Shown here one piece after another: positions 1 through 64,000 of a DNA stretch of 64,000 bases (the stretch's first letter is position 1; every line of letters starts with the position of its first letter). The stretch is taken from contig NZ_JAOVZU010000007.1 of NCBI RefSeq assembly GCF_025717005.1, forward strand, positions 62,001-126,000. The letters are read 5' to 3'. A program made the translations under genes and the position numbers. The notes beneath the pieces are model-generated. The model was not told where the DNA came from. It made no database searches and saw only the letters and a program-made list of their open reading frames with translations. This DNA is from Actinotalea endophytica (GTDB lineage: Bacteria; Actinomycetota; Actinomycetes; Actinomycetales; Cellulomonadaceae).

Positions 1-147
1 GTGGTTGTACAGCGACGCCGCCTTCACGCCGAGGTCCGCCGCGAGCCGTCGCATGGTCAGCGCGTCGAGCCCGTCCCGGTCGACGATCGCGAGCGCGCGC
101 TCGACGAGCAGCGCCCTGGTCAGCGGTGCACGCTGCACGGTTCTCAC
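1..147 (-). CDS. TetR-family transcriptional regulator, N-terminal fragment cut by the window edge
   Basis: On the minus strand the first ~49 codons read through a typical TetR helix-turn-helix, with LVERALAIVDRDG followed by LTMRRLAADLGVKAASLYNH. The rest lies outside the window. Possible starts are GTG at 147 or GTG at 138. The 147 start is nearer the palindromic operator, but neither has a strong ribosome site. The family represses its own and neighbouring genes by dimer binding to short palindromes, and such a palindrome (168-180) sits just upstream. It is divergent from the GGDEF/EAL gene, so it may also act on that. Ligand and targets are unknown. Confidence 0.85.
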   Translation of the reverse strand, partial: MRTVQRAPLTRALLVERALAIVDRDGLDALTMRRLAADLGVKAASLYNH

Positions 148-167
148 CCCCGCTCGCCCCTGACAGA

Positions 168-180
168 CTAACACTGTTAG
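168..180. promoter_or_regulatory. Perfect palindrome CTAACACTGTTAG, probable TetR operator
   Basis: Six-base arms around one central base form a perfect inverted repeat 20 bases upstream of the TetR start. Short TAACA/TGTTA palindromes in this position are typical operators of TetR regulators with divergent targets. Autoregulation is inferred from position. Confidence 0.6.
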
Positions 181-389
181 TAGACAGGGTCCTCACCAGC
201 GCCGACGTCGTTCGCCGGAGGCGTCGTCGCGCGGGCGAGGCCGTCCCGGCGGCGCCCGAGCACGAAGATCGTTTCCGCAGGCCGGTCCCAGCCCGAACGG
301 CGTCAGGATCTGGGACCCTTCATGGCGTGAGTCGCGGTGCCGATGGGTGGTTCGTGAGACGGGGGCGATCAGCGGGCGCCGGAGACGCG

Positions 390-3300
390 ATGCCATCGCG
401 TCCTGCCGGGCTGCCCGTGCCACCCCCCGCCATCGCGCGCGCCGCGGCCGCGGCACGTGCCGCACGGCGCAGTGCCGGAACGGCTACCGCCGACCCCGCC
501 GCCGGCGCGCGAGAGCCCCTCGGCAACGGGCCGTCCGGCGAGCACCCGACCCCCGCGGCGCTCGTCGACGCGCTGCTCCGACCAGGGGCGATCGGCATGG
601 CGTTGCAGCCGATGGTCCGCCTGGTCGACGGCGCCGTGGTCGCCTACGAGGCTCTGGCCCGCACCGACGTCACGACCGGCAGCCCAGAGGAGTGGCTCGA
701 GGTCGCGGCGTCAGCCGGCCGGCGCAACGACGTCGAGCTCGCCTGTCTCGAGGCCGCCGCCAAGCTCGGCACACCGCCGGAGGGCGCCCCGATCGCGGTG
801 AACATCAGCCCGTCGGTGGTTCTCGACCCTCGGCTCCCGGACGTCCTGGCCGGTCTGCCCCGGCACGCGCTGGAGATCACCGAGCACCAGGCCGTCGAGG
901 ACTACGACACGCTGCGCGGGACCCTCGACCGGCTTCGCTCGACCGGCACCCTCGTCGCGGTCGACGACGTCGGAGCCGGGTACGCCTCGATGGCGCACGT
1001 GCTGGCGCTCGCCCCGACGTTCGTGAAGATCGACCGGTCGCTGGTGGACGGCATCCACGCCGACCCCGGGCGACGCGCGGTCGTCCAGGCGCTGCACGCG
1101 TTCACCTCGGCGATCGGCGGCCTCAGCGTCGCCGAGGGCGTGGAGGACATCGCCGACCTACGGGCGCTGCGCGCCCTGGGCGTCGACCTCGTGCAGGGTT
1201 TCGGCGTGGCCCGGCCGGAGGGTCCCTGGCCGACCCTCGACCCGGCGGCCCGACGCGTCCTGCGGCCGGGCGCGGACGACCTGCTGCCGGCCGGCACCGA
1301 GCACTCCGCCACGCTCGAGATCGCGCTCGCGACGGCCACCAGCCAGGCGCAGGCGTGCGAGGCGGTCGCCGCGCACATCGCCACGGTGGGCGGGCTGCTG
1401 CCGACCGTGTACCTGGAACGCGGTGGCGTGCTGCGCTGCCAGGCGCGCCGCGGCCAGTGGCTCGCGCTCGACGGCCTGCACCCGGGCGTCGGCATCACCG
1501 GGCTGGCCTACGCCGAGGAGCGCGAGGTCGTGGTCGACGACGTGACCACCGAACCCCGCTACCGCGCCGCCGTGCCCGGCATCCGCGCCGAGATCGCCGT
1601 GCCGATCCGGAGCGACGGGCGCGTGGTCGGCGTCTGCAACGTCGACACGGTGGTCCCGCTCAGCAGCACCGCCCGCGCCCTCGTGCGCCGGTGCGTGGCC
1701 CAGCTCGAGGACCGCCTCGACCAGCTGACCATCGGGCCCGAGACGTCGGGCGCGCTGCACGCGCTGAGCCGGTTCACCCCCGCCGTGATGGCGGCGGGCA
1801 CGATCGACAGCGTCGCGAGCACCGCGCTCGCCGGTGTCCGAGACCTGGTCGACTTCACCTCCGGTTGCCTGTGGCGGATGTCCGACTCCACCGTGACAGC
1901 CGCCGTCGGCCCGCAGGGACGCGCGCTCGCGATGCTGCCGCCGGCTCGGGTGTCTGAGCTCGCCGCGCTGCTCACCGGGGTGTCGTCCTGCGTCGCCGGC
2001 GGCTCGGGCACGAGCCTCGCGTTCGCCGCGACCGACTCGCTGCGGGACCTCGGCGTGCGCGGCGTGCTGCTCATCCCGGTCCGCGACGGGCGACAGCTCA
2101 CGGACCTGCTGGTGGTCATCTCGCCGACCCGTTCCGCCGTGGGGCCCGACCTCGTGGTCGCCGCCGAGCAGCTGTGCCTGCTGGCCGGGTCGCGCCTGGC
2201 CGCGCTGCGCGACCACACCCGGACGATGCACCGCCGGACCCGACCCGGCACCGTCGCCGTCCCGGAGCGCACGGCCGCCGCGCCGGTGCCGACCGCCGGC
2301 ACCGCCTCCGGAGAGGTCCACGACACGGCCCCCCGACCCCGCGACGACGCCGACGGCGGACCCGAGGTCCCCGGGCCGCGCACCGAGCCGCCGGCACCCG
2401 TCGCCCCGCGGTCGAGCACGCCCCTGCCCGTCGCGCGGCGCGCGCGCACCGTCGCCGGTCACCCGGCCCGCACGCCCGGCGCGGGGCCGACCGAGCACTC
2501 CAACACCTACCAGCAGCACCACGAGGTGCCCACCGTCGCGGCACTGCCCGCGGTGCTCTCGGCGCTCGAGGCGTCCTGCACCGAGCTGACCGTCCTGCCC
2601 GACCGCGGGGCGCTCGACGCGCTCTCGGTCGAGGTGATCGTCGACGTCCTGCGAGGTCACCCGGCGCGTGGCGTCGACCGCGCCCGCGCGCTGCGGCCGG
2701 TCGTCGAGGCCGTCGGCGACCAGGTCACCGCACGGCGACTGCGCCGCACGGAGGCGATGGGCCTGCTCGAGCTCGGCCGGTTCGCCGAGGCACTCGAGGT
2801 CGCCCAGGCCCTCGCGTTCGACGTGATCGGAGCGAGCCGGGCGTGGCGCAGCACCGCGCTCGCGCTGGTCGCCGAGGCGTCCTCGTTGCTGGGCGCGACG
2901 ACCGAGTCGATCGACGCCCTGTCCGAGGCCGACTGGCTGCTCCGCCAGGTTCGCCCCGGCTCGGCCGGGCACCTGTCCGCGGCACTCGGCGTGGTGCGTG
3001 CGGCGCGGGCGGCCCACCTCTACGAACGCGCCGACGCGGTGCTCCGCAGCATCGGACGGATCCCCACGCCGGACGTCGAGCTGGTGGTGGCGCACGAGCG
3101 CGCGCTCCTGGCCATGCAGTGGATGACGATGCTGCAGCTCGTGGACCGGCAGGACGAGGCGGCCCGCCTCGCGCCCCGGGTCGTGACGCACGCCCTGCAG
3201 GTCCAGGCCATCGCGCAGCGGCTGGGCGACGGGCAGTCCCGCGCCCGCGGCCAGGTGCTCGAGGCCGCCGGCTGGCACGCACAAGGCGAGGTCGAGCTCG

Positions 3301-4157
3301 CCGGCGGGGTCGCACGCACGGCGGCCGCCACGTACGAGCGACGTCCCGAGCTCGTCGAGACGGGCGTCCTCGAGCTGGTGCTCGGCGCGGCGGCACGGCA
3401 CCACGGCAGCGCCGACGACGCCGCAGGACACCTCGCCGAGGCGGTCCGGGTGTCCGGGACCTCCGGACGCGCGGTCTGGGCCACCGCGGCGCGGACGGCG
3501 CTCGCCGACCTCGAGTCCACCCGGGACGTGGCGAACGCTGCCGCGCTGTGGCGCGCGGTGGCCGCATCGTCGATGGCGCTGGCGTGGGCCGAGCGCGACG
3601 CCCGCTTCGCGGCGATCGGCGGCCACGACTCGATCCGGGTGCTCAACGCCAACGTCGAACGGCACGGCCGGGCCAGCGAGGAGGACCCGCTCACCGGGCT
3701 CGGGAACCGGCGTCTGCTGCGACGGGTCGCACAGGGCATGGCGCCCGAGGCCGTGGTGTTCGTCGACATCGACCGCTTCAAGTCGGTCAACGACCGCTAC
3801 TCGCACGCGGTCGGCGACCACGTCCTGCAGGTGCTGAGCCGGATCCTGCGGGCCACGTCACGCGTGGGCGACCTGCTGGTGCGCTACGGCGGCGACGAGT
3901 TCGTGGTCGTGCCGCACGGCGGAGCGGACGCCGCACGCCGGCTCGCGCACCGGGTCCGTGCGGCCGTCGAGGGGTTCGACTGGGGAACGCTCGCCCCGGG
4001 TCTCGAGCTCACCGTCTCGGTGGGCCTGGGGACCGGCGGCGCCGACTCCGACGGCGTCCTCGCCGCCGACGAGGCGATGCTCCGCGCCAAGCGCGCCGGC
4101 CGGAACCAGGTGGTCGAGGCGGGCGCACCCGCTCGGAGCGCCGACGAGCCTGCCTGA
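390..4157 (+). CDS. Bifunctional-type c-di-GMP protein: EAL - GAF - GAF - TPR-like - GGDEF
   Basis: A 1255-residue cytoplasmic protein with both c-di-GMP synthase and phosphodiesterase domains, in the unusual order EAL first. The EAL domain (about residues 70-280) keeps the EAL motif at 87-89, the VNIS asparagine, the DDVGAGYASM pair, VKIDRS lysine and AEGVED glutamate, so it looks catalytic. Two GAF-like sensor domains follow (about 300-610), then a low-complexity linker and a helical TPR-like stretch (about 705-1070). The C-terminal GGDEF has an intact GGDEF at 1167-1171 and an RVGD product-inhibition site at the PleD spacing. ATG 390 is chosen because GGAG lies six bases before it; GTG 327 or 354 are alternatives. 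A longer open frame reaches back to 126 but would overlap the TetR operator and start. Net activity cannot be read from sequence. Confidence 0.88.
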   Translation: MPSRPAGLPVPPPAIARAAAAARAARRSAGTATADPAAGAREPLGNGPSGEHPTPAALVDALLRPGAIGMALQPMVRLVDGAVVAYEALARTDVTTGSPEEWLEVAASAGRRNDVELACLEAAAKLGTPPEGAPIAVNISPSVVLDPRLPDVLAGLPRHALEITEHQAVEDYDTLRGTLDRLRSTGTLVAVDDVGAGYASMAHVLALAPTFVKIDRSLVDGIHADPGRRAVVQALHAFTSAIGGLSVAEGVEDIADLRALRALGVDLVQGFGVARPEGPWPTLDPAARRVLRPGADDLLPAGTEHSATLEIALATATSQAQACEAVAAHIATVGGLLPTVYLERGGVLRCQARRGQWLALDGLHPGVGITGLAYAEEREVVVDDVTTEPRYRAAVPGIRAEIAVPIRSDGRVVGVCNVDTVVPLSSTARALVRRCVAQLEDRLDQLTIGPETSGALHALSRFTPAVMAAGTIDSVASTALAGVRDLVDFTSGCLWRMSDSTVTAAVGPQGRALAMLPPARVSELAALLTGVSSCVAGGSGTSLAFAATDSLRDLGVRGVLLIPVRDGRQLTDLLVVISPTRSAVGPDLVVAAEQLCLLAGSRLAALRDHTRTMHRRTRPGTVAVPERTAAAPVPTAGTASGEVHDTAPRPRDDADGGPEVPGPRTEPPAPVAPRSSTPLPVARRARTVAGHPARTPGAGPTEHSNTYQQHHEVPTVAALPAVLSALEASCTELTVLPDRGALDALSVEVIVDVLRGHPARGVDRARALRPVVEAVGDQVTARRLRRTEAMGLLELGRFAEALEVAQALAFDVIGASRAWRSTALALVAEASSLLGATTESIDALSEADWLLRQVRPGSAGHLSAALGVVRAARAAHLYERADAVLRSIGRIPTPDVELVVAHERALLAMQWMTMLQLVDRQDEAARLAPRVVTHALQVQAIAQRLGDGQSRARGQVLEAAGWHAQGEVELAGGVARTAAATYERRPELVETGVLELVLGAAARHHGSADDAAGHLAEAVRVSGTSGRAVWATAARTALADLESTRDVANAAALWRAVAASSMALAWAERDARFAAIGGHDSIRVLNANVERHGRASEEDPLTGLGNRRLLRRVAQGMAPEAVVFVDIDRFKSVNDRYSHAVGDHVLQVLSRILRATSRVGDLLVRYGGDEFVVVPHGGADAARRLAHRVRAAVEGFDWGTLAPGLELTVSVGLGTGGADSDGVLAADEAMLRAKRAGRNQVVEAGAPARSADEPA

Positions 4158-4177
4158 GCCGCGCCCGACCCGGACGG

Positions 4178-5068
4178 TCAGTACGTCGCGAAGTTCTGCG
4201 TGAGGTACCAGCCGTGCGCGGGGTCGTGCGCGACGCCGATCCCGACCGTGGTGTAGGCACCGAGGATGTTGGCCCGGTGGCCGTCGGACGCCATCCAGGC
4301 ATCGTGCATCCGCTGCGCGACCTCGGCGGCCGAGAGGGTTCCGTTGTCGTTGATCCAGGCCACGTTCTCCCCCGCCGAGCTCCACCCGGACGGGATCTGC
4401 GACGCGTAGTCCGGGTTGTGGGCAAGGGCCAGCCCGCCGTCCGCGAGGTGCGTGGACCACGCCCGGGCGACCGAGTCGACGGCGCCCTTGCGCGCGAGCG
4501 CGCCGAGACCTGCGTCCGCGCGCGCCTGGTTGAGCAGGTCGAAGAGCCTCGCCTCGACGGTGGCGGTGTCGGCGGGATCGGCCGGTGCCGTGGTCACCGG
4601 CGGTGCGGACGTGGCCGGCGGCGCCGCGACCGGGGGTGGTGCCGTGGTCACCGCCGCCGACGTGGGCGGAGCGCTCGTGGCCGGCGCGGAGCCGTCCGCG
4701 CCGGGAGACCGCGTCCCGGACGGGGACGCCGTCGCGGGGACCGAGGGCTCTGCCGTCGGCGACGGGCCGCCAGGGGTCGAGGACGGTTCGGCGGACGGTG
4801 ACGCGGCGGGATCCGGCGAGTAGGTCCACGCCGCGGGCGACGTGACCGCCGGGCGCGCCGACGGGGCGGCCGCGACGTCGGTCCCGGCACCGCCCACCGA
4901 GCGGCCGGCGAGCACCGCGGCGAGCACGGCGGCCACCACGGCCGCGGACGGCACCGCGACGGTCGCGACCCGCCCGGTGCGGCGCTCGGCGCAGTGCCGG
5001 CGCGAGGCCCCGGCATCGCGGCCGGGCAGGTCGGTACGACGGACATCCCGCGTTCGGATCGCGATCAC
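4178..5068 (-). CDS. Membrane-anchored or secreted CAP (SCP/PR-1, YkwD-like) domain protein
   Basis: 296 residues. A basic N-terminus is followed by one hydrophobic segment (about 34-56) that would anchor the chain or serve as a signal sequence. A Pro/Ser/Thr/Ala-rich linker of about 120 residues then leads to a C-terminal CAP domain (about 172-296). The domain shows LNQARADAGLGAL, the conserved SAGENVAW segment, WMASDGHRANIL and a final YLTQNFA strand, all hallmarks of the family. Bacterial CAP proteins act outside the cell, but their biochemical role is poorly defined. It converges with the GGDEF/EAL gene with a 20-bp gap. Confidence 0.88.
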   Translation of the reverse strand: MIAIRTRDVRRTDLPGRDAGASRRHCAERRTGRVATVAVPSAAVVAAVLAAVLAGRSVGGAGTDVAAAPSARPAVTSPAAWTYSPDPAASPSAEPSSTPGGPSPTAEPSVPATASPSGTRSPGADGSAPATSAPPTSAAVTTAPPPVAAPPATSAPPVTTAPADPADTATVEARLFDLLNQARADAGLGALARKGAVDSVARAWSTHLADGGLALAHNPDYASQIPSGWSSAGENVAWINDNGTLSAAEVAQRMHDAWMASDGHRANILGAYTTVGIGVAHDPAHGWYLTQNFATY

Positions 5069-5147
5069 TCCCCCAGGTGATGACGGCCGGACAGGCGCCC
5101 CACCCTAGCCCGGCACCGAGCGCGACGGCCCGGGACCCGTGCGCCGG

Positions 5148-8100
5148 TCAGCTCTTGTTGTAGTACTCCTCGCTGGCGACGATCGAGCCGATGATCTCCT
5201 CGAGCCGCGAGCCCCGCTGGATCGCCGTGACCCAGGTCTGCCTGCCGGCCGGGTCGATGTGCCGCCCCAGGAGGTCGACGTAGTAGCCGTCGACCACACC
5301 GGTCAGGTACTCCGACGAGAGGACGAACCCGCGGGCCACCGAGGCGCGGCCCAGGGACGGGATCCGCGCGGTCCAGTACTGGACCTCGCTGGACGACGCG
5401 GACCGACCCAGGACGTGCCGGTAGAGCCGCTGGACCCAGGTCGCGTCGGTGCCGCCCGCCTGCGCGTAGTACTCGGCCGACGCCAGGAACCCGACCTCGA
5501 GATCGGTCGTGGTTCGGCCCTGGCGCATCTGCTCGAGCCAGTACTCCAGGCCCGCCGGCTCCGCCGAGCGACCGAGGTACTTCCAGTAGATCCCTCTGAT
5601 CAGGCGGCTCCGGTACTCGGTCGAGCCGGTGATCGAGTTGGCGACGGCGACCCGCGGGGTGCCGGACTGGAGTGCCGTGGTCCACGTCGCCAGGCCGCCC
5701 GCGTCCGGGTACCGGTGGAACAGGTCCCGGTACACATGGACGATGTACCGCTGCGTGGCGGAGAGATCCGCTGCCGTGGTGAAGGACCACGACCCGCCGG
5801 ACACCGCGGCACCGCCGGCGGTGACCGCCGCGGAGTAGGTCGACCCGTACGCCAACGCGGACGCCGGGGTGAACGTCACGCGCCGCGCGGCCGCGTCCCA
5901 CACGCTCGACCCGACGACCACACCGGACGGCCCGGTCAGCGCCAGCTCCGGCGTCCCGGCGACGGCACCCGCCGACAGCACCGCCGACACGGTCGACGAC
6001 ACCGCCACGGCCGGCGCACCCGACGCCGGCGTCGTCGACACCACCGCAGCGGGCTGCGTGACCGTCGTGAACGACCACGACCCGCCGGACACCATCCCGC
6101 CTGCGGCCGTGACCACGGCGGAGTAGGTCGACCCGTACGCCAACGCGGACGCCGGCGTGAACGTCACGCGCCGCGCGGCCGCGTCCCACACGCTCGACCC
6201 GACGACCGCACCCGACGGCCCGGTCAGCGCCAGCTCCGGCGTCCCGGCGACGACACCCGCCGACAGCACCGCCGACACCGTCCCGCCGACCGCCGCGTCG
6301 GTGGCGGCGGCCGCCGGCACGGTCGAGGCGACCGCGGCCGGCAGCTCTCCGGTGGTACCGAGCAGCCAGTGCTGAGCGACCTGCCCGGCCGTCAGCGGCG
6401 CCGGGTAGATCGCGACGTCGTCGACCGTCCCGGCGAGGAAGTCGCTCGCCGGCCGGTTCGGCCAGTTCGTCATCCGGTCGCCGCCGACGTGCCACCAGCC
6501 CCACAGCTGGCGGATCATCTCGATGTCGCTGCGCGACGCGACGAGCTCGCCGTCGAGGTAGAGGGACGCCTCGCCGTCGGCGTAGGTGCCCACGGCGTGG
6601 TGCCACTCGCCGTCGTTCACCACGGTCGGGCTGCGGAGCGTGTAGAAGCTCAGAGCGGTGATCCCGAAGCTCAGCCGGCCGCCGGCGTCCACGTACAGGT
6701 GCCGGTTGACGGTGTTCGACGCGGCGTTCTGCCGGTTGCCCCAGCCGACGATCATGCCGCCGTCGGCCGACGACGTCTGGAACCACGCCTCGACGGCGAA
6801 CGACGACCGGCCGTTGTCCCCGACGCTGCCGACCGCGAAGCCGTCGCTCGTGCCGTCGAAGGTCGCCGCGGCATCAGCGTCGCCGTCGATCGCACCCGAG
6901 GAGCCCAGCGAGACACCCGAGGACGCCGTGAGGTCGTCCCACCCGATCGAGGCGGCCAGGGTGGACCCGGACGAGTCGCCCAGGCGCCAGAACGCGACCG
7001 GTTCGTCCGCCCGGACCTGGGCCAGGTAGCCCCCGGTGCTGCCCGAACCCGCCACGGTCACGGTCACCCAGTCGGACATCGCGACGTTGCCGAACGCGTC
7101 GGTCGCGGTGACCCGGTAGCGCTCGCTCGCGCCCGGGGTCAGCCCGGTGTCGGTGTAGCCCATCACGGGAAGGGCCCAGAACTCCGCCGTGACCGTGCGC
7201 TCCACGAGCGGGGTCGACGAGGTCGACGAGCGGTAGAGCCGGTAGGTCAGCGTCTCGTTGTCCCGGTCCCAGTTCGCGGTCCAGGTCAGGTGGACCTCGC
7301 CCGTGGCGCTCGTCGTGGCGCGCAGCAGGAACGTCGACGAGGTGAGCCGCGGTCCGTCCTCGTTGGGCGCGAGGCCGCTGCGGGCGAACCGCACCAGACC
7401 CTGCTGGCCCACACCGTTGACCTCGGTGAACTCACCGCCGTACAGCACGTAGTCCGCGTTGCCGGTCACCGTCCACGGACCCTGGCCGACCCCGGTGTAG
7501 GTCCCCGGGGTCCACCGCGGCCACCAGGCGAGGATCGCCGGCGACGGGGTACCCGGGTGGTCCGGGTACCCGAGGTAGTCGCTCGTGTTGACGCCCATCG
7601 CCGCGTTGGTCATCGCCGTCGCGTGGTGGTACGTCCACGGCGTGGTCTGCGGGAAGCTCCCGGAGTTGCCGCAGTAGTGCTTGTGGCTGGCCGCGTAGAC
7701 GACGTCACCGACCGGGTAGGCCGAGTAGGTGTCGCCGTGACAGTCCTCGAGCCAGGTCAGCTCCCCGGTGGCCCAGCTCGCCGCGAACACGCCCTCGCTG
7801 TTGCCCGCCCGGGCGAAGTGGTACCCCGTCCCGTAGAACGAGGTGTCGTCGGCCTCCAGGCTCAGGACCGCGGAGTTGTCCCCCGCGTCCCGGATCACCG
7901 AGTCCACCGGCAGCGCCAGGTTCGCTCCGGTGGTCAGGTCCAGCCGGGCCAGGCCGTAGCCCGGGTCGCTCGAGCCGTTGACCGAGGTGAAGTTCCCGGC
8001 GATCACCACCGACGCCTCGTCGGGAGCGATGGCCAGCCCGAGCACCGCGTGGTCGTCGGCCGAGGCCGCGAACGGGAGCGGCGCACCCGTCGCCGTGTCC

Positions 8101-8681
8101 ACCGCCGCGACGCCGACGTGGGTCTCGCTGCCCACCGCGGTGAAGATGCCGCCGATCACGACGGTGGTGGCCGTGGCGTCGATCGCGTTGACCCGCGAGT
8201 TGACGACCGGCCGCCACGAGGTGAGCGCTCCGGTCGCGACGTCGAACGCGGCGGCCCGGTACCGGCTCTGGCCGTCGATCGAGGTGAACGAGCCGGCGAT
8301 GTAGAGCGTCGTCCCGTCGGGCGACAGCGCGAGGTCCTTGACCTGGGCGTCGACCACCGGCGCGAAGGAGGTGATGAGCTCACCGGTCGTGAGGTCGTAG
8401 GCGAGCAGGTTGGACCGCGGCACCTCGTCGGTCCCGGCCGCCGCCCCGGCCGGCCGGGCCGAGGTGAACTCGCCACCGACGTAGACCGTGTTGCCGACGA
8501 TCAGCTGGTTCCACACCACGCCGTCGATCTGGACGGTGGGCAACGGGTCGCTCGACACGGTCGCCGGCAGGCTCGGGTCGACCGGTGCGGTGTCGGCGAG
8601 CGCAGGCGGGACGACCACCCCGCTCAGGACCAGAGCACCGACACCGACTGACAGCGCACGCGCCGACCATCGAGATCGCAC
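5148..8681 (-). CDS. Secreted multidomain surface protein: beta-propeller, FN3, LamG, Ig-like repeats, DUF4214
   Basis: 1177 residues from GTG 8681, which has GGAAGGAGG just upstream; the open frame runs further back without a site. A signal peptide (RSRWSARALSVGVGALVLSG...ALA) is followed by a beta-propeller-like region with repeated YVGGEFTS/YIAGSFTS/VIGGIFTA motifs, an FN3-like domain and a LamG lectin-like domain (YLAQVRADEPVAFWRLGD ... GEWHHAVGTYADGEASLYLDG). Two nearly identical 96-residue Ig-like modules follow, and the C-terminus has DUF4214 repeats (YRDLFHRYPDAGGLATW, YVDLLGRHIDPAGRQTW). DUF4214 is common in large extracellular and S-layer-associated proteins. The likely role is surface adhesion or carbohydrate binding; no enzyme motif is seen. 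Confidence 0.85.
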   Translation of the reverse strand: MRSRWSARALSVGVGALVLSGVVVPPALADTAPVDPSLPATVSSDPLPTVQIDGVVWNQLIVGNTVYVGGEFTSARPAGAAAGTDEVPRSNLLAYDLTTGELITSFAPVVDAQVKDLALSPDGTTLYIAGSFTSIDGQSRYRAAAFDVATGALTSWRPVVNSRVNAIDATATTVVIGGIFTAVGSETHVGVAAVDTATGAPLPFAASADDHAVLGLAIAPDEASVVIAGNFTSVNGSSDPGYGLARLDLTTGANLALPVDSVIRDAGDNSAVLSLEADDTSFYGTGYHFARAGNSEGVFAASWATGELTWLEDCHGDTYSAYPVGDVVYAASHKHYCGNSGSFPQTTPWTYHHATAMTNAAMGVNTSDYLGYPDHPGTPSPAILAWWPRWTPGTYTGVGQGPWTVTGNADYVLYGGEFTEVNGVGQQGLVRFARSGLAPNEDGPRLTSSTFLLRATTSATGEVHLTWTANWDRDNETLTYRLYRSSTSSTPLVERTVTAEFWALPVMGYTDTGLTPGASERYRVTATDAFGNVAMSDWVTVTVAGSGSTGGYLAQVRADEPVAFWRLGDSSGSTLAASIGWDDLTASSGVSLGSSGAIDGDADAAATFDGTSDGFAVGSVGDNGRSSFAVEAWFQTSSADGGMIVGWGNRQNAASNTVNRHLYVDAGGRLSFGITALSFYTLRSPTVVNDGEWHHAVGTYADGEASLYLDGELVASRSDIEMIRQLWGWWHVGGDRMTNWPNRPASDFLAGTVDDVAIYPAPLTAGQVAQHWLLGTTGELPAAVASTVPAAAATDAAVGGTVSAVLSAGVVAGTPELALTGPSGAVVGSSVWDAAARRVTFTPASALAYGSTYSAVVTAAGGMVSGGSWSFTTVTQPAAVVSTTPASGAPAVAVSSTVSAVLSAGAVAGTPELALTGPSGVVVGSSVWDAAARRVTFTPASALAYGSTYSAAVTAGGAAVSGGSWSFTTAADLSATQRYIVHVYRDLFHRYPDAGGLATWTTALQSGTPRVAVANSITGSTEYRSRLIRGIYWKYLGRSAEPAGLEYWLEQMRQGRTTTDLEVGFLASAEYYAQAGGTDATWVQRLYRHVLGRSASSSEVQYWTARIPSLGRASVARGFVLSSEYLTGVVDGYYVDLLGRHIDPAGRQTWVTAIQRGSRLEEIIGSIVASEEYYNKS
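5831..6252 (-). repeat. 288-bp tandem repeat coding two near-identical Ig-like modules
   Basis: The stretch beginning at 5831 recurs at 6119 with only scattered base changes, a period of 288 bp or 96 codons, all in frame in the DUF4214 surface protein. Near-identity at the DNA level points to a recent in-frame duplication or ongoing homogenisation. Confidence 0.85.
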
Positions 8682-8988
8682 CGCCGCCTCCTTCCGCCGA
8701 AGCACACCGCCGGGGTCGCGACGGCGACCACCTTCTGGCGGCCAGCGTACGGGCCCAAAACGGACGCCGTGCCCACTTTCCATCGAAAGGGTGAACACTT
8801 CGTAAAAGGGACGTTTCGGGCGCCGCCGCGGCGCCGACGAGCACGGGTGGAGCCGGCCCGCGACGGCACCAAGACCGCGTCGCGGAGGGGTTCCCGCGCC
8901 ACGGACCGCGGCGTACTGTCGCTCGTACACGACCGGTGACGAGACGTCCGGCCCCGCCCGGTGTCGTGCTCAGGACCTCGAGGGAGCC
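8682..8988. promoter_or_regulatory. Intergenic region between two divergent secreted-protein genes
   Basis: 307 bp with no credible gene, holding the promoters of the surface protein (minus) and the M15-like protein (plus). A relatively AT-rich patch near 8770-8815 contains a short CTTTC-CATC-GAAAG inverted repeat and is the likeliest promoter core. I could not assign -35/-10 boxes with confidence. Confidence 0.4.
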
Positions 8989-10548
8989 ATGCGTTCGATC
9001 CTCAGGCTGGCTGCGGTCGCGTTGGCGGGTTCGCTCGTGCTGGCGAGCCCGGGGATGGCCGCTGCGGACGAGACGGGCGCGGGCGAGGAGACGGCTGCCG
9101 CCGAGGGCAGCGACCCCACCGCGACCGGGGACGAGAGCGGCGACGGTTCGACCGACGGCAGCGGCGCCACGGACGGGACCACGGACGGCGACGCCACCGA
9201 ACCGGGCGATCCGGCCGACGCCGGCGGGGACGACACCGCCTGCGATCCGGCCGACGACACCGATCCGCCGACGGACGGCTCGGGCGACGCCACCGCCACC
9301 GACGGCGCGACCGAGGACCCGGCGACGGCCGAGCCGGACCCCGACGGCGCGCCCTCCGACTCAAGCTCCGACAGCTCCGAGTGCCCCGCCGGGGACGGGT
9401 CGACGGGTGACGCGACCGAGGACCCGGGCGACGGCTCCACCGACCCGACCGAGGACCCGGCGACCGACGGCAGCACCGACCCGGACGTGGCCGACCCGCC
9501 GTCCGACGGCTCCACCGGCGAGCCCGGCACCCCGGCCGAGGACCCCGCTTCCGAGACACCCGGCGAGCCCACCGACGGGCTGTCCGAGGACCCCGCTGAC
9601 ACCACCGACGGCCTCTCCGAGGAACCGGCGCAGGACGCCGAGCCGGCTGCCGGGCCGATCACGACGGTGAAGCCGCCCGCCGTGGTGCCGGCCCGACCGG
9701 TCTCGTCGACCGCGCCCCTGACCGTGCCGCCCGCCGTGACCACGACCACCACGCCGCTGCGGACCACGCCGCTGCCGGTGCTCACCTCCGTCCCGAAGGG
9801 GCCGGCGCCGCTGTCGGTCGCGGCGGTCGGCGTGGACACCTACCCGGCCTACGACCCGCAGGTCTTCTGCGACCCGGCCCCCAAGCCGGGCACCGTCTAC
9901 CTCGCCCAGCTCGCGATCTCGTACTTCGGCCAGGGGCACCTGTCCGGGATCAGCCGGGACTGCTCGATCGGTACGACGAGCGAGCACAAGGAAGGTCGCG
10001 CCTTCGACTGGGCCCTGAGCGTGAACGTGCCCGAGGAGAAGGCCGCGGGAGATGCCTTCGTGCAGTGGCTCACGGCGATCGGGCCGGACGGCAAGGTGGG
10101 CTACAACGCACGCCGACTCGGCGTGATGTACATCATCTGGAACAAGCAGATCTGGATGAACACCAGCGCGGACGCCGCGTGGCACGACTACTACGGCCCC
10201 AAGCCGCACACCGACCACGTGCACGTGTCGCTGACCTGGGCGGGCGCCTACGAGCGGACCTCGTGGTGGATGGCGGGGACGCCGGCGGGCCAGGACTCGA
10301 TGGTCCGGTACGCGAAGCAGGTCTGGGCCGACCTGCTGTCGCGTGAGCTGGGCACCGACTGGCTGGACGCGTGGATCATCCGGTCCGACGGGACGCAGGC
10401 GGCGACCGCGGTCAGCGCGGCCCGCTCGCACGCCTACACCGTCGGCGTCCTCACCGACCTCTACCGATGGCTGATGGACCGGCTGGTGGAGGCGACGAGC
10501 CCGCAGTTCTGGCCGGTTCGCACCGGCGGCACGATGCGGGTCTTCTAG
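8989..10548 (+). CDS. Secreted acidic-linker protein with M15/LAS-like C-terminal domain
   Basis: 519 residues with a GAGGGAG site before ATG 8989. The signal peptide (RLAAVALAGSLVLASPGMAA) is followed by about 190 residues almost entirely of Asp, Gly, Thr, Ser, Pro and Glu, which should be disordered and strongly acidic. A Pro/Thr/Val linker leads to a globular domain with SEHKEGRAFDW and HTDHVHVSL. These resemble the HxxxxxxD and HxH zinc ligands of M15/LAS peptidoglycan peptidases and related ARB_07466-type C-terminal domains. A role in cell-wall hydrolysis or binding is inferred. It converges on the LuxR gene across a hairpin. Confidence 0.75.
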   Translation: MRSILRLAAVALAGSLVLASPGMAAADETGAGEETAAAEGSDPTATGDESGDGSTDGSGATDGTTDGDATEPGDPADAGGDDTACDPADDTDPPTDGSGDATATDGATEDPATAEPDPDGAPSDSSSDSSECPAGDGSTGDATEDPGDGSTDPTEDPATDGSTDPDVADPPSDGSTGEPGTPAEDPASETPGEPTDGLSEDPADTTDGLSEEPAQDAEPAAGPITTVKPPAVVPARPVSSTAPLTVPPAVTTTTTPLRTTPLPVLTSVPKGPAPLSVAAVGVDTYPAYDPQVFCDPAPKPGTVYLAQLAISYFGQGHLSGISRDCSIGTTSEHKEGRAFDWALSVNVPEEKAAGDAFVQWLTAIGPDGKVGYNARRLGVMYIIWNKQIWMNTSADAAWHDYYGPKPHTDHVHVSLTWAGAYERTSWWMAGTPAGQDSMVRYAKQVWADLLSRELGTDWLDAWIIRSDGTQAATAVSAARSHAYTVGVLTDLYRWLMDRLVEATSPQFWPVRTGGTMRVF

Positions 10549-10557
10549 GCGGGCCGA

Positions 10558-10573
10558 GGCGAGCTCTCTCGCC
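10558..10573. terminator. Hairpin between convergent genes
   Basis: GGCGAG-CTCT-CTCGCC forms a perfect 6-bp stem with a 4-base loop, ten bases after the M15-like gene stop and 18 before the stop of the convergent LuxR gene. No T-tract follows, as is common in very GC-rich actinobacteria. It is a probable bidirectional terminator. Confidence 0.55.
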
Positions 10574-10590
10574 CGGTGGTCCCGACCCGG

Positions 10591-13236
10591 TCAGAGGTCG
10601 CGGACGCCGCGCAGCTCCCGGCGGCTGCGCACGCCGAGCTTCGCGAACACCCGGGACAGGTGGCTGTCCACGGTCCGCACCGACACCGTGAGGCGCTCCG
10701 CGATCGCGCGGCTGCTCAGCCCGCCCGCCGCGAGGCCGGCGATCTCGCGCTCGCGCGGGGTCAGGCGGGTCGCCACGGCCACCGACGGGAGCCAGAGCCC
10801 CAGCTCGCACAGCGTCTGCGCCCCGACGCTGGCCAGCTCGACGTCGTGCTCGACGAGCGCGTCCGCGTGCGCGGCGAGCGCTGCGGCGCGCGGCCCCTGC
10901 ACGACCCGCGCGAGGTCGCGCACCCGGGCCAGCACCGCACGGTCCGTCGGGTCCGCGGCGCCGGCGAGGTAGCCCCCGACCAGCATCCGGTGCAGCGCCT
11001 CGAGCTCGATGCGGTGCAGCCCGCGCTCGGCGCTCCAGTGGGCGAGGCCGAGCGCCTCGGCGCGCAGCGACGGGTCGGACAGCCACAGCCGTGCGTCCAG
11101 CACCTGGAGCCGGAGCTCCGGCTCGATCATGGACGACGCCCGGCTCGGCGCGAGCTGTGACGCCTCGATCAGCCGGTGCGCCTCGACCGTGTCCCCGAGC
11201 GCGGCCGCGGCCACCGCCTGGGCCGCCCGCGCGTACGCGGCGATGCCGTAGGGGTCGACCAGGCGCAGGCCGACCCCCGCGACGTGCTGGGCCTGGAACG
11301 CGTCGCTCCACCGGCCACGCGCCGCGGCCAGCAGCCCCTGCGCGATGTCGTCCGCACCGTACTGACGCGTGCTGGCCCGGTCGGCGTGGCCGAGCAGCGA
11401 CGCCGAGTCCTCGGCGGCCTCGACCTCGCCGGACCAGAGCTGCGCCAGCACGACGGTCGAGCGGATGTCGGCGACGACCCACGGGTAGCGGCCCTCGTGG
11501 ACCTCGGCGGCCCGGAGGCTGCGGATGCCGAGCTCGACGGCGTCGTCGAGCCGGCCGGCGCCGGCCAGGCCGACGATGGTCGGCGCCGCCAGCTGGAGCA
11601 CCTCGGACGACCGGTGGCCGGCGGAGGTGAGGAGCTCGACCGACGGCCCGACGCTCTCGGCGAACCGGCCCGCCGTACCGAGCCGGGTCAGCCGGCATGC
11701 CTGGAGCGCGGTCCGCAGCTCGGGGTCGTCATCGAGGTCGCCCAGGAACGCGTCGATCAGGGCGAACGTCTCGTCCAGCTCGTCGCCGCGGTACTGGTAC
11801 AGGTCGGCCGTCTGCCGCGCGAAGCGGATCTGCCGCATCCGGTGCTCGGGGCCGGTGTCGTCCGCCGCCAGCCGGCCGGCGACCTCGAGCAGGTCGGCAG
11901 CGGCCCGACCCGGCTCGCCGACCAGCCACCAGGCCTGCGCACGCAGCAGCAGCGCGTCGGCCCGCAGACCGACCGCACCGAGGTTCTGCCGCAGCGCGGC
12001 ACTCGTGATCTGGACCGTCACCTCGGGCCGGCGCAGCGTGGTCGCGGCGCGGGCCGCCCGGAGCAGTCGCTCGCCCGTCTGGTGGATGTCGCACTCGAGC
12101 GCCCACAGCACCGAGCGCACCAGGCCTGCTGCCGAGAGGTGCGGCGCCGGGAAGCCCGGCCGCTCGGCGCGCAGCATGGCGAACAGCCGCCGGCGCCGGG
12201 CCAGCGGCACGAGGGCGCGGACCGCCTCGGCGTAGGCGGGCGGCTCGAGGGTCGCGACCGGCGCGAGCGGCTGGTCCAGGGACGCGTGCGTGCCGGAGCC
12301 GCCGCCCGGGCCGCTCCGGCCGATCGTGACCACACCCCGGCGGACGAGCTCGTCGAGGGCGGTGTCGTCGACCACGCCGTCGAGCACCGAGACCGGCACG
12401 GGCCCGGCGAGCGCGACCAGCTCGAGGGCATCCCGCAGGGCGCCGCCGAGGCGGCCGAGGTCGTGCACCACCGCGTCGAGCAGGGCCGGGCTCGGGTCGG
12501 CGTCGGCAGGACCGACCCACACGCCGTCGTGCGGCGCGAGGGTGCCGCTGTCGACCTCGTGCCGGATCAGCTCGCGCAGGTACCGCGGGTTGCCCTGGGT
12601 GCGTTGCCAGATCCTGCGGGACGTGTCCCCGGTGAGCGGGCCGCCGAGCGCGGCGGCGACGAGCTCCGCGGTCTGCGGGGCGTCGAGCGGGCGCAGGTCG
12701 ACCCGGTCGGCGAACCCGTCGCGCCACAGCTCGAGCCACGGAGACTCCTGGGCCCCCTCCGGCCGGAGCGTGGCGACCACCTGCGCCTCGCCGCGCCGCA
12801 CCAGGACCGCGAGCGCCGTGGCCACCGCGTGGTCCAGCAGGTGGGCCGAGTCGATGTGCAGCAGGGGCGGCGCGTCGGCGCCGTCGCACGGTCCGGCGGG
12901 AGCGGCCGCGCCCGCAGGCTCGGGCGCGGCGTCGGTGGGCCGCGGGTCGTAGAGCTCGAGCGCGGCGCCCGGCCCGGCCGCCCGCACCTCGTCGAGGTAC
13001 GGCGAGACCACCCGGAGGCCGGCCGGCAGGGCGGCCAGCACGGATCCGACCAGGTGCGTCTTGCCGACGCCGGCTCCGCCGACCACGAGGACGCTGCGCG
13101 CGGTCTGCAGCGCTGCGGTGACCGCGGCGCGTGCGCCGGGACGGTCGAGGGTCGGCCACTGACGGGTGGGCGGGCGCTCGTGCGTCGCGGAGGTCGCCCG
13201 CATCGTCGCAGGAGGCCTCGGGGCGAGGTCGGTCAT
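10591..13236 (-). CDS. LAL-type LuxR-family regulator with N-terminal ATPase, likely eCIS regulator
   Basis: 881 residues from ATG 13236, which has GGAGG five bases upstream; the open frame extends further but without a site and into the regulatory region. An N-terminal P-loop ATPase (GGAGVGKT, residues 53-60, and an LLHIDSAHLL Walker-B-like strand) is followed by a long helical TPR-like region. The C-terminus is a LuxR/GerE helix-turn-helix (LTPREREIAGLAAGGLSSRA ... VDSHLSRVFAKLGVRSRREL). Such proteins activate transcription after sensing an unknown ligand. It is divergent from the sheath gene, making it the prime candidate to bind the palindrome at 13390-13408 and the matching one at 37320-37338. 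Its own promoter region has a DosR-box-like palindrome. Confidence 0.88.
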   Translation of the reverse strand: MTDLAPRPPATMRATSATHERPPTRQWPTLDRPGARAAVTAALQTARSVLVVGGAGVGKTHLVGSVLAALPAGLRVVSPYLDEVRAAGPGAALELYDPRPTDAAPEPAGAAAPAGPCDGADAPPLLHIDSAHLLDHAVATALAVLVRRGEAQVVATLRPEGAQESPWLELWRDGFADRVDLRPLDAPQTAELVAAALGGPLTGDTSRRIWQRTQGNPRYLRELIRHEVDSGTLAPHDGVWVGPADADPSPALLDAVVHDLGRLGGALRDALELVALAGPVPVSVLDGVVDDTALDELVRRGVVTIGRSGPGGGSGTHASLDQPLAPVATLEPPAYAEAVRALVPLARRRRLFAMLRAERPGFPAPHLSAAGLVRSVLWALECDIHQTGERLLRAARAATTLRRPEVTVQITSAALRQNLGAVGLRADALLLRAQAWWLVGEPGRAAADLLEVAGRLAADDTGPEHRMRQIRFARQTADLYQYRGDELDETFALIDAFLGDLDDDPELRTALQACRLTRLGTAGRFAESVGPSVELLTSAGHRSSEVLQLAAPTIVGLAGAGRLDDAVELGIRSLRAAEVHEGRYPWVVADIRSTVVLAQLWSGEVEAAEDSASLLGHADRASTRQYGADDIAQGLLAAARGRWSDAFQAQHVAGVGLRLVDPYGIAAYARAAQAVAAAALGDTVEAHRLIEASQLAPSRASSMIEPELRLQVLDARLWLSDPSLRAEALGLAHWSAERGLHRIELEALHRMLVGGYLAGAADPTDRAVLARVRDLARVVQGPRAAALAAHADALVEHDVELASVGAQTLCELGLWLPSVAVATRLTPREREIAGLAAGGLSSRAIAERLTVSVRTVDSHLSRVFAKLGVRSRRELRGVRDL

Positions 13237-13315
13237 CCGTCCTCCGTCCGTCCGGTCCATGACCGCCGCAGCGGGCGGCAGCACGGCTCTGACCGGGCAT
13301 CGGCACAACGCCGTT

Positions 13316-13329
13316 GGGACTTTAGTCCC
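13316..13329. promoter_or_regulatory. GGGACTTTAGTCCC palindrome, identical to the core of the DosR/DevR box
   Basis: A perfect 14-bp palindrome lies 80 bp upstream of the LuxR start. The published DosR/DevR consensus core is GGGACTWWAGTCCC, so all 14 positions match. The flanks match only partly (GTT before and GTT after, where TTS and SAA are expected). A further GGGACC half-site follows at 13334-13339. It may make the injection system respond to hypoxia or redox stress through a DosR-like response regulator; binding is inference. Confidence 0.5.
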
Positions 13330-13389
13330 GTTTGGGACCAATGCGACAACGGAACGCGCCAGGCGGCCGCAACGGCCCGAGGTCCCGAG

Positions 13390-13408
13390 ATCGGTAGGTA
13401 TTACCGAT
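13390..13408. promoter_or_regulatory. eCIS operator copy 1: ATCGGTA-N5-TACCGAT
   Basis: A perfect 7-bp inverted repeat with a 5-base spacer, 92 bp upstream of the sheath start codon and 154 bp upstream of the divergent LuxR start. The same arms and spacing recur at 37320-37338 before the eCIS ATPase gene. A TACGTT hexamer begins 31 bases after its centre, where a -10 box would fall if the site were centred near -42, as for a class II LuxR activator. Confidence 0.75.
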
Positions 13409-13500
13409 GTCGCCCGAGCGCCCCGCTCCTACGTTCGCCATGTCAGCGCCCACGGCACCGCCCTCGTCACGAGGTAGCGGCGCGTCACCAGGGAGGGCTC

Positions 13501-15069
13501 GTGCCCACGTACACCGCGCCCGGCGTCTACGTCGAAGAAGTTCCCTCGTCCCAGAAGGTCCTCGCGTCGGCACCGACCGCCGTCGCCGCCTTCGTCGGAT
13601 TCACCGAGCGTGCCCCGCTCGACGATCCGAACGACCCGGACGGTCTCGCCCCACGGCTGGTGACCAGCTGGTCGCAGTTCGAGCAGCTCTACGGGAGCTT
13701 CGTCGACGGCGCGATCCTGCCGCTGTCGGTGTTCGGCTTCTTCCAGAACGGCGGGACGCTCGCCTACATCGTGCGGATCCCGCACTCGACGCCCGCGGGC
13801 GAGCCGTCGACGCTCGCGCTGCCGGCCGCGGATCGTTCGCTCGGCCACCCGCTGGAGATCACCAGCGTCGAGCCGGACGCCGACGTCACCGTGACGGTCG
13901 AGTCGGTCGACCAGGCCCCGGAGGACGACGGCCCCGCCGCGTTCACGATCAACGTCGTGGTCGGCGGGAAGACCGTCGAGGAGTTCCCCGACCTGACGTT
14001 CGGCGGCCCGCGGGATGCCGCGACCGTCATCAACAAGACCTCCACCCAGATCAAGGTCGAGGTCAAGCTCGCCGAGGACGTCGACCTCGCGACCCAGCTC
14101 GAGCTCCTCAAGCCCGGCCAGTACGCGCTGAAGAAGGCCGCCCCGGTGCCCGCCCCGGTCAACGGGCGCAAGTTCGCCGGGTCCGAGGCCGCCCGCACGG
14201 GCATCAACGGCCTCGCGATCGCCGAGGACGTGACCATGGTCATCGTCCCCGACCTGATCACGGCCGCGACCAAGGAGGACGGCAGCATCGACCTCGCCCT
14301 CTGGAAGGCCGTGCAGACCTCGCTGATCGCACACTGCGAGCTGCACTCCAACCGGATGGCCGTGCTCGACGCCCCGCCCGGGATGGGCCCGCAGCAGATC
14401 AAGGAGTGGCGCAGCGACACGGCGATGTACGACTCGGCGTTCGCCGCGCTCTACTACCCGTGGATCAAGGTCGAGAACCCGGTCGGCTCGAACGGCAACG
14501 CCGAGGTCTTCATCCCGCCGTCGGGCCACGTGGCCGGCGTCTGGGCGCGCACCGACGACACCCGCGGCGTCTGGAAGGCCCCCGCGAACGACACGATCCG
14601 CGGTGTGCTCGACGTCGAGCGCGCGATCACCCAGAACGAGCAGTCGCTGCTCAACCCGATCGGGATCAACTGCATCCGCCCGTTCGGCACCCGCGGCATC
14701 CGGATCTGGGGCGCCCGCACGCTCACCTCGGACACCGACTGGCAGTACATCAACGTGCGCCGGCTGTTCAACATGGTCGAGTCGACCATCATGACCGGCA
14801 CGCAGTGGGCGGTGTTCGAGCCGAACGACGTGACCCTGTGGGAGGGCGTGACCCGCACCCTGACCGGCTACCTGCACGGCCTGTGGCAGTCCGGCGCCCT
14901 GTTCGGCGCCTCCGCCGACCAGGCCTACTTCGTCCGGTGCGACGCGACCACCAACCCGCCCGAGTCGATCGACGCCGGCAAGCTCGTCGTCGAGGTCGGC
15001 CTGGCGCCGGTGAAGCCCGCCGAGTTCGTGATCTTCCGCATCAGCCAGAACAAGCAGTCGGCGTCCTGA
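13501..15069 (+). CDS. eCIS contractile sheath protein
   Basis: 522 residues from GTG 13501, preceded by AGGGAGG. This is the single sheath subunit of the injection system. The N-terminus PTYTAPGVYVEE is the signature of the phage tail sheath family, and the C-terminal half (from about residue 300) carries the conserved FIPPSGHVAGVWARTD and GINCIRPFGTRGIRIWGART segments. The sheath polymer surrounds the tube and shortens to push it through a target membrane. It opens the structural operon and is followed 40 bp later by the first tube gene. Only one sheath gene is present, unlike Afp and PVC, which have several. Confidence 0.97.
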   Translation: MPTYTAPGVYVEEVPSSQKVLASAPTAVAAFVGFTERAPLDDPNDPDGLAPRLVTSWSQFEQLYGSFVDGAILPLSVFGFFQNGGTLAYIVRIPHSTPAGEPSTLALPAADRSLGHPLEITSVEPDADVTVTVESVDQAPEDDGPAAFTINVVVGGKTVEEFPDLTFGGPRDAATVINKTSTQIKVEVKLAEDVDLATQLELLKPGQYALKKAAPVPAPVNGRKFAGSEAARTGINGLAIAEDVTMVIVPDLITAATKEDGSIDLALWKAVQTSLIAHCELHSNRMAVLDAPPGMGPQQIKEWRSDTAMYDSAFAALYYPWIKVENPVGSNGNAEVFIPPSGHVAGVWARTDDTRGVWKAPANDTIRGVLDVERAITQNEQSLLNPIGINCIRPFGTRGIRIWGARTLTSDTDWQYINVRRLFNMVESTIMTGTQWAVFEPNDVTLWEGVTRTLTGYLHGLWQSGALFGASADQAYFVRCDATTNPPESIDAGKLVVEVGLAPVKPAEFVIFRISQNKQSAS

Positions 15070-15109
15070 GCCGCCCGCCGGATCCCACACTCTGATCTGA
15101 GGAGCACCC

Positions 15110-15589
15110 GTGTCTGAAGGACTGTTCACCGTCGATCCGATGATCGCCCAGAACTTCTTCCTCGAGATCGACGGCGAGGTCATGACCGCGCTGATGTCGG
15201 TCTCCGGCCTCGACGTCGAGGTCTCCGTCGCGACCATCCAGCAGGTCGGCAAGGACGGCAAGCAGCAGCTCATCAAGACCCTGGGCCAGACCACCCAGGC
15301 CGGCGACCTGACCCTCACCCGGGTCGCGCCGAACACCATGGGCGACGACAAGCTGTGGAAGTGGTTCAACGACGTGCGCAACAAGGGCATGACCGCGGCC
15401 GACCGCGCGAGCGCCCGCAAGAACGGGTCGATCGTGGTCTACGACGCCGCCCACACGGAGGTCGCACGGTTCAACTTCTTCAACGCGTGGCCGAGCAAGA
15501 TCTCCACCGACCAGCTCAGCGTCGACAGCTCCGACGCCATCAAGGAGTCGATCACGCTGGTGCTCGAGCGCCTCGAGCGGGTCAAGTGA
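15110..15589 (+). CDS. eCIS inner tube protein 1 (gp19/Hcp-like)
   Basis: 159 residues, GTG start with GAGGAG upstream. It belongs to the T4 gp19-like tail tube family: FFLEIDGEVMTALMSVSGLD at the N-terminus, a central KTLGQTTQAGDLTLTRV strand pair and a closing KESITLVLERLERVK. Hexamer rings of this protein should stack to form the hollow tube inside the sheath. It is followed with a 4-bp overlap (GTGA) by the gp41-like gene. The second tube paralogue, 0.7 kb on, is divergent enough to be the baseplate-proximal initiator ring. Confidence 0.93.
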   Translation: MSEGLFTVDPMIAQNFFLEIDGEVMTALMSVSGLDVEVSVATIQQVGKDGKQQLIKTLGQTTQAGDLTLTRVAPNTMGDDKLWKWFNDVRNKGMTAADRASARKNGSIVVYDAAHTEVARFNFFNAWPSKISTDQLSVDSSDAIKESITLVLERLERVK

Positions 15590-16098
15590 GTCTGCAGACG
15601 CGCTACGACTTCACGCTCCCGCGTGGGTACGTCGACGGCCAGGGCGTCGTGCACCGGACCGGCACGATGCGGCTGGCGACGGCCCGCGACGAGCTGGAGC
15701 CGTTGCGCGACCCCACGATCGACGGGGCGGACGACCCTCGGCTGACCGTGGTCGTGCTGGCTCGCGTGGTCGAACGGCTCGGCACCCTCGATCTCGTCAC
15801 GACGCACGAGATCGAGGGGCTGTTCGCCGCCGACCTGGCGTTCCTGCAGGACTTCTACGGGGTGATCAACTTCGGCACGCAGGCGGAGTACGAGGAGCTC
15901 GTCGCCGCCCAGCGCGAAGCCGAGGCACCGGTGACCTCGTCGGTGTCCGCTCCGGCGTCCCCGCCTGCCCCGACGGTGTCGGCCGACGCCGTCGGGTCGG
16001 ACACCGGGGCAGCGCCCGACCCGACGCGGGACCTCGCGGGCGCCCTCCCGCGTCCGGGGCGTTCGGCGATCGAGGAGATCCCCCGCGACGGCAGGTGA
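15586..16098 (+). CDS. Phage tail assembly chaperone-like protein (Mu gp41-like)
   Basis: 170 residues from GTG 15586, overlapping the tube stop. The first ~100 residues resemble the tail-assembly protein family found in eCIS loci: FTLPRGYVDGQGVVHRTGTM, RLATARDELEPLRDPTIDG, then a helical VVVLARVVERLGTLDLVTTH and FLQDFYGVIN. The last ~65 residues are a Pro/Ala/Ser-rich tail. Position directly after the tube gene suggests a role in tube or sheath assembly; the exact function in eCIS is not established. Confidence 0.7.
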   Translation: MSLQTRYDFTLPRGYVDGQGVVHRTGTMRLATARDELEPLRDPTIDGADDPRLTVVVLARVVERLGTLDLVTTHEIEGLFAADLAFLQDFYGVINFGTQAEYEELVAAQREAEAPVTSSVSAPASPPAPTVSADAVGSDTGAAPDPTRDLAGALPRPGRSAIEEIPRDGR

Positions 16099-16101
16099 CC
16101 G

Positions 16102-16281
16102 ATGCTCCGTTACCCGGCCGAGGCGCTCTGGCAGGAGATCGCCTACCTCGCCTACCACCTGCACTGGTCGATGTCCGACCTGCTCGACCTGGAACACCTC
16201 GACCGGGTCCGCATGGTGCGGGCCGTCTCGGCCCTGAACGAACGAGCGTGGGAGGCGGTGCGGGACAGTGGCAGCAGCTGA
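16102..16281 (+). CDS. DUF6760-type small eCIS protein
   Basis: 59 residues, ATG 16102, starting 3 bp after the chaperone-like gene. The sequence begins MLRYPAEALWQEIAYLAYHL and continues HWSMSDLLDLEHLDRVRMV, a compact helical protein of the kind seen between the assembly chaperone and the second tube gene in many eCIS loci. In phage the corresponding slot holds a frameshift-linked or separate chaperone partner, so it may work with the preceding protein; that is inference. It overlaps the next gene by 14 bp, which implies translational coupling. Confidence 0.8.
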   Translation: MLRYPAEALWQEIAYLAYHLHWSMSDLLDLEHLDRVRMVRAVSALNERAWEAVRDSGSS

Positions 16282-16741
16282 CCGGGAGCCGCTCGGTGAC
16301 GACCCCACGACGAGCGGCTGGTTCATCTTCGAGGTCGACGGCGTCGAGATCGGCACCTTCAGGTCCGTGAAGGGGCTCGAGCTCACCGTGGACGTCCACG
16401 AGTACGCCGAGGGCGGTCAGGGCCAGTACGTGCACAAGCTGCCGGGCACGTTGCACTGGCCGAACCTGGTCTTCAGCCGCGGCATGGTCGAGAGCGACGC
16501 CCTGTTCACCTGGGTGTCGAACTCGGCCGGCGAGAACTTCGCGGCCAACGGCAACAAGGTCAAGCGCAGCACCGGCGCGGTCACCGCGGTGAGCTACACC
16601 GGCGAGCGGCTCCGTGCCTGGGAGTTCACGGACGTCTTCGCGGTGCGCTGGACCGGGCCCGAGTTCAACGTCGACAGCGCCGAGCTGCTGGTCGAGGAGC
16701 TCGAGGTCGCGCACAACGGGTTCCGGGCGAAGACGTCGTGA
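16268..16741 (+). CDS. eCIS tube protein 2 (gp19-like, tube initiator candidate)
   Basis: 157 residues, GTG start inside the end of the DUF6760 gene. The gp19-like fold is evident from GWFIFEVDGVEIGTFRSVKG, HKLPGTLHWPNLVFSRGMVE and SAELLVEELEVAHNGF. The spacing of two tube paralogues around the chaperone genes matches afp1/afp5-type organisation. There the second paralogue forms the ring joining the tube to the spike and baseplate, which is a likely role here. Its stop overlaps the next start by 4 bp. Confidence 0.92.
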   Translation: MAAADREPLGDDPTTSGWFIFEVDGVEIGTFRSVKGLELTVDVHEYAEGGQGQYVHKLPGTLHWPNLVFSRGMVESDALFTWVSNSAGENFAANGNKVKRSTGAVTAVSYTGERLRAWEFTDVFAVRWTGPEFNVDSAELLVEELEVAHNGFRAKTS

Positions 16742-19701
16742 GCGAACCCGACGCCCCGCACGGGCGGACGCCGGAGGCGGCCCCGACGCCGCTCGCGACC
16801 GCGATCCGGGCACGCTTCACGCGCCCCGGTCCCGTTGCCGCGCACGTGCGGCGGCCGCTGATCGGCCAGGTCGCGGCCCGGTCGGCCCGGTTCGGTGCGG
16901 CGGCCGGCCGCCCGCTGGCCGTGCGACGGTCCATCGGTGTGCCGGCCAGTGTCAGCGGCAGCCCGGCCGGCCTCGCGACCGTCCGCTCGCCGCGCTGGTG
17001 GCGGCCCGCGCACGACGCCGCCGACGGCGCGACCGCACCGTCCGGCAGCGCCCCGGACCGGGACCTCGTGGGGCGCTCCACGTCGAGCGGATCGACGTCG
17101 CCGCACACCGCCCTGCCGGCCCGCGGGCTCAGGCGTGCCGCACGTGGCGTACCCACCGAGTCGAACCACCGCCCCGGCAGTCTCTCCGTGACGACCGCCC
17201 CGAAGACCGTCCCGATGCGACTGCCGAAGGACGTCGCGGCCGCCGGGGCGATGATCACGCCGAACGATCGACATCGCCGGACGAGCTCACCGCGGCCCGA
17301 CAGCCGGGAGGGTTCGCCGGGGATGCCCACGGGGACCGGCACCACGCCCGGCGTGCCGCCACGCGGCACGCCGGCCGCGTCCCCGCACCTGGGCGACCGG
17401 CAGTCCGGCTCCGAGCCCGCCCGGGCACCGTCAGGTCGGGTCGGCGCTCCGGCCTCACCCCCGCCCGCGCCGCAGGTCAGCCGCTACCTGCGGCGCCGGG
17501 CCGCGGCGACTCGCGCGGCGCTCGGGGCCCAACCGGCCGTCCGGCGCAGCCCGGCACCGACCGCCGCCACGGCACCTGCGCCGGGTCGCGGTGCCGGTGT
17601 CACCGGCGCGGCATCCCCCGACGCCCCGGTGACACCGGCGCGGGCCGCCACCACCGGCACCGACCTGCCCGCTACGCCGAACGCGGCCCTTGCGAGCCCT
17701 GACGGTGCCGGTGACGAGTCGACCCCCCTGCACGGAGCCGATCGCGTCACCGGTCCGGCCGGCAGCGCGGAATCGGCCGGCCCGACCCCGGGCGGTTCCG
17801 TCGGTGCCGCTGAGACCCCCACCGTCCGCCGACTGCCCGCCGCACTCGACGCATCCCCCCGGGCGGTGACGGAGACCGGCCCGGCCGCCGCCACCGCTGC
17901 ACCGCTGCACCGCACGCTGCGCCGGGCGGCGGGCGCGCCCGTGCGGATCCGGGTCGCCGGTGCGGAGCCCGCGACCGCACCCCGCCTGTGGCGCAGCGCG
18001 AGCCCGGCGGCGGCACAGAGCTCCACCGACGCCCCCGCGGCACGCACCGCACCGGCTCCTGCCCCACCCGCGCCGACGGCACCCGCCGCGCCCACGGCAG
18101 CCCGCCGCACGGCGCCGACTCTCGGGTCGCGACCGGGACCGGGCGCACCGTCCAGCCCCTCGTCACCGGGTCCCGCGTCGTCCGCAGCCGCCGCCGGCGG
18201 AGCCACCGCTCCGCGACCCACGACCGGCCCTGGGGCCCAGGCCCCCGGAGCCAGCGCCCCCGGGGCCAGCGTTCCCGGAGCCGGCGCCCCCGGAACCACC
18301 GCTGCCGGACCCGCTGCTCCCGGACCCGCTGCTCCCGGACCGGCTTCCGAAGCCGTCCCACCGTCCGCGCCCGCGCCCGCCCCAGCTCGCGGCGCCGACG
18401 CGTCGCCGCAGGCCCCCGCCCCGACGGCTGCCGCGGCACGGGCTCCCGCCACGTCCCGGGTCCGGCGGTACACCGGCCTGCCGGTGGCCGCCGACCGGCT
18501 CACCGTGCGGCGATCCGCCGACGGCCTGCTCAGAACGGCTGCTGCGAGCGCCGGGCGGGCCGTCCGACCGGTGGCGGCCCGAGGCGAACGCACCGAACCC
18601 GCGCCCACAACCCGACCACGCACGGCACCGACACCGACCAGACCCACGCCCGCCGTCGACGCCCGTCCCCCGAGCGCCCCGTCCACCAGCGGCCCACTGG
18701 GGCCTCCGGCATCGCCGGACCGGTCCGCTCCTCCACCTCCGGTGAGCCGCACGGCGGCCACGCCCGTGCCGGCAGCCGCCGGACAGGTCGCCGATGCGAC
18801 CACGGCCGCGCGCGCCGTCACGTCCGCGGCCACGCCGTCCCGCGCGCCACTGGCCGGGGAGGCCGCACCCATCCGGCGCGCGACGCGGCCCGCGGCCGAC
18901 GTCCACGCCGGCTTCTGGTCGCTGGGCATCGTCGCCCCGCCCGGCGCCGCGCCACGGCCACTGGTCGGCACCCACCGCCGTGACGCCTCGCGCGGGCCGG
19001 GCGCGGGACGGGCCGCAGCGGCACCGAGCCCCACGCCGAACCGTGGTGGGCGCTCGCCGGGCGCACCCGGGGGCTCGACCCCTCCGGTCCGGCCGACCGT
19101 GCGCCGCACGACACCCGTGTCCCCTCCCGTATCGCCCGCGACCCCCGCTGCCTCGTCCCGCACGCCGTCCCGCACCGCTGCGCCCACCCGCCGGACGGGT
19201 GCGGCTCTGCGGCGATCGGCGACCGCGCCTCTGGAGCTGACCGGGGTGCAGCGCACGGCCGACCGCGCTGTCCTCCCGCCCCGTTCCGCGCCGCGCACCG
19301 TCGAGGCGCGCCCCGTCGAACCGCCGCACCCCGCCGACGCACCGACCATCCGCCGTTCCACGCCCGCCTCGGCCTCGGCGCCCCGCACCACCGCACCACC
19401 TGCCGGCGCCTCCGCGACCTTGCGCGCCCTGGTCGCCGCCGAGGCCGCCGGTGCCTTCACCGGCACCACGGGACAGCCGAACCCTCCGACGATCCGCCGC
19501 AACCGCGAGGGAGCCGACATGGCCGTGCCCACATCGAGCGAGTACGAGCCGGACGGCGACTCCCCCGACCTGGTCACGGCGGTCGCGGCCAGGCTCGTCC
19601 AGAGCGAGGAGCTGGTGGACCGGATCGTCCTGCGGGTCGAGGACCGGCTGGCCGAAGAGCTCGAGCGTCGCGGACGCACCCGCTTCCCGGGGGTCTTCTG
19701 A
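16738..19701 (+). CDS. Large disordered Pro/Ala/Arg-rich eCIS protein with repeated hydrophobic-Arg-Arg motifs
   Basis: 987 residues in the slot between tube 2 and the LysM protein. I do not recognise a domain over most of it. The chain is dominated by Ala, Pro, Thr, Gly and Arg, with about fifteen scattered short motifs of the form [VIL]RR[STA] (for example AVRRS, TVRRS, TLRRA, PIRRA, TIRRS, TIRRN) plus GVQRT. The only ordered part is the last ~45 residues: an amphipathic helix (LVTAVAARLVQSEELVDRI, then VLRVEDRLAEELERRG) ending in RFPGVF. It is coupled to both neighbours by overlaps (GTGA, TGATG), so it is made in step with the particle. It could be a length-determining, scaffold or cargo-binding protein; none of these is shown by sequence. 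Confidence 0.8.
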   Translation: MSEPDAPHGRTPEAAPTPLATAIRARFTRPGPVAAHVRRPLIGQVAARSARFGAAAGRPLAVRRSIGVPASVSGSPAGLATVRSPRWWRPAHDAADGATAPSGSAPDRDLVGRSTSSGSTSPHTALPARGLRRAARGVPTESNHRPGSLSVTTAPKTVPMRLPKDVAAAGAMITPNDRHRRTSSPRPDSREGSPGMPTGTGTTPGVPPRGTPAASPHLGDRQSGSEPARAPSGRVGAPASPPPAPQVSRYLRRRAAATRAALGAQPAVRRSPAPTAATAPAPGRGAGVTGAASPDAPVTPARAATTGTDLPATPNAALASPDGAGDESTPLHGADRVTGPAGSAESAGPTPGGSVGAAETPTVRRLPAALDASPRAVTETGPAAATAAPLHRTLRRAAGAPVRIRVAGAEPATAPRLWRSASPAAAQSSTDAPAARTAPAPAPPAPTAPAAPTAARRTAPTLGSRPGPGAPSSPSSPGPASSAAAAGGATAPRPTTGPGAQAPGASAPGASVPGAGAPGTTAAGPAAPGPAAPGPASEAVPPSAPAPAPARGADASPQAPAPTAAAARAPATSRVRRYTGLPVAADRLTVRRSADGLLRTAAASAGRAVRPVAARGERTEPAPTTRPRTAPTPTRPTPAVDARPPSAPSTSGPLGPPASPDRSAPPPPVSRTAATPVPAAAGQVADATTAARAVTSAATPSRAPLAGEAAPIRRATRPAADVHAGFWSLGIVAPPGAAPRPLVGTHRRDASRGPGAGRAAAAPSPTPNRGGRSPGAPGGSTPPVRPTVRRTTPVSPPVSPATPAASSRTPSRTAAPTRRTGAALRRSATAPLELTGVQRTADRAVLPPRSAPRTVEARPVEPPHPADAPTIRRSTPASASAPRTTAPPAGASATLRALVAAEAAGAFTGTTGQPNPPTIRRNREGADMAVPTSSEYEPDGDSPDLVTAVAARLVQSEELVDRIVLRVEDRLAEELERRGRTRFPGVF

Positions 19702-20357
19702 TGGCCGACGTCGAGAAGGCATTCCTGGAGACCGAGAGCGGCGACCGGCTGCCCTGCCTGTTCAACCCCGCCCAGCTCGCGATCAGCCGCAGCAACAGCT
19801 GGCGCGGCGACTCCATGCCGGGACGAGGCGTGCCCCGGCTGCGCTACGCCGGCGCGCAGTCCGGGACCATGGCCGTCGAGCTCTTCTTCGACACCACGAG
19901 CGACGGCAGCGACGTCTCGACGTACACCGGGAAGATCCTCGACCTGATGGAGGTCGACTACACGCTGCCCGGCGCAGACGAGGCGTCCGGTGAAGGCCGC
20001 CCGCCGTACGTGACGTTCCACTGGGGCGACCTGCACTCGTTCAAGGCAGTGATCCACCAGCTCGACCTGACGTTCACGTACTTCTCGTCGACCGGCACCC
20101 CGCTGCGCGCCACGATGAACCTCGTCCTGCGGCAGTACGAGAAGTCCAACGCCTTCGGCCGGCAGAACCCGACGTCCGGCACCCCTGACCCGCATCGGGT
20201 GCACCGCGTGCAGCCCGGCGAGACCCTCGACCGGATCGCAGCCAAGTACTACGGCGACTCGACCCGGTGGCGGGCGCTCGCGGTCGCGAACGGCATCGAG
20301 GACCCCCTGGCCCTGCGCCCCGGTGCGCTCCTGTCGATCCCCCGGTCGGAGGTGTGA
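19701..20357 (+). CDS. LysM-containing CIS tube/baseplate protein (Afp7-like)
   Basis: 218 residues, ATG overlapping the previous stop. The N-terminal ~150 residues match the CIS tube/baseplate-hub family (KAFLETESGDRLPCLFNPAQ, then VTFHWGDLHSFKAVIHQLDL and FTYFSSTGTPLRATMNLVL). The C-terminal ~50 residues are a LysM domain (HRVQPGETLDRIAAKYYGDS ... LRPGALLSIP). In contractile particles such as T4 (gp53) and Afp the LysM protein sits at the hub-to-wedge junction of the baseplate; peptidoglycan binding is not required for that role. Confidence 0.9.
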   Translation: MADVEKAFLETESGDRLPCLFNPAQLAISRSNSWRGDSMPGRGVPRLRYAGAQSGTMAVELFFDTTSDGSDVSTYTGKILDLMEVDYTLPGADEASGEGRPPYVTFHWGDLHSFKAVIHQLDLTFTYFSSTGTPLRATMNLVLRQYEKSNAFGRQNPTSGTPDPHRVHRVQPGETLDRIAAKYYGDSTRWRALAVANGIEDPLALRPGALLSIPRSEV

Positions 20358-20358
20358 C

Positions 20359-22131
20359 GTGGCCCGAGCACCGGAGATGTCAAGCTCCGTCATCATCCCG
20401 ACGATCAAGATCGACGGCGCCGAGATCTCCGACGCCCTGCTCGACACCCTCATCGAGATGCGGGTGCGGCGTGCCGTGCGGACCATCGGCCGATGCCTGC
20501 TGCGCTTCATCGACCACGAGTTCGAGCTGATCGACTCCGACCGGTTCAAGGTCGGCACGTCGATCCGGGTGGGCGTCATGGCCGCCGGCGACACGTACGG
20601 CGGCACACCTATCTTCGAGGGCACGGTCACCTCGATCGGCCAGCGTGCGGGCGACCAGGGCGGAGAGCTCGAGGTCATCGCCGAGGACGTCGCGTTCACG
20701 CTGAGCCGCCGAGCCGGAGCTGCGACGTACCTGAACACCAAGGCGTCGGACATCATCAGCCAGGTCGTCTCCCGCGCGGGCGCCACGCCGGACATCGAGG
20801 CGACAACGACGACGTACGCCTACACGCTGCAGACCGACACCGACCTCGCCTTCATCGACGAGCTCTGCCGTCGCAGCTCGCTCGACTGGCTGGCCGACGG
20901 AACGACCTTCCGCGCCTTCACGCCCGATCTCAACGCCAGCGCCGACCTCCTGCTCACCTATGGCGTCGATCTCCTGGAGTTCACCGCCAAGGCCTACAGC
21001 GATGCCCCCAGCACCGTCACGGTGCGCAGCTGGGACCACCTCAACAAGACCGAGGTCGTCGAGAAGGCAACGCTCCAGCGCACCCAGCTGGACAAGACCG
21101 GTCTGGGCCACCTGATCCCGGGGGACTCGGAGGAGGCGACCGTCCTCAGCACGAGATCCATGCCGGTGGACCAGTCGGAGGCGGGAGCACTGGCGGCGAT
21201 CGCGGCCGCCGCCACCGGTGGGGTGACGGTCCGGGGACGCTGCTACAACGCGCCCACGCTCGCACCCGGCACGATGGTGGAGATCGCCGGCGTCGGCAAG
21301 ACCGCCGGCGACTACTACGTCCGGGAGGTCGAGTACACCTTCCGTGGCGGCCGGGACCTGGAGGTCTCGTTCGTCGGCGGCGACCGGGAGGTGCCGAGCC
21401 TGGCCGGTGGCGAGGCCCCACGATCGAGCTTCGTCCACGACGGGCTCGTCGTCGGCGTCGTCTCCGCGATCGAGAACGACCCGGACAACGCCGGCCGCGT
21501 CAAGGTCTCGCTCCCGGGGCTCGAGTCGACCGTCGAGTCCCACTGGGCACGACTCGCCGTGCTCGGCGGCGGCGCGTCCCGCGGCATGGTGTTCGTCCCC
21601 GAGGTGAACGACGAGGTCCTGGTCGGCTTCGAGGGCGGCGACGTCCGCCGGCCCGTGGTGCTCGGCGGCCTGTTCGGCACCAAGGACACGATCCCGGCGA
21701 ACCTGGTCGGGAACGGCAAGGTCGAGAGCCGCCGGATCACCTCCCGGCTCGGGCACGTCGTCGAGCTCTCCGACGGTGCCGGCGCCAACACCCAGCACAT
21801 CAAGCTGGCGTTGGCGGGTGAGGCGATCAGCCTCCGCCTCGGCAAGGACCGTTCCGACCTCAAGCTGCCCACGAACGTCCCGCTGAAGATCACCGTCGGC
21901 AGCTCGTCGATCGAGCTCGACGGGAACGGAGCGATCACGGTGTCCGCCGCCACCGATCTCACGCTCAAGGCCGCCAACAACGTCTCGATCGAAGGCACGA
22001 ACGTCACGCTCAAGGCCACCGCGAAGGTCTCCGCGTCCGGCACCCAGGCCGAGCTGAAGGGCGACGCCACGACCACCGTGCAGGCCTCGGGCATCACCGC
22101 CGTCAAGGGAGGGATGGTGCAGATCAACTGA
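20359..22131 (+). CDS. VgrG-like spike/hub protein (gp27-gp5-like)
   Basis: 590 residues. GTG 20359 has GGAGG six bases before it and follows the LysM stop by one base; ATG 20377 is an in-frame alternative. The N-terminal ~350 residues form a hub domain of the gp27/GPD type. The OB-fold follows (GLVVGVVSAIENDPDNAGRV, HWARLAVLGGGASRGMVFVP, EVNDEVLVGFEGGD), and the C-terminus is a beta-helix-like repeat (SAATDLTLKAANNVSIEGTN...). Trimers would cap the tube and carry the PAAR tip encoded at 42 kb. Confidence 0.94.
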   Translation: MARAPEMSSSVIIPTIKIDGAEISDALLDTLIEMRVRRAVRTIGRCLLRFIDHEFELIDSDRFKVGTSIRVGVMAAGDTYGGTPIFEGTVTSIGQRAGDQGGELEVIAEDVAFTLSRRAGAATYLNTKASDIISQVVSRAGATPDIEATTTTYAYTLQTDTDLAFIDELCRRSSLDWLADGTTFRAFTPDLNASADLLLTYGVDLLEFTAKAYSDAPSTVTVRSWDHLNKTEVVEKATLQRTQLDKTGLGHLIPGDSEEATVLSTRSMPVDQSEAGALAAIAAAATGGVTVRGRCYNAPTLAPGTMVEIAGVGKTAGDYYVREVEYTFRGGRDLEVSFVGGDREVPSLAGGEAPRSSFVHDGLVVGVVSAIENDPDNAGRVKVSLPGLESTVESHWARLAVLGGGASRGMVFVPEVNDEVLVGFEGGDVRRPVVLGGLFGTKDTIPANLVGNGKVESRRITSRLGHVVELSDGAGANTQHIKLALAGEAISLRLGKDRSDLKLPTNVPLKITVGSSSIELDGNGAITVSAATDLTLKAANNVSIEGTNVTLKATAKVSASGTQAELKGDATTTVQASGITAVKGGMVQIN

Positions 22132-22574
22132 TGGACGCCTACCACCCGCAACCGTCGGCCCGCGCGACGGGCGCCGACCCGAGCTTCATCGGGCGCGGCT
22201 TCAGCTGGCCGCTCGAGGTCGACCACCGCGGCGCCATCCGGCTCACCGAGGGCAGCGAGGAGCTCGACCGCGCGATCCGGGTGATCCTGCTCACCGCACC
22301 CGGCGAGCGCCTGATGCGCCCGCAGTTCGGCTGCCGGATCTGGGACCTGCTGTTCGAACCCGTCACCCCGAACCTGCTCGGCCTGATCTCCCAGGCGGTC
22401 CGCGACGCCCTCGCCCAGTGGGAGCCGCGCGTCGAGGTCGAGGACGTCCGGCCCGTGCAGGACAACGACGACAGCGCCCTGGTCCGGATCGCGATCCGCT
22501 ACCGGGTCAAGACGACCAACGACCGCCGCAACCTCGTCTACCCGTTCTACGTGATCCCCCGCGAGGAGACCTGA
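22131..22574 (+). CDS. gp25-like baseplate wedge protein
   Basis: 147 residues, with TGATG overlap from the spike gene. The gp25/GPW family is clear: GRGFSWPLEVDHRGAIRLTE, then RVILLTAPGERLMRPQFGCR and IWDLLFEP. gp25-like proteins nucleate the sheath on the baseplate. It overlaps the baseplate J gene by one base (TGATG), consistent with wedge proteins being made in balance. Confidence 0.94.
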   Translation: MDAYHPQPSARATGADPSFIGRGFSWPLEVDHRGAIRLTEGSEELDRAIRVILLTAPGERLMRPQFGCRIWDLLFEPVTPNLLGLISQAVRDALAQWEPRVEVEDVRPVQDNDDSALVRIAIRYRVKTTNDRRNLVYPFYVIPREET

Positions 22575-24520
22575 TGCCGATCCCTCCTCCGAACCTGGAC
22601 GACCGGTCCTTCCAGGACATCGTCGACGAGACCAAGCGCCTCATCCCGCGGTTCACGCCCGAGTGGACCAACCACAACGTCTCCGACCCCGGCGTCGCGC
22701 TGATCGAGCTCTTCGCCTGGATGAGCGAGATGGTGCTGTTCCGGGTGAACCAGGTGCCCGAGCGGCTCTACGTGCACTTCCTCAACCTCGCCGGGATCGA
22801 GCCGTTCCCGCCGTCGGTCGCGCACACCGACGTGACGTTCTGGCTCTCGGCTCCCCCGGAGCGACCCGTGGTGATCCCGCTGGGCACCGAGGTGACCACG
22901 TCGACGAGCGCGACCGACGCGGTCGTCTTCTCCACCGTGCGGGAGGCCGTGGCAGCCACGCCCCGGCTGACCGCCGCGCACTCCAGCCGCGCCCGTGACG
23001 AGCAGACCGTCGACGGCCGGGAGGACCTCGCCTATCCCGGGAGCGCCTTCACCTGCTTCGGCTCGACCCCGGTGCAGCCCGGCGACGCGGCGTACCTCGG
23101 GTTCGACGGCTCCCTCGCCGGCATGGCCCTGCAGCTGAGCGTCGAGGCGACCGCGCAGGGGATCGGTGTCGACCCGTTGAATCCTCCGCTCGCCTGGGAG
23201 GTCTGGACGGGTGAGGCCTGGACCGCGGTCCGCGTGCAGTCCGACACGACTGGCGGCCTCAACCGGAACGGCGAGATCGTGCTGCTGGTGCCCGACTCGC
23301 ACGCGTCGCTCATGCTCGCCGGCACGGTCGCGTACTGGCTGCGCGTGCGCCTGCTCCGACCGGCGCCCGGGCAGCCCACCTACCAGGCCTCGCCCCGGCT
23401 CGAGAGCATCCGCCCGGCCGTGGTCGGCCTGACCGTTCCGGCCGAGCACGCGCGACGGCTCGGGGCGGAGAACCTCGGCCGGTCGACCGGTGTCCCCGCG
23501 CAGGAGTTCAAGGTCGGGTCGGTGCCGGTCGCGGCCCGGCGCGACGGCGAGGTCGTGCGCACCGTGACCCCGACCGGGTCGACCGAGTGGACCGAGGTCG
23601 AGGACTTCTCCGCCTCGGGCCCCGGCGACCACCACGTGGTGTGGGAGTCGGCCACCGGCGTCGTGCGGTTCGGGCCGCGCGTGCGCTACCCGGACGGCAC
23701 GGTTCGCCAGCACGGCGCGATCCCGCCCGACGGCGCGGTGGTGCAGGTCAGCGGCTACCGCTCCGGTGGCGGGGCGGCAGGCAACGTGGGCGCCCGGACG
23801 CTGACCGCGCTGCGCTCGACGCTGCCGTTCGTCGCGAGCGTCGTCAACGAGCTGCCCGCGTCGGGTGGCGTGGACGCCGAGACGGTCGCGGAGGCCAAGG
23901 TCCGCGGTCCGCTCTCGTTGCGCACCGGCGAGCGCGCCGTGACGCCCGGGGACTTCGAGCGGCTCACCCGCGAGGCCTCCGTCGAGGTGGCCCGGGCCCG
24001 CTGCCTGCCCGGGACCGAGACGTCCAACGGTGCCGTCCGGGTGCTCGTGGTCCCGCACGTCCGGACCGGGCCCGAGGCCCACACGATCGACGACTACGCA
24101 CTGTCCGCTCCGCTGATGCGGACCATCCGCGACGTGCTCGAGGAGCGGCGCTGCGTGGGTGTGGGGGTCGAGGTCGGGACGCCGTTCTACCAGGGCGTGA
24201 GCGCAGCCGTCCTGGTGCGCGCACTGCCCGGCCGCCCGGCTGCACTCGTCCGGCAGCGCGTGATGAGCGAGGTCGACCGCTATGTGAACCCGCTGACCGG
24301 CGGTCCGGCCGGCACCGGCTGGCCGTTCGACACCGACCTGACCGCGGCCGAGCTGGCCCAGCTGATCGAAGCCGTCGAGGGCGTCGAGCGGGTCGAGGAG
24401 GTCCAGCTGTTCGCGTACGACCTGCGCAACCGGCGTCGGCTGGGCAGCGGGCAGGACTTCCTGCACCCCGAGCCGCACACGCTGTTCCTGTCGGCCGAGC
24501 ACCGGGTGGTCGTCCGATGA
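22574..24520 (+). CDS. Baseplate J/gp6-like wedge protein (Afp11/12-like)
   Basis: 648 residues from ATG 22574. Baseplate J-type landmarks include the N-terminal VSDPGVALIELFAWMSEMVLFRVNQVPERLY and the later RTGERAVTPGDFERLTREAS plus GVGVEVGTPFYQGVSAAV. It forms the main wedge ring that holds the baseplate together and triggers contraction. Only one such gene is seen, where many eCIS loci have two (Afp11 and Afp12). It may combine both roles, or the second may be the next gene. A 49-bp gap with no gene separates it from the tail protein I gene. Confidence 0.92.
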   Translation: MPIPPPNLDDRSFQDIVDETKRLIPRFTPEWTNHNVSDPGVALIELFAWMSEMVLFRVNQVPERLYVHFLNLAGIEPFPPSVAHTDVTFWLSAPPERPVVIPLGTEVTTSTSATDAVVFSTVREAVAATPRLTAAHSSRARDEQTVDGREDLAYPGSAFTCFGSTPVQPGDAAYLGFDGSLAGMALQLSVEATAQGIGVDPLNPPLAWEVWTGEAWTAVRVQSDTTGGLNRNGEIVLLVPDSHASLMLAGTVAYWLRVRLLRPAPGQPTYQASPRLESIRPAVVGLTVPAEHARRLGAENLGRSTGVPAQEFKVGSVPVAARRDGEVVRTVTPTGSTEWTEVEDFSASGPGDHHVVWESATGVVRFGPRVRYPDGTVRQHGAIPPDGAVVQVSGYRSGGGAAGNVGARTLTALRSTLPFVASVVNELPASGGVDAETVAEAKVRGPLSLRTGERAVTPGDFERLTREASVEVARARCLPGTETSNGAVRVLVVPHVRTGPEAHTIDDYALSAPLMRTIRDVLEERRCVGVGVEVGTPFYQGVSAAVLVRALPGRPAALVRQRVMSEVDRYVNPLTGGPAGTGWPFDTDLTAAELAQLIEAVEGVERVEEVQLFAYDLRNRRRLGSGQDFLHPEPHTLFLSAEHRVVVR

Positions 24521-24569
24521 GGACCCGGTCTCGTCGCGCGCCCGGACGGCCCCGGACAGGGGGTCGGCG

Positions 24570-25109
24570 ATGAGCCGCGACCAGTGGCTGCTCAACCAGC
24601 TCCCGGTCGGGATGCTGGGCGACGACTTCTTCACGCGGTTCGTGTCGATCTTCCAGGCCGAGGCAGGCACGCTCACCGCGCATGCCGACAACCTCCCGCA
24701 CCTGGCGGACCCGACGCTCACGCCGCCGGCGATGCTGCGCTGGCTCGCGACCTGGATCGGGACCACGAGCATCGATCCCGACCTGCCCGAGGAGACCCAG
24801 CGACGCCTGGTCACGACCGCGTCGCGAACCCTCGCCCGGCGCGGCACGCTGGGGTCGCTGGAGGTCGTCCTCGGACTGTTCTCCGGCGGGCCGGCGTTCG
24901 TCGAGGACGGCGGCGGCGTCTGGGGCGAGGGCGAGGCCCCGCCCGACCACGCGTGGGTCGTCATGCGGGTCGAGTCCACCGGGACCCTGTCGGACGCGGA
25001 CTTCGTGACGCTGGTCGCGGACCACATCCCGGCCCACGTCCGGGCCGAGCTGTGGGTGGGCGACCGGCAGATCTGGCCGCAGCCCACCGTGGGGGTCCGC
25101 CATGACTGA
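24570..25109 (+). CDS. Phage tail protein I-like (P2 gpI-type) baseplate protein
   Basis: 179 residues, ATG with GGGGGTC upstream. It resembles the P2 gpI family in order and motif: MLRWLATWIGTTSIDPDLPE, ETQRRLVTTASRTLARRGTL, GSLEVVLGLF, and a C-terminal DHIPAHVRAELWV. These proteins sit on the periphery of the baseplate and in phages connect to tail fibres. No fibre gene follows; instead an 8-bp overlap leads into the zinc-ribbon membrane protein, which suggests the wedge may contact that protein. Confidence 0.88.
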   Translation: MSRDQWLLNQLPVGMLGDDFFTRFVSIFQAEAGTLTAHADNLPHLADPTLTPPAMLRWLATWIGTTSIDPDLPEETQRRLVTTASRTLARRGTLGSLEVVLGLFSGGPAFVEDGGGVWGEGEAPPDHAWVVMRVESTGTLSDADFVTLVADHIPAHVRAELWVGDRQIWPQPTVGVRHD

Positions 25110-25674
25110 GACCGACCCCTGGTCGAGCGGCCCGGTCGGACCTGGACCCGCCGCTCCGGTTCCCCGGCACAGCGCGTTCGCCCCGGAGCGTCCCGCGGCG
25201 GCCGACCCGTCGGTGTCGTCGGGGTCGGACGAGACGACGATCGTCTGCCCCGAGTGCGGCACGCCGACGGTGGTGGACCTGTCCCGGCGCGACTCCGACG
25301 ACTTCTGCCCGCGCTGCGACTACCCGCTGTTCTGGGCCCGTCCACGCGACCGCTCCGAGGCGCCGCCGGAGGACACCGACGGCTACCTGCGCCGGGCCCC
25401 CGGAGCGTCCGGGAACACGTTGACCGCGACCATGCCGTGCCCGGAGTGCGGTGAGCTGAACGACCCGACCGCCGACGTCTGCGTGCGGTGCGGGGCCGAC
25501 ATGAACCCGGCCCCGCCGCCCGAGCCGGAGCCGCTCCCGGTGCCCGAGCCGGCGGTCATCGTGCTGCCGGAGCCGATCCGCGAGGCCGACCCGCCGCAGC
25601 CGTTCCCGTGGTGGTGGTTCGCGGCGATGGCTGCGCTCGCCGCGACCGCGTGGCTGATCGGCGCACTCTGGTGA
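25102..25674 (+). CDS. Tail-anchored double zinc-ribbon protein, last gene of the eCIS structural operon
   Basis: 190 residues, ATG overlapping the tail protein I gene by 8 bp. Two four-cysteine zinc ribbons are visible, CPEC...CPRC (Cys 49, 52 and about 69, 72) and CPEC...CVRC (about 113, 116, 127, 130). A Pro/Glu linker and a single C-terminal transmembrane helix (PWWWFAAMAALAATAWLIGA, about 168-189) follow. No signal peptide exists, so the ribbons should face the cytoplasm and the last residues the membrane. Placed where fibre genes usually lie, it is a candidate adaptor holding the baseplate to the inner face of the cell membrane. That role is inference. Confidence 0.85.
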   Translation: MTETDPWSSGPVGPGPAAPVPRHSAFAPERPAAADPSVSSGSDETTIVCPECGTPTVVDLSRRDSDDFCPRCDYPLFWARPRDRSEAPPEDTDGYLRRAPGASGNTLTATMPCPECGELNDPTADVCVRCGADMNPAPPPEPEPLPVPEPAVIVLPEPIREADPPQPFPWWWFAAMAALAATAWLIGALW

Positions 25675-25680
25675 AGCCTC

Positions 25681-25704
25681 CGGCCGTGCGCTGAGCGCCG
25701 GCCG
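25681..25704. terminator. Strong hairpin between convergent eCIS operons
   Basis: CGGCCG-T-GCGC-TGA-GCGC-CGGCCG gives a 10-bp stem with one bulged base and a 3-base loop, six bases after the zinc-ribbon gene stop and 58 bp before the stop of the giant membrane protein gene. It is a likely bidirectional terminator. Confidence 0.6.
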
Positions 25705-25762
25705 ACGACCCACCGCCGGCTACGTCCACGGCCGGCACGACGACCCCGGCCACGGGTAGCGG

Positions 25763-28700
25763 TCAGCCTCCGGCCGCGGTCACGGTCACGGTCACGGCAC
25801 TGCTCGTCGAGCCGGCGAGCGTGCTCGTCGCCCCGTACTCCGCGGTCAGGCTCACCGTGCCCGCCGACCAGGTCGACGTGGTCGTGCCCGGGACGGTGAG
25901 CGTGGCCGTGCCGCCGCTGACCGTCCCCGTGCCCAGGGTCGTCGCACCTGCCCTGAACGTCACGGTGCCGCTGTCGACCGTCCCGGAGGTCCTGGTGACC
26001 GTCGCGGTCAGCACGATCGCGGTCGACGTCCCCGCCGTGAACGTCGAGGTGTCCGAGGCGAGCACCGTCGCGGTCGCGAACCGGACGGTGACCGTCACGG
26101 CGCTCGAGGTCGAGCCGGCGAACGTCGTCGTCCCGTTGAACGTCGCGGTGAACGACGTCGTGCCCCCCGTCCAGGCCGAGGTGTCCGGCGTGAGCGTCGC
26201 GGTCCGGGTGCCACCGGTACCGGTGAGCGTCACGTCGCCCGGGATGGGCGTGCCGTCACGCGAGAAGGTCACCGTGCCGCCGTTGAGGCCCGACGCCCCG
26301 CCCGAGCCCGGGCTGACCGTCGCGGTCAGCGTCAGCGCGTCACCGGGCGAGATCGTGGTCGCGCTCGCCGCGAGTGTGGTCGTCGTCCCGACCTTGGACA
26401 GGGTGAAGGCGGCGGTCACCTCGGTCACCGAGGCGGTCGAGGTGCTCACCGTCACCGAGCTCGGCGAGGCCTGCCAGCCGGAGACGCTCGGGGTCACCGC
26501 GTAGCTGCTCGTCCGGTCGACGTAGACCACCTCGGCGCCGGTGTCGATGCCGGCGGTCCCCGAGTAGACCGTCGTCCCCGAGTCGTTCCCGCTGCTGCGG
26601 GTCACGGTGAACGGCATCGACGGCGCGTCCGCCGCACTCGACGTCGCGGTCACCCGGATCCGCATCTCCGAGACCGTGATCGCGGCGGTCGTCGCGGTGT
26701 CCGAGACCGCGGCGGTGAACGTGCCGACGTGCCCGGCCGGCCCGGAGGCGCTCGCCGTCCAGGCTCCCGGCGGGACCTGGTTGAACGTCGTCGCGAACGT
26801 GGTCTGGCCGGTGCGCACCACCGGTTGCGCCGCCAGGGAGAGCCCGCCGCCGTCCGGCGCGAGGGTCACCAGGGCGCCGGTCAGGTCGAATCCCTGGGCC
26901 GAGGTGAGGGTCACCGTGACCTGGCGCGCGACCGTGTAGAGCACGACGTCCGCGGTGAACTGCTGGCCGCCGCTCAGGGTGATCGTGCGACTGCTCGACC
27001 CGTAGCCGTCGGCGGTGAACACGATCGTGTACTGCCCGTCCGCGATCCCGGTGAGCGAGAACGCGCCGGAGGTCGTCGTGGTGCTCGCGACCGGGTCGGT
27101 GCCGGCGGGGGACGACCACAGCTCCACGGTCGCGCCGTCGAGCGGGACCGCGGCTGCCGCTCCGGCCTGCCCGGACACCGTCCCGCTGACCGTGTTGGAC
27201 CGCGCCGCGATCGGCAGGGTCAGCAGGGTCGGCTCACCGGCGGCGACCGTGATGTTCACCGTGAGCGGCGCGAACCCGCCGCCCGCGATCGCCAGCGTGT
27301 ACGTCCCGGGGGCGACCGAGGTGAACACGTACTGGCCGCCGGTGGGCGTGGTGGGGCAGGACGTCGTCACCGCGGTGCAGTCGATCTCCCTCGTGCCGTC
27401 CGGGCCGATCAGGGAGACACGCAGCGCGTTCACGGCGGTCGACGTCGCGTCGTCCGGGTCGTACACGGTGATCGTGAGGTTCTGCGGGTCGGCCTTGAGG
27501 GTCAGGTTCGTCGTGGACGTCTGCCCCTCGGTGACCGCCACCGACACCGACGACGACCCGTCGAGGAAGCTGTAGCCGGCCGCCACGACCGACACCGCCC
27601 AGGTGCCGGCGTTGAGGCCCTGCGTCGTGGTGGTGCCCGTGATGCGGTACGCGCCCGTGGCGTCGGTGGTCGCGCGCAGCGTCACGCTGCCCATGGTCGC
27701 CTGGACCGTCACCCCGGAGAGAGTGCTCGTGATGCCGCTGGACCGCTGGACCGACACCGTGCCGGAGATCTCGCCGAGCTTGACCACCGTCACCGGGATG
27801 GGGGTGCTCTGACCCGCAGCGACCGTGACCGAGAACGTGTCGAACCGATAGCCCGCCGCCTGGACGCTCACCTGGTAGGTGCCGCTCGCCATCTGGCCGA
27901 AGGCGACCCGGTTGGTGCCGGGGACGGCCGCGGTGGTGATGTTCCCGGACGCCGGCCGGATCAGGGTGACCACCGGGTCGGGTACGGGTGTGGCGCCGGC
28001 ACCCGTGACCACCTCCACGGTGAGGTCGCCGAACCGCGGCAGGTCGAAGGTGACCGCCGGGAGCGCGGCGGGGAGCACCGGGATGGTGAAGGTCAGCACC
28101 TGCGAGTCGAAGCCCGCCAGCGACGCACGGACCCGGTAGGTGCCCGGCCGCGCCATCGTCGCCCCGGTGGTCGACGGGTCGGAGGGCTGGGACAGGTCGG
28201 TCCAGACGAGCTGTGCGGCGCCACCCCCGGTCGCGACGGCGCTGAGGCCCGCGTTGCTCGCGCCGGGCGGTGCCTGCTCGACCACGAACGTGGTGGACGC
28301 GATCTCCGCGGCGGTCGGTGCGGGTGCGCCGGTGTAGGTGATGGTCCCGCTGAACGGGCGCCCGGTGGGCTCGAGCACGAGCGGGGCCGCCAGGTCCGAG
28401 ATGGGGATGTTGGTCCGCACGAGGGTCCGGTACGGCGCCGTGCCCGCGAAGGGGTACGTCACCGACACCGTAACCTGGTCGGTGACCAGCGGCAGGTAGA
28501 CCGTGGAGGCGTCCACGACGTCGGCCAGGCTGGCCACCACCTGGAACTCGCCGTTCGCGTTCGTGATCGCCGTCGCCGAGGAGGTCACCGGGACCAGGCC
28601 CGAGTAGCCGGTGACACCGGTGAGCTGGACGGCGGCGGACCCCACGGGGGTGAACGCCGTCGCGGTGAGCTGGGTCACGACCGTGCCGCCGAACGCGGCG

Positions 28701-31700
28701 CGCGCGCGGGTGAGCACCACCTGGGTCGTGAGCTCCTGGTTCGTCCCGACCGTGAGCTCGGCGGACGACGCCGTGAGCTCCACCGCCGGGCTCCCGGTGG
28801 TCCAGGAGACGTCGAACCGGTAGGTCCCGGCGGGCAGGTGCGTCACGACCACCTGTCCGGACGCACCGGTCGTCCACGGGGTCGTGGGCGGCGTGAACGC
28901 CCCCGGCGAGAGACGCACCGGTGTGACGACGGCGCCGGACGCGGGAAGCAGCGACGACGAACCGTCGTCGGACAGCACGCTCACCGCGACCCTCGCCTGC
29001 CGGTCGAGGGTGGCGTCGTAGCGCCGCACGTCCCCGGGGGTCAGCACGATCGCGACCGGCGCGACCGGAAGGTACTCGTCGTCGCCCGGTTGCACGGAGA
29101 CGTCGAACTGCCCGCTCCCGAGCCGCTCGAGCGCGTAGGAGCCGTCGGTCGCGGTACCGGCGCACTGGGCGGGATCGCCGATCACGCAGGTGGGGTCGCC
29201 GGCGGCGTCGGTCCCGACGGTGCACGGCCCGGGCGACCCGGTCGACCCGGTCGGCCAGGCGATCACGCACGTGCCGGCCGGCACGGCACCGACCCGGGTG
29301 AGGATCGTGCCGACCACGGAGGGCGACGGGTACAGCGCGACCTGGGCCGCCTCGACGGTCTGGTCCATCGGGACCCGCACCGAGACGGTCCCGGGTTCGT
29401 AGCCCGGCACGGAGATCGTCAGGACGTACAGGCCGGGCAGCAGACCCTCGTCGCCCGGTCCGGGGATCACGTACTCGAGGTCGGGAGCCGAGGTCACGCT
29501 GATGTTCCGGGTGCTGCCGTCCGCGCCCGGTGCCGTCATGGTCACCGTGATCTCGCAGGTCTCGGTCGGCGCGAGGTTGGTGCAGGTGATCTGGCCGTTG
29601 GTCCGCGCGTCGGAGACCCGGCCCCGGATCACCGAGGTCGACAGCAGGCCGGACCCGGGGATCGGAGTCATCTCCAGGTCTGCCGTCGAGACCTTCCCGG
29701 CGGTCACGGTGACCGGTGCGTACGCGTCCACGTGGCCGAACAGCTCGCTGGACAGCACGTACGACCCGGGGGCGATCCCGTTGAACCGGAACGTCCCGGA
29801 CGCGTCGGACGTGCTCATCGTCTTGTAGGTGTTCTCGCCGTCGGTGAGGGTCAGGCCGGCGCCGCCGAGACCCTTGCCCGAAGGGTTCTTGACGGTGCCC
29901 TGCACCACACCGGTGGACAGCCCCAGCCGGATGTCGAGGCGGGCCGCAGCCCGGCCGGTGCCGAGCGTGATGGTCGTGGTCTGCGACGCGTAGCCCGCGC
30001 CGCTGACCGTGACCGTGTAGGTCGACGGCACCGGCAGGTCGGCGAGCACGAACGCGCCGACCTGCCCGGAGGTGACGCTCGACGCGGTGCGGGTGGTGGT
30101 GCCGTCGGTCGCGGTGATGGTCAGGCCGCCGAGCCCGGCGATCGCGCCGAGCGCGTCCGGCCCGGTCACCGTGCCGGCGAGGGACGCGACGCCGTGGGTC
30201 AGCGGGAGGTTCACGACGGCCGACCCGCCCGCGTCGAGCGGCACCAGCCGGGACTGCGCGCCGTAGCCCGTCCCCGCCACGGTCACCAGGTACGTGCTCG
30301 GCGTCGACAGCCCGTCGACCGACCACGAGCCGACGTCGCCCTCGGTCGCGGTGCTCGTCGTGACGACGTTCGTGCCGTCGGTGATGGTGATGCTCGCCCC
30401 GCCGATCGCGCCGCCGGGACCGGTGATCCGCCCGGACATCTGCCCCGCGCCGGCGACCATGGCGATCTTCAGCGGCGTCGCGGCCGCGGCCGCCCCGCTC
30501 ATCTCGAACCGCTGCGTCTGGAACCCGGGCTTGGAGACCGTGATGAGGTAGTTGGTCTGCGGCGACATCCCCGCGACCGCCCACGTCCCGTCGTCGAGCG
30601 AGGACGTGGTGCGCGCCGGGTCGGCGACCGCGGTGCGCTGCAGCGCGAGCGCGGACGCCGACACCTTCCCGGTGGCCGCGCCGCCGCCGCCGTCACCGGT
30701 GACCAGTGCCGCGCCCGCGATGCTCGCCGCGTCCCCGACCGTCGCGGACGTCTGCGAGACCAGCTGGCCGGCCGGGACGATCTCGACCTGGAAGCCGGAC
30801 GGGTCGGCCGCGGTGATCACGCCACCGATCCGCACCTCCTCACCGGTGCCGCCCGCGGTGCTGCCGGAGCCGCCGCCCGAGCCGGACGGACCACCCGAGC
30901 CGCCGGCTCCCCCGGCGTCCGAGCCGCCCGAGCCATCGGCCGAGCCGCCCGAACCGTCGCCCGTGCCGGAGCCGGACTGGGTGCCGGCCACCACGTCGGC
31001 CTGACCGGCCCGGTGCGAGAGCCACGGCACCACGAACGCGATCGCGGTCGCCCACAGCGCCACCGCGGTGAGCATCGCGAGGGCCTTGAGGATCCCGGAG
31101 GAGAGCACGGGCCGCGCCGTCAGCACGCCGTGGAAGCTCGCCGGCGCCCGGTCGCCGTGCGCCAGGACCGAGTACGGGCTCCGGTCGCGCGCACCGACGA
31201 CGCGCGGGTGGGCCACGGTGATCCGCGCGGGCATCCGGACGGTGGCGTGCGGCGGCACCGTGACGACCTGGGAGGTCAGCTCGACCCGCAGCTCGGAGTT
31301 CGCGGTGCTGTCCAGCAGCAGGTCCGCCGGCGTCTCGCCGGCGTTGCTGAGCACGACGGTCACGTCCTTGCCGAAGACCGCGGTCACCTCCGCGGGCTCG
31401 ACGCCGAGGACCACGGAGCTCGGCGCGTCGACGGTCAGGGACGTGTCGACCACGGTGACCGGCGCGCCGGCGCCGCCCGGCCCCTGGCCCTGCACGGCGA
31501 ACGCGAAGGCGTAGACCCCCGGCACGGCTCCGCGCGCGATGCTGACCGCGAGCTCGAACGTGACGGTGACGTCCGCCGGGACCGCCTCGGCGCGGCCGTG
31601 CTGCGCCGTCCAGGCGCCGTCGAGGCCGATCGCGGCGACGGTGATGTCCTGCGGTCCGTCGGTCAGGTTGCGCACGTGGACCCGCACGAGGGCGTCCCTG

Positions 31701-31771
31701 CCGGAGGGCGCGTGCGCGCCGGGCTCGACCGCCACGCTGACGGTCGGTCTGCCCGGGGTCGGTGCGCTCAT
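25763..31771 (-). CDS. Giant single-pass membrane protein with carboxypeptidase-regulatory-like repeats (2002 aa)
   Basis: Starts at ATG 31771, 14 bp after the preceding gene. Two N-terminal Ig-like domains (to about residue 215) have no signal peptide. A short ARPVLSSGILKAL motif and one transmembrane helix (about 226-251) follow, then a Gly/Ser linker (about 260-313). About sixteen carboxypeptidase D regulatory-like beta modules come next (typical end PGTYTLAIAGGGFAPLTVNI), and two Ig-like modules close the chain (about 1790-2002). Several paired cysteines in the repeats (near 727-736, 833-870, 1464-1471) suit an oxidising location. Predicted topology is N-in, C-out. No peptidase catalytic domain is present. 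It is the third of three paralogues after the cap gene, and a candidate docking or sensing stalk for the injection system. Confidence 0.85.
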   Translation of the reverse strand: MSAPTPGRPTVSVAVEPGAHAPSGRDALVRVHVRNLTDGPQDITVAAIGLDGAWTAQHGRAEAVPADVTVTFELAVSIARGAVPGVYAFAFAVQGQGPGGAGAPVTVVDTSLTVDAPSSVVLGVEPAEVTAVFGKDVTVVLSNAGETPADLLLDSTANSELRVELTSQVVTVPPHATVRMPARITVAHPRVVGARDRSPYSVLAHGDRAPASFHGVLTARPVLSSGILKALAMLTAVALWATAIAFVVPWLSHRAGQADVVAGTQSGSGTGDGSGGSADGSGGSDAGGAGGSGGPSGSGGGSGSTAGGTGEEVRIGGVITAADPSGFQVEIVPAGQLVSQTSATVGDAASIAGAALVTGDGGGGAATGKVSASALALQRTAVADPARTTSSLDDGTWAVAGMSPQTNYLITVSKPGFQTQRFEMSGAAAAATPLKIAMVAGAGQMSGRITGPGGAIGGASITITDGTNVVTTSTATEGDVGSWSVDGLSTPSTYLVTVAGTGYGAQSRLVPLDAGGSAVVNLPLTHGVASLAGTVTGPDALGAIAGLGGLTITATDGTTTRTASSVTSGQVGAFVLADLPVPSTYTVTVSGAGYASQTTTITLGTGRAAARLDIRLGLSTGVVQGTVKNPSGKGLGGAGLTLTDGENTYKTMSTSDASGTFRFNGIAPGSYVLSSELFGHVDAYAPVTVTAGKVSTADLEMTPIPGSGLLSTSVIRGRVSDARTNGQITCTNLAPTETCEITVTMTAPGADGSTRNISVTSAPDLEYVIPGPGDEGLLPGLYVLTISVPGYEPGTVSVRVPMDQTVEAAQVALYPSPSVVGTILTRVGAVPAGTCVIAWPTGSTGSPGPCTVGTDAAGDPTCVIGDPAQCAGTATDGSYALERLGSGQFDVSVQPGDDEYLPVAPVAIVLTPGDVRRYDATLDRQARVAVSVLSDDGSSSLLPASGAVVTPVRLSPGAFTPPTTPWTTGASGQVVVTHLPAGTYRFDVSWTTGSPAVELTASSAELTVGTNQELTTQVVLTRARAAFGGTVVTQLTATAFTPVGSAAVQLTGVTGYSGLVPVTSSATAITNANGEFQVVASLADVVDASTVYLPLVTDQVTVSVTYPFAGTAPYRTLVRTNIPISDLAAPLVLEPTGRPFSGTITYTGAPAPTAAEIASTTFVVEQAPPGASNAGLSAVATGGGAAQLVWTDLSQPSDPSTTGATMARPGTYRVRASLAGFDSQVLTFTIPVLPAALPAVTFDLPRFGDLTVEVVTGAGATPVPDPVVTLIRPASGNITTAAVPGTNRVAFGQMASGTYQVSVQAAGYRFDTFSVTVAAGQSTPIPVTVVKLGEISGTVSVQRSSGITSTLSGVTVQATMGSVTLRATTDATGAYRITGTTTTQGLNAGTWAVSVVAAGYSFLDGSSSVSVAVTEGQTSTTNLTLKADPQNLTITVYDPDDATSTAVNALRVSLIGPDGTREIDCTAVTTSCPTTPTGGQYVFTSVAPGTYTLAIAGGGFAPLTVNITVAAGEPTLLTLPIAARSNTVSGTVSGQAGAAAAVPLDGATVELWSSPAGTDPVASTTTTSGAFSLTGIADGQYTIVFTADGYGSSSRTITLSGGQQFTADVVLYTVARQVTVTLTSAQGFDLTGALVTLAPDGGGLSLAAQPVVRTGQTTFATTFNQVPPGAWTASASGPAGHVGTFTAAVSDTATTAAITVSEMRIRVTATSSAADAPSMPFTVTRSSGNDSGTTVYSGTAGIDTGAEVVYVDRTSSYAVTPSVSGWQASPSSVTVSTSTASVTEVTAAFTLSKVGTTTTLAASATTISPGDALTLTATVSPGSGGASGLNGGTVTFSRDGTPIPGDVTLTGTGGTRTATLTPDTSAWTGGTTSFTATFNGTTTFAGSTSSAVTVTVRFATATVLASDTSTFTAGTSTAIVLTATVTRTSGTVDSGTVTFRAGATTLGTGTVSGGTATLTVPGTTTSTWSAGTVSLTAEYGATSTLAGSTSSAVTVTVTAAGG

Positions 31772-31785
31772 CGGGTGGTCACCTC

Positions 31786-34362
31786 TCACGGCCCTGGGAT
31801 CGTGATGTCGAGTGCGAGCTGCTGGCTCGGGTTGAGCGTGGTCGGCGCGGACGTCGCGACGGCGGCCCCGTTCACCGAGAGCTTGACCTCCAGCAGGTAG
31901 AACTCCGGCGCGTCCACGTCGGCGAACGAGTAGCGCCCGGAGGTGTTGGTCACCGCCGTCGCGACCGGCGGGGCCTCGGTGCCGTACTCCGACGCGAGGT
32001 ACAGCGAGACCACGGCGCCGACGGTGGGGACCCCCGCCTGGTCCACCACGCCGCCGATCGACGCGGGTGAGACGAGCACCGGGTTGATGGTGCGGACCTG
32101 GCCGGCCACGAGCCGGACGATCATCGACGTCGGCCGGGTCCCCTTGCGGCTGAACGTCACGGTGTAGGTCCCCGGCGGGAGCCCCTGGATCGTGAAGGCC
32201 CCGACCGAGCCCGCGGGGGTGGACGCCGAGGTCATGGTGAACTGCGCCTGCCCCGAGCTCGCGGAGATCGTCACGTTGCCGGCCGGGGTCGCGGTGCCGC
32301 CGCCCGCCGGGCTCTGGGTCACGGTGCCCACGATCTGCGCGGTCGCGCGCCGCATCGTCACGTCCACCGAGGACGCGTCCGCAGCGCCGGCGGTGACCTG
32401 ACCGAACCCGTCGATGCTGACCGACAGCACCTGCGACTGCAGGTCGCCGCGGGAGAACGTCACGGTGTAGGTGCTCGGGATCCGCAACCCGGACACCGCC
32501 CACGACCCGACCGGCGACCGGCTCTGGGTCACGGTCTGCCGGGTGTCGGCGCCGTCGGTGATGGTGACGGTCACACCCCCTGTGCCGTCCGGCGTGGTCA
32601 CCGTGCCGGAGAGCGTCCCGGCGGCCGCGCCGAGCGTGACGGCGACCCCGGTGAGCTCCTGGGCGGGACCGAGGTTGAGGCTGAGCGTCGCCGGGGCGTA
32701 CCCGTCGGCACCGATCACCACGGTGAACGTGCCCGGCGTGGGCAGGCCACGCAGCGTGAACGCGCCCGGCGTGTCCTCGGTGAGCGTGACGGTCCGCACC
32801 GACACCTGACCGAAGGTCGCGACCACGGTCGCGCCGGTGATCGGCCCGGACGCGCCGGTCACCGTGCCGGAGATCACGCCGTCGCCCTCGAGGAGCGGCA
32901 CCTCGATGTCGGAGCGGTTCTCCCCGGCGGCGACGTCGATGCGTTGCACCTGGGTGCTGTAGCCGGACTTCGTCGTCACGAGGTCGTACACCGCGGGCGA
33001 CGGCACCTGGGTGAGGTCGAACGAGCCGTCCGCGCCGACCGGGACGGTGCGCACGACGGCGCCGGAGGTGGGCGCCGGGGCCTCACCGGGCACCGGGCTG
33101 ACCGTCCCGGCGAGGGGCGGCACGTCGAGCGGCAGCTCGAGGCGCACGACCGCACCCGAGGGGTCGGTGCCGGTGACCGTGCCCGAGACCGTCGCCGGGA
33201 CCCCGCCGACGAACACGTTCAGGTCGCTGACCGCCTGACCGGCCGCGAGGGTGACGAGCTCGGCGTCCGCCTCGGTCGGCGACGACGGGTACCAGACCTC
33301 GGCGAACCCGGCGGCCCGGAACCGCAGCTTGTACGACCCCGCCGGCAGCGAGCCCACCGAGAACGCGCCGCTGTCGTCGGTCGCCGTGGTCGCCACGGGC
33401 GCCGTGGTGTCCGACTCGTCGAACGCGTCGACCGAGACGCCCACGACCCCCTCGCCGGTGGACAGCAGGCGGACCTGCCCGCCGACCGACGAGGTCCCTG
33501 TGGTCGTCGACTGCTCGCGGGCCTGGACCACCTGGATCGCGAGGTCGCGGTCGGCGGCGGAGCGCTGCACGACGCCGCTCAGCGCGAGCGTGATGACGAT
33601 CGCGAAGATGGTCACCGCGAGGAGCAGGCCGAGCAGCGCGAGCAGCCCGCGGCCGAGCACGGGCTTCTGGACGAAGGCCCCCATCGCCGCGGGCGGTCCG
33701 TCCTGCGGGGACACGGCGGGCTCCGCGGTGCCGCCCGGGGCGACCAGCGTGCTCCAGTTCGCGGGAGCCTGCGGCGGTCGCTCCTCGACCCGCAGCTCGA
33801 ACGGTCTCGGCTCGGGCGACCCGGTGAACCTGCGCTTGGCGGACGTGGTCAGCTCGAGGTACGTCTGCTCGCCCGGGCTCAGGTGCAGCTCGGGCGGCTC
33901 GAAGACGAACGTGATCGCCCGCTCCGCGTCGCTGCCGACCAGCGCGCCGTCGAGCGTCGTGTTGCCGCTGTTGACGACGGTCGCCCCGAAGACCGCCCGC
34001 TTGCCGCCGGTCACGATGGACGGCTCGAGGCGGACCTCGACGCTCGGAGCGCCCGGGATGTCGACGACCAGCTCCTCGACGGTGGTGCGGCGCTCGCCGG
34101 TCAGCTCGCGGACCTGCACGGCGATCCGCCGCTCGCCGGCCGGGACGTCGGCCGGGAGGTCCAGCGTCACCTGCACCGACGTGGTCTCACCGGGGAAGAG
34201 GGTCGGCTCGGGGTCGTCCACCCGGACCCAGGCCGGGTCGACGCCGAGGCAGCGCACCGCGTAGCCGCTGATCAGGTCCTCGGTGTTGGTGATCGTCACC
34301 GAGACGGTGGTCGGGCCGCCGACGACGGCGGCCACGTGGCGCGGGGCGAGGTCGAGGCGCAT
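31786..34362 (-). CDS. Single-pass membrane protein with carboxypeptidase-regulatory-like repeats (858 aa), paralogue 2
   Basis: ATG 34362 follows the previous stop by one base, and its ribosome site (GGGAGG) lies inside the end of that gene. It has the same architecture as its neighbours: two Ig-like domains without a signal peptide (about 1-205), a linker, QKPVLGRGLLALLG before a transmembrane helix (about 237-264), then about six regulatory-like beta modules (for example GSLPAGSYKLRFRAAGFAEV). Basic residues precede the helix, so the Ig part should be cytoplasmic and the repeats external. It is tightly coupled to the first paralogue, so the products are probably made together and may form one assembly. 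Confidence 0.85.
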   Translation of the reverse strand: MRLDLAPRHVAAVVGGPTTVSVTITNTEDLISGYAVRCLGVDPAWVRVDDPEPTLFPGETTSVQVTLDLPADVPAGERRIAVQVRELTGERRTTVEELVVDIPGAPSVEVRLEPSIVTGGKRAVFGATVVNSGNTTLDGALVGSDAERAITFVFEPPELHLSPGEQTYLELTTSAKRRFTGSPEPRPFELRVEERPPQAPANWSTLVAPGGTAEPAVSPQDGPPAAMGAFVQKPVLGRGLLALLGLLLAVTIFAIVITLALSGVVQRSAADRDLAIQVVQAREQSTTTGTSSVGGQVRLLSTGEGVVGVSVDAFDESDTTAPVATTATDDSGAFSVGSLPAGSYKLRFRAAGFAEVWYPSSPTEADAELVTLAAGQAVSDLNVFVGGVPATVSGTVTGTDPSGAVVRLELPLDVPPLAGTVSPVPGEAPAPTSGAVVRTVPVGADGSFDLTQVPSPAVYDLVTTKSGYSTQVQRIDVAAGENRSDIEVPLLEGDGVISGTVTGASGPITGATVVATFGQVSVRTVTLTEDTPGAFTLRGLPTPGTFTVVIGADGYAPATLSLNLGPAQELTGVAVTLGAAAGTLSGTVTTPDGTGGVTVTITDGADTRQTVTQSRSPVGSWAVSGLRIPSTYTVTFSRGDLQSQVLSVSIDGFGQVTAGAADASSVDVTMRRATAQIVGTVTQSPAGGGTATPAGNVTISASSGQAQFTMTSASTPAGSVGAFTIQGLPPGTYTVTFSRKGTRPTSMIVRLVAGQVRTINPVLVSPASIGGVVDQAGVPTVGAVVSLYLASEYGTEAPPVATAVTNTSGRYSFADVDAPEFYLLEVKLSVNGAAVATSAPTTLNPSQQLALDITIPGP

Positions 34363-34363
34363 C

Positions 34364-36622
34364 TCAGCCTCCCGCCGGCAGGGTGAGGTCCTGCGTGACG
34401 GTCGACCCGGCGGTCACGGTCACGACGGCCGTCGCGACGACCCGCCCGCCGGAGGACAGCGTCACGGAGTACGAGCCGGGCGGCAGCTGGGCGAACGAGT
34501 AGAAGCCGCTCGGGCTGCCGGCGACGGCGGTCGACGTGGTGGTCCAGATCTTCTGGCCGTCGGTGGCCTGCACCTGCACGCCGGCGGTCCCGGTCGGCGG
34601 GCTCCCGGTGCGGACGACGCCCTGCACGGTGCCCCAGGAGGGACGCAGCGTCACCGTCACCGCGGACGCGATCCCGCTGCTGAGGTCGACGGCGACGCTC
34701 TGGTCGGTGTACCCGGGCAGCGACACCATCAGCGTGTACAGGCCCGGCTGCAGACCGGCGAGGGTGAAGGACCCGACCGTGCCGGTGGTCAGCGAGGTGC
34801 CGGTGACCGGGCTCGCACCGCCGGTCGCCGTCACGGTCACGCCACCGAGACCTGCGCCGTCCGGTCCGACGATCCGGCCGGTCACGGTGCCGGCCCCACC
34901 GGTCATCGTGACCGCGACGTCGGTCTTCGACTCCCCGGCGGCGAGGTCGACCACCGCCGTCGCGGGCGTGAAGCCGTCGGCGGTGAACGTCACGACGTAC
35001 GTGCCCGGCGTCGGCAGCCCCGGGATGACGAACGTGCCGACCGAGCCGAGCGTCGGCGTCCCCACCACGATCGGCGTGCCGTCGACGGTCGTGCTGACCA
35101 CGACGCCGCCGAGCGGCCGGCTGCCGTCGGTCACGAGCCCGGAGATCTGCCCTGCCCCGGACGCGAGCGTCACGGTGGGCGCGAACCGGGTCTGCCCGCC
35201 CGTGACCGTCTCGGTGACCGTGGTCGGCTGGTAGCCGGGCGCGGTGAAGCTGAGCTCGTAGGTACCGGGGGCGACCACGTCGGTCAGCGTGTAGGTGCCG
35301 TCCGGTGCGGCGTCGACCGTGCGGGTGAGCGTGGGGTCGTCCCGCGCCCAGGTCGCCCGCGCCACCACGGTGGTGACGACCGGGGTCGTGACGTCGCCGA
35401 CGTCGACCGTCCCGTTGATCACGGCCGGGTCGCCCTCGATCGTCAGGTCCACGCCGTCGGTGACGCTCTGCGACGTGGCGTCCACGGTCGTCGCACCGGC
35501 GTCACCCGGTGCTGCCGGGTACCAGACGGTCTGGTAGCCGTCCGCCCGCACGCTGACCAGGTACGGGCCGGGGAACAGCCCGGCGATCGCGTAGCTGCCG
35601 TCCTCCTGGGTCGCCGCCGAGCCGACCAGCACGAGCCCCGAGGTCGTCCGGCGCCAGGCCTCGACCGTGATCCGGCCGACACCCTGCGCGTCGCTGGCCG
35701 CGGTGACCGTGCCGGCGAGGGTGCCGCCGACACCGGCCGGCAGGGCCCCGTCCCTCGGGACCGCCCCCGCCGGGGCCGCGGCCGCGGCGCCGCCCGCTGC
35801 GGTACCCGTGCCGGCGCCGGTCCCCGCACCGGCCCCGGTGCCCGTCACGACCGTGGCGGCGAAGTAGGACGGCGGGGCGATCTTGGTGTACGGGTCGGCG
35901 CCGAGCACCGTTCGGACGCCGAGCAGGAAGATCGCCGCCCAGACGGCGAGGATCGTGGCCAGCACCAGGGCGGTGAGCAACCCGGGGCTGAGCGCGGGCC
36001 GCTGGCGCAGCACGAGCGCCACCGTCTCGGTCTGCTCCAGCGCGGTCGCCTCGACCTGCAGCGGGCGCTCCCGCTCCGAGCCGACCAGGTGCCTGGGGCC
36101 CTGGACCTGCACGGCGACCGATGCCACGGCACCCGGCTGCAGGCTCACCGTGGACGGCGACAGGGCGACCTGGAGGCTGCGGTCGGCGTCGTTGGCGCGC
36201 AGTGCGACGTCGAGCGGGACGTTCCCACGGTTGCTGACCTGGACCGGGAACGTCGCGCGCCGTCGGGCACGGACCGTGCTCGGCGACGCGGCGAGCGCGA
36301 GCGCGGGCCGTGCCCCGACCACCACGTCGACGTCGTGGTGCACCGCCTCCGTCGCCCCGGACCGGCCGCTCAGCTGCACGGTGATCGGGTGCGTCCCGGC
36401 CGGGAAGCTGCTCGGCAGGTCGAGCCGGACCACGAGCTGCCCGGTGGCGTCCGGGAAGAGCGTGAGCACCGGCGGGCGGGAGGTGGCGTGCTCGATGGGA
36501 AGACCGACGACGTGCGCGCTGATCGCGTCGATCACCGCGCCGGTGTTCACCACGTCCAGCGAGATCTCGCCGGTCCCTCCTGGTGCGACCTCGAGCGTGT
36601 CGACGCCGCTGATCACGCGCAT
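34364..36622 (-). CDS. Single-pass membrane protein with carboxypeptidase-regulatory-like repeats (752 aa), paralogue 1
   Basis: Starts at ATG 36622, 5 bp after the DUF4255 stop; a longer open frame upstream would run through that gene. Two Ig-like domains (about 1-190) are followed by RQRPALSPGLLTAL, a transmembrane helix (about 211-235), an Ala/Gly-rich linker and five to six regulatory-like modules (IAGLFPGPYLVSVRADGYQT, LAGLQPGLYTLMVSLPGYTD). No catalytic residues are seen. Because it is translationally linked to the cap protein gene, it belongs to the injection-system operon and not to a peptidase pathway. Confidence 0.85.
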   Translation of the reverse strand: MRVISGVDTLEVAPGGTGEISLDVVNTGAVIDAISAHVVGLPIEHATSRPPVLTLFPDATGQLVVRLDLPSSFPAGTHPITVQLSGRSGATEAVHHDVDVVVGARPALALAASPSTVRARRRATFPVQVSNRGNVPLDVALRANDADRSLQVALSPSTVSLQPGAVASVAVQVQGPRHLVGSERERPLQVEATALEQTETVALVLRQRPALSPGLLTALVLATILAVWAAIFLLGVRTVLGADPYTKIAPPSYFAATVVTGTGAGAGTGAGTGTAAGGAAAAAPAGAVPRDGALPAGVGGTLAGTVTAASDAQGVGRITVEAWRRTTSGLVLVGSAATQEDGSYAIAGLFPGPYLVSVRADGYQTVWYPAAPGDAGATTVDATSQSVTDGVDLTIEGDPAVINGTVDVGDVTTPVVTTVVARATWARDDPTLTRTVDAAPDGTYTLTDVVAPGTYELSFTAPGYQPTTVTETVTGGQTRFAPTVTLASGAGQISGLVTDGSRPLGGVVVSTTVDGTPIVVGTPTLGSVGTFVIPGLPTPGTYVVTFTADGFTPATAVVDLAAGESKTDVAVTMTGGAGTVTGRIVGPDGAGLGGVTVTATGGASPVTGTSLTTGTVGSFTLAGLQPGLYTLMVSLPGYTDQSVAVDLSSGIASAVTVTLRPSWGTVQGVVRTGSPPTGTAGVQVQATDGQKIWTTTSTAVAGSPSGFYSFAQLPPGSYSVTLSSGGRVVATAVVTVTAGSTVTQDLTLPAGG

Positions 36623-36627
36623 CGTGG

Positions 36628-37197
36628 CTACGCCCCGTCGTGGGACATGGGCGAGGCGCTCCCGGCCACCTCGGTGACGGCGGGCGGGGCGACCTCCCAC
36701 GGGTAGGCGTCGGCGGCGACCGTGACCAGCAGCCGGAAGGACGCCTTGAGGCTGCCGCCGAGCGCCGTCCACAGGTCGCGCGGCCGGTTCGTGTCGTCCG
36801 GGGCGAGGGCGATCTGCACGCTCGACGCGAGCGAGGCCCCGACGTGCTCGGGCGGCAGCGACTGCTGCGTCAGCAGACGGACGAGGACGTCGCCCAGCAG
36901 CTGGTGCTCGTCGCGCACGCTCCCGGCCCACGCACTGACCAGGTAGGACAGCTGCACCATCGGCAGCGGCACACGCCGTTCGACCTTGCCGTCCGCGCCG
37001 ACCCGCGTGGCGGCGGGCCGCGGTGGCATCGGGCTGCGCGACACGTCGTACAGGTAGCAGCTCACCGTGATCCGGTTGACCTGCGCGGCCCAGGTGGACG
37101 ACGGCGCCTCGAAGGAGACGTCACCGACCTCGGGAGGCAGCGGCAGCGTCGCCCGCAGGTAGCTCTCCAGCGCGTCCTCGACGGCAGGGATCAGGAT
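36628..37197 (-). CDS. DUF4255 (Pvc16/Afp16-like) tube-sheath terminator or cap protein, apparent non-ATG start
   Basis: The DUF4255 family caps the distal end of eCIS tubes. Conserved segments are SYLRATLPLPPEVGDVSFEA, PSSTWAAQVNRITVSCYLYD and VQLSYLVSAWAG. The frame has no ATG, GTG or TTG between the upstream in-frame TGA (37320-37318) and a GTG at 37065, and starting at 37065 would delete about 44 conserved residues. The best start is ATC 37197 or CTG 37194, six to nine bases after an AAGGGAG site. The product would be 189 or 188 residues. A sequencing error is the other explanation. It heads the minus-strand operon with the three membrane paralogues. Confidence 0.82.
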   Translation of the reverse strand: MLIPAVEDALESYLRATLPLPPEVGDVSFEAPSSTWAAQVNRITVSCYLYDVSRSPMPPRPAATRVGADGKVERRVPLPMVQLSYLVSAWAGSVRDEHQLLGDVLVRLLTQQSLPPEHVGASLASSVQIALAPDDTNRPRDLWTALGGSLKASFRLLVTVAADAYPWEVAPPAVTEVAGSASPMSHDGA

Positions 37198-37319
37198 GGT
37201 CCGCTCCCTTCTCGTCGCGCGTACGCCGCCCGTGACGGGCGCCGACCAGGCAACCGACCAGGCGACCGACCAGACCCTGAGGGCGTCGTCGATGCTATGG
37301 ACGGGCTCGGATCGGCATC

Positions 37320-37338
37320 ATCGGTAATCACTACCGAT
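37320..37338. promoter_or_regulatory. eCIS operator copy 2: ATCGGTA-N5-TACCGAT
   Basis: The same 7-bp arms and 5-base spacer as at 13390-13408, with a different spacer sequence. It lies 96 bp before the ATPase start and 122 bp before the divergent DUF4255 start. Both copies are followed by GT(T)CGCC and, 22-23 bases later, ACGT. Conservation of arms but not spacer argues for a protein-binding site shared by the two operons. Confidence 0.75.
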
Positions 37339-37434
37339 GTTCGCCGCCGCCCCTCGACCGCACGTCTCGCGCCGGGTCAGACTCGGTCCGGACGAGCCCT
37401 CGGGCCGTTCGTGGCCACAGCGAGGGAGGCCCGG

Positions 37435-39390
37435 GTGCGCGAGCGGCTGGTCGGCCTGGTCAAGGCGGTGCAGGTGGGGGCGGAGCGCCGGCAGGGCGCC
37501 GACCCGATCACGCGCGCCCGCCTCGACGCCGTGCTCGGCGTCCTGGCCGAGGAGCACGTCGGGCACGACCCCGCGGCGCAGGACCGGATGGCCGGGCTGG
37601 CGGACGTGTTCGACCTCGACCCGCAGGCCGTGGACCTGCTGACGGTCGCCGCGGCACCCGACCTCGACCCGAACATCGCCCTGGCCTTCGGGCTGCTGCG
37701 CGGTGGCACCGCACCCGCCCGGGCCTCGGTCGGGCTCGCGCTCGAGCTGGTCGGGCTGCCGACCGCGTCCGGAGCCGGGCACGAGCACCTCGGCGCCGGG
37801 GCGCCGTTGCGCCGGCACGGGCTCGCCGAGCTGGCCCCCGGGCCGTGGCTCGCCAGGGACCTGTGGGTGCCCGACCGGGTGCTCGCCCACCTGGTCGGCG
37901 TGGACCGGATCGACCCGGCACTCGCGCCGGTCGTCGTCGACCCGGTGCCGCTGCCGGAGCTGGACCCGGACGGCTTCGTGGCGGCGGCCGTCGAAGCGGG
38001 GGCGCCACTGGTCTGGATCCGCTCACCGCTCGGCGCGGGTGGCCTCTCGCTCGCCGCGGGCGCGCTGGCTGCCGCCGGGGTCGGCTGCCTCGCGATCGAC
38101 CTGGCCCGGGTGCCGCCCGGAACGCCGCCCGGGCCGCTCGTGGCCCAGGCGCTGCTCGAGGCGGCGCTGCGCGGCGCAGGCGTCGTGGTGGTGCACGCCG
38201 AACGCGTCGCCGAGGGCGATCCGGCCGTGCTGTTCACGGCGCTCGCCGAGTCCGTCGTCCCGGTGCTGGCCGTGGGCGAGAAGCCCTGGCAGCCCGCCTG
38301 GCTGCCGTTCCACCCGCTCGTGGTCGAGGCACCGGCCGTCACGACGGCCCACCGCAGGGCGGTCTGGGACGACCTGCTCGGCGCCGAGGTGGCCGACCAC
38401 GACCTGTCGACGCTCCGGCTCGCACCGGAGTCGATCGCCGATGCTGCGCGGTACGCGACCACCCAGGCCCTCGTCGCCGGCACGGAGGTCTCGTCGGAGG
38501 CGGCGCGGGCCGCGGCGCGCCGGGTCGCCGGGTCCATGACCTCCGGCCCGGCGCAGGCACCGCGGCGCGCGCCGTCGTTCGACGACCTGGTCCTGCCCGA
38601 CCACGCCGCAGCGACCCTGCGGCGCCTGGTGTCCTGGGCGAGCCACCGTGAGGAGGTGCTCGCCGACGGCCGCCTCGTGGACGTCGGCGGCAAGGGGACC
38701 GGCCTCGCGGCGCTGTTCAGCGGGAGCCCCGGCACCGGCAAGACCCTCGCCGCGCACGTCGTCGCCGCCGAGCTGGGGCTGGACCTGTTCCGGGTGGACC
38801 TCGCCTCGATCGTGGACAAGTACATCGGGGAGACCGAGAAGAACCTCGAGCGCGTGTTCCACGAGGCCGAGAGCCTGCACGTGCTGCTCTTCTTCGACGA
38901 GGCGGACGCCCTGTTCGGCAAGCGGTCCGACGTCAAGGACGCCCACGACCGCTACGCGAACCAGGAGGTCGCCTACCTCCTGCAGCGGATGGAGAGCTTC
39001 GACGGGATCACCGTCCTGGCGACCAACCTGCACGGCAACCTCGACCCGGCCTTCAGCCGGCGGATGAGCTTCATCGTCCACTTCCCCGACCCGGACGAGG
39101 CGACCCGTCGACAGCTCTGGCAGGCCCACCTGGACCGGGTCGGGACCGACCCGGCCGACCCCGTGGACGTGGCGCACCTGGCCCGCCAGGTCGAGCTCGC
39201 CGGCGGCGACATCCGCAACATCGTGCTGGCCGCCGCGTACGACGCGATCGCGGCCGGCGAGGTCGTCGGCATGCGCCACGTCCTGGCCGCGCTGGTCGCG
39301 GAGTTCCAGAAGCTCGGGCGACGCGTCCCGGTGGACGGCTTCGCACCGAGCGGCACCCCTTCGGAGAGGAAGTCCGACGATGGCAGCTGA
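37435..39390 (+). CDS. eCIS AAA+ ATPase (Afp15-like)
   Basis: 651 residues from GTG 37435, preceded by GGGAGG; open frame upstream would cross the operator. A helical N-terminal half with a degenerate ATPase-like domain (WIRSPLGAGGLSLAAG, about 200-330) leads to a canonical AAA+ module. Walker A GSPGTGKT is at residues 430-437 and Walker B LLFFDEAD at 484-491, with a sensor-1 asparagine in LATNLHGNLD and an arginine finger candidate in FSRRMSF. The family resembles Cdc48-type ATPases and is thought to help tube/sheath assembly or cargo loading in eCIS. It overlaps the DUF4157 gene by 11 bp, tying it to the cargo. Confidence 0.93.
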   Translation: MRERLVGLVKAVQVGAERRQGADPITRARLDAVLGVLAEEHVGHDPAAQDRMAGLADVFDLDPQAVDLLTVAAAPDLDPNIALAFGLLRGGTAPARASVGLALELVGLPTASGAGHEHLGAGAPLRRHGLAELAPGPWLARDLWVPDRVLAHLVGVDRIDPALAPVVVDPVPLPELDPDGFVAAAVEAGAPLVWIRSPLGAGGLSLAAGALAAAGVGCLAIDLARVPPGTPPGPLVAQALLEAALRGAGVVVVHAERVAEGDPAVLFTALAESVVPVLAVGEKPWQPAWLPFHPLVVEAPAVTTAHRRAVWDDLLGAEVADHDLSTLRLAPESIADAARYATTQALVAGTEVSSEAARAAARRVAGSMTSGPAQAPRRAPSFDDLVLPDHAAATLRRLVSWASHREEVLADGRLVDVGGKGTGLAALFSGSPGTGKTLAAHVVAAELGLDLFRVDLASIVDKYIGETEKNLERVFHEAESLHVLLFFDEADALFGKRSDVKDAHDRYANQEVAYLLQRMESFDGITVLATNLHGNLDPAFSRRMSFIVHFPDPDEATRRQLWQAHLDRVGTDPADPVDVAHLARQVELAGGDIRNIVLAAAYDAIAAGEVVGMRHVLAALVAEFQKLGRRVPVDGFAPSGTPSERKSDDGS

Positions 39391-41551
39391 CAGCGAACGC
39401 CGCAGGGCCCCGCGCACGGCGCCGACTCCGGCGGCCCCGCAGGTCGCGCCCGCGGTGCCGCACCAGGACGCTCCCGGCGAGCTCGCCGTCGCGGTGCCCG
39501 GCGTCGCGGTCGACCTGCGGCGTCGATCGTCGGTGTCCGACCCGCTCGGCGGCACGGCTGCGTCGGCCGACGTGAGCGCGGCCCTCGAGCGGCGCCGGGG
39601 ACGCGGGCGCCCGATCGAGCCCGCCGTCGCCGAGTCGATGGGCAGCGCGATGGACGCGGACTTCAGCGGCGTGCGCGTGCACGACGACGCCGAGGCCGAC
39701 CGGATCGCCCGGTCGGTCCAGGCCACCGCGTTCACCGCCGGCTCGGACATCTACTTCACCCGCGGCACGTACGCTCCGGGCACGCCGAAGGGTGACCACC
39801 TCCTCGGTCACGAGCTCGCGCACACCACCCAGCAGCACGCGCCCTCGGCGGGCTCCGGCCCGGTCATCGGTCGCGCCGACGACCCTGCCGAGGCCGCGGC
39901 CGACGCGATGGCGAGCCGGGCGGTCGCGCGGCTGCAGCGCCAGGCCGCCCGGGTCGGCGGCCCCACGGACGAGGTCACGAACGAGGCGGGCGCCGAGCCG
40001 GCCGCCGCGAGCGCCTCCGGGCGGCCCACACCCCGCGCTGCCGAGGGCGCCGCGGCCGGTCCCGACGCGCTACGACGGCAGACGGCACTGATGGGCACGA
40101 CCACGATCCGCCGCTGGAACCCGTTCAAGAAGGTCTTCGGCCGCAAGAAGAAGAAGTCCAAGGGGAAGGGGACGCCGGTCCCGGTCGGCGTCGCACCGGT
40201 CAGCGTCGGCTCGGTCGCCGCCGCACCGACGACCCCGGCCCCCACCCCGCCCCCGGCGTGGACGTCCGCCTCGACGTCCACCAACCCGACCGCTGCGTCG
40301 TCCGGCCCCAAGGTCGGCGCCAACCGTACGACGCCGCCGCAGGCCCCCGACGCGAACCTCCCGGCGCCGACCGTGGCCCCGGTGCAGCAGCCGACCGACC
40401 CCGTGCAGCAGCCGACCGGTCCGGTGCAGCAGCCGACCGACCCCGTGCAGCAGCCGACCGGTCCGGCGCCCGAGTCGAGTGACTCCGGGACGGGATCCGC
40501 GACGTCCACGAACGCGCCACAGGCGCAGGCGAGCGGGCCCCAGGCGCAGACCGACGCGCAGACCGACGTGCCGACCGAAGAGGTGGCGCAGGAGGCGGCC
40601 GAGGACGCGACGAAGTCCCCGAAGCAGCTCCTCGAGGAAGCGTTCGACCCGCAGACCGCGCCTTCGAGCAACACCGAGGCGAAGGCGCGGATGGACGCGC
40701 TGCGTCCGCTGATCAGCACGTTCGACGGTGCCACCAAGAAGACCATCGCCGCCGATGCGGACCTCATGGCGAAGGGTCGCGCGCACCTCGGCGACCTCTA
40801 CTACATGTCGCTGCTGGCCGCGGTCGACATGTACCGCCAGCGCACCACCACCCAGGGGCAGAAGGTCAACCACCACCTGAGCGGCGCCGAGGCGGACCAG
40901 TTCATCACGACCAACGTCAACGACTACCCGCACATCAAGCCCTTCATCACCGAGGCGAGCGCCGCGGGGAAGAAGGGCGAGGGGTACGTGGCGACGGTCT
41001 CGCCCGAGGACTGGGCGATCGTCTATGCGGCGCAGAACCCGGACGCGACCGCGTCGAGCGAGGCGAGGGTCAACGCGTTCATCGGGAACAAGAACGAGGA
41101 CCGTCCCGCGATGCTGCACGCCGACCGCGGCACACCGAGCACCGCGATCCACGAGAGCATGCACCGCTACTCCGTGCTCAACGTGCTGCGCACGTTCGGC
41201 TCGGGGCTCAACGAGGGCATCACGGAGTTCTTCACCCGGATGCTCACCACGAAGAACGCGACGCCCACCAAGGACGGCGGCCCGGAGCGGGACAACTACC
41301 AGAAGAACGTCACGTTCGTCCGGGCCATGCTCCGGGTGCTCGGCGCGGACCAGGAGTCGCAGGAGACGGTGCTCGCCGAGATCTACTTCAAGGGCGAGGT
41401 GGCCAAGCTCGAGCAGAAGTTCAAGGACTCGTGGAAGGCTGCTGACGCGACGCTCGAGCAGGCGGAGCTCGACTCGAAGTGGTCGGACCTCAAGGCCGCC
41501 CTGTCGGCCCAGGACTGGCCGACCGCCACCGGCCTGCTGCCCCCGGCATGA
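39380..41551 (+). CDS. DUF4157 eCIS cargo protein with a second, C-terminal zincin-like domain
   Basis: 723 residues from ATG 39380 (GGAGAGGAAG upstream). DUF4157, the eCIS-associated metallopeptidase-like domain, spans about residues 78-160, with GHELAHTTQQ and zinc ligands at 144-148. A variable region follows with ARLQR/ALRRQ/TIRR motifs, a polybasic patch (NPFKKVFGRKKKKSKGKG), a Pro linker and four VQQPT(D/G)P repeats. The C-terminal ~300 residues contain a separate zinc site, HESMH (591-595) with LNEGITEFF (Glu 612 and 616), as in gluzincins. The second domain is probably the effector and DUF4157 the loading or processing part; that split is inference. The substrate is unknown. Confidence 0.88.
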   Translation: MAADSERRRAPRTAPTPAAPQVAPAVPHQDAPGELAVAVPGVAVDLRRRSSVSDPLGGTAASADVSAALERRRGRGRPIEPAVAESMGSAMDADFSGVRVHDDAEADRIARSVQATAFTAGSDIYFTRGTYAPGTPKGDHLLGHELAHTTQQHAPSAGSGPVIGRADDPAEAAADAMASRAVARLQRQAARVGGPTDEVTNEAGAEPAAASASGRPTPRAAEGAAAGPDALRRQTALMGTTTIRRWNPFKKVFGRKKKKSKGKGTPVPVGVAPVSVGSVAAAPTTPAPTPPPAWTSASTSTNPTAASSGPKVGANRTTPPQAPDANLPAPTVAPVQQPTDPVQQPTGPVQQPTDPVQQPTGPAPESSDSGTGSATSTNAPQAQASGPQAQTDAQTDVPTEEVAQEAAEDATKSPKQLLEEAFDPQTAPSSNTEAKARMDALRPLISTFDGATKKTIAADADLMAKGRAHLGDLYYMSLLAAVDMYRQRTTTQGQKVNHHLSGAEADQFITTNVNDYPHIKPFITEASAAGKKGEGYVATVSPEDWAIVYAAQNPDATASSEARVNAFIGNKNEDRPAMLHADRGTPSTAIHESMHRYSVLNVLRTFGSGLNEGITEFFTRMLTTKNATPTKDGGPERDNYQKNVTFVRAMLRVLGADQESQETVLAEIYFKGEVAKLEQKFKDSWKAADATLEQAELDSKWSDLKAALSAQDWPTATGLLPPA
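40382..40465 (+). repeat. Four 21-bp repeats coding VQQPT(D/G)P
   Basis: Four tandem 7-codon units alternate VQQPTDP and VQQPTGP inside the cargo gene, forming a flexible proline linker between the N-terminal eCIS region and the C-terminal zincin domain. Unit number is likely to vary between strains. Confidence 0.9.
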
Positions 41552-41570
41552 CGACGTGCAAGGAGACCCG

Positions 41571-41924
41571 ATGACCGGCATGGACGCTCACCGCGACCGC
41601 ATCCTCGCGCTGCTCGGGCTGGCCGACGACCCCGAGCTCCGCGTGGCCGACGCCGTGCCCGCGGCCGAGGACGTCGACGCCGTCGACGCGATCGGGTTCG
41701 ACTGGCCCGGTGAGCAGGCGCACATCACCGTGTACGCGTTCGACGACTACTTCCAGGCGTCCGACGCGCAGGAGCGTCTGCTCGGCTACGCCCGCCTGAC
41801 GGACCTCGACGTGCAGACCACCGTGAACGGCGACCTGCTGCTCTGGGCGGTAGCCCCGAACGCGGACGAGCGGGCTCGCCGGCGCATCGCCGACCTCGCG
41901 AGCGAGTTCGCCGGCGAGGAGTGA
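41571..41924 (+). CDS. Small acidic protein paired with the DUF4157 cargo
   Basis: 117 residues, ATG with AAGGAG seven bases upstream, 19 bp after the cargo stop. I do not recognise a family. It begins MTGMDAHRDRILALLGLADD and is strongly acidic, with a mixed alpha/beta pattern (AHITVYAFDDYFQASDAQER, TTVNGDLLLWAVAPNADERA). Its place right behind a putative toxin-type effector makes an immunity protein or a loading chaperone the main candidates; sequence alone does not decide. Confidence 0.75.
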   Translation: MTGMDAHRDRILALLGLADDPELRVADAVPAAEDVDAVDAIGFDWPGEQAHITVYAFDDYFQASDAQERLLGYARLTDLDVQTTVNGDLLLWAVAPNADERARRRIADLASEFAGEE

Positions 41925-41973
41925 TCCGGCGCGAAGCGATCCGGCCGCTCCGCGCCGCCGGACCCGACGGCGC

Positions 41974-42363
41974 TCAGGTCTCCAGGGTCTTCACGCTGCC
42001 CGCGTTCAGGATCTGGATGACGCCCCCGTACGCGCACGTGCACGTGGCGCCCTGGGTCAGCGCCGGCTGGCCCCCGACCAACGTGGTGGTGGCGCCGCCG
42101 ACCCACGGCGTCGTCGCCGGGATGCACGCCATCGGCGTCAGGACGCCGAGCGCCGCCGTGGTCGCGGCGAGCACCTGAGGGTTCGCCAGGCTCGTGCACA
42201 TCCCGAACGACGGGAGGTTCACCAGCGGCGCCGAGTCGGTGATCACCGCGGCGGGCTTGCCCTCGATGAGCACGCGGGCGACCGGGAGCACGTTCAGCGT
42301 GGCGGGGGCGAGGCCGAAGCTGCACTGCAGCATCGCCGTCGCGGCCGCGGCCGGTCTGCCCAT
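41974..42363 (-). CDS. DUF4280 PAAR-like spike tip protein
   Basis: 129 residues, ATG with GGAAGGA upstream. DUF4280 proteins are PAAR-like tips that sit on the spike trimer. Typical segments are ATAMLQCSFGLAPATLNVLP, CTSLANPQVLAATTAALGVL and PMACIPATTPWV, ending in ALTQGATCTCAYGGVIQIL with clustered cysteines that may bind metal. It is encoded away from the spike gene, on the opposite strand and next to the cargo operon, so the tip may be exchanged together with the cargo. Confidence 0.9.
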   Translation of the reverse strand: MGRPAAAATAMLQCSFGLAPATLNVLPVARVLIEGKPAAVITDSAPLVNLPSFGMCTSLANPQVLAATTAALGVLTPMACIPATTPWVGGATTTLVGGQPALTQGATCTCAYGGVIQILNAGSVKTLET

Positions 42364-42394
42364 CTGTCGGTCCTTCCGTCGCGGTGCCGGGCCG

Positions 42395-42913
42395 CTACAG
42401 CCCTGAGCCCTTGACCGAGCTGGTGCGCTGCTCGCCCGTGGTGGTGATGAAGCACGTCACGTCGCGGTCGCCGCCGGCCTGCCAGCCTCGCGCGGACGGC
42501 AGCAGGTAGGTGAAGAACAGCGACGAGTCCCGGTAGTCCGCGCCGACGTACCCGGCGAACGCCTCGAGGCACGCACCGTCGGCGAACGCCTTGAGCGCCG
42601 CCTCGCCCGGGTAGGGCGTCTCGGTGGTCCCAGCGGTCTGCGTGGCGGTCTGCGCCGCAGCCTGGTCCGGGTACGGGACCAGCGCGTAGACCTCCTGCTC
42701 GTGCGGCTCGGTGCACGGCACGACGGTGACGTTGGTGACCTCGGCGGTGATCTCGGTCGGGGCGCGCAGGCAGTCGCCGGGCACCGCGTCGAGCACCGAG
42801 ACGACCTGGGTGTCGCCCCGGTTGAACAGCGAGCACCCCGCGAGGGACAGCACCGCGAGCGTGGCCGCGGCCGCGCGCGCCACCGGTGACCTGCCGACCA
42901 CGCGTGCGCGCAT
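42395..42913 (-). CDS. Septum-formation-family lipoprotein upstream of the PAAR-like gene
   Basis: 172 residues from ATG 42913 with GGAGAGG upstream. A signal peptide ends in the lipobox LAGC, so the mature protein should be a membrane lipoprotein facing outside. The rest matches the actinobacterial septum-formation family (VVSVLDAVPGDCLRAPTEIT, TVVPCTEPHEQEVYALVPYP, a late CFITTTGEQRTSS). It is followed after 31 bp by the DUF4280 tip gene on the same strand, probably one transcript. Whether it serves the injection system or is only a neighbour is unclear. Confidence 0.82.
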   Translation of the reverse strand: MRARVVGRSPVARAAAATLAVLSLAGCSLFNRGDTQVVSVLDAVPGDCLRAPTEITAEVTNVTVVPCTEPHEQEVYALVPYPDQAAAQTATQTAGTTETPYPGEAALKAFADGACLEAFAGYVGADYRDSSLFFTYLLPSARGWQAGGDRDVTCFITTTGEQRTSSVKGSGL

Positions 42914-43147
42914 GCACCTCTCCGACCTCGTCCGCGGCGGCCACCCGGCTGCCGCGATCGACGCTAGCCGCCGTCCGGCGTGGCGCCCTCCGTAGTCATT
43001 GCGGATCTTCTCGACGGGGCCGCCGCCCGCAGGCCGCACTCCGGGCCGTGCCCCCACGGCGGGAAGCCGGCAGCTCCGCACCGGATTCCCGCCCGGCCCG
43101 GGCCGGAAGGTGGTCGAATGGAATTCTTCCGATGTCGGAGGCGTGAC

Positions 43148-44356
43148 ATGTCCCGCAAGAAGGTTCTCGTCCTCGGAAGCAACTTCGCCGGCCTCACCGC
43201 CGCGATCGCCGTCAAGCACGAGCTGCACGGCGACGTCGACGTCTCGGTGCTCTCGGCGAGCCGCCGCTTCCTGTTCAACCCCTCACTGATCTGGCTCCCG
43301 TTCGGCAAACGCCGCGCGAGCGAGATCACGTTCCCGGTGGAGCCGACGTTCGAGCGGTACGGGATCGACTTCACCGAGTCCGCGGCCACCCAGATCGACC
43401 CGGTGGCGAAGAAGGTGACTGCCGCGAACGGTGACGTCCGGGACTACGACTACCTGGTGGTCGCGACCGGCTACCGCAACCGGATGGACGTCGTCCCCGG
43501 CCTGACCCCGGAGAACAAGGCGTACACGATCACCACGCTCGAGGACGCCGGCCTCGCCGGGCGCGGCTGGCGGGAGTTCCTCGACGACCCCGGGCCGATC
43601 GTCGTGGGCGCCACCCAGAGCGCCGGCTGCTTCGGCGCGGCGTACGAGTACCTGTTCAACATCGCCTACCAGGTCAAGAAGGCCGGCCTGCGCGACCGGG
43701 TCAAGATCTCGTTCGTCACGTCCGAGCCGTTCCTCGGCCACTTCGGGATCGGCGGGCTGCCCGCGGGCGAGCAGCTGCTCACGATGTTCCTCAAGAAGAG
43801 CGGCATCGAGGCGTACCACAACCGGTCGGTCGAGAGCATCGAGCACGAGCGGCTGACCCTCACCGACGGCACCCGGCTCGACTTCAAGTACGCCATGATC
43901 GTGCCGCCGTTCCTCGGCCAGGAGGTCAACAAGACCGCTCCCGGGCTGGCCAACGACGCGGGCTACGTCGAGGTGCGAGACACCTACCAGTCCAAGACGT
44001 ACGACGACGTGTACGGCATCGGCATCGCCGCGCACGTCAACGCACCGTGGGTGACGCCCACACCGGTCGGCGTGCCGAAGACCGGCTTCCCCACCGAGCA
44101 GATGGCGCACACCGCGGCCCGCAACATCTCGAGCCAGGTGCTGGGCCTGGACCCGACCGAGCTCAGCCCGTTCGCCGAGATGCCGGCGTTCTGCGTGATG
44201 GACGCCGGCAACAACGGCGTGATGATCCTCGGCAACAAGATGCTGGGGCCGGACAAGGGTCTGATGATCCCCGGTCCGCAGTCCCACGCGCTCAAGCTGG
44301 CGTTCGAGCGGTACTTCCTGTGGAAGGCGAGGCGCGGGTACGTCCAGCTGCCGTAG
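43148..44356 (+). CDS. FAD-dependent oxidoreductase, sulfide:quinone oxidoreductase-like
   Basis: 402 residues, ATG with GGAGG upstream. The N-terminal dinucleotide fold KVLVLGSNFAGLTAAIAV and the ATG-type second motif YLVVATGY place it in the pyridine nucleotide-disulfide oxidoreductase superfamily. Cys 161 (QSAGCFGAAYEY) and Cys 349 (MPAFCVMDAGNNG) match two redox cysteines of sulfide:quinone oxidoreductases; a third near 128 is absent. It likely oxidises sulfide or a related substrate and passes electrons to the quinone pool. The 234 bp upstream are shared with the divergent lipoprotein gene. Confidence 0.82.
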   Translation: MSRKKVLVLGSNFAGLTAAIAVKHELHGDVDVSVLSASRRFLFNPSLIWLPFGKRRASEITFPVEPTFERYGIDFTESAATQIDPVAKKVTAANGDVRDYDYLVVATGYRNRMDVVPGLTPENKAYTITTLEDAGLAGRGWREFLDDPGPIVVGATQSAGCFGAAYEYLFNIAYQVKKAGLRDRVKISFVTSEPFLGHFGIGGLPAGEQLLTMFLKKSGIEAYHNRSVESIEHERLTLTDGTRLDFKYAMIVPPFLGQEVNKTAPGLANDAGYVEVRDTYQSKTYDDVYGIGIAAHVNAPWVTPTPVGVPKTGFPTEQMAHTAARNISSQVLGLDPTELSPFAEMPAFCVMDAGNNGVMILGNKMLGPDKGLMIPGPQSHALKLAFERYFLWKARRGYVQLP

Positions 44357-44385
44357 CAGTGGTGGGCGTCCGGAGAGGAGTCCTG

Positions 44386-44814
44386 ATGCGACGTCTGCTG
44401 ATCGTGGCAACCCTCGGTGGTGTCGCCGCGCTCGCGGCATGCAGCAGCGGAGGCGACGGCTCGGGGTCCGGCACGCTGGACCTCACCGGAACCTGGACGC
44501 TGCAGTCCGGCAGCACGTCCGCCGGCGAGATCGCGGTGACGCCCGACGCACCGGTGACCATGGACGTCGCCGACGACGGCACCGTGAGCGGCACGTCGGC
44601 CTGCAACCAGTACACGACCGCGGTGGAGGTCGACGGGACCGACGTCAGCTTCGGGCCCGCCGGCGTCACGATGATGGCGTGCCCCGACGCCGTCATGGCC
44701 GTCGAGACCGCCTACCTCGGCGCACTCGCGGACGTCAGCTCGGGCGAGCGCGACGGCGACTCCCTGGTCCTCACCGGGGGCGGCGCCGAGCTCGTCTTCG
44801 CCCCGACGTCGTGA
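44386..44814 (+). CDS. META/HslJ-domain lipoprotein
   Basis: 142 residues with a lipobox (GVAALAAC) after a short signal peptide. The body is a META-type domain: LTGTWTLQSGSTSAGEIAVT, then VSGTSACNQYTTAVEVDGTD and TMMACPDAVMAVETAYLGAL. Members are often stress-related surface lipoproteins of unknown mechanism. GGAGAGGAG precedes the ATG. Its stop overlaps the next GTG start by 4 bp. Confidence 0.85.
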   Translation: MRRLLIVATLGGVAALAACSSGGDGSGSGTLDLTGTWTLQSGSTSAGEIAVTPDAPVTMDVADDGTVSGTSACNQYTTAVEVDGTDVSFGPAGVTMMACPDAVMAVETAYLGALADVSSGERDGDSLVLTGGGAELVFAPTS

Positions 44815-45134
44815 AGGTCCAGCTGCTGTACTTCGACGGGTGCCCGGGGTGGCAGGTCGCCGAGGCCCGACTGCGCGAGGCGCTCGCCACGGTGGGGAGC
44901 GCCGCCGCGGTCGAGCGCGTACGCGTGGAGACGCCCGAGGCCGCCGAGGCCCTGCGCTTCCACGGCTCGCCCTCGGTGCTGATCGACGGCGAGGACCCGT
45001 TCGCGCCGGTCGGCGCGACGGTGGGCCTGGCCTGCCGGCTCTACCGGACCCCGGACGGCGCGGACAGCGCCCCGACGGTGGCTCAGCTGGTCGAGGCGCT
45101 GGCCGGCCGCGACCTCAGCTCGCCAGCGCGGTGA
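44811..45134 (+). CDS. Thioredoxin-fold protein with CPGW motif
   Basis: 107 residues, GTG overlapping the META gene stop. VQLLYFDGCPGWQVAEARL puts a single active-site-type cysteine where thioredoxins have CxxC, and FHGSPSVLIDGEDPF contains the cis-proline loop. Such short proteins are often annotated as alkylmercury-lyase-like or thioredoxin-family. A redox or thiol-binding role is likely. Its last 20 bp overlap the convergent DUF302 gene. Confidence 0.75.
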   Translation: MKVQLLYFDGCPGWQVAEARLREALATVGSAAAVERVRVETPEAAEALRFHGSPSVLIDGEDPFAPVGATVGLACRLYRTPDGADSAPTVAQLVEALAGRDLSSPAR

Positions 45135-45507
45135 GGGCCGCGCCGATCCGGGCGCCCGCGTCGTCCGCGTAGGTGCTGAGCCCCGCGACGTCCGTGACCG
45201 CCGGGATCAGGTCGGGGTCGAAGATGTGCACCTGGCAGCGGCTCGGGCCGGTCGCCCGGACCACGACGCTGCACGGCAGCAGGACCCCGATCCGCGGGTC
45301 GGTCGTCAGGGCGCCTTCGGCCAGTGCGGGGTTGCAGGCACCGAGGATCACGTAGGGACCGACGTCCACCTGACGCTTCGCCAGCAGGGTGGCCTGCATG
45401 TCGATCTCGGTGAGGATCCCGAAGCCCTGGGCCGCCAGTGCCTCGCGGGTGCGCTGCACCGCCGCGTCGAAGGGCAGGTCCACGTCCGCCGTGCGCTCGA
45501 ACTGCAT
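45115..45507 (-). CDS. DUF302 family protein
   Basis: 130 residues from ATG 45507 with AAGGAGG upstream. The DUF302 pattern is clear: FDAAVQRTREALAAQGFGIL followed by TEIDMQATLLAKR, YVILGACNPALAEGAL, GVLLPCSVVVRA. The family is cytoplasmic and sometimes linked to sulfur or redox genes, as here near an SQR-like enzyme and a thioredoxin-fold protein. Function is unknown. Confidence 0.9.
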   Translation of the reverse strand: MQFERTADVDLPFDAAVQRTREALAAQGFGILTEIDMQATLLAKRQVDVGPYVILGACNPALAEGALTTDPRIGVLLPCSVVVRATGPSRCQVHIFDPDLIPAVTDVAGLSTYADDAGARIGAALTALAS

Positions 45508-45708
45508 CACGACCTCCTTGTTCGCTCGTCCGGCCGGTCCGGCGCGACCACGTCGACCGCGCACCCGGCTCCTCTCGTGTCTAGCACCGCCGGGTGGCGT
45601 TCGTGCGCCGGACGACGTGTCGTCGAAGATCGGCAGGCGGCCCCGTCCAGCAGTAGCCTGGTGCGGGCCGCCACGGGCCCGCCTGCTTCTACGGAAGGAA
45701 CGCGCGAC

Positions 45709-46086
45709 GTGAGCAACTTCTGGGACTGGTTCTGGACCGTCTTCCTGATCTTCGCCTTCACCGCCTACCTGTTCGCGATCTTCACGATCGTGATCGACCT
45801 GTTCCGCGACAAGACCGCCTCCGGCTGGGCCAAGGCGATCTGGATGATCTTCCTCATCTTCCTGCCCATGATCACCGCGATCGTCTACCTCATCGCCCGC
45901 GGCGGCGGCATGGCCGAGCGCTCGATGGCCGAGGCCCAGACGGTCAAGGCCGCGCAGGACGACTACATCCGCTCGGTCGCCACGACGAGCCCGGCCGAGC
46001 AGGTCGCCAAGGCCAAGGAGCTGCTCGACGCCGGCACGATCACCCAGGCCGAGTTCGACGCCCTCAAGGCCAAGGCACTCGCCTGA
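45709..46086 (+). CDS. PLDc_N plus SHOCT domain membrane protein
   Basis: 125 residues, GTG with GGAAGGAA upstream. Two transmembrane helices (FWTVFLIFAFTAYLFAIFTI and IWMIFLIFLPMITAIVYLIA) match the N-terminal domain of cardiolipin-synthase-like proteins without the catalytic part. The C-terminal SHOCT motif (AEQVAKAKELLDAGTITQAE) usually mediates oligomerisation. Its role is unknown; it is common in actinobacteria. Confidence 0.9.
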   Translation: MSNFWDWFWTVFLIFAFTAYLFAIFTIVIDLFRDKTASGWAKAIWMIFLIFLPMITAIVYLIARGGGMAERSMAEAQTVKAAQDDYIRSVATTSPAEQVAKAKELLDAGTITQAEFDALKAKALA

Positions 46087-46093
46087 GCACCGG

Positions 46094-46111
46094 GCGTCGG
46101 TGACCCGACGC
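46094..46111 (+). terminator. GCGTCGG-TGAC-CCGACGC hairpin
   Basis: A perfect 7-bp stem with a tetraloop starts seven bases after the SHOCT gene stop. There is no T-tract. It is a probable terminator for that gene. Confidence 0.65.
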
Positions 46112-46115
46112 GCTC

Positions 46116-46188
46116 GCACGACGCAACGCCGGTCCGACGAGACCCAGCGCAGGACGCTGGAGCCGCCGGGCCGGCGTTCGTGTCGTGC
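46116..46188. other. 73-nt highly structured inverted-repeat element between convergent genes
   Basis: The left arm (46116-46132) and right arm (46171-46188) pair as GCACGAC/GTCGTGC and AACGCCGG/CCGGCGTT around a small internal loop. Inside is a second hairpin CCAGCG-CAGGA-CGCTGG (46144-46160). It could be a reinforcing bidirectional terminator for the SHOCT and YbaK genes, or a structured RNA. Confidence 0.5.
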
Positions 46189-46257
46189 CAGGCCCTGAAC
46201 CGGCTCGCCGGGCGGGTCCGACAGGTCCACCACTGAGTGTCGTCCGCCCCGACCGTG

Positions 46258-46734
46258 CTACTCGGCGTCGGTCACGTCCGCGACGGTCGCGCCCAGCGCG
46301 GCCACGAGGTCGGCTCCGTCGACCAGCGCGGCGACGCCGTGCGCACCCGCTCCGATCGAGACCGCGCGGCCGAGCACCCGCTCGTCGGCGACCACCGGCC
46401 AGGCGACGAGCGAGCCGAACGGGGTGATCGTGCCCCGCACGTACCCGGTCGCGTCCCGGGCGGCCGCGGCGTCGGGCATCGAGAGCCGGCTCACGCCGAG
46501 CAGGGACCGTAACCGGGGCCACGCGATCGTGCGCCCACCGGGCACGAGCACGAAGACGTGGTCGTCCTCGCCGCGCCGCACCACGATGCTCTTGATCACC
46601 TGTGCGGGCTCGAGGCCCCGGACCGCGGCCGCTTCCTCGAGCGAGGACACCGGGCCGTGCCGGCTGATCGTGTAGGCGATGCCGGACGCGTCGAGCGCCG
46701 CACGGGCGCGCGTCTCACCGTCGTCGTGTGCCAT
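46258..46734 (-). CDS. YbaK/EbsC-type aminoacyl-tRNA deacylase
   Basis: 158 residues from ATG 46734. The YbaK fold is shown by GPVSSLEEAAAVRGLEPAQV, the catalytic-lysine segment VIKSIVVRRGEDDHVFVLVP and GTITPFGSLVAWPVVADERV. The family hydrolyses mischarged tRNAs (such as Cys-tRNA-Pro) in trans. It ends downstream of DUF389, 15 bp from that gene's stop, on the same strand. Confidence 0.9.
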   Translation of the reverse strand: MAHDDGETRARAALDASGIAYTISRHGPVSSLEEAAAVRGLEPAQVIKSIVVRRGEDDHVFVLVPGGRTIAWPRLRSLLGVSRLSMPDAAAARDATGYVRGTITPFGSLVAWPVVADERVLGRAVSIGAGAHGVAALVDGADLVAALGATVADVTDAE

Positions 46735-46749
46735 GGCTCCAGGGTGGCC

Positions 46750-48396
46750 CTAGGGCCCGACCTCGACGACCTGGGCGGGCGTGAAGACCACCCGCACCTC
46801 GACCTGGGCGCCGAGCTCGGGCGCGAGCGCTGCCCTGAGGTCGGCCACGTCCGGCAGCACGCCGGGACCGCTCGCGTGGACCTCGACCTGACGGCCGTCG
46901 ACGCTCACGCTGGTCGCGATCACCTCCGTGTCCGCGAGCCACTCGGCCACCGCGGCGTCGGCCGCGACCTGACGGTCGTTCGCGACGAGGAGCCCCTCGG
47001 AGGTGAACAGCAACGGCACGGTGACGATCAGCGCGAGGGCGACGAACGGCAGGAGCGTCCGGCGGAGCCGACGGCCGCGGTCGAGAAGCGCGTCGGGCTC
47101 CACGAACCCGGTGAGCAGGAACACCAGCACGGCGGAGAGCACGATCGCCACGAAGTTGGTCACGAAGAGCAGCGCCGCGCCCGCAGCCGCCGACGGGTGC
47201 CCGCTGGTGAGGCAGATGCCGACCACCGACAGCGGCGGGACCAGCGCGACCGCGATCGCGACCCCGGCGATCGACGAGCTGACCCGCGTCGCCACCGTCG
47301 CGTAGGCGCCTGCGGCGCCGGCCGCGACCGCGATGAGCAGGTCGAGCAGGTTCGGGCTCACGCGCGAGGTGATCTGGGAGTTCGAGTCGAAGGCGATCAC
47401 CGACGGGAGCCACGACGAGAGCGCAACGGCGATCACGACCGCGGCGAGCGCGCCGGCCACGACCAGGAGCAGCGAGCGTGCGCCGCGCCCGCTCCAGCCG
47501 TTCACGAGCGCGCCGGCGAGCCCGAGGATCGGTGTCATCAGCGGGGCGACGAGCATCGCGCCGATCACCACGGCGGTGGAGTCCTGGAGCACGGCGAGGG
47601 TGGCGATCGCGACGCTCAGCCCGAGCATCACCCAGAAGGCCACGATCTTGCCCGCCCGGCCCGGCGGCTCCATGTAGAGCTGCTCGCTGATCTCCTCGCG
47701 GCGCTCCGGGCCGAGGTCGGCGTCGCGCACCCAGGCGAGGACGATCTCGACCACGGTGGTCAGCGAGCGGTCGAAGTCCGGGGTGTCGGTGCGCGCCGCG
47801 CGCGCGCCGTACAGGAGCATCAGCGCGCCGATGATCACCGCGAGCATGCCGCCGATGAACACCAGCCCGCCGGCGAGCGCCCGCGGCGAGAGCACGGCGA
47901 GCGCGCCGAGGCCGAGCGACATCAGCGCGGCGACGAACCGGGGACCACGGTTGGTGCGCAGCAGCGCGGCCGAGACGAGCTGGACCATGCCGCGGAACAG
48001 CAGGTAGAGGCCCAGCAGGAAGATCAGGGACAGCGCCACCCAGTCGGCGCCGATCAGGAGCACGGCCGCCATGGCGAGCGACCCCAGGCCGCGCAGGCCG
48101 AGCAGCAGCCGCGACCACACGCGTCGGTCGGACCCGCGCCGGAACGTGGTGCGCAGGTCACGGGCACCGGCGACGCCGAGCACGACGCCGAGGCCGAACC
48201 GGGCGACGGTCGTCCCGATGCTCGGGATGAGCAGCGCAACGAGGCCGAGCACGACGGCGGTGGCACCGGTCGTCGTCGCCCGGTTGGTCCACCTGCCGAG
48301 GCGCCCGCGCCACACCGTCCAGTGGCCCGGGCCCCGATCCTGGGCCGGACCCGGGTCCGGCCCGGGGTCCTGACCGGGGGCGGTCGAGGTCACCAT
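46750..48396 (-). CDS. DUF389 membrane protein with N-terminal HdeD-like region
   Basis: 548 residues. The N-terminal half has HdeD-like helices (FGLGVVLGVAGARDLRTTFR, GLYLLFRGMVQLVSAAL). The second half is a DUF389 domain with GKIVAFWVMLGLSVAIATLA, the hallmark VVIGAMLVAPLMTPILGLAG and SSIAGVAIAVALVPPLSVVG. A soluble C-terminal tail follows. About twelve transmembrane segments are expected. The transported substrate, if any, is unknown. ATG 48396 has only a weak ribosome site; a 15-codon leader frame with a strong site ends across this ATG. Confidence 0.88.
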   Translation of the reverse strand: MVTSTAPGQDPGPDPGPAQDRGPGHWTVWRGRLGRWTNRATTTGATAVVLGLVALLIPSIGTTVARFGLGVVLGVAGARDLRTTFRRGSDRRVWSRLLLGLRGLGSLAMAAVLLIGADWVALSLIFLLGLYLLFRGMVQLVSAALLRTNRGPRFVAALMSLGLGALAVLSPRALAGGLVFIGGMLAVIIGALMLLYGARAARTDTPDFDRSLTTVVEIVLAWVRDADLGPERREEISEQLYMEPPGRAGKIVAFWVMLGLSVAIATLAVLQDSTAVVIGAMLVAPLMTPILGLAGALVNGWSGRGARSLLLVVAGALAAVVIAVALSSWLPSVIAFDSNSQITSRVSPNLLDLLIAVAAGAAGAYATVATRVSSSIAGVAIAVALVPPLSVVGICLTSGHPSAAAGAALLFVTNFVAIVLSAVLVFLLTGFVEPDALLDRGRRLRRTLLPFVALALIVTVPLLFTSEGLLVANDRQVAADAAVAEWLADTEVIATSVSVDGRQVEVHASGPGVLPDVADLRAALAPELGAQVEVRVVFTPAQVVEVGP

Positions 48397-48437
48397 GCAC
48401 CCCGAGTACTCGCCGCGCGAGACCGTCCAGCTGCCAC
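48390..48437 (-). CDS. Possible 15-residue leader peptide coupled to the DUF389 gene
   Basis: AAGGAGG (48445-48451) lies seven bases before a GTG (48437) that opens a frame of 15 residues, MAAGRSRAASTRGAW. Its TGA stop overlaps the start of the DUF389 gene. The site is far better than that of the DUF389 ATG itself, so translation of the leader may feed the main gene by coupling or regulate it. Confidence 0.4.
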   Translation of the reverse strand: MAAGRSRAASTRGAW

Positions 48438-48526
48438 GGTGGTTCCTCCTTCAGAAGGCCCCTCGGCCGGCTCCTCGCAGGTCCGATCGGCCAGACGGTA
48501 CCGCACGGTGACCAGGGGCATCCTGG

Positions 48527-49069
48527 TCACCACTCCGCACCGCCGTGGGCGTCGAGGAAGCGCTCGACCTCGGCCAGCTCCTGCGCCGTGAGCCCGGGTG
48601 TGGTGCCGGGTCGCAGCAGTGCGGCCGGTAGCCCGGGGTGCCGGGCCCGCAGCTCGTCCGCCACCTCGGGGACGAGGTCGTCGTCGGTGAACACGTACGG
48701 GCGCGGCTCGTCGTCCAGCCATCGCGAGATCGCCTCGGTCTTCCACCACGGGGCCGACGTCCAGCCCGGCAGCGGTGAGCACACCAGGTCGTCGGGGTAC
48801 GGCGTGACCGGCCAGTCCGGGAGCCCGAGAGCCGGCGCGAGGTTGTCGCGCGCGTCGTCGCCCCAGGTGGTGCACCAGACGATCTCGGCGAGACCGGAGC
48901 GGTGCACCGCCCACAGCCCGGCGAGCAGCTCCGCGGCGACGGTGACCGCGTAGACGCGGCCCGCGGCCGGGACCTCGACCGACCGGTACGTCCAGGCCGT
49001 CCCGGCGACCGGCGGCGGGAAGGCGTTGATCACCCCGTCGACGTCGAGGAACCACCAGGGTGCTCCCAT
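48527..49069 (-). CDS. HAD-superfamily-like hydrolase
   Basis: 180 residues from ATG 49069. The first strand WWFLDVDGVIN is the DxDG nucleophile motif of HAD proteins. VWCTTWGDDARDNLAP supplies the motif II threonine, and YVFTDDDLVPEVADELRA the acidic motif IV. This compact form lacks an obvious cap domain and is common in actinobacteria as an uncharacterised HAD-like protein. Substrate unknown. Confidence 0.82.
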   Translation of the reverse strand: MGAPWWFLDVDGVINAFPPPVAGTAWTYRSVEVPAAGRVYAVTVAAELLAGLWAVHRSGLAEIVWCTTWGDDARDNLAPALGLPDWPVTPYPDDLVCSPLPGWTSAPWWKTEAISRWLDDEPRPYVFTDDDLVPEVADELRARHPGLPAALLRPGTTPGLTAQELAEVERFLDAHGGAEW

Positions 49070-49188
49070 ACCGGGACCCTAGTAGCCGCTTCGACCGGAC
49101 CGGCCGCTCGGGCCGGCGGACCGGTCGGGCCCGGGCCGGCCGCTCGGGCCCGGGTCGGAGGTCCCTCCCCACTCTACGGTTCATACGG

Positions 49189-49201
49189 CAAACTGAGTTT
49201 G
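49189..49201. promoter_or_regulatory. Perfect palindrome CAAACTGAGTTTG upstream of a regulator operon
   Basis: Six-base arms around a single central base, 28 bases before the membrane protein start, in a locally AT-richer stretch. The operon's second gene is a winged-helix regulator, so this is probably its own operator. Confidence 0.55.
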
Positions 49202-49229
49202 TGCGATGAACCTTGATGGAGGTGGCGAC

Positions 49230-49790
49230 ATGCGCACTCCCGAGACGCGTCTGTTCCAGTCGTCGTGGGCGGACGGTTCGCTGGACCTCGTCGCCGGGAC
49301 CGCCGTCGTCATGATCGGGGTCGGCTTCTGGCTCGACCTCGTCTGGACGACGGCGGTCGCCCCGCCGCTCGCGCTCACCGGCTGGTACGTCCTGCACGGC
49401 CGCGTGGTCGCGCCCCGCGCAGGACGCGCCGTGCTCCGCCGCGATCGGCGGGAACGCTCGCGGCGCGAGCTCGGCTGGTCGGTCGGCCTCGGAACCCTCG
49501 TCCTGGTCCTCACCGTCGTCGCGGCCGTCCTGCACCCGGACCGGGCTTCGGACGCCGTCGACGGCCTCCCGGCCGTCCTGGTCGCGCTGCTCAGCGGGGT
49601 CTCGGCGGTGCTCACCCGATCTTCCCGGTTCGCCTGGTACGCCGCGGTGCTGGCCGTCGCGGGCGTCCTGACCGTGCTGGTCGGCGCCGGGCCTGGCGCT
49701 CCGCTCGTCCTCGGCGGCGCGGTCGCCGCCACGACCGGCGCCATCCTGCTCGGCCGGTTCCTCGCCGACACCCGTGAGACCGAGGAGTAG
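49230..49790 (+). CDS. Small integral membrane protein cotranscribed with a winged-helix regulator
   Basis: 186 residues. ATG 49230 is chosen because GGAGG lies seven bases upstream; ATG 49206 is in frame but has no site. Five to six hydrophobic segments are visible (LDLVAGTAVVMIGVGFWLDL, VGLGTLVLVLTVVAAVL, APLVLGGAVAATTGAILLGR). No family is recognised with confidence. It is followed after 3 bp by a transcription regulator, the usual pairing of a small permease-like protein with its controller. Confidence 0.8.
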   Translation: MRTPETRLFQSSWADGSLDLVAGTAVVMIGVGFWLDLVWTTAVAPPLALTGWYVLHGRVVAPRAGRAVLRRDRRERSRRELGWSVGLGTLVLVLTVVAAVLHPDRASDAVDGLPAVLVALLSGVSAVLTRSSRFAWYAAVLAVAGVLTVLVGAGPGAPLVLGGAVAATTGAILLGRFLADTRETEE

Positions 49791-49793
49791 CCG

Positions 49794-50099
49794 ATGCGCA
49801 GGAACACGACGCTCCCCACCCTCGACCCGCTGGTGCACGAGCCGGCGCGGCTGCGGGTCCTCGCCGTCCTGGCCATGGTCGAGTCCGCCGACTTCATGTT
49901 CCTGCTCCGCCAGGCGGAGCTGAGCCGCGGGAACCTGTCCGTGCAGATGACCCGACTCGAGGAGGCGAACCTCGTGGTCGCCACCAAGAACGTCGTGGCG
50001 GGCCGGGTCCGGACCAGCTACCGACTCACCGACGCAGGCCTCGCCGCACTGCGCACCTACCGGTCCGCGATGCGCGAGATCCTCGCCGCGATCCCCTGA
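49794..50099 (+). CDS. Winged-helix transcriptional regulator (HTH_34/ArsR-like)
   Basis: 101 residues forming essentially one winged-helix domain: LVHEPARLRVLAVLAMVES, then DFMFLLRQAELSRGNLSVQM and TRLEEANLVVATKNVVAGR with the wing VRTSYRLTDAGLAAL. No effector domain is present. It probably represses its own operon through the palindrome at 49189-49201. Confidence 0.9.
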   Translation: MRRNTTLPTLDPLVHEPARLRVLAVLAMVESADFMFLLRQAELSRGNLSVQMTRLEEANLVVATKNVVAGRVRTSYRLTDAGLAALRTYRSAMREILAAIP

Positions 50100-50166
50100 G
50101 CACGCTCGCGGCGGCGACAACCGGCCGCGAGCGACCTACCCTGGACGCAGACCCGAGGAGGCCGCC

Positions 50167-50418
50167 ATGACCAGCACCCGCCACGACGTGCGCGCGCAGA
50201 TCCCGCAGGACGTGCGCGACCACCTGGACGCCGCCCGCTCCGAGCTCCGCAAGGGCCTCGAGACGTTCCTGCCGCCGGAGTTCTTCACCCACCGCGACGC
50301 GGCCCGGCGCGAGATGCTGCTCGCCTGGCGCGCGGGTCTCGACGCCGCCATCACGCGGATGGACGAGAAGGGCGCCAAGCCGGCCCCCGCGCCGAAGGAT
50401 GCGCCCACCGCCGACTGA
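50167..50418 (+). CDS. Conserved small hypothetical protein
   Basis: 83 residues, ATG with GAGGAGG upstream. A helical, highly charged sequence: VRAQIPQDVRDHLDAARSEL, RKGLETFLPPEFFTHRDAAR, REMLLAWRAGLDAAITRMDE, then a Lys/Pro/Ala tail. It is cytoplasmic by composition. I recognise the type as common in actinobacteria but know no function. Confidence 0.8.
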   Translation: MTSTRHDVRAQIPQDVRDHLDAARSELRKGLETFLPPEFFTHRDAARREMLLAWRAGLDAAITRMDEKGAKPAPAPKDAPTAD

Positions 50419-50483
50419 GGCGCGCCGCCCGATCTTCAGGTACCCCCTCCTGCCACGGGGTGGCGCCGACGTAGCATCCGGAG

Positions 50484-53096
50484 ATGCCCCTCCTGGAGCG
50501 TGAGGCACCCCTCGCGGCGCTCCGGGCCCACCTCGACGACGCCGCGGCGGGCCACGGACGCCTCGTCGTCGTGGCCGGCGAGGCCGGCGCGGGCAAGTCG
50601 ACGTTCGTCGAGGCCGCGCTCCGGGCCGCGGACGGGTCCGCACGAACCGCGGTCGGCTACTGCGACGGCTCCTCCACACCGGCCCCGCTGGCGCCGCTCG
50701 CCGAGATGCTGCCGTCCCTGCCGGCCGACGTGTGGCCCGAGGGCGCCCCTCGCCAGGAGGTCTTCGCGCGACTGCGCACCGCACTCGCCGCCGACGGACC
50801 GCCCTTCCTGCTGGTGGTCGAGGACGCGCACTGGGCCGACGAGGCCACTCTCGACCTGCTCCGCCACCTCGCCCGGCGCGCGCACCTGCTCCGCGCGGTC
50901 GTGGTGGTCACGTACCGCAGCGAGGAGGTCGGGCGCGGGCATCCCTTGCAGGCCGTGCTCGGCGACCTGGCGACCGCCGCAGGCCTGCGCCGGATCGACC
51001 TCGCTCCTTTGACCCCGGCCGCTGTGGCACAGCTCGTCGCCGAGAGCGGCGCACGCGACGTGGACGCCGTCGAGCTGCACCGGCTGACCGGTGGCAACGC
51101 GTTCTTCGTCACCGAGGCGCTGGCCGCGGGCGAGGGGCTGCCGACGTCGGTCCGGGACGCCGTGCTGGCCCGCACCGCGCGGCTGACCGAGCCGGCCCGG
51201 GCAGCCCTCGACGTGGTCGCCCTGGTCGGCCCGCGGGCCGAGCCGGAGCTGCTCGCCGCGCTGCTGCCCGCCGGCCTCGCCGTGCTGGACGAGCCGCTCG
51301 AGCGGCAGGTCCTGCAGCTCGTCGGCGACGATGTCGCGTTCCGGCACGACCTGGCCCGGCTCGCCGTGGCCGAGCAGGTGCCGGCCTTCCGCCGGGTGGC
51401 CCTGCACGAACGCATCCTGGACGTCCTCGAGACGAGGTCCCGGGAGAGCGGCGCCGCGGTGGACGAGGCGCGGATGGCCCACCACGCCGAGGCCGCAGGT
51501 CGAACCGACTCGGTGCTCCGCCACGCACCGAGGGCAGCGGCCGAGGCGGCGGCGCTCGGCGCGCACCGGGAGGCAGCCGAGCAGTATCGGCGTGCACTGC
51601 GCCACGCGGCCGACCTGCCACCGCAGGACCGCGCAGCGCTGCTCGCCGCGCTGTCCTACGAGTGCTACCTCACCGACGAGATCACGGCGTCCCTCGAGGC
51701 ACGCCGGGCCGCGCTGGAGATCTGGGACGAGGCCGGTGACCGGGAGCGGGTCGGCGACAGCCACCGCTGGCTCTCCCGCCTGTCCTGGTTCGCCGGTCTG
51801 CAGGAACCGTGCCGAGAGCACGCCCGGCTCGCGGTCGAGACGCTCGCGGGCACCGACTCGGTCCCGCTCGCCATGGCGCACAGCAACCTCGCCCAGATCG
51901 CGATGCTCGCCGGTGACCTCGCGGGCACCAGACGTTGGGGAGCCTCGACGCTCGCCGTGCTCGACCGACTGCCGGCCACGCCGGGCGCCGACGAGGTGCG
52001 GATCCACGTGCACAACAACATGGGTTCGGCGGAGATCACCAACGGCGACGCCGAGCGCGGGCGCGCCCTGCTTCGGGACAGCCTCTCCCGGGCCCTCGCG
52101 GGCGGCCTCGACGAGCACGCGGCCCGCGCCTACTGCAACCTCGCCTGGGCCGCGGTGACCCAGCACCGTGGCGCCGAGGCGCACGACCTCCTCGACGAGG
52201 GGCTCGAGTTCTGCCGCGAGCGCGACCTCGACTCGTGGGCCCTGTACCTGCAGGGCTTGCTCTCCCAGCTGCTGCTCGACGAGGGCGACCCGAGGGCGGC
52301 GCTGCGGGAGGCCGACGACGTGCTGCGGCACACCGGGGTCTCGGCGATCAACCGCATCCAGCCGCTCACCGTCGCCGCGCGAGCGCGCGCAGGTCTCGGC
52401 CGCGCCGACTGGCAGACGCCGCTCACCGAGGCGGCCGAGCTCGCCGCGCGCACCGGCGAGCTGCAACGGATCGGTCCCGCGGCCGTCGCCGCAGCCGAGA
52501 TCGCCTGGCTCACCGGCGACCCGGAGGCCGCGCGGGCAGCCGTCGCGCAGGCCTGGGACATGGTCGACGCCGCGGACAACCCGTGGCAGCGGGGCGCGAT
52601 CGCCGTGTGGCTCGACGCAGCGCTCCAGGGACGGCCGGGCGATCCCGGTCCCCCGCTGCCCGCCCCCCATGCCGAGGCGGTCGAAGGTCGCTGGCGCGAG
52701 TCGGCCGAGGAGTGGTCCGCGCTGGGCCGCCCGCACGAGCAGGCGCTCGCCCTCGCGCGGTCCGGCGACCGTGACGACCTGGCACGCGCGGCGGAGCTCT
52801 TCGACGACCTGGGCCTGCCGGCAGGTGCGGCACGCGCGCGCTCGCTGGCCCGGGCCCGCGGCTGGGTGCTGCCGCGCGGCGCCCAGCGGTCCACCCGCGA
52901 GCACCCGGCGGGCCTGACCGCGCGCGAGGCCGAGGTGGCGGCGCTCCTGGCCGACGGCCTGACGAACGCCGCGATCGCCGACGCGCTGGTGATCTCACCG
53001 CGCACGGTCGAGCACCACGTCGCCTCGATCCTCACCAAGCTGGGCGTGACGTCCCGGCACGAGGTCCGCGCGCCCGCCACGGACGCACCGCGCTGA
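50484..53096 (+). CDS. LAL-type LuxR-family regulator with ATPase domain
   Basis: 870 residues. N-terminal AAA ATPase domain with Walker A GEAGAGKS (about residues 32-39) and Walker B LLVVEDAHWAD, a winged-helix stretch, a long TPR region, and a C-terminal LuxR helix-turn-helix (LTAREAEVAALLADGLTNAA ... VEHHVASILTKLGVTSRHEV). This architecture and its direct placement before a DUF4242 gene are common in actinobacteria. The repeats at 53125-53165 are its likely targets. It is distantly similar in layout to the eCIS-side LuxR protein but not closely related in sequence. Confidence 0.92.
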   Translation: MPLLEREAPLAALRAHLDDAAAGHGRLVVVAGEAGAGKSTFVEAALRAADGSARTAVGYCDGSSTPAPLAPLAEMLPSLPADVWPEGAPRQEVFARLRTALAADGPPFLLVVEDAHWADEATLDLLRHLARRAHLLRAVVVVTYRSEEVGRGHPLQAVLGDLATAAGLRRIDLAPLTPAAVAQLVAESGARDVDAVELHRLTGGNAFFVTEALAAGEGLPTSVRDAVLARTARLTEPARAALDVVALVGPRAEPELLAALLPAGLAVLDEPLERQVLQLVGDDVAFRHDLARLAVAEQVPAFRRVALHERILDVLETRSRESGAAVDEARMAHHAEAAGRTDSVLRHAPRAAAEAAALGAHREAAEQYRRALRHAADLPPQDRAALLAALSYECYLTDEITASLEARRAALEIWDEAGDRERVGDSHRWLSRLSWFAGLQEPCREHARLAVETLAGTDSVPLAMAHSNLAQIAMLAGDLAGTRRWGASTLAVLDRLPATPGADEVRIHVHNNMGSAEITNGDAERGRALLRDSLSRALAGGLDEHAARAYCNLAWAAVTQHRGAEAHDLLDEGLEFCRERDLDSWALYLQGLLSQLLLDEGDPRAALREADDVLRHTGVSAINRIQPLTVAARARAGLGRADWQTPLTEAAELAARTGELQRIGPAAVAAAEIAWLTGDPEAARAAVAQAWDMVDAADNPWQRGAIAVWLDAALQGRPGDPGPPLPAPHAEAVEGRWRESAEEWSALGRPHEQALALARSGDRDDLARAAELFDDLGLPAGAARARSLARARGWVLPRGAQRSTREHPAGLTAREAEVAALLADGLTNAAIADALVISPRTVEHHVASILTKLGVTSRHEVRAPATDAPR

Positions 53097-53124
53097 CCGA
53101 CACCCCCACACGGTCAGGCAAGAG

Positions 53125-53165
53125 ATGGGTACCCGGTGCCGCCGGGATGGGTACCGGGCACCCAT
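53125..53165. promoter_or_regulatory. Direct repeat of ATGGGTACC with 22-bp period, second copy also palindromic
   Basis: ATGGGTACC occurs at 53125 and again at 53147, two helical turns apart. The second copy continues into ACCCAT (53160-53165), giving ATGGGT-N7-ACCCAT. It lies about 100 bp before the DUF4242 gene and just after the LuxR gene, and is a plausible dimer-binding array for that regulator. Confidence 0.5.
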
Positions 53166-53262
53166 GCCCGGGTCGTCGGCGCGTCGGTAGACCTGAGGGC
53201 GTCGGCACGAGCCGGCATCCCCCGGCGCTCGAGGGAGCGCCACCCGATCAAGGAGCATCACC

Positions 53263-53514
53263 ATGCCGCTGTTCATGGACGTCCACACCCTCGACGGCTC
53301 GGTCACGATGGACGACGTCGCCACCGCGCACCAGGCCGACCTCGCCACGCAGGGCGACCACGGGGTCAGCTACCTGCGCTACTGGGTCGACGAGGAGGCC
53401 GGTCAGATCTTCTGCCTGGTCGAGGCGCCGGACGCCGAGGCCGCCAACACCGTGCACCGCGAGGCCCACGGCCTGGTCGCCGACAAGATCTTCGCGGTCC
53501 AGGAAGGCGCCTGA
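53263..53514 (+). CDS. DUF4242 (SCO4226-like, nickel-binding type) protein
   Basis: 83 residues, ATG with AAGGAG upstream. Matches DUF4242: MPLFMDVHTLDGSVTMDDVA, VSYLRYWVDEEAGQIFCLVE, APDAEAANTVHREAHGLVAD. The Streptomyces coelicolor member SCO4226 has been reported to bind nickel; the conserved His and Cys residues here would allow metal binding. Regulation by the preceding LuxR protein is likely from position and repeats. Confidence 0.9.
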   Translation: MPLFMDVHTLDGSVTMDDVATAHQADLATQGDHGVSYLRYWVDEEAGQIFCLVEAPDAEAANTVHREAHGLVADKIFAVQEGA

Positions 53515-53596
53515 CCGTGGTCGTGCTGCAGCCCGGTCGCGCGCCCGAGGCGCCGGCCGGGCCGCGGCGCGGACCGCGGCGCGAGCTCGCGGTCAG

Positions 53597-55264
53597 CTAC
53601 CTGCGCGTGCCCGCTGCCAGCACCCAGACGAGTCCGAGCCCGGCCGCGACGAACAACCCGACCCCGGCCCCGAGGTAGCCCGACCCGACGAGCACGGACG
53701 CAGCCACCAGCAGCCCGGTGGTGAGCACCGCACCGGAGAGCCGGTCGACGGCCCGCCCGACCGAGCGCAGCGCACGCGTGCCCTGCTCGTCACGCACCGC
53801 GAGACCCTTGGTCTCCGCCTGCGCCAGGACCCGGCCGAGCTGGCCCGGCAGCGCGACGGAGGCCATCAGGGCGTCGAGGATCTCGTCCACCCACGCCCCG
53901 ATCCCCGACGTCGCCTCGTCGGCGACCAGCCGCCGGGCGTACGGCGCGAGCTCTTCCCAGACGTTGAAGTCCGGCTCGAGCCCGGTGCACATGCCGGACA
54001 GGATCGCCACGGTGCGCACGACGTAGATCAGGTCTTGCGGCACCTGGAACGGCAGGTCGAGCAGCAGGTCGCGGTACTGGTGCGCGAACTGGCGCACCTC
54101 GTCGGGGTCGATGTTGCGCAGCTCGCTCATCGACATGCCCCAGTAGCGGTCGAACACCGCGGCCTCGGCGCGCTCGATCGCGTCCACGTCGGCCCCCGGG
54201 AGCAGCATGCCCAGCTGCTGGTAGGCCTTCACCACGCGGGACGCGTCCCTGGTCCCGACCGCCACGACCAGCTCGCGCAGGGTGACCCGCACGCCGTCCG
54301 GGATCCGCGCCACCATGCCGAAGTCGACGAACGTCAGCCGCCACCCGTCGGCTCCGCCGTCCGGCCCGGGCGTGACGAAGATGTTCCCCGGGTGCGGGTC
54401 GGCGTGCACGAAGCCGTCCTCGAACACCTGGCGCAGGTACACGTCGAGCAGCCGCGAGGCGACGTCCGCCCGGTCGATCCCGGCCGCGGTGATCGCCGCA
54501 TAGTCGGTGATCTTGATCGCCGAGACGTCCTCCAGGGTCAGGACGCGCTGCGCGCTCAGCTCCCGGACCACCCGCGGCACCTGGACCCCGGGGTCGTCGG
54601 CGAGGTTCGCGCGGAACTGGTCTGCGTGGTCGGCCTCGAGGCGGTAGTCGATCTCCTCGTAGAGGGTCGCGGCGAACTCCCGCAGCAGCGCCGGGACGTC
54701 GGCGTGCGCCCGGATCGGCCGGTAGCGCATCAGCCAGCGGCCCACCCGGGCGAGCGCCGCGAGGTCGGTGTCGACGATGGCCTTGATGCCGGTGCGCTGC
54801 ACCTTGATCACGACGTCCCGGAAGCCGGCCTCGTGCTCGGGCGTGAGCGTCGCGCGGTGCACCTGGCCGAGCGACGCGGCCGCGAGCGGAACGGTCTCGA
54901 CGCTCGCGAACAGCTCGCTCAGCGGAGCGCCGAGCTCGGCCTCGGCGAGCGCCCGGATGTCCGCGAAGTCCTCAGCCGGCACCTCGTCCTGGAGGTTCGC
55001 CAGCTCGGCGGTGACCTCGCGCGGCAGCACGTCGAGCCGGGAGGACAGGAACTGGCCGATCTTGATCATCACGCCACCCATCCGGATGGCGAGCGCCCGG
55101 AACCGCACGGCCTCACGCCGGTACCGCTCGGTGGCGCCGCGGCGCACCCGACCCGCGAACCCGATCCGGCGCAGCACGAGGTCGAACCAGATGAACCGGG
55201 TGATCATCCCCGCGAAGAACGTGAGAATGTGCAGGTACCGGCCGCGCAGGCGGGACGAGGTCAT
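53597..55264 (-). CDS. ABC1/UbiB-family atypical kinase
   Basis: 555 residues from ATG 55264. All family motifs are present: IKIGQFLSSRLDVLP (KxGQ), the Ala-rich loop PLAAASLGQVHRA, the catalytic-type lysine in VVIKVQRTG, EEIDYRLEADHADQF, FVHADPHPGNIFV and LTFVDFGMV. Two C-terminal hydrophobic helices (VLTTGLLVAASVLVGSGYLG...) anchor it in the membrane. UbiB-like proteins have ATPase activity and support quinone or isoprenoid-lipid metabolism. Its start lies 81 bp from the divergent SDR gene. Confidence 0.93.
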   Translation of the reverse strand: MTSSRLRGRYLHILTFFAGMITRFIWFDLVLRRIGFAGRVRRGATERYRREAVRFRALAIRMGGVMIKIGQFLSSRLDVLPREVTAELANLQDEVPAEDFADIRALAEAELGAPLSELFASVETVPLAAASLGQVHRATLTPEHEAGFRDVVIKVQRTGIKAIVDTDLAALARVGRWLMRYRPIRAHADVPALLREFAATLYEEIDYRLEADHADQFRANLADDPGVQVPRVVRELSAQRVLTLEDVSAIKITDYAAITAAGIDRADVASRLLDVYLRQVFEDGFVHADPHPGNIFVTPGPDGGADGWRLTFVDFGMVARIPDGVRVTLRELVVAVGTRDASRVVKAYQQLGMLLPGADVDAIERAEAAVFDRYWGMSMSELRNIDPDEVRQFAHQYRDLLLDLPFQVPQDLIYVVRTVAILSGMCTGLEPDFNVWEELAPYARRLVADEATSGIGAWVDEILDALMASVALPGQLGRVLAQAETKGLAVRDEQGTRALRSVGRAVDRLSGAVLTTGLLVAASVLVGSGYLGAGVGLFVAAGLGLVWVLAAGTRR

Positions 55265-55345
55265 CGGGCCTCCAGCCGGTGAGGGGTCACCGGCAGCATG
55301 CCACGCGCAGCGGTGCGACGGCGGACGAGCGAGAGGCGAGAACGC

Positions 55346-56269
55346 ATGACGTACACACGGGACTCGATCCCGGACCTGACCGGGCTCACCGCGGTCGTGA
55401 CCGGCGCGAACGGCGGCCTGGGCCTGGCGACCGCGGCCGCGCTCGCCGCGAAGGGCGCGCACGTCGTGATGGCCGTGCGGGACCGGGCCAAGGCCGACGA
55501 GGCAGTGCAGACGATCCGCGACGAGACGCCGGAGGCGAGCCTCGAGCTGGTGTCCCTGGATCTCGCCTCGCAGGAGTCGGTCAAGAACGCGGCCCGGCAG
55601 ATCGCCGCGGCCCACGCGACCGTGGACATCCTGGTCAACAACGCCGGCGTGATGGCCACGCCCGAGCGCCGCACGGTCGACGGCTACGAGCTGCAGCTGG
55701 GCGTGAACCACCTCGGGCACTGGACGCTCACCGCGTCGCTGATGCCCGCGATCCTCGCCGCGCCCGCGGCCCGCGTGGTGTCGGTGACGTCGACCGCGCA
55801 CCACATGGGCCGGACGCTCGACCCGGACAACCCGCACCTGGACGGCCGGTACGACCCGTGGCTCGCGTACGGGAACTCCAAGCTCGCGAACTACTACTTC
55901 GGTCTGGGCCTGCAACGCCGGTTCAAGGCCGCCGGGGTGAGTGCGCAGAGCCTGGTCGCGCACCCGGGCCTGAGCCACAGCGACCTGCAGGTGCGCACCG
56001 CGGCCGAGGGCGGCGCGGGCTGGCAGGGCCCGTTCTGGGCGTGGATGGCCGCGCACACCGGGATGGACGTCGAGCACGGCGCGATGCCGCAGATCCGCGC
56101 GGCGACCGACCCGGAGGCCAGGGGCGGTGAGCTGTACGGGCCGCGGTTCGTCAACACCGGCCCGGCGGTGAAGCTGCTGGTGCTGCGCCCCGGCCGGGAC
56201 GAGGGCATCCGCACCCTGTGGGAGGTCTCCGAGCGTGAGACCGGGGTGCCGATGACGATCGAGGTCTGA
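55346..56269 (+). CDS. Short-chain dehydrogenase/reductase
   Basis: 307 residues from ATG 55346; an in-frame ATG at 55298 would add residues before the fold. Classical SDR motifs: VVTGANGGLGLAT (NAD(P)-binding), ILVNNAGVM, the catalytic serine in VVSVTSTAHHMG and YGNSKLANYYF (YxxxK). The closest type is the retinol dehydrogenase/protochlorophyllide-reductase-like group with a longer C-terminus. Substrate unknown. Its stop overlaps the LtrA start (TGATG). Confidence 0.9.
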   Translation: MTYTRDSIPDLTGLTAVVTGANGGLGLATAAALAAKGAHVVMAVRDRAKADEAVQTIRDETPEASLELVSLDLASQESVKNAARQIAAAHATVDILVNNAGVMATPERRTVDGYELQLGVNHLGHWTLTASLMPAILAAPAARVVSVTSTAHHMGRTLDPDNPHLDGRYDPWLAYGNSKLANYYFGLGLQRRFKAAGVSAQSLVAHPGLSHSDLQVRTAAEGGAGWQGPFWAWMAAHTGMDVEHGAMPQIRAATDPEARGGELYGPRFVNTGPAVKLLVLRPGRDEGIRTLWEVSERETGVPMTIEV

Positions 56270-57483
56270 TGGGCGAGCCGGGGACCGGGTTCGGCCCGGC
56301 GCTGCGGCACTGGTTCACCGCGCCGCCGCGGCGGCACGGTGAGCTCGACACCGAGCGCACGGTCGGGTTCCTCGAGCTCTTCTACGACCTGGTGTTCGTC
56401 GTGCTCGTCGGCCAGCTCGCGCACACTCTGGCCGAGGACGCGTCGTGGTCCGGCCTGGCCGGGTTCGCCGTGGTGTTCGGGCTGGTGTGGATCGCGTGGC
56501 TGAACGGCTCGCTCTACCACGAGCTGCACGGCCGCGAGGACGGACGGCACCGGGCGTACATCTTCGGCCAGATGCTCCTGCTGGTGCTGCTCGCGACGTT
56601 CGCCGGCCACGCGACCGAGGACGACGGCGCACCGTTCGCGATCACCTTCGCCGTGCTGCTGGCCGTGCTGTCCTGGCAGTGGTGGACGGTGCGCCGGTAC
56701 GACACCGTGGAGGTCTACCGGTCCTCGGCCGCGCGGTACATCGCGTTCCTGGTGATCGCGATCGTGGTGGTGCTGGCGAGCATCCCGCTCGCTGCGGCGC
56801 CGCGGCTGTGGGTGTGGGCGGCGCTGGTGGTGGGCTGGGTGACCGCCAACGCCGTCGCGGCCGCGACCACCCGGAACCGGCCACTCGGCTTCTCGGCGAC
56901 CGAGTCGATGGCGGAGCGGTTCGGCCTGTTCACGATCATCGTGCTCGGCGAGGTCGTCATCGGCGTGGTCGACGGGATCCTCGAGGCGGACCGCGCGAGC
57001 ATCGCGGTGGTGACCGGACTGCTCGCGCTGACGGTGGGGTTCGGCTTCTGGTGGAACTACTTCGACGGCGTCGGCCGCCGCACGCCGCACGCGGGCTCGC
57101 CGGGCGCGCTCGCCGCGTGGATGGTCGCGCACCTGCCGCTCACCGCCGCGATCGCCGCGGCCGGCGCCGGGATGGTCGGCCTGATCGAGCACGCCGCCGA
57201 GGACCGCGCGCCACTCGTGCCCGCGTGGCTCCTCGCCGGGGCCTCGGCCCTGCTCCTCGCGCTGCTGGCGGTGCTCGTCAGGTCGGTGGACCTCGGGCCC
57301 GCGACCGCGCTCGTGCCGAGCGTGACCGTGGTGCTGCTGCTCGGCTCGGCCGCGAGCGTCGCCGTCGGGGCGGTGCGACCGGTGGCGTGGCTGCTCGCGC
57401 TCCTGCTCACGGTGGTTCACGTCGCGGTCTGGACCGCAGTGTTCTGGCTGAAGGCCCGCGCTCCCCGCGCCGCGGGCGACTAG
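56269..57483 (+). CDS. Low temperature requirement protein A (LtrA) family membrane protein
   Basis: 404 residues with about ten transmembrane segments. The family signature VGFLELFYDLVFVVLVGQLA is present near the N-terminus, with FTIIVLGEVVIGVVDGILEA and GFGFWWNYFDGVGRRTPHAG later on. LtrA was first described in Listeria as needed for growth at low temperature; biochemical function is unknown. It is translationally coupled to the SDR gene. Confidence 0.92.
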   Translation: MGEPGTGFGPALRHWFTAPPRRHGELDTERTVGFLELFYDLVFVVLVGQLAHTLAEDASWSGLAGFAVVFGLVWIAWLNGSLYHELHGREDGRHRAYIFGQMLLLVLLATFAGHATEDDGAPFAITFAVLLAVLSWQWWTVRRYDTVEVYRSSAARYIAFLVIAIVVVLASIPLAAAPRLWVWAALVVGWVTANAVAAATTRNRPLGFSATESMAERFGLFTIIVLGEVVIGVVDGILEADRASIAVVTGLLALTVGFGFWWNYFDGVGRRTPHAGSPGALAAWMVAHLPLTAAIAAAGAGMVGLIEHAAEDRAPLVPAWLLAGASALLLALLAVLVRSVDLGPATALVPSVTVVLLLGSAASVAVGAVRPVAWLLALLLTVVHVAVWTAVFWLKARAPRAAGD

Positions 57484-57499
57484 GCCGCACAATGACGCG

Positions 57500-58231
57500 G
57501 TGGACTTCTCCGAGCGCATCGACGCGCTGACGCAGAGCTGCCGCACCACCCCGGGTGTCACGAGCCTGGTCGTCTACGGCTCGACCACCACGGCGGCCGC
57601 GGGCCGCCGCGACGGGTGGTCGGACCTCGACTTCACGGTCTTTCTCACCGAGGACGTGCTGGCCGACCGCGCGGGCTGGGCGTTCCTCCCGGACCGCGAG
57701 CACCTCGTGCTGACGGCCCGCGAGGACGACAACGGCGGCGTCGCGATCTGGGACGACGGGACCGTCGCCGAGTTCGGCGCCGGCCGCCCCTGGCTGGTCC
57801 GCGACCCCGACCGCGAGGTCCTCATCGACGGCGGCGACCTCGGCTACGCCGACCCCGACCCGCTGCCCGACCCGGGCAACCAGATCCGCCTCTTCCTGGT
57901 GAAGCTCGCGATCGGCGTCGGCCGCGTGCGCCGCGGCGAACGGGTCGCCGGCAACGCGCACATCCGCACCTACGCGACGACCGCGCTGTGCGAGGCCCTG
58001 CGCCAACGCCTCGCGCCCGACTCCCCGCGCAGCCCGTTCGACCCCCTGCGCCGGATCGAGCAGGCCCTGCCCGAGATCGGCGCCCGGCTCGCCGACCTGC
58101 TCGACTCTCCCGCCGAGACCTGCGCCCGCGGCGAGCTCGACCTCGCCCGCGAGGCGCTCGAACCCGGCTGGGAGCACTTCCCGACCCGCGCCGCCGACGT
58201 GGTCGCGGCACGCCTCGGCTGGGCAGACTGA
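57500..58231 (+). CDS. Nucleotidyltransferase-fold protein
   Basis: 243 residues, GTG start. VTSLVVYGSTTTAAAGRRDG followed by WSDLDFTVFL gives the GS...DxD motif of the polymerase-beta nucleotidyltransferase fold, as in aminoglycoside 6-adenylyltransferase-like proteins. The helical C-terminal half (IRTYATTALCEALRQRLAPD...) suits that group. Whether it modifies an antibiotic or another substrate cannot be judged. Confidence 0.8.
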   Translation: MDFSERIDALTQSCRTTPGVTSLVVYGSTTTAAAGRRDGWSDLDFTVFLTEDVLADRAGWAFLPDREHLVLTAREDDNGGVAIWDDGTVAEFGAGRPWLVRDPDREVLIDGGDLGYADPDPLPDPGNQIRLFLVKLAIGVGRVRRGERVAGNAHIRTYATTALCEALRQRLAPDSPRSPFDPLRRIEQALPEIGARLADLLDSPAETCARGELDLAREALEPGWEHFPTRAADVVAARLGWAD

Positions 58232-58262
58232 GCGGCAGCGCGCGACGGCGCGGGGCCTGGTC

Positions 58263-58281
58263 GGGGCGCCGGGGGCGCCCC
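58263..58281 (+). terminator. GGGGCGCC-GGG-GGCGCCCC hairpin
   Basis: A perfect 8-bp GC stem with a 3-base loop, 31 bases after the nucleotidyltransferase stop, without a T-tract. It is a likely terminator and marks the edge of the accessory patch. Confidence 0.65.
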
Positions 58282-58387
58282 GACCGGCAGACGGTGGACG
58301 GGGCGGCCGGGGCGCGGGGCGGCCGGTGCCGAGTGCCATGGTCGGGCAGGTCGGCAGAGAGCCGAGGACCAGATCGCGAGGGGCCCG

Positions 58388-58819
58388 TTGTCGGTTGTCG
58401 GCTTGGTCGTCGGGTTGCTCGCGTCACTCGTGGTGTTCATGGTCGGATCATGGATCTCCCGCTCCGGGGTGGACTACCTGCCCGGCGGTTGGTGGGTGCT
58501 CCTTCTCGGCCTCGCGGTCGTGGTCGTCGGGTTCGGGGGGATCGCGACCAGCGTGGACCTCGTCGTCGGTGGGGCGAATGCGGTCAACGAGATCCCCAGC
58601 TGGCTTCACACCGCATCCGCGGCAGCGTTCGTCGGGCTCGGCTTGGCGCTGGCCTGGTCCTTGCCAAGGCTGATCGCTGATCGACGTAGGGCCCCGGCGC
58701 GTCACCGCGGCGAGTCGGGCGAACCGGATCGGGGCCGCCTGCCGACTGTCCTGACATGGTTGGCTTCCGCGCTCCTCGTCGCCGCCGGCGTGCTCTTCGC
58801 CGTGCTGTCGCCCGCCTAG
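58388..58819 (+). CDS. Small membrane protein, TTG start
   Basis: 143 residues. TTG 58388 is the best start, preceded by GCGAGGGG. Four hydrophobic segments are visible (VVGLVVGLLASLVVFMVGSW, WWVLLLGLAVVVVGFGGIAT, AAFVGLGLALAWSLPRL, VLTWLASALLVAAGVLFAVL). A WLHTA...VGLGLAW segment resembles one in the protein at 59463-59894, so the two may be distant paralogues. Codon use is less GC-extreme than in the main blocks, suggesting acquired DNA. Function unknown. Confidence 0.7.
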   Translation: MSVVGLVVGLLASLVVFMVGSWISRSGVDYLPGGWWVLLLGLAVVVVGFGGIATSVDLVVGGANAVNEIPSWLHTASAAAFVGLGLALAWSLPRLIADRRRAPARHRGESGEPDRGRLPTVLTWLASALLVAAGVLFAVLSPA

Positions 58820-58890
58820 TTCGACGGGGCCTCGCGGCGAGTCGCGGCGGCCAGGCAACCGCTCGTTCGAGCAGACACGTCTCGTCTGGC

Positions 58891-59367
58891 ATGCTCGGCC
58901 GGTGGCTGTTCGCCCAGGTCGACCCGAGTGAGTCCCCGGTGAGCCGGGTCGGCGTGGGCGTCGTGGTCACATCTGCCTCGCTCATCCCCGCGACGATCCT
59001 GCTGTTCAAGGGGCTGTTCGCCTATCACACCGGTTCGGATGAGTACTGGAAGCGCGGGGGCAGGTGGGGTCTGATCGCCACCGGGCTGAGCGGGTTCTGT
59101 CTCTTCATCGCAGGCAGCGCTGTCGGTCTCGTGTCCCAGGGCCGTCCACTGCCCGACCAGCTACCGCTCGCGGCTCTCGTGGTCGGCGGCATGCTCGTCG
59201 TCTTCGCCGGGGTCTACGCGGCGGCGATCAAGTGGAGGCAACCTCGGAGGCGCCCGGGGTCGGCTGGAGAGGCCCGTCCTGCGCAGTGGCGACACGTGAG
59301 CCCAGCGGCATACGCGGCCGCAGCGGGCACGCTGCTGGTGACCGGAGTCGTGCTCCTGACGGCATGA
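58891..59367 (+). CDS. Small membrane protein of unknown function
   Basis: 158 residues from ATG 58891; the open frame extends upstream into the end of the previous gene without a good site. Four likely transmembrane segments (VGVGVVVTSASLIPATILLF, GLIATGLSGFCLFIAGSAVG, LAALVVGGMLVVFAGVYAAA and a last one near the C-terminus). No family recognised. Part of a run of small membrane proteins in the accessory patch. Confidence 0.7.
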   Translation: MLGRWLFAQVDPSESPVSRVGVGVVVTSASLIPATILLFKGLFAYHTGSDEYWKRGGRWGLIATGLSGFCLFIAGSAVGLVSQGRPLPDQLPLAALVVGGMLVVFAGVYAAAIKWRQPRRRPGSAGEARPAQWRHVSPAAYAAAAGTLLVTGVVLLTA

Positions 59368-59462
59368 CCGAGCCCGCGCAACAGCGGCGTGGCGTCGTCC
59401 GGTCGGGCCGCGGATGGCATCGGTTCCGGGTCCTTGACGATGGCCGCTCCGCGACCGGCTCC

Positions 59463-59894
59463 TCACACCCGGGTCAGCAGGGTTGAGCCGCCGAAGATCA
59501 GAAGCGCCGGCGGCAACCAGCGCGCCGCCGCCCAGATGTACGGCGGGAAGTCATGCCACCCCCGGCCGTTGAAGACCTCGGGACGGCGGCGGATCGACCA
59601 GTTGATGTAGTGCCGGAAGCTCACCGCCCAGGCCAGCCCGAGCCCGACGGCAGCGACGCCGGTCGAGACCGTTGCCGTGTGGAGCCACCCTCCTGGCTCG
59701 CCTGCAGGCGGGGCGACGAGCGCGAGGAGTGAAGCGCTGACCAGTGAGCTTCCTAGAACAAGGCCCACACCGATCGCCAGGAGCGCTTCCGCGGGGCGGA
59801 AGTGTGCGCCGGAGAATCCGTGGCCCCACGACACACCCAGCCCGACCACGACCACGCCACCGAGAAGTGCCGCGACCAGACCGAAGCTGGCCAC
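59463..59894 (-). CDS. Small membrane protein, possible paralogue of the 58388 gene
   Basis: 143 residues from GTG 59894; ATG 59960 is an alternative with no ribosome site. Hydrophobic segments LVAALLGGVVVVGLGVSWG, LLAIGVGLVLGSSLVSASLL, a middle WLHTATVSTGVAAVGLGLAW and a C-terminal helix. The middle one is shared in pattern with the 58388 protein. The C-terminal YINWSIRRRPEVFNGRGWHD suggests a cytoplasmic loop. Function unknown. Confidence 0.6.
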   Translation of the reverse strand: MASFGLVAALLGGVVVVGLGVSWGHGFSGAHFRPAEALLAIGVGLVLGSSLVSASLLALVAPPAGEPGGWLHTATVSTGVAAVGLGLAWAVSFRHYINWSIRRRPEVFNGRGWHDFPPYIWAAARWLPPALLIFGGSTLLTRV

Positions 59895-60023
59895 CTCACA
59901 CCCCCGTCCGGCCGCGGCAGGACGCGACCCGACGCGGGAACCTGCCCTCCACCCGCCCATCGTGCCGCAGAGACGCCACTCGACGGCTGAACCACCGGGC
60001 ACGCGGCGTCGAACAGTCCGCCC

Positions 60024-60629
60024 ATGCCGCAGATGGCATGGGCGGCGCATGCGCTGGCCCCTGTCGAGCCTGTCAGACTCCTCGGTGTACGAGACCTCTC
60101 CGACATCGAGCGGCGCGTGCTCACCAGGCTCCTCTCCGTGGACTTCCCCGGCGTGGAGGCGCTGCGCACACAGGTGGAGGAGATCCACGGGGTGGAGCTC
60201 AACTGCACCTGTGGATGTCCCTCGATCACACCGATCGTCGACCGCGATGCAGCGCCGCCTGCGCACGGTAGGTCCCAGCTCCCGGTCGAGCTCGCCGAGA
60301 TGTCGCGCCGCGACGGGGTCGAGCGCAGCGTCCTGTGTTTCGTCGACGCCGGCGGGTACCTGGGCAACCTCGAGTGCGTGTACTACGACGACCCCAAGGC
60401 GGAGTGGCCGGACCCTGCCGACTGCGCGGTCCTCCTCGAGGACGAGCAGGGCTACACCCAGGCAGTCCAGCTTCCGGGCGGGGCCCTTGTGCGCCCGCAG
60501 GATCCGAACGACCGGTGGACCTCGTTCGGGCCGGTGGACGGTGGCCGGTTCTGCGCCACGACGTTCACCGGCTACCGCGAGTGCTTCGCTCCTGACGGCA
60601 CCCTCGCCTCACGCACCTCCGCCAAGTAG
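60024..60629 (+). CDS. Hypothetical protein
   Basis: 201 residues, ATG 60024 or 60033; the start is uncertain because the first ~20 residues look non-conserved. From LSDIERRVLTRLLSVDFPGV onward the sequence looks like a globular cytoplasmic protein, with a CTCGCPSI cysteine cluster near residue 62 and ECVYYDDPKAEWPDPADCAV later. I do not recognise it. It converges on the 60832 gene with 202 bp between that hold nothing I can assign. Confidence 0.55.
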   Translation: MPQMAWAAHALAPVEPVRLLGVRDLSDIERRVLTRLLSVDFPGVEALRTQVEEIHGVELNCTCGCPSITPIVDRDAAPPAHGRSQLPVELAEMSRRDGVERSVLCFVDAGGYLGNLECVYYDDPKAEWPDPADCAVLLEDEQGYTQAVQLPGGALVRPQDPNDRWTSFGPVDGGRFCATTFTGYRECFAPDGTLASRTSAK

Positions 60630-60831
60630 CGCCAGATCGTCCGCTCATGCGCCGACCACGCGGGTGATGAACGTCCGCCCGGGCCTGGTGGCTGGTGCAA
60701 ACCTGGCGAGCCCTGGTCGCGCGCCGACTCGCGCGGAACTCGCCCGGAGACCCCCACGCGGCAGCGCCCGAGGACGCCCACTCATGCTGCCGATGGTGCG
60801 CGTACCCTCCGGGACTCTGAGCTCAAGGGAC

Positions 60832-61878
60832 CTACGCGTCGATGTCCACGTCGAAGTCGTCGGGTTCGCCCAGGGCGGCGCCCAGCTGGCCGGCAAGGGC
60901 TCGCAGGCGGGCGACCAGCCGGTCCCAGTGTTCGGCCGTGGCGGCGGTCTGGTCCACGTCGACCAGGCGCAGGCGCCGACGGTGGACCGCAACGCTCACT
61001 TCGCTGTACCAGTGCTCGTCCTGAGCGATGAACGACGCCTCGTCCACCCGCAGGTCCCGCGCCGTGGGCACCCGCCCGTCGACCCGGTACCCGAGCTCGC
61101 CCAACGCGGCCGCGACCACCTGCTCGTCCAGGGGTTCGAGCAGACGCGGGTCCTCCAACCCGGCCGCTGGGCCGCGGATCAGCACCAGCTGTGGCTGCTT
61201 GACCAGCACCGGGTTGCTGGGGGCGGGCACAGGTTCGGGCTCTTCGGTCCAGCGCAGGACCGGGGTGACCGCGGCCTCCGGCGGCATCGGGCCCAGATCG
61301 GCCGCCAGGTAGTGGGCGAGCACCGACTTCCCCCGCGGTTCACCCTCGGCGACCTTCGGGAAGCGCATCTGCACAAGCCGCAGGAGTCGGTCGGGGTCAC
61401 GAGAGTTCATGGACTCTGACGAGGCTCTCCTCGCCGCGATCCTGACGTACTCGAAGTCGGGCACCTCTCCGTCCGAGCGTTGGATCCCGGTGATGTGCTC
61501 GAACGCGTCGCGAGGTTGCCCAGGGCGGGACACCTTGACCGCCCAACCTGCTGGTGGGTCGTAGTGGCCGACGACGAGACGGACGTAGTGCCCCAGCCGC
61601 TCACCCGCCACCGTCCTGCGGATGTTCTCACTGGGCTTGACTTCCGGCAGGTCGGCGGGCCGGACATCGCTCGACACGCCCGGCATCCCCATGTCGACGA
61701 ACCTCACGAACCACTGCCACAACTCCACCAGCGACTCCGCAGAGGCGTCCATCGAGTCGATGGGGCCACCGGTCGCCGCCATCCACGTCGCCACCTCCCG
61801 CAGGAAGTACGGCTCACGTGCTCGAACGTGGTCGCAGAACTCCTGCGCGCGCTCGAGCGAGACCTGAGAGAACAACAC
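60832..61878 (-). CDS. Unknown protein downstream of an REase-fold toxin-like gene, candidate immunity protein
   Basis: 348 residues from GTG 61878, beginning 2 bp after the toxin-like gene stop and so cotranscribed with it. No domain is recognised. Segments such as ERLGHYVRLVVGHYDPPAGW, DPDRLLRLVQMRFPKVAEGE and ARDLRVDEASFIAQDEHWYS give a mixed alpha/beta, acidic, cytoplasmic protein. Genes in this position behind REase-type toxins are usually immunity proteins, but 348 residues is long for one, so this is only a suggestion. Confidence 0.65.
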   Translation of the reverse strand: MLFSQVSLERAQEFCDHVRAREPYFLREVATWMAATGGPIDSMDASAESLVELWQWFVRFVDMGMPGVSSDVRPADLPEVKPSENIRRTVAGERLGHYVRLVVGHYDPPAGWAVKVSRPGQPRDAFEHITGIQRSDGEVPDFEYVRIAARRASSESMNSRDPDRLLRLVQMRFPKVAEGEPRGKSVLAHYLAADLGPMPPEAAVTPVLRWTEEPEPVPAPSNPVLVKQPQLVLIRGPAAGLEDPRLLEPLDEQVVAAALGELGYRVDGRVPTARDLRVDEASFIAQDEHWYSEVSVAVHRRRLRLVDVDQTAATAEHWDRLVARLRALAGQLGAALGEPDDFDVDIDA

Positions 61879-61880
61879 CG

Positions 61881-62216
61881 CTACCCCCGGGGCAGGTGAG
61901 TCACGACCTCAATCTCGTCGCGCTCGAGCAGCGAGTCGAGGATGTACTGCGATGGGCCGATCCTGCCAGTCAGGTCGCTCGCGAAGTAGTGCCACTCCGC
62001 ACCGTCGAAGACGCCCTCCGCGATAAGTGCCTTGTCGCGCGCGAGCTGACTCCGGGCCTGGGCACCGCGTCCCATCTTCGCCTCGAGCAGAATCCGTGCG
62101 CCGTCTCGGATGTACTCGCCGTCGGGGAATCGCCGGAACGCCCCGATCGAGTCCGTCCCCGAGAACCAGACGCTGCCAGGCACGACGTCGGGGTCGATGC
62201 CGCGGAACTCGCGCAT
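61881..62216 (-). CDS. Solitary REase-fold toxin-like domain
   Basis: 111 residues from ATG 62216, with an in-frame stop about 80 bases upstream, so it has no N-terminal delivery region. The core FPDGEYIRDGARILLEAKMG resembles the D...ExK active site of PD-(D/E)xK nuclease toxins. The ending (EWHYFASDLTGRIGPSQYIL, then RDEIEVVTHLPRG) resembles the C-termini of polymorphic toxins of the Tox-REase type. It may be an orphan toxin module left from a larger protein, or a target-side decoy. Followed immediately by a candidate immunity gene. Confidence 0.6.
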   Translation of the reverse strand: MREFRGIDPDVVPGSVWFSGTDSIGAFRRFPDGEYIRDGARILLEAKMGRGAQARSQLARDKALIAEGVFDGAEWHYFASDLTGRIGPSQYILDSLLERDEIEVVTHLPRG

Positions 62217-62356
62217 GTACCGCCGGCGAGGACGGGTCGTGTTCGGCCGGCCCGACGGCGAACAGTCGGCAGCTACGGTCGATCAACGCCACGGTCGAAC
62301 GGACTCCCCTGACGATCGACGTCGACCAGCTCCGGCAGCGCGTCGACGCCCTCCTG

Positions 62357-62539
62357 GTGCGGGCCAGGCTCGTGCCTCTGCCCGCCGCAGGGGCGCTCGC
62401 GACGCCCCCGCTCTTCAGCGCGTCGTACTCGGCCAAGGGTTGGCTCGGGTTCATCGGCGGCGCCGTTGGCGCTGCGTTAGTGGCCTGGCTCACCGCACCT
62501 TGGTGCGTGGAACCGATCAAGGTCGAGCGCCGGCGGTGA
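62357..62539 (+). pseudogene. Possible membrane-protein remnant or 60-residue ORF
   Basis: The frame reads sensibly from about 62281 (TVERTPLTIDVDQLRQRVDA) to a transmembrane helix (GWLGFIGGAVGAALVAWLTA) and stop, but no ATG or GTG with a ribosome site opens it. GTG 62357 would give a 60-residue protein without the first part. It may be the broken end of a gene. Confidence 0.3.
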
Positions 62540-62581
62540 TTGCGCTCGCCCCGTCCGCCGCGGCGGGGAGACACTCCTTCG

Positions 62582-63145
62582 ATGACACCCCAGACCCCTG
62601 AGCGCTGGACCCGAGCGCAGCAGTACCCGGACACGTGGGTCGACCCGGCCGAGGACCCGCGGGAGAGCCAGCGCCCGCTGGTCACCGAGCGGGACGTCCT
62701 CGTGGAGTACCTGCGGCGGTACCGGCTGACGCTGGAGCTGAAGTGCGCGGACCTGAGCGCCGAGGACCTCGCCCGACGCTCGGTACCGCCGTCCACGCTC
62801 TCGCTGCTCGGCCTGGTCAGGCACCTGTCGGAGGTCGAGCGCGGCTGGTTCAGGCGCACGATGGCGGGCCTGGACGCGCCGCCGCACTTCTACTCGAAGG
62901 ACGACCCTGACGGCGACTTCGACAACGCGAAGCCCGATCCGGCCCTCGTGGACCAGGCGTGGCAGGCGTGGCGCGAGGAGGTCGCTTTCGCCGAGGGTTT
63001 CGTCGCGGACCACGACCTTGACCACGAGGGCGTGACCGGGGTGCGGCTGCGCGAGGTCGTCGTGCACCTCATCGAGGAGTACGCCCGCCACGCCGGGCAC
63101 GCGGACCTGCTGCGGGAGCGGATCGACGGGCGCGTCGGGCAGTAG
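62582..63145 (+). CDS. DinB family (mycothiol-dependent type, DUF664) protein
   Basis: 187 residues from ATG 62582; an in-frame ATG at 62540 is less likely. The DinB four-helix pattern is clear: LVEYLRRYRLTLELKCADLS, the metal-binding LLGLVRHLSEVERGWFRRTM and VVVHLIEEYARHAGHADLLR with the second histidine pair. Members in actinobacteria include mycothiol S-transferases and are often stress-linked. Substrate unknown. Confidence 0.9.
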   Translation: MTPQTPERWTRAQQYPDTWVDPAEDPRESQRPLVTERDVLVEYLRRYRLTLELKCADLSAEDLARRSVPPSTLSLLGLVRHLSEVERGWFRRTMAGLDAPPHFYSKDDPDGDFDNAKPDPALVDQAWQAWREEVAFAEGFVADHDLDHEGVTGVRLREVVVHLIEEYARHAGHADLLRERIDGRVGQ

Positions 63146-63180
63146 CCCACCTGCGCGAGGCCCGCTTCGCGCTGCTCCGA

Positions 63181-63474
63181 TCAATCCGCCGTCGCGTGAT
63201 CGCGGACCACGGCACCCGCGCGCCGATGCCGGAGGGTGCGCCAGGAGTCGATCAGGGCCTGGAAGAAGGACCCGATCGCGAACGCCTGCACCGCCTGCGG
63301 GAGGAGGTCCGTCATGTTCACGGCGTGCAGCGCCACGGCGATGCCGATGGCCAGCACCCAGACGGGCATGAGCGCCGCCCACCGGCGCCAGTCCTGCGGA
63401 CCGAAACGGCCACCGATGAACCCGGCGTAGGCGACGCCGAGCGCGACGCCACCGACGGTCACGAGCAGGAACAT
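63181..63474 (-). CDS. Small membrane protein
   Basis: 97 residues from ATG 63474; the open frame upstream runs into the divergent methyltransferase region. Three hydrophobic segments (MFLLVTVGGVALGVAYAGFI, WAALMPVWVLAIGIAVALHA, a shorter AVQAFAIGSFFQALIDS) and a basic C-terminus. Family unknown. Confidence 0.65.
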   Translation of the reverse strand: MFLLVTVGGVALGVAYAGFIGGRFGPQDWRRWAALMPVWVLAIGIAVALHAVNMTDLLPQAVQAFAIGSFFQALIDSWRTLRHRRAGAVVRDHATAD

Positions 63475-63592
63475 CTCAGCCCTTCGACGCGGAGAGATCA
63501 GCACCGGCCAGGCTAGCGCCGCCGCCTGGTCTGGCGCCGCGGAGCGAAGCCCCTCGAGTTGCCGAACCGGCGTGCGCGTCCACCCTGGTGGT

Positions 63593-64000
63593 GTGACCGA
63601 GCGCCCGGTGACCGACAGGTGGGAGCGCGGCGACCCGTACGAGCGGTACATCGGGCGCTGGAGCCGTCGCGTCGCGCCGCTGTTCCTCGACTGGCTCGAC
63701 ATCCCGCCAGGGCGACGCTGGCTCGACGTCGGCTGCGGCACCGGCGCGCTGAGCGCGGCGGTCGTGGACCGCTCCGCGCCGTCCGCCGTGACCGCCGTCG
63801 ATCCGTCCGAGGGCTTCCTCGCGACCGTCTCCGAGCACCTCGGCCCCCGGGTCGCCGCTCGGCGCGGCACGGCCGACGACCTCCCGCTCGACACCGCGTC
63901 GGTCGACGCCGCGGTGTCCGGCCTGGTCCTGAACTTCGTGCCCGATCCGCGGGCCGCGCTCGCCGAGCTGTCGCGGGTCACTGCTCCAGGCGGCACGGTC
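63593..64000 (+). CDS. Class I SAM-dependent methyltransferase, truncated by the window end
   Basis: 136 residues visible from GTG 63593. RRWLDVGCGTGALSAAVVDR is motif I binding S-adenosylmethionine. VTAVDPSEGFLATVSEHLG (acidic end of strand 2), GTADDLPLDTASVDAAVSGL (motif II/III) and VLNFVPDPRAALAELSRVTA follow the UbiE/Coq5-like order. The C-terminal part is outside the window. Substrate unknown. Confidence 0.9.
   Translation, partial: MTERPVTDRWERGDPYERYIGRWSRRVAPLFLDWLDIPPGRRWLDVGCGTGALSAAVVDRSAPSAVTAVDPSEGFLATVSEHLGPRVAARRGTADDLPLDTASVDAAVSGLVLNFVPDPRAALAELSRVTAPGGTV

Follow-up and report, generated by a model that had tools for sequence, protein, structure and literature searches.

An A-B-C triplet of Sco4256-type proteins with a predicted membrane helix and outer repeat stalks in an actinobacterial eCIS cluster

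The window, a stretch of 64,000 nucleotides from the 4.25 Mb genome of Actinotalea endophytica, has a G+C content of 73.7% and carries a contractile injection system (eCIS) gene cluster. The eCIS genes on the + strand are those for the sheath (13501-15069, start approximate), whose best PDB matches are 8bky (same sequence in 9gtp) and 8bl4 (in 9gts), two Phage_T4_gp19 tube proteins (15110-15589 and 16268-16741), a CIS_tube protein with LysM (19701-20357), a VgrG-like spike (20323-22131, an open frame with putative start), a gp25 baseplate protein (22131-22574), a Baseplate_J protein (22574-24520, start inferred from relatives) and a Tail_P2_I baseplate protein (24570-25109). The Baseplate_J protein scores 528 bits to 9gtp_1K, from the paper on the CIS particle of S. 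coelicolor. Directly after Tail_P2_I lies the gene for a CisA-like protein of 190 residues (25102-25674, + strand), which has two zinc ribbons and is hydrophobic at its C-terminal end. Convergent to these genes, on the - strand, runs a set of four genes headed by the cap gene Pvc16_N (DUF4255, PF14065; 36628-37197, 189 residues if translation starts at the ATC at 37197, an inferred start). Beyond this run are an AAA ATPase and an eCIS_core (DUF4157) protein (39380-41551, + strand), in whose sequence an HESMH stretch can be read and which is the more conventional effector candidate of the cluster.

The three genes behind the cap gene, here called A (34364-36622), B (31786-34362) and C (25763-31771), are all on the - strand and encode proteins of 752, 858 and 2002 residues, with gaps of 5, 1 and 14 bp in the cap-A-B-C run (cap/A, A/B and B/C). 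These sizes, positions and strand, and the close spacing behind a DUF4255 cap gene, agree with an earlier reading of the letters alone (the sequence-only reading), as does the juxtamembrane motif followed by one helix that it had described. Each protein has an Ig-like N-terminal module (N-module; residues 1-207 in A), a transmembrane (TM) helix and an outer region. The motif occurs once per protein, as RPALSPGLL at residue 208 of A, KPVLGRGLL at residue 233 of B and RPVLSSGIL at residue 220 of C, and the top hydropathy windows of all three lie directly behind it. The helices span approximately residues 214-236, 239-262 and 227-250, which, computed from the residue numbers, correspond to 35915-35983, 33577-33648 and 31022-31093 on the - strand, and on reading the sequences no hydrophobic leader was seen at any of the three N-termini. 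The outer regions carry CarboxypepD_reg (PF13620) stretches, five in A, six in B and nine in C, in keeping with the carboxypeptidase-regulatory-like repeats claimed for them. In C, a Gly/Ser-rich linker follows the helix, and the long outer region also has 8 cysteines and two Big_3_5 stretches close to its end. The proteins had been held not to be peptidases, and Pfam gave no peptidase domain in any of the three, the metallocarboxypeptidase catalytic domain included.

The N-modules of A, B and C are mutually homologous (hhalign 99.9-100% over 242-243 columns), which bears out the claim that the three proteins are paralogues. Their description as Ig-like stands in so far as Ig-type families recur among the Pfam matches of 17 N-modules (FixG_C in 10/17, Cep192_D3 in 8/17, NPCBM_assoc in 6/17), yet the call is weak by sequence, and a 17-row N-module profile gave weak Ig-domain matches in the PDB, the best of them (2.1e-4) to a sialidase. 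Against the same database the B profile matched NOMO2 best (2.6e-14), and also SdrD and a transthyretin-like protein; these are chains of prealbumin-like domains, and the likeness is one of the stalk only. The A profile had nothing significant among solved structures (best E 0.12).

The sequence-only reading took the module to be undescribed, which does not hold: proteins of this Ig-Ig-TM kind have been published as the CIS-associated effectors Sco4256-4258 (PMC10066040; PMC10020575). Aligned with seven Streptomyces-type N-modules (module plus helix), A, B and C gave hhalign values of 99.6%, 99.7% and 99.4% over 218-234 columns. Judged by these profiles, A, B and C, each with a homologous N-terminal domain of about 200 residues and then one TM, belong to the Sco4256-4258 kind; the tie to Sco4256 itself runs through the published description, position, plan and RefSeq name. 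Both sets combine a conserved N-terminal domain, one TM and a variable C-terminal domain, in tandem copies within an eCIS cluster. They differ in the C-terminal domain, which is ricin-like or small in Sco4256-4258 and a long CarboxypepD_reg stalk in A-B-C, and A-B-C, unlike Sco4256-4258, are three distinct paralogues that occur as a constant set, in most cases following the cap gene, in clusters whose CisA-like protein has no outer domain. Since the C-terminal domain of the published family is variable and often absent, the stalk marks a variant, and what is new here is the A-B-C triplet subclass of a known family.

Relatives of these proteins are widespread in Streptomyces. Casu et al. reported at least one Sco4256-4258 homologue in 47 of 94 CIS-positive Streptomyces (PMC10066040), and Sco4256 relatives, whose first domain is described as resembling pilus chaperones, have been reported in 90% of 105 Streptomyces class IId clusters (PMC10020575). 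In two Streptomyces-type genomes (G237 and G448) the relatives are placed between the sheath and the AAA/cap genes, and ricin-tailed members occur among Streptomyces-type relatives. A plasmid of S. clavuligerus and one of Streptomyces sp. NBC_01324 each carry a relative adjoining an eCIS, named hydrolase in the former and hydrolytic protein, the name of SCO4256, in the latter; for the plasmid copies of Streptomyces sp. NBC_01471 and S. cadmiisoli, no eCIS is annotated within the stretch shown. Some relatives from short-type clusters, defined as those with one or two short N-module genes, have outer domains of wall- or sugar-binding families (ricin, ChW, PASTA), and of the eight N-module proteins scanned, from short-type clusters or from loci without eCIS, three carried no outer domain of a known family. 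In literature searches no paper came up that connects eCIS with CarboxypepD_reg, with the name 'hydrolytic protein' or with Actinotalea, and among the matches listed none had both 'contractile injection system' and 'carboxypeptidase regulatory-like'.

Further triplets were sought by scanning genome contigs of 84,980 species with two peptide patterns taken from six B-type modules, which is no census and gave 34 named loci. Hosts of the triplet include Actinotalea, Cellulomonas, Sanguibacter, Nocardioides, Jiangella, Phytoactinopolyspora, Nakamurella and Rarobacter. The A-B-C order is complete in 29 of the 34 named loci, the other five ending at contig borders, and the cap gene is present in 30, in some on the opposite strand. 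Six more triplets were found in distant members of the phylum (G117, G165, G174, G254, G261 and G356), and in four of these (G117, G174, G254 and G261) the genes run Tail_P2_I, CisA-like, cap, A, B, C. A 156-module tree was built from hand-picked rows (nine unnamed and 33 of the 34 named triplet-type loci, 25 short-type loci, eight without eCIS, and the window), omitting L103, a copy of L030, and modules below 80 bits. In this tree, A (40 modules), B (43) and C (38) each fall on one side of one branch, with SH-like support of 97, 95 and 83 (FastTree; some branches are long), and eight Streptomyces-type rows, including Streptomyces sp. NBC_01471, cluster together as a separate group with support of 100. 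The separate branches make the set look as if it was tripled long ago and kept as three distinct parts, and A, B and C look like long-separated paralogues within the Sco4256-type family.

The N-module of A was found in 10 of 59 genomes (its own included), all 10 being among the 12 with Pvc16_N. With the 17-row profile, matches were obtained in 53 of 396 phylum genomes and reached at least 100 bits in 33; the 20 genomes with matches solely below 100 bits were not counted as members. Twenty-eight of the 33 strong-match genomes have a Pvc16 cap gene (34 of the 396 are Pvc16-positive, own genome included), as do all seven triplet genomes of this sample, in agreement with the proposed tie to eCIS. 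The five strong-match genomes without Pvc16, in which the sheath search was also empty, carry a separate group of single N-module genes, and at the four of these loci that were read the neighbors look, by their translations, like heme biosynthesis genes. Relatives of the module are thus used outside eCIS, but no triplet was seen in genomes carrying N-module relatives without eCIS. The sequence-only reading had named a triplet common without eCIS genes as the outcome that would speak against it, and every named locus either shows eCIS genes or lies on a contig too short to tell. The genes are therefore encoded with eCIS and rare elsewhere, with exceptions in the single-gene group and in the two Streptomyces plasmid copies above. 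For two more relatives, which have several helices (in G056 and G048), the 20-kb surroundings had no match to the eCIS genes of the window. A second cluster in G002 encodes an N-module protein of 271 residues with hardly any outer part.

After removal of rows with identical first 200 residues, 158 modules were available for family-wide counts of charge and cysteines. Net charge is higher before the helix than after it in 32/32 A, 35/35 B and 22/29 C (three equal and four reversed), and, in the family-wide set, in 134 of 158 modules (with 11 ties and 13 where it is lower), and an N-in/C-out orientation is predicted for A, B and C. Most A and B have zero outer cysteines. In C, where the outer cysteines number 8, 10, 12, 14, 18, 20 or 22, the count is even in 21 of the 22 proteins uncut by a locus end, the sole odd case being a broken frame of 385 residues. 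Across the family, 69 uncut members have any outer cysteine, of which 64 have an even number and 5 an odd one (L065, L104, L116 and two in L117, all kept), 'uncut' meaning off locus ends, so that some broken frames are inside the count. Cytosolic eCIS proteins of the same loci, used as controls, gave even/odd counts of 7/6 (sheath), 13/14 (AAA), 7/5 (BpJ) and 3/9 (gp25), and a different pattern was seen for PAAR (2 even, 20 odd) and Pvc16 (1 even, 13 odd, 31 with zero); the rows compared share descent and are not independent, and no p-value is to be taken at face value. Mostly even numbers, with C varying by twos, are what is expected of disulfides made outside the cytoplasm, which suggests that the outer parts fold there. 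The pattern is compatible with a protein in the producer's membrane and also with one that is ejected and folds afterwards.

Conservation was compared in the window and the named loci, with length filters of 700-900 residues for A, 800-1000 for B and 1800-2200 for C, so that a small length spread in this sample is partly by construction. Identities to the window were 0.48 for the N-module, 0.60 for the helix and 0.52 for the outer part in A, 0.46, 0.74 and 0.54 in B, and 0.38, 0.31 and 0.39 in C. The outer parts of A and B are thus conserved no less than the N-modules, and their helices more; C is lower throughout, and its length varies over the phylum, with open frames of 2738, 3284 and 3919 residues in G165, G261 and G174. 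Conservation of this kind in A and B would suit fixed components more than toxins or fibres that change fast.

In S. coelicolor, CisA (Sco4242) follows the baseplate genes and is reported to be needed for firing (PMC12237407), and a Cys-rich stretch ahead of its helix has been described (PMC10020575). The protein at 25102-25674 has the same plan, with its zinc ribbons before the putative TM and its slot after Tail_P2_I, neither of which is found in A, B or C, and its terminal hydrophobic stretch has a hydropathy of 1.64, the lowest of the compared set. The triplet proteins would share with CisA a bitopic N-in/C-out plan, predicted for them, and a role at the membrane, and differ from it in the N-part, which is Ig-like in A, B and C and disordered in CisA. 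What follows the CisA-like helix differs between cluster types: 0-24 residues in 20 triplet loci (window included), and likewise in L072, where the contig ends before a triplet can be seen, as compared with 154-187 residues in each of the 13 CisA-like genes recovered from short-type clusters. The genes were found by similarity to that of the window on the triplet side and by the cysteine-plus-helix pattern on the short-type side, where one cluster with Tail_P2_I (L100) yielded no CisA-like gene. By length, the outer C-terminal domain of CisA (F5/8 type) is missing from 25102-25674, from the 19 other triplet loci and from L072; its presence in the 13 short-type loci was likewise judged by length, and two of them were checked against profile libraries. 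The examined loci offer a natural contrast, in that clusters whose CisA-like protein has no outer domain carry three long-stalked Sco4256-type paralogues. Profiles of the triplet and short-type sets of CisA-like proteins match at 97.4% (hhalign) over one zinc ribbon of 26 columns, and because the match spans only these columns, the case for common descent also draws on position and plan. Since the CisA-like protein fills the slot after Tail_P2_I, the usual place of a tail fibre or CisA, A, B and C are not the sole docking candidates, and 25102-25674 is a stronger one; the idea of a cluster without any other docking candidate was dropped on this ground.

We lean, at slightly better than an even chance, towards A, B and C sitting in the membrane of the producer as a platform or sensor for the eCIS particle. 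The Ig-like modules would lie inside the producer cell and the repeat stalks outside; together with the CisA-like protein, A, B and C may form a membrane platform at which the cytoplasmic particle docks or is licensed to fire, and the stalks could take over the sensing or anchoring role that the outer domain of CisA may have elsewhere. A shared platform in which the stalks replace that role is the simplest reading of the missing CisA outer domain in triplet clusters. This platform is favored by the eCIS linkage, the fixed A-B-C order, the helix and charge pattern, the even outer cysteines and the co-change with the CisA-like protein, and also by the wall- or sugar-binding outer domains of some short-type relatives. 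Counting against it are the lower conservation and variable length of C and the ties or failures of its charge bias (7/29), the N-module proteins in five genomes without eCIS, the two Streptomyces plasmid copies with no eCIS annotated nearby, and the 3/8 scanned relatives without a known outer domain. At stake are how free-floating actinobacterial injection systems meet the membrane and whether Sco4256-type proteins are ammunition or gun mount.

It is also conceivable, if rather doubtful, that A, B and C make up a wall-crossing complex of a monoderm cell, in which rods of graded length seat the cytoplasmic injection system and give it a path or gauge through the wall. If so, it would be a counterpart of the type VI secretion system (T6SS) membrane complex made from unrelated parts, and firing would be aimed outward and not suicidal. 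The trans-envelope complex of the T6SS docks a contractile machine to a membrane. The thylakoid-anchored CIS is likewise a contractile machine docked to a membrane (PMC12237407), and the likeness of the triplet to both would lie in membrane docking alone, with no claim of sequence relation.

The main rival of the platform, to which we give a substantial but minority share of the probability, is the effector role published for Sco4256-4258, in which A, B and C would be loaded into the tube and fired into a membrane, there to kill or permeabilise the cell by means of their helix and outer domain. Their N-module and helix are homologous to those of the Streptomyces-type proteins, and experiments in S. 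coelicolor support the cargo reading directly and count against the platform: in the sco4256-4258 triple mutant about 85% of lumens are reported to be empty, as compared with about 97% filled in the wild type, stress death is lost, and the proteins lower the viability of E. coli (PMC10066040), and Vladimirov et al. (2023) reported Sco4256 in purified particles (PMC10020575). Toxicity in E. coli is unspecific and does not decide the matter, since full-length CisA is described as toxic there too (PMC12237407). The listing of SCO4256 in an S. coelicolor glycoproteome table, under the class membrane, suggests export in the producer and favors the platform (PMC6593405), and the S. lividans particle reportedly packages a different protein, Sle1 (PMC13277306). 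The cluster in the window also has its own DUF4157 effector candidate. Finally, the outer cysteines are mostly even, which speaks for the membrane of the producer, although they might pair after ejection; because this pattern hints at folding outside the cytoplasm, the published effector label is directly testable.

That the three proteins are tail fibres on the particle, acting after release by lysis, is improbable. Their repeat stalks do resemble adhesin shafts (SdrD), and a 2026 catalogue ties eBAP4 fibres, whose N-terminus is like the tCIS crown (7b5h), to Ig-like and carboxypeptidase-regulatory domains, and pictures a bulky-shafted example from Cellulomonas (PMC12923769). However, A, B and C follow the cap gene and not Tail_P2_I, and a hydrophobic helix follows their N-module. 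The eBAP4 loci, compared by description, reportedly lack Tail_P2_I (PMC12923769), which the window has, and the N-module profiles had no match to 7b5h or any other fibre in the PDB. DUF6519 (the eBAP5 fibre) had no match in the whole source genome at E up to 1; the claim of the sequence-only reading that no tail-fibre gene is present thus stands for DUF6519 genome-wide and, by Pfam, for the main genes only. Least probable of all is that the three proteins serve as surface adhesins or wall fasteners of a general sort and merely share the operon, as related single-gene proteins in genomes without eCIS might suggest, for the strong cap-gene association, the conserved cap-A-B-C run and the co-change with the CisA-like protein argue otherwise, and a plain adhesin or peptidase reading was judged unlikely on the cap-gene association and the lack of a peptidase family in Pfam.

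Two further genes on the - strand of the window are often found with the triplet type, one for a PAAR/DUF4280 protein (41974-42363) and one for a Septum_form-domain protein (42395-43228; true start inside the ORF) with LAGC as a possible lipobox. Outside triplet-type loci there was no PAAR match at the same threshold and there were two weak Septum_form matches, in L066, which belongs to the triplet genome G165, and in L068. Each of the two genes is present in 23 of 45 triplet-type loci (22 places, as L030 and L103 are the same), and 18 of the 23 Septum_form proteins fit a crude lipobox pattern.

The cap gene of the window (Pvc16_N, DUF4255; 36628-37197, minus strand) lacks an ATG, GTG or TTG codon where it would be expected to begin (37195-37197). 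This position is occupied by ATC, preceded by AAGGGAG, in the window and at two relatives' loci, L101 and L102, and by ATG or GTG in 8 of the 10 relatives listed, a pattern that suggests a rare ATC start codon. The L102 record is titled Proteobacteria, and its locus closely resembles that of the window (67% identity in the B module, the Ig-like N-terminal part of membrane protein B); since L101 and L102 come from the same assembly series, L102 is perhaps a mis-binned contig.

A PAAR gene and a Septum_form-domain gene are found at window 41974-43228 (minus strand). Genes of these two kinds often accompany eCIS loci with the A-B-C set of membrane-protein genes, and at some loci they share the strand of the cap gene and lie immediately before it. 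A DUF4157 protein with an HESMH stretch (39380-41551, plus strand) is a possible effector of zinc-protease type. On the tube side, a Pro/Ala/Arg-rich protein of 987 aa (16738-19701, plus strand), whose gene overlaps that of tube protein 2 at one end and that of the LysM tube protein at the other, has no Pfam match and is apparently disordered. Adjoining the sheath, a large LuxR-type (GerE) protein (10591-13341, minus strand), with an AAA_16 match below that family's cut-off, may regulate the eCIS cluster.

At four other loci (L090, L091, L093 and L095), in genomes with no sheath match, the N-module protein is encoded by a single gene adjoining that of an 811-833-aa protein, which looks like a beta-propeller, and other neighboring genes resemble those of heme biosynthesis. 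At L100, a locus of the short type (one or two short N-module genes), the N-module protein (12925-15231) is placed after Tail_P2_I and carries PASTA domains in its later part.
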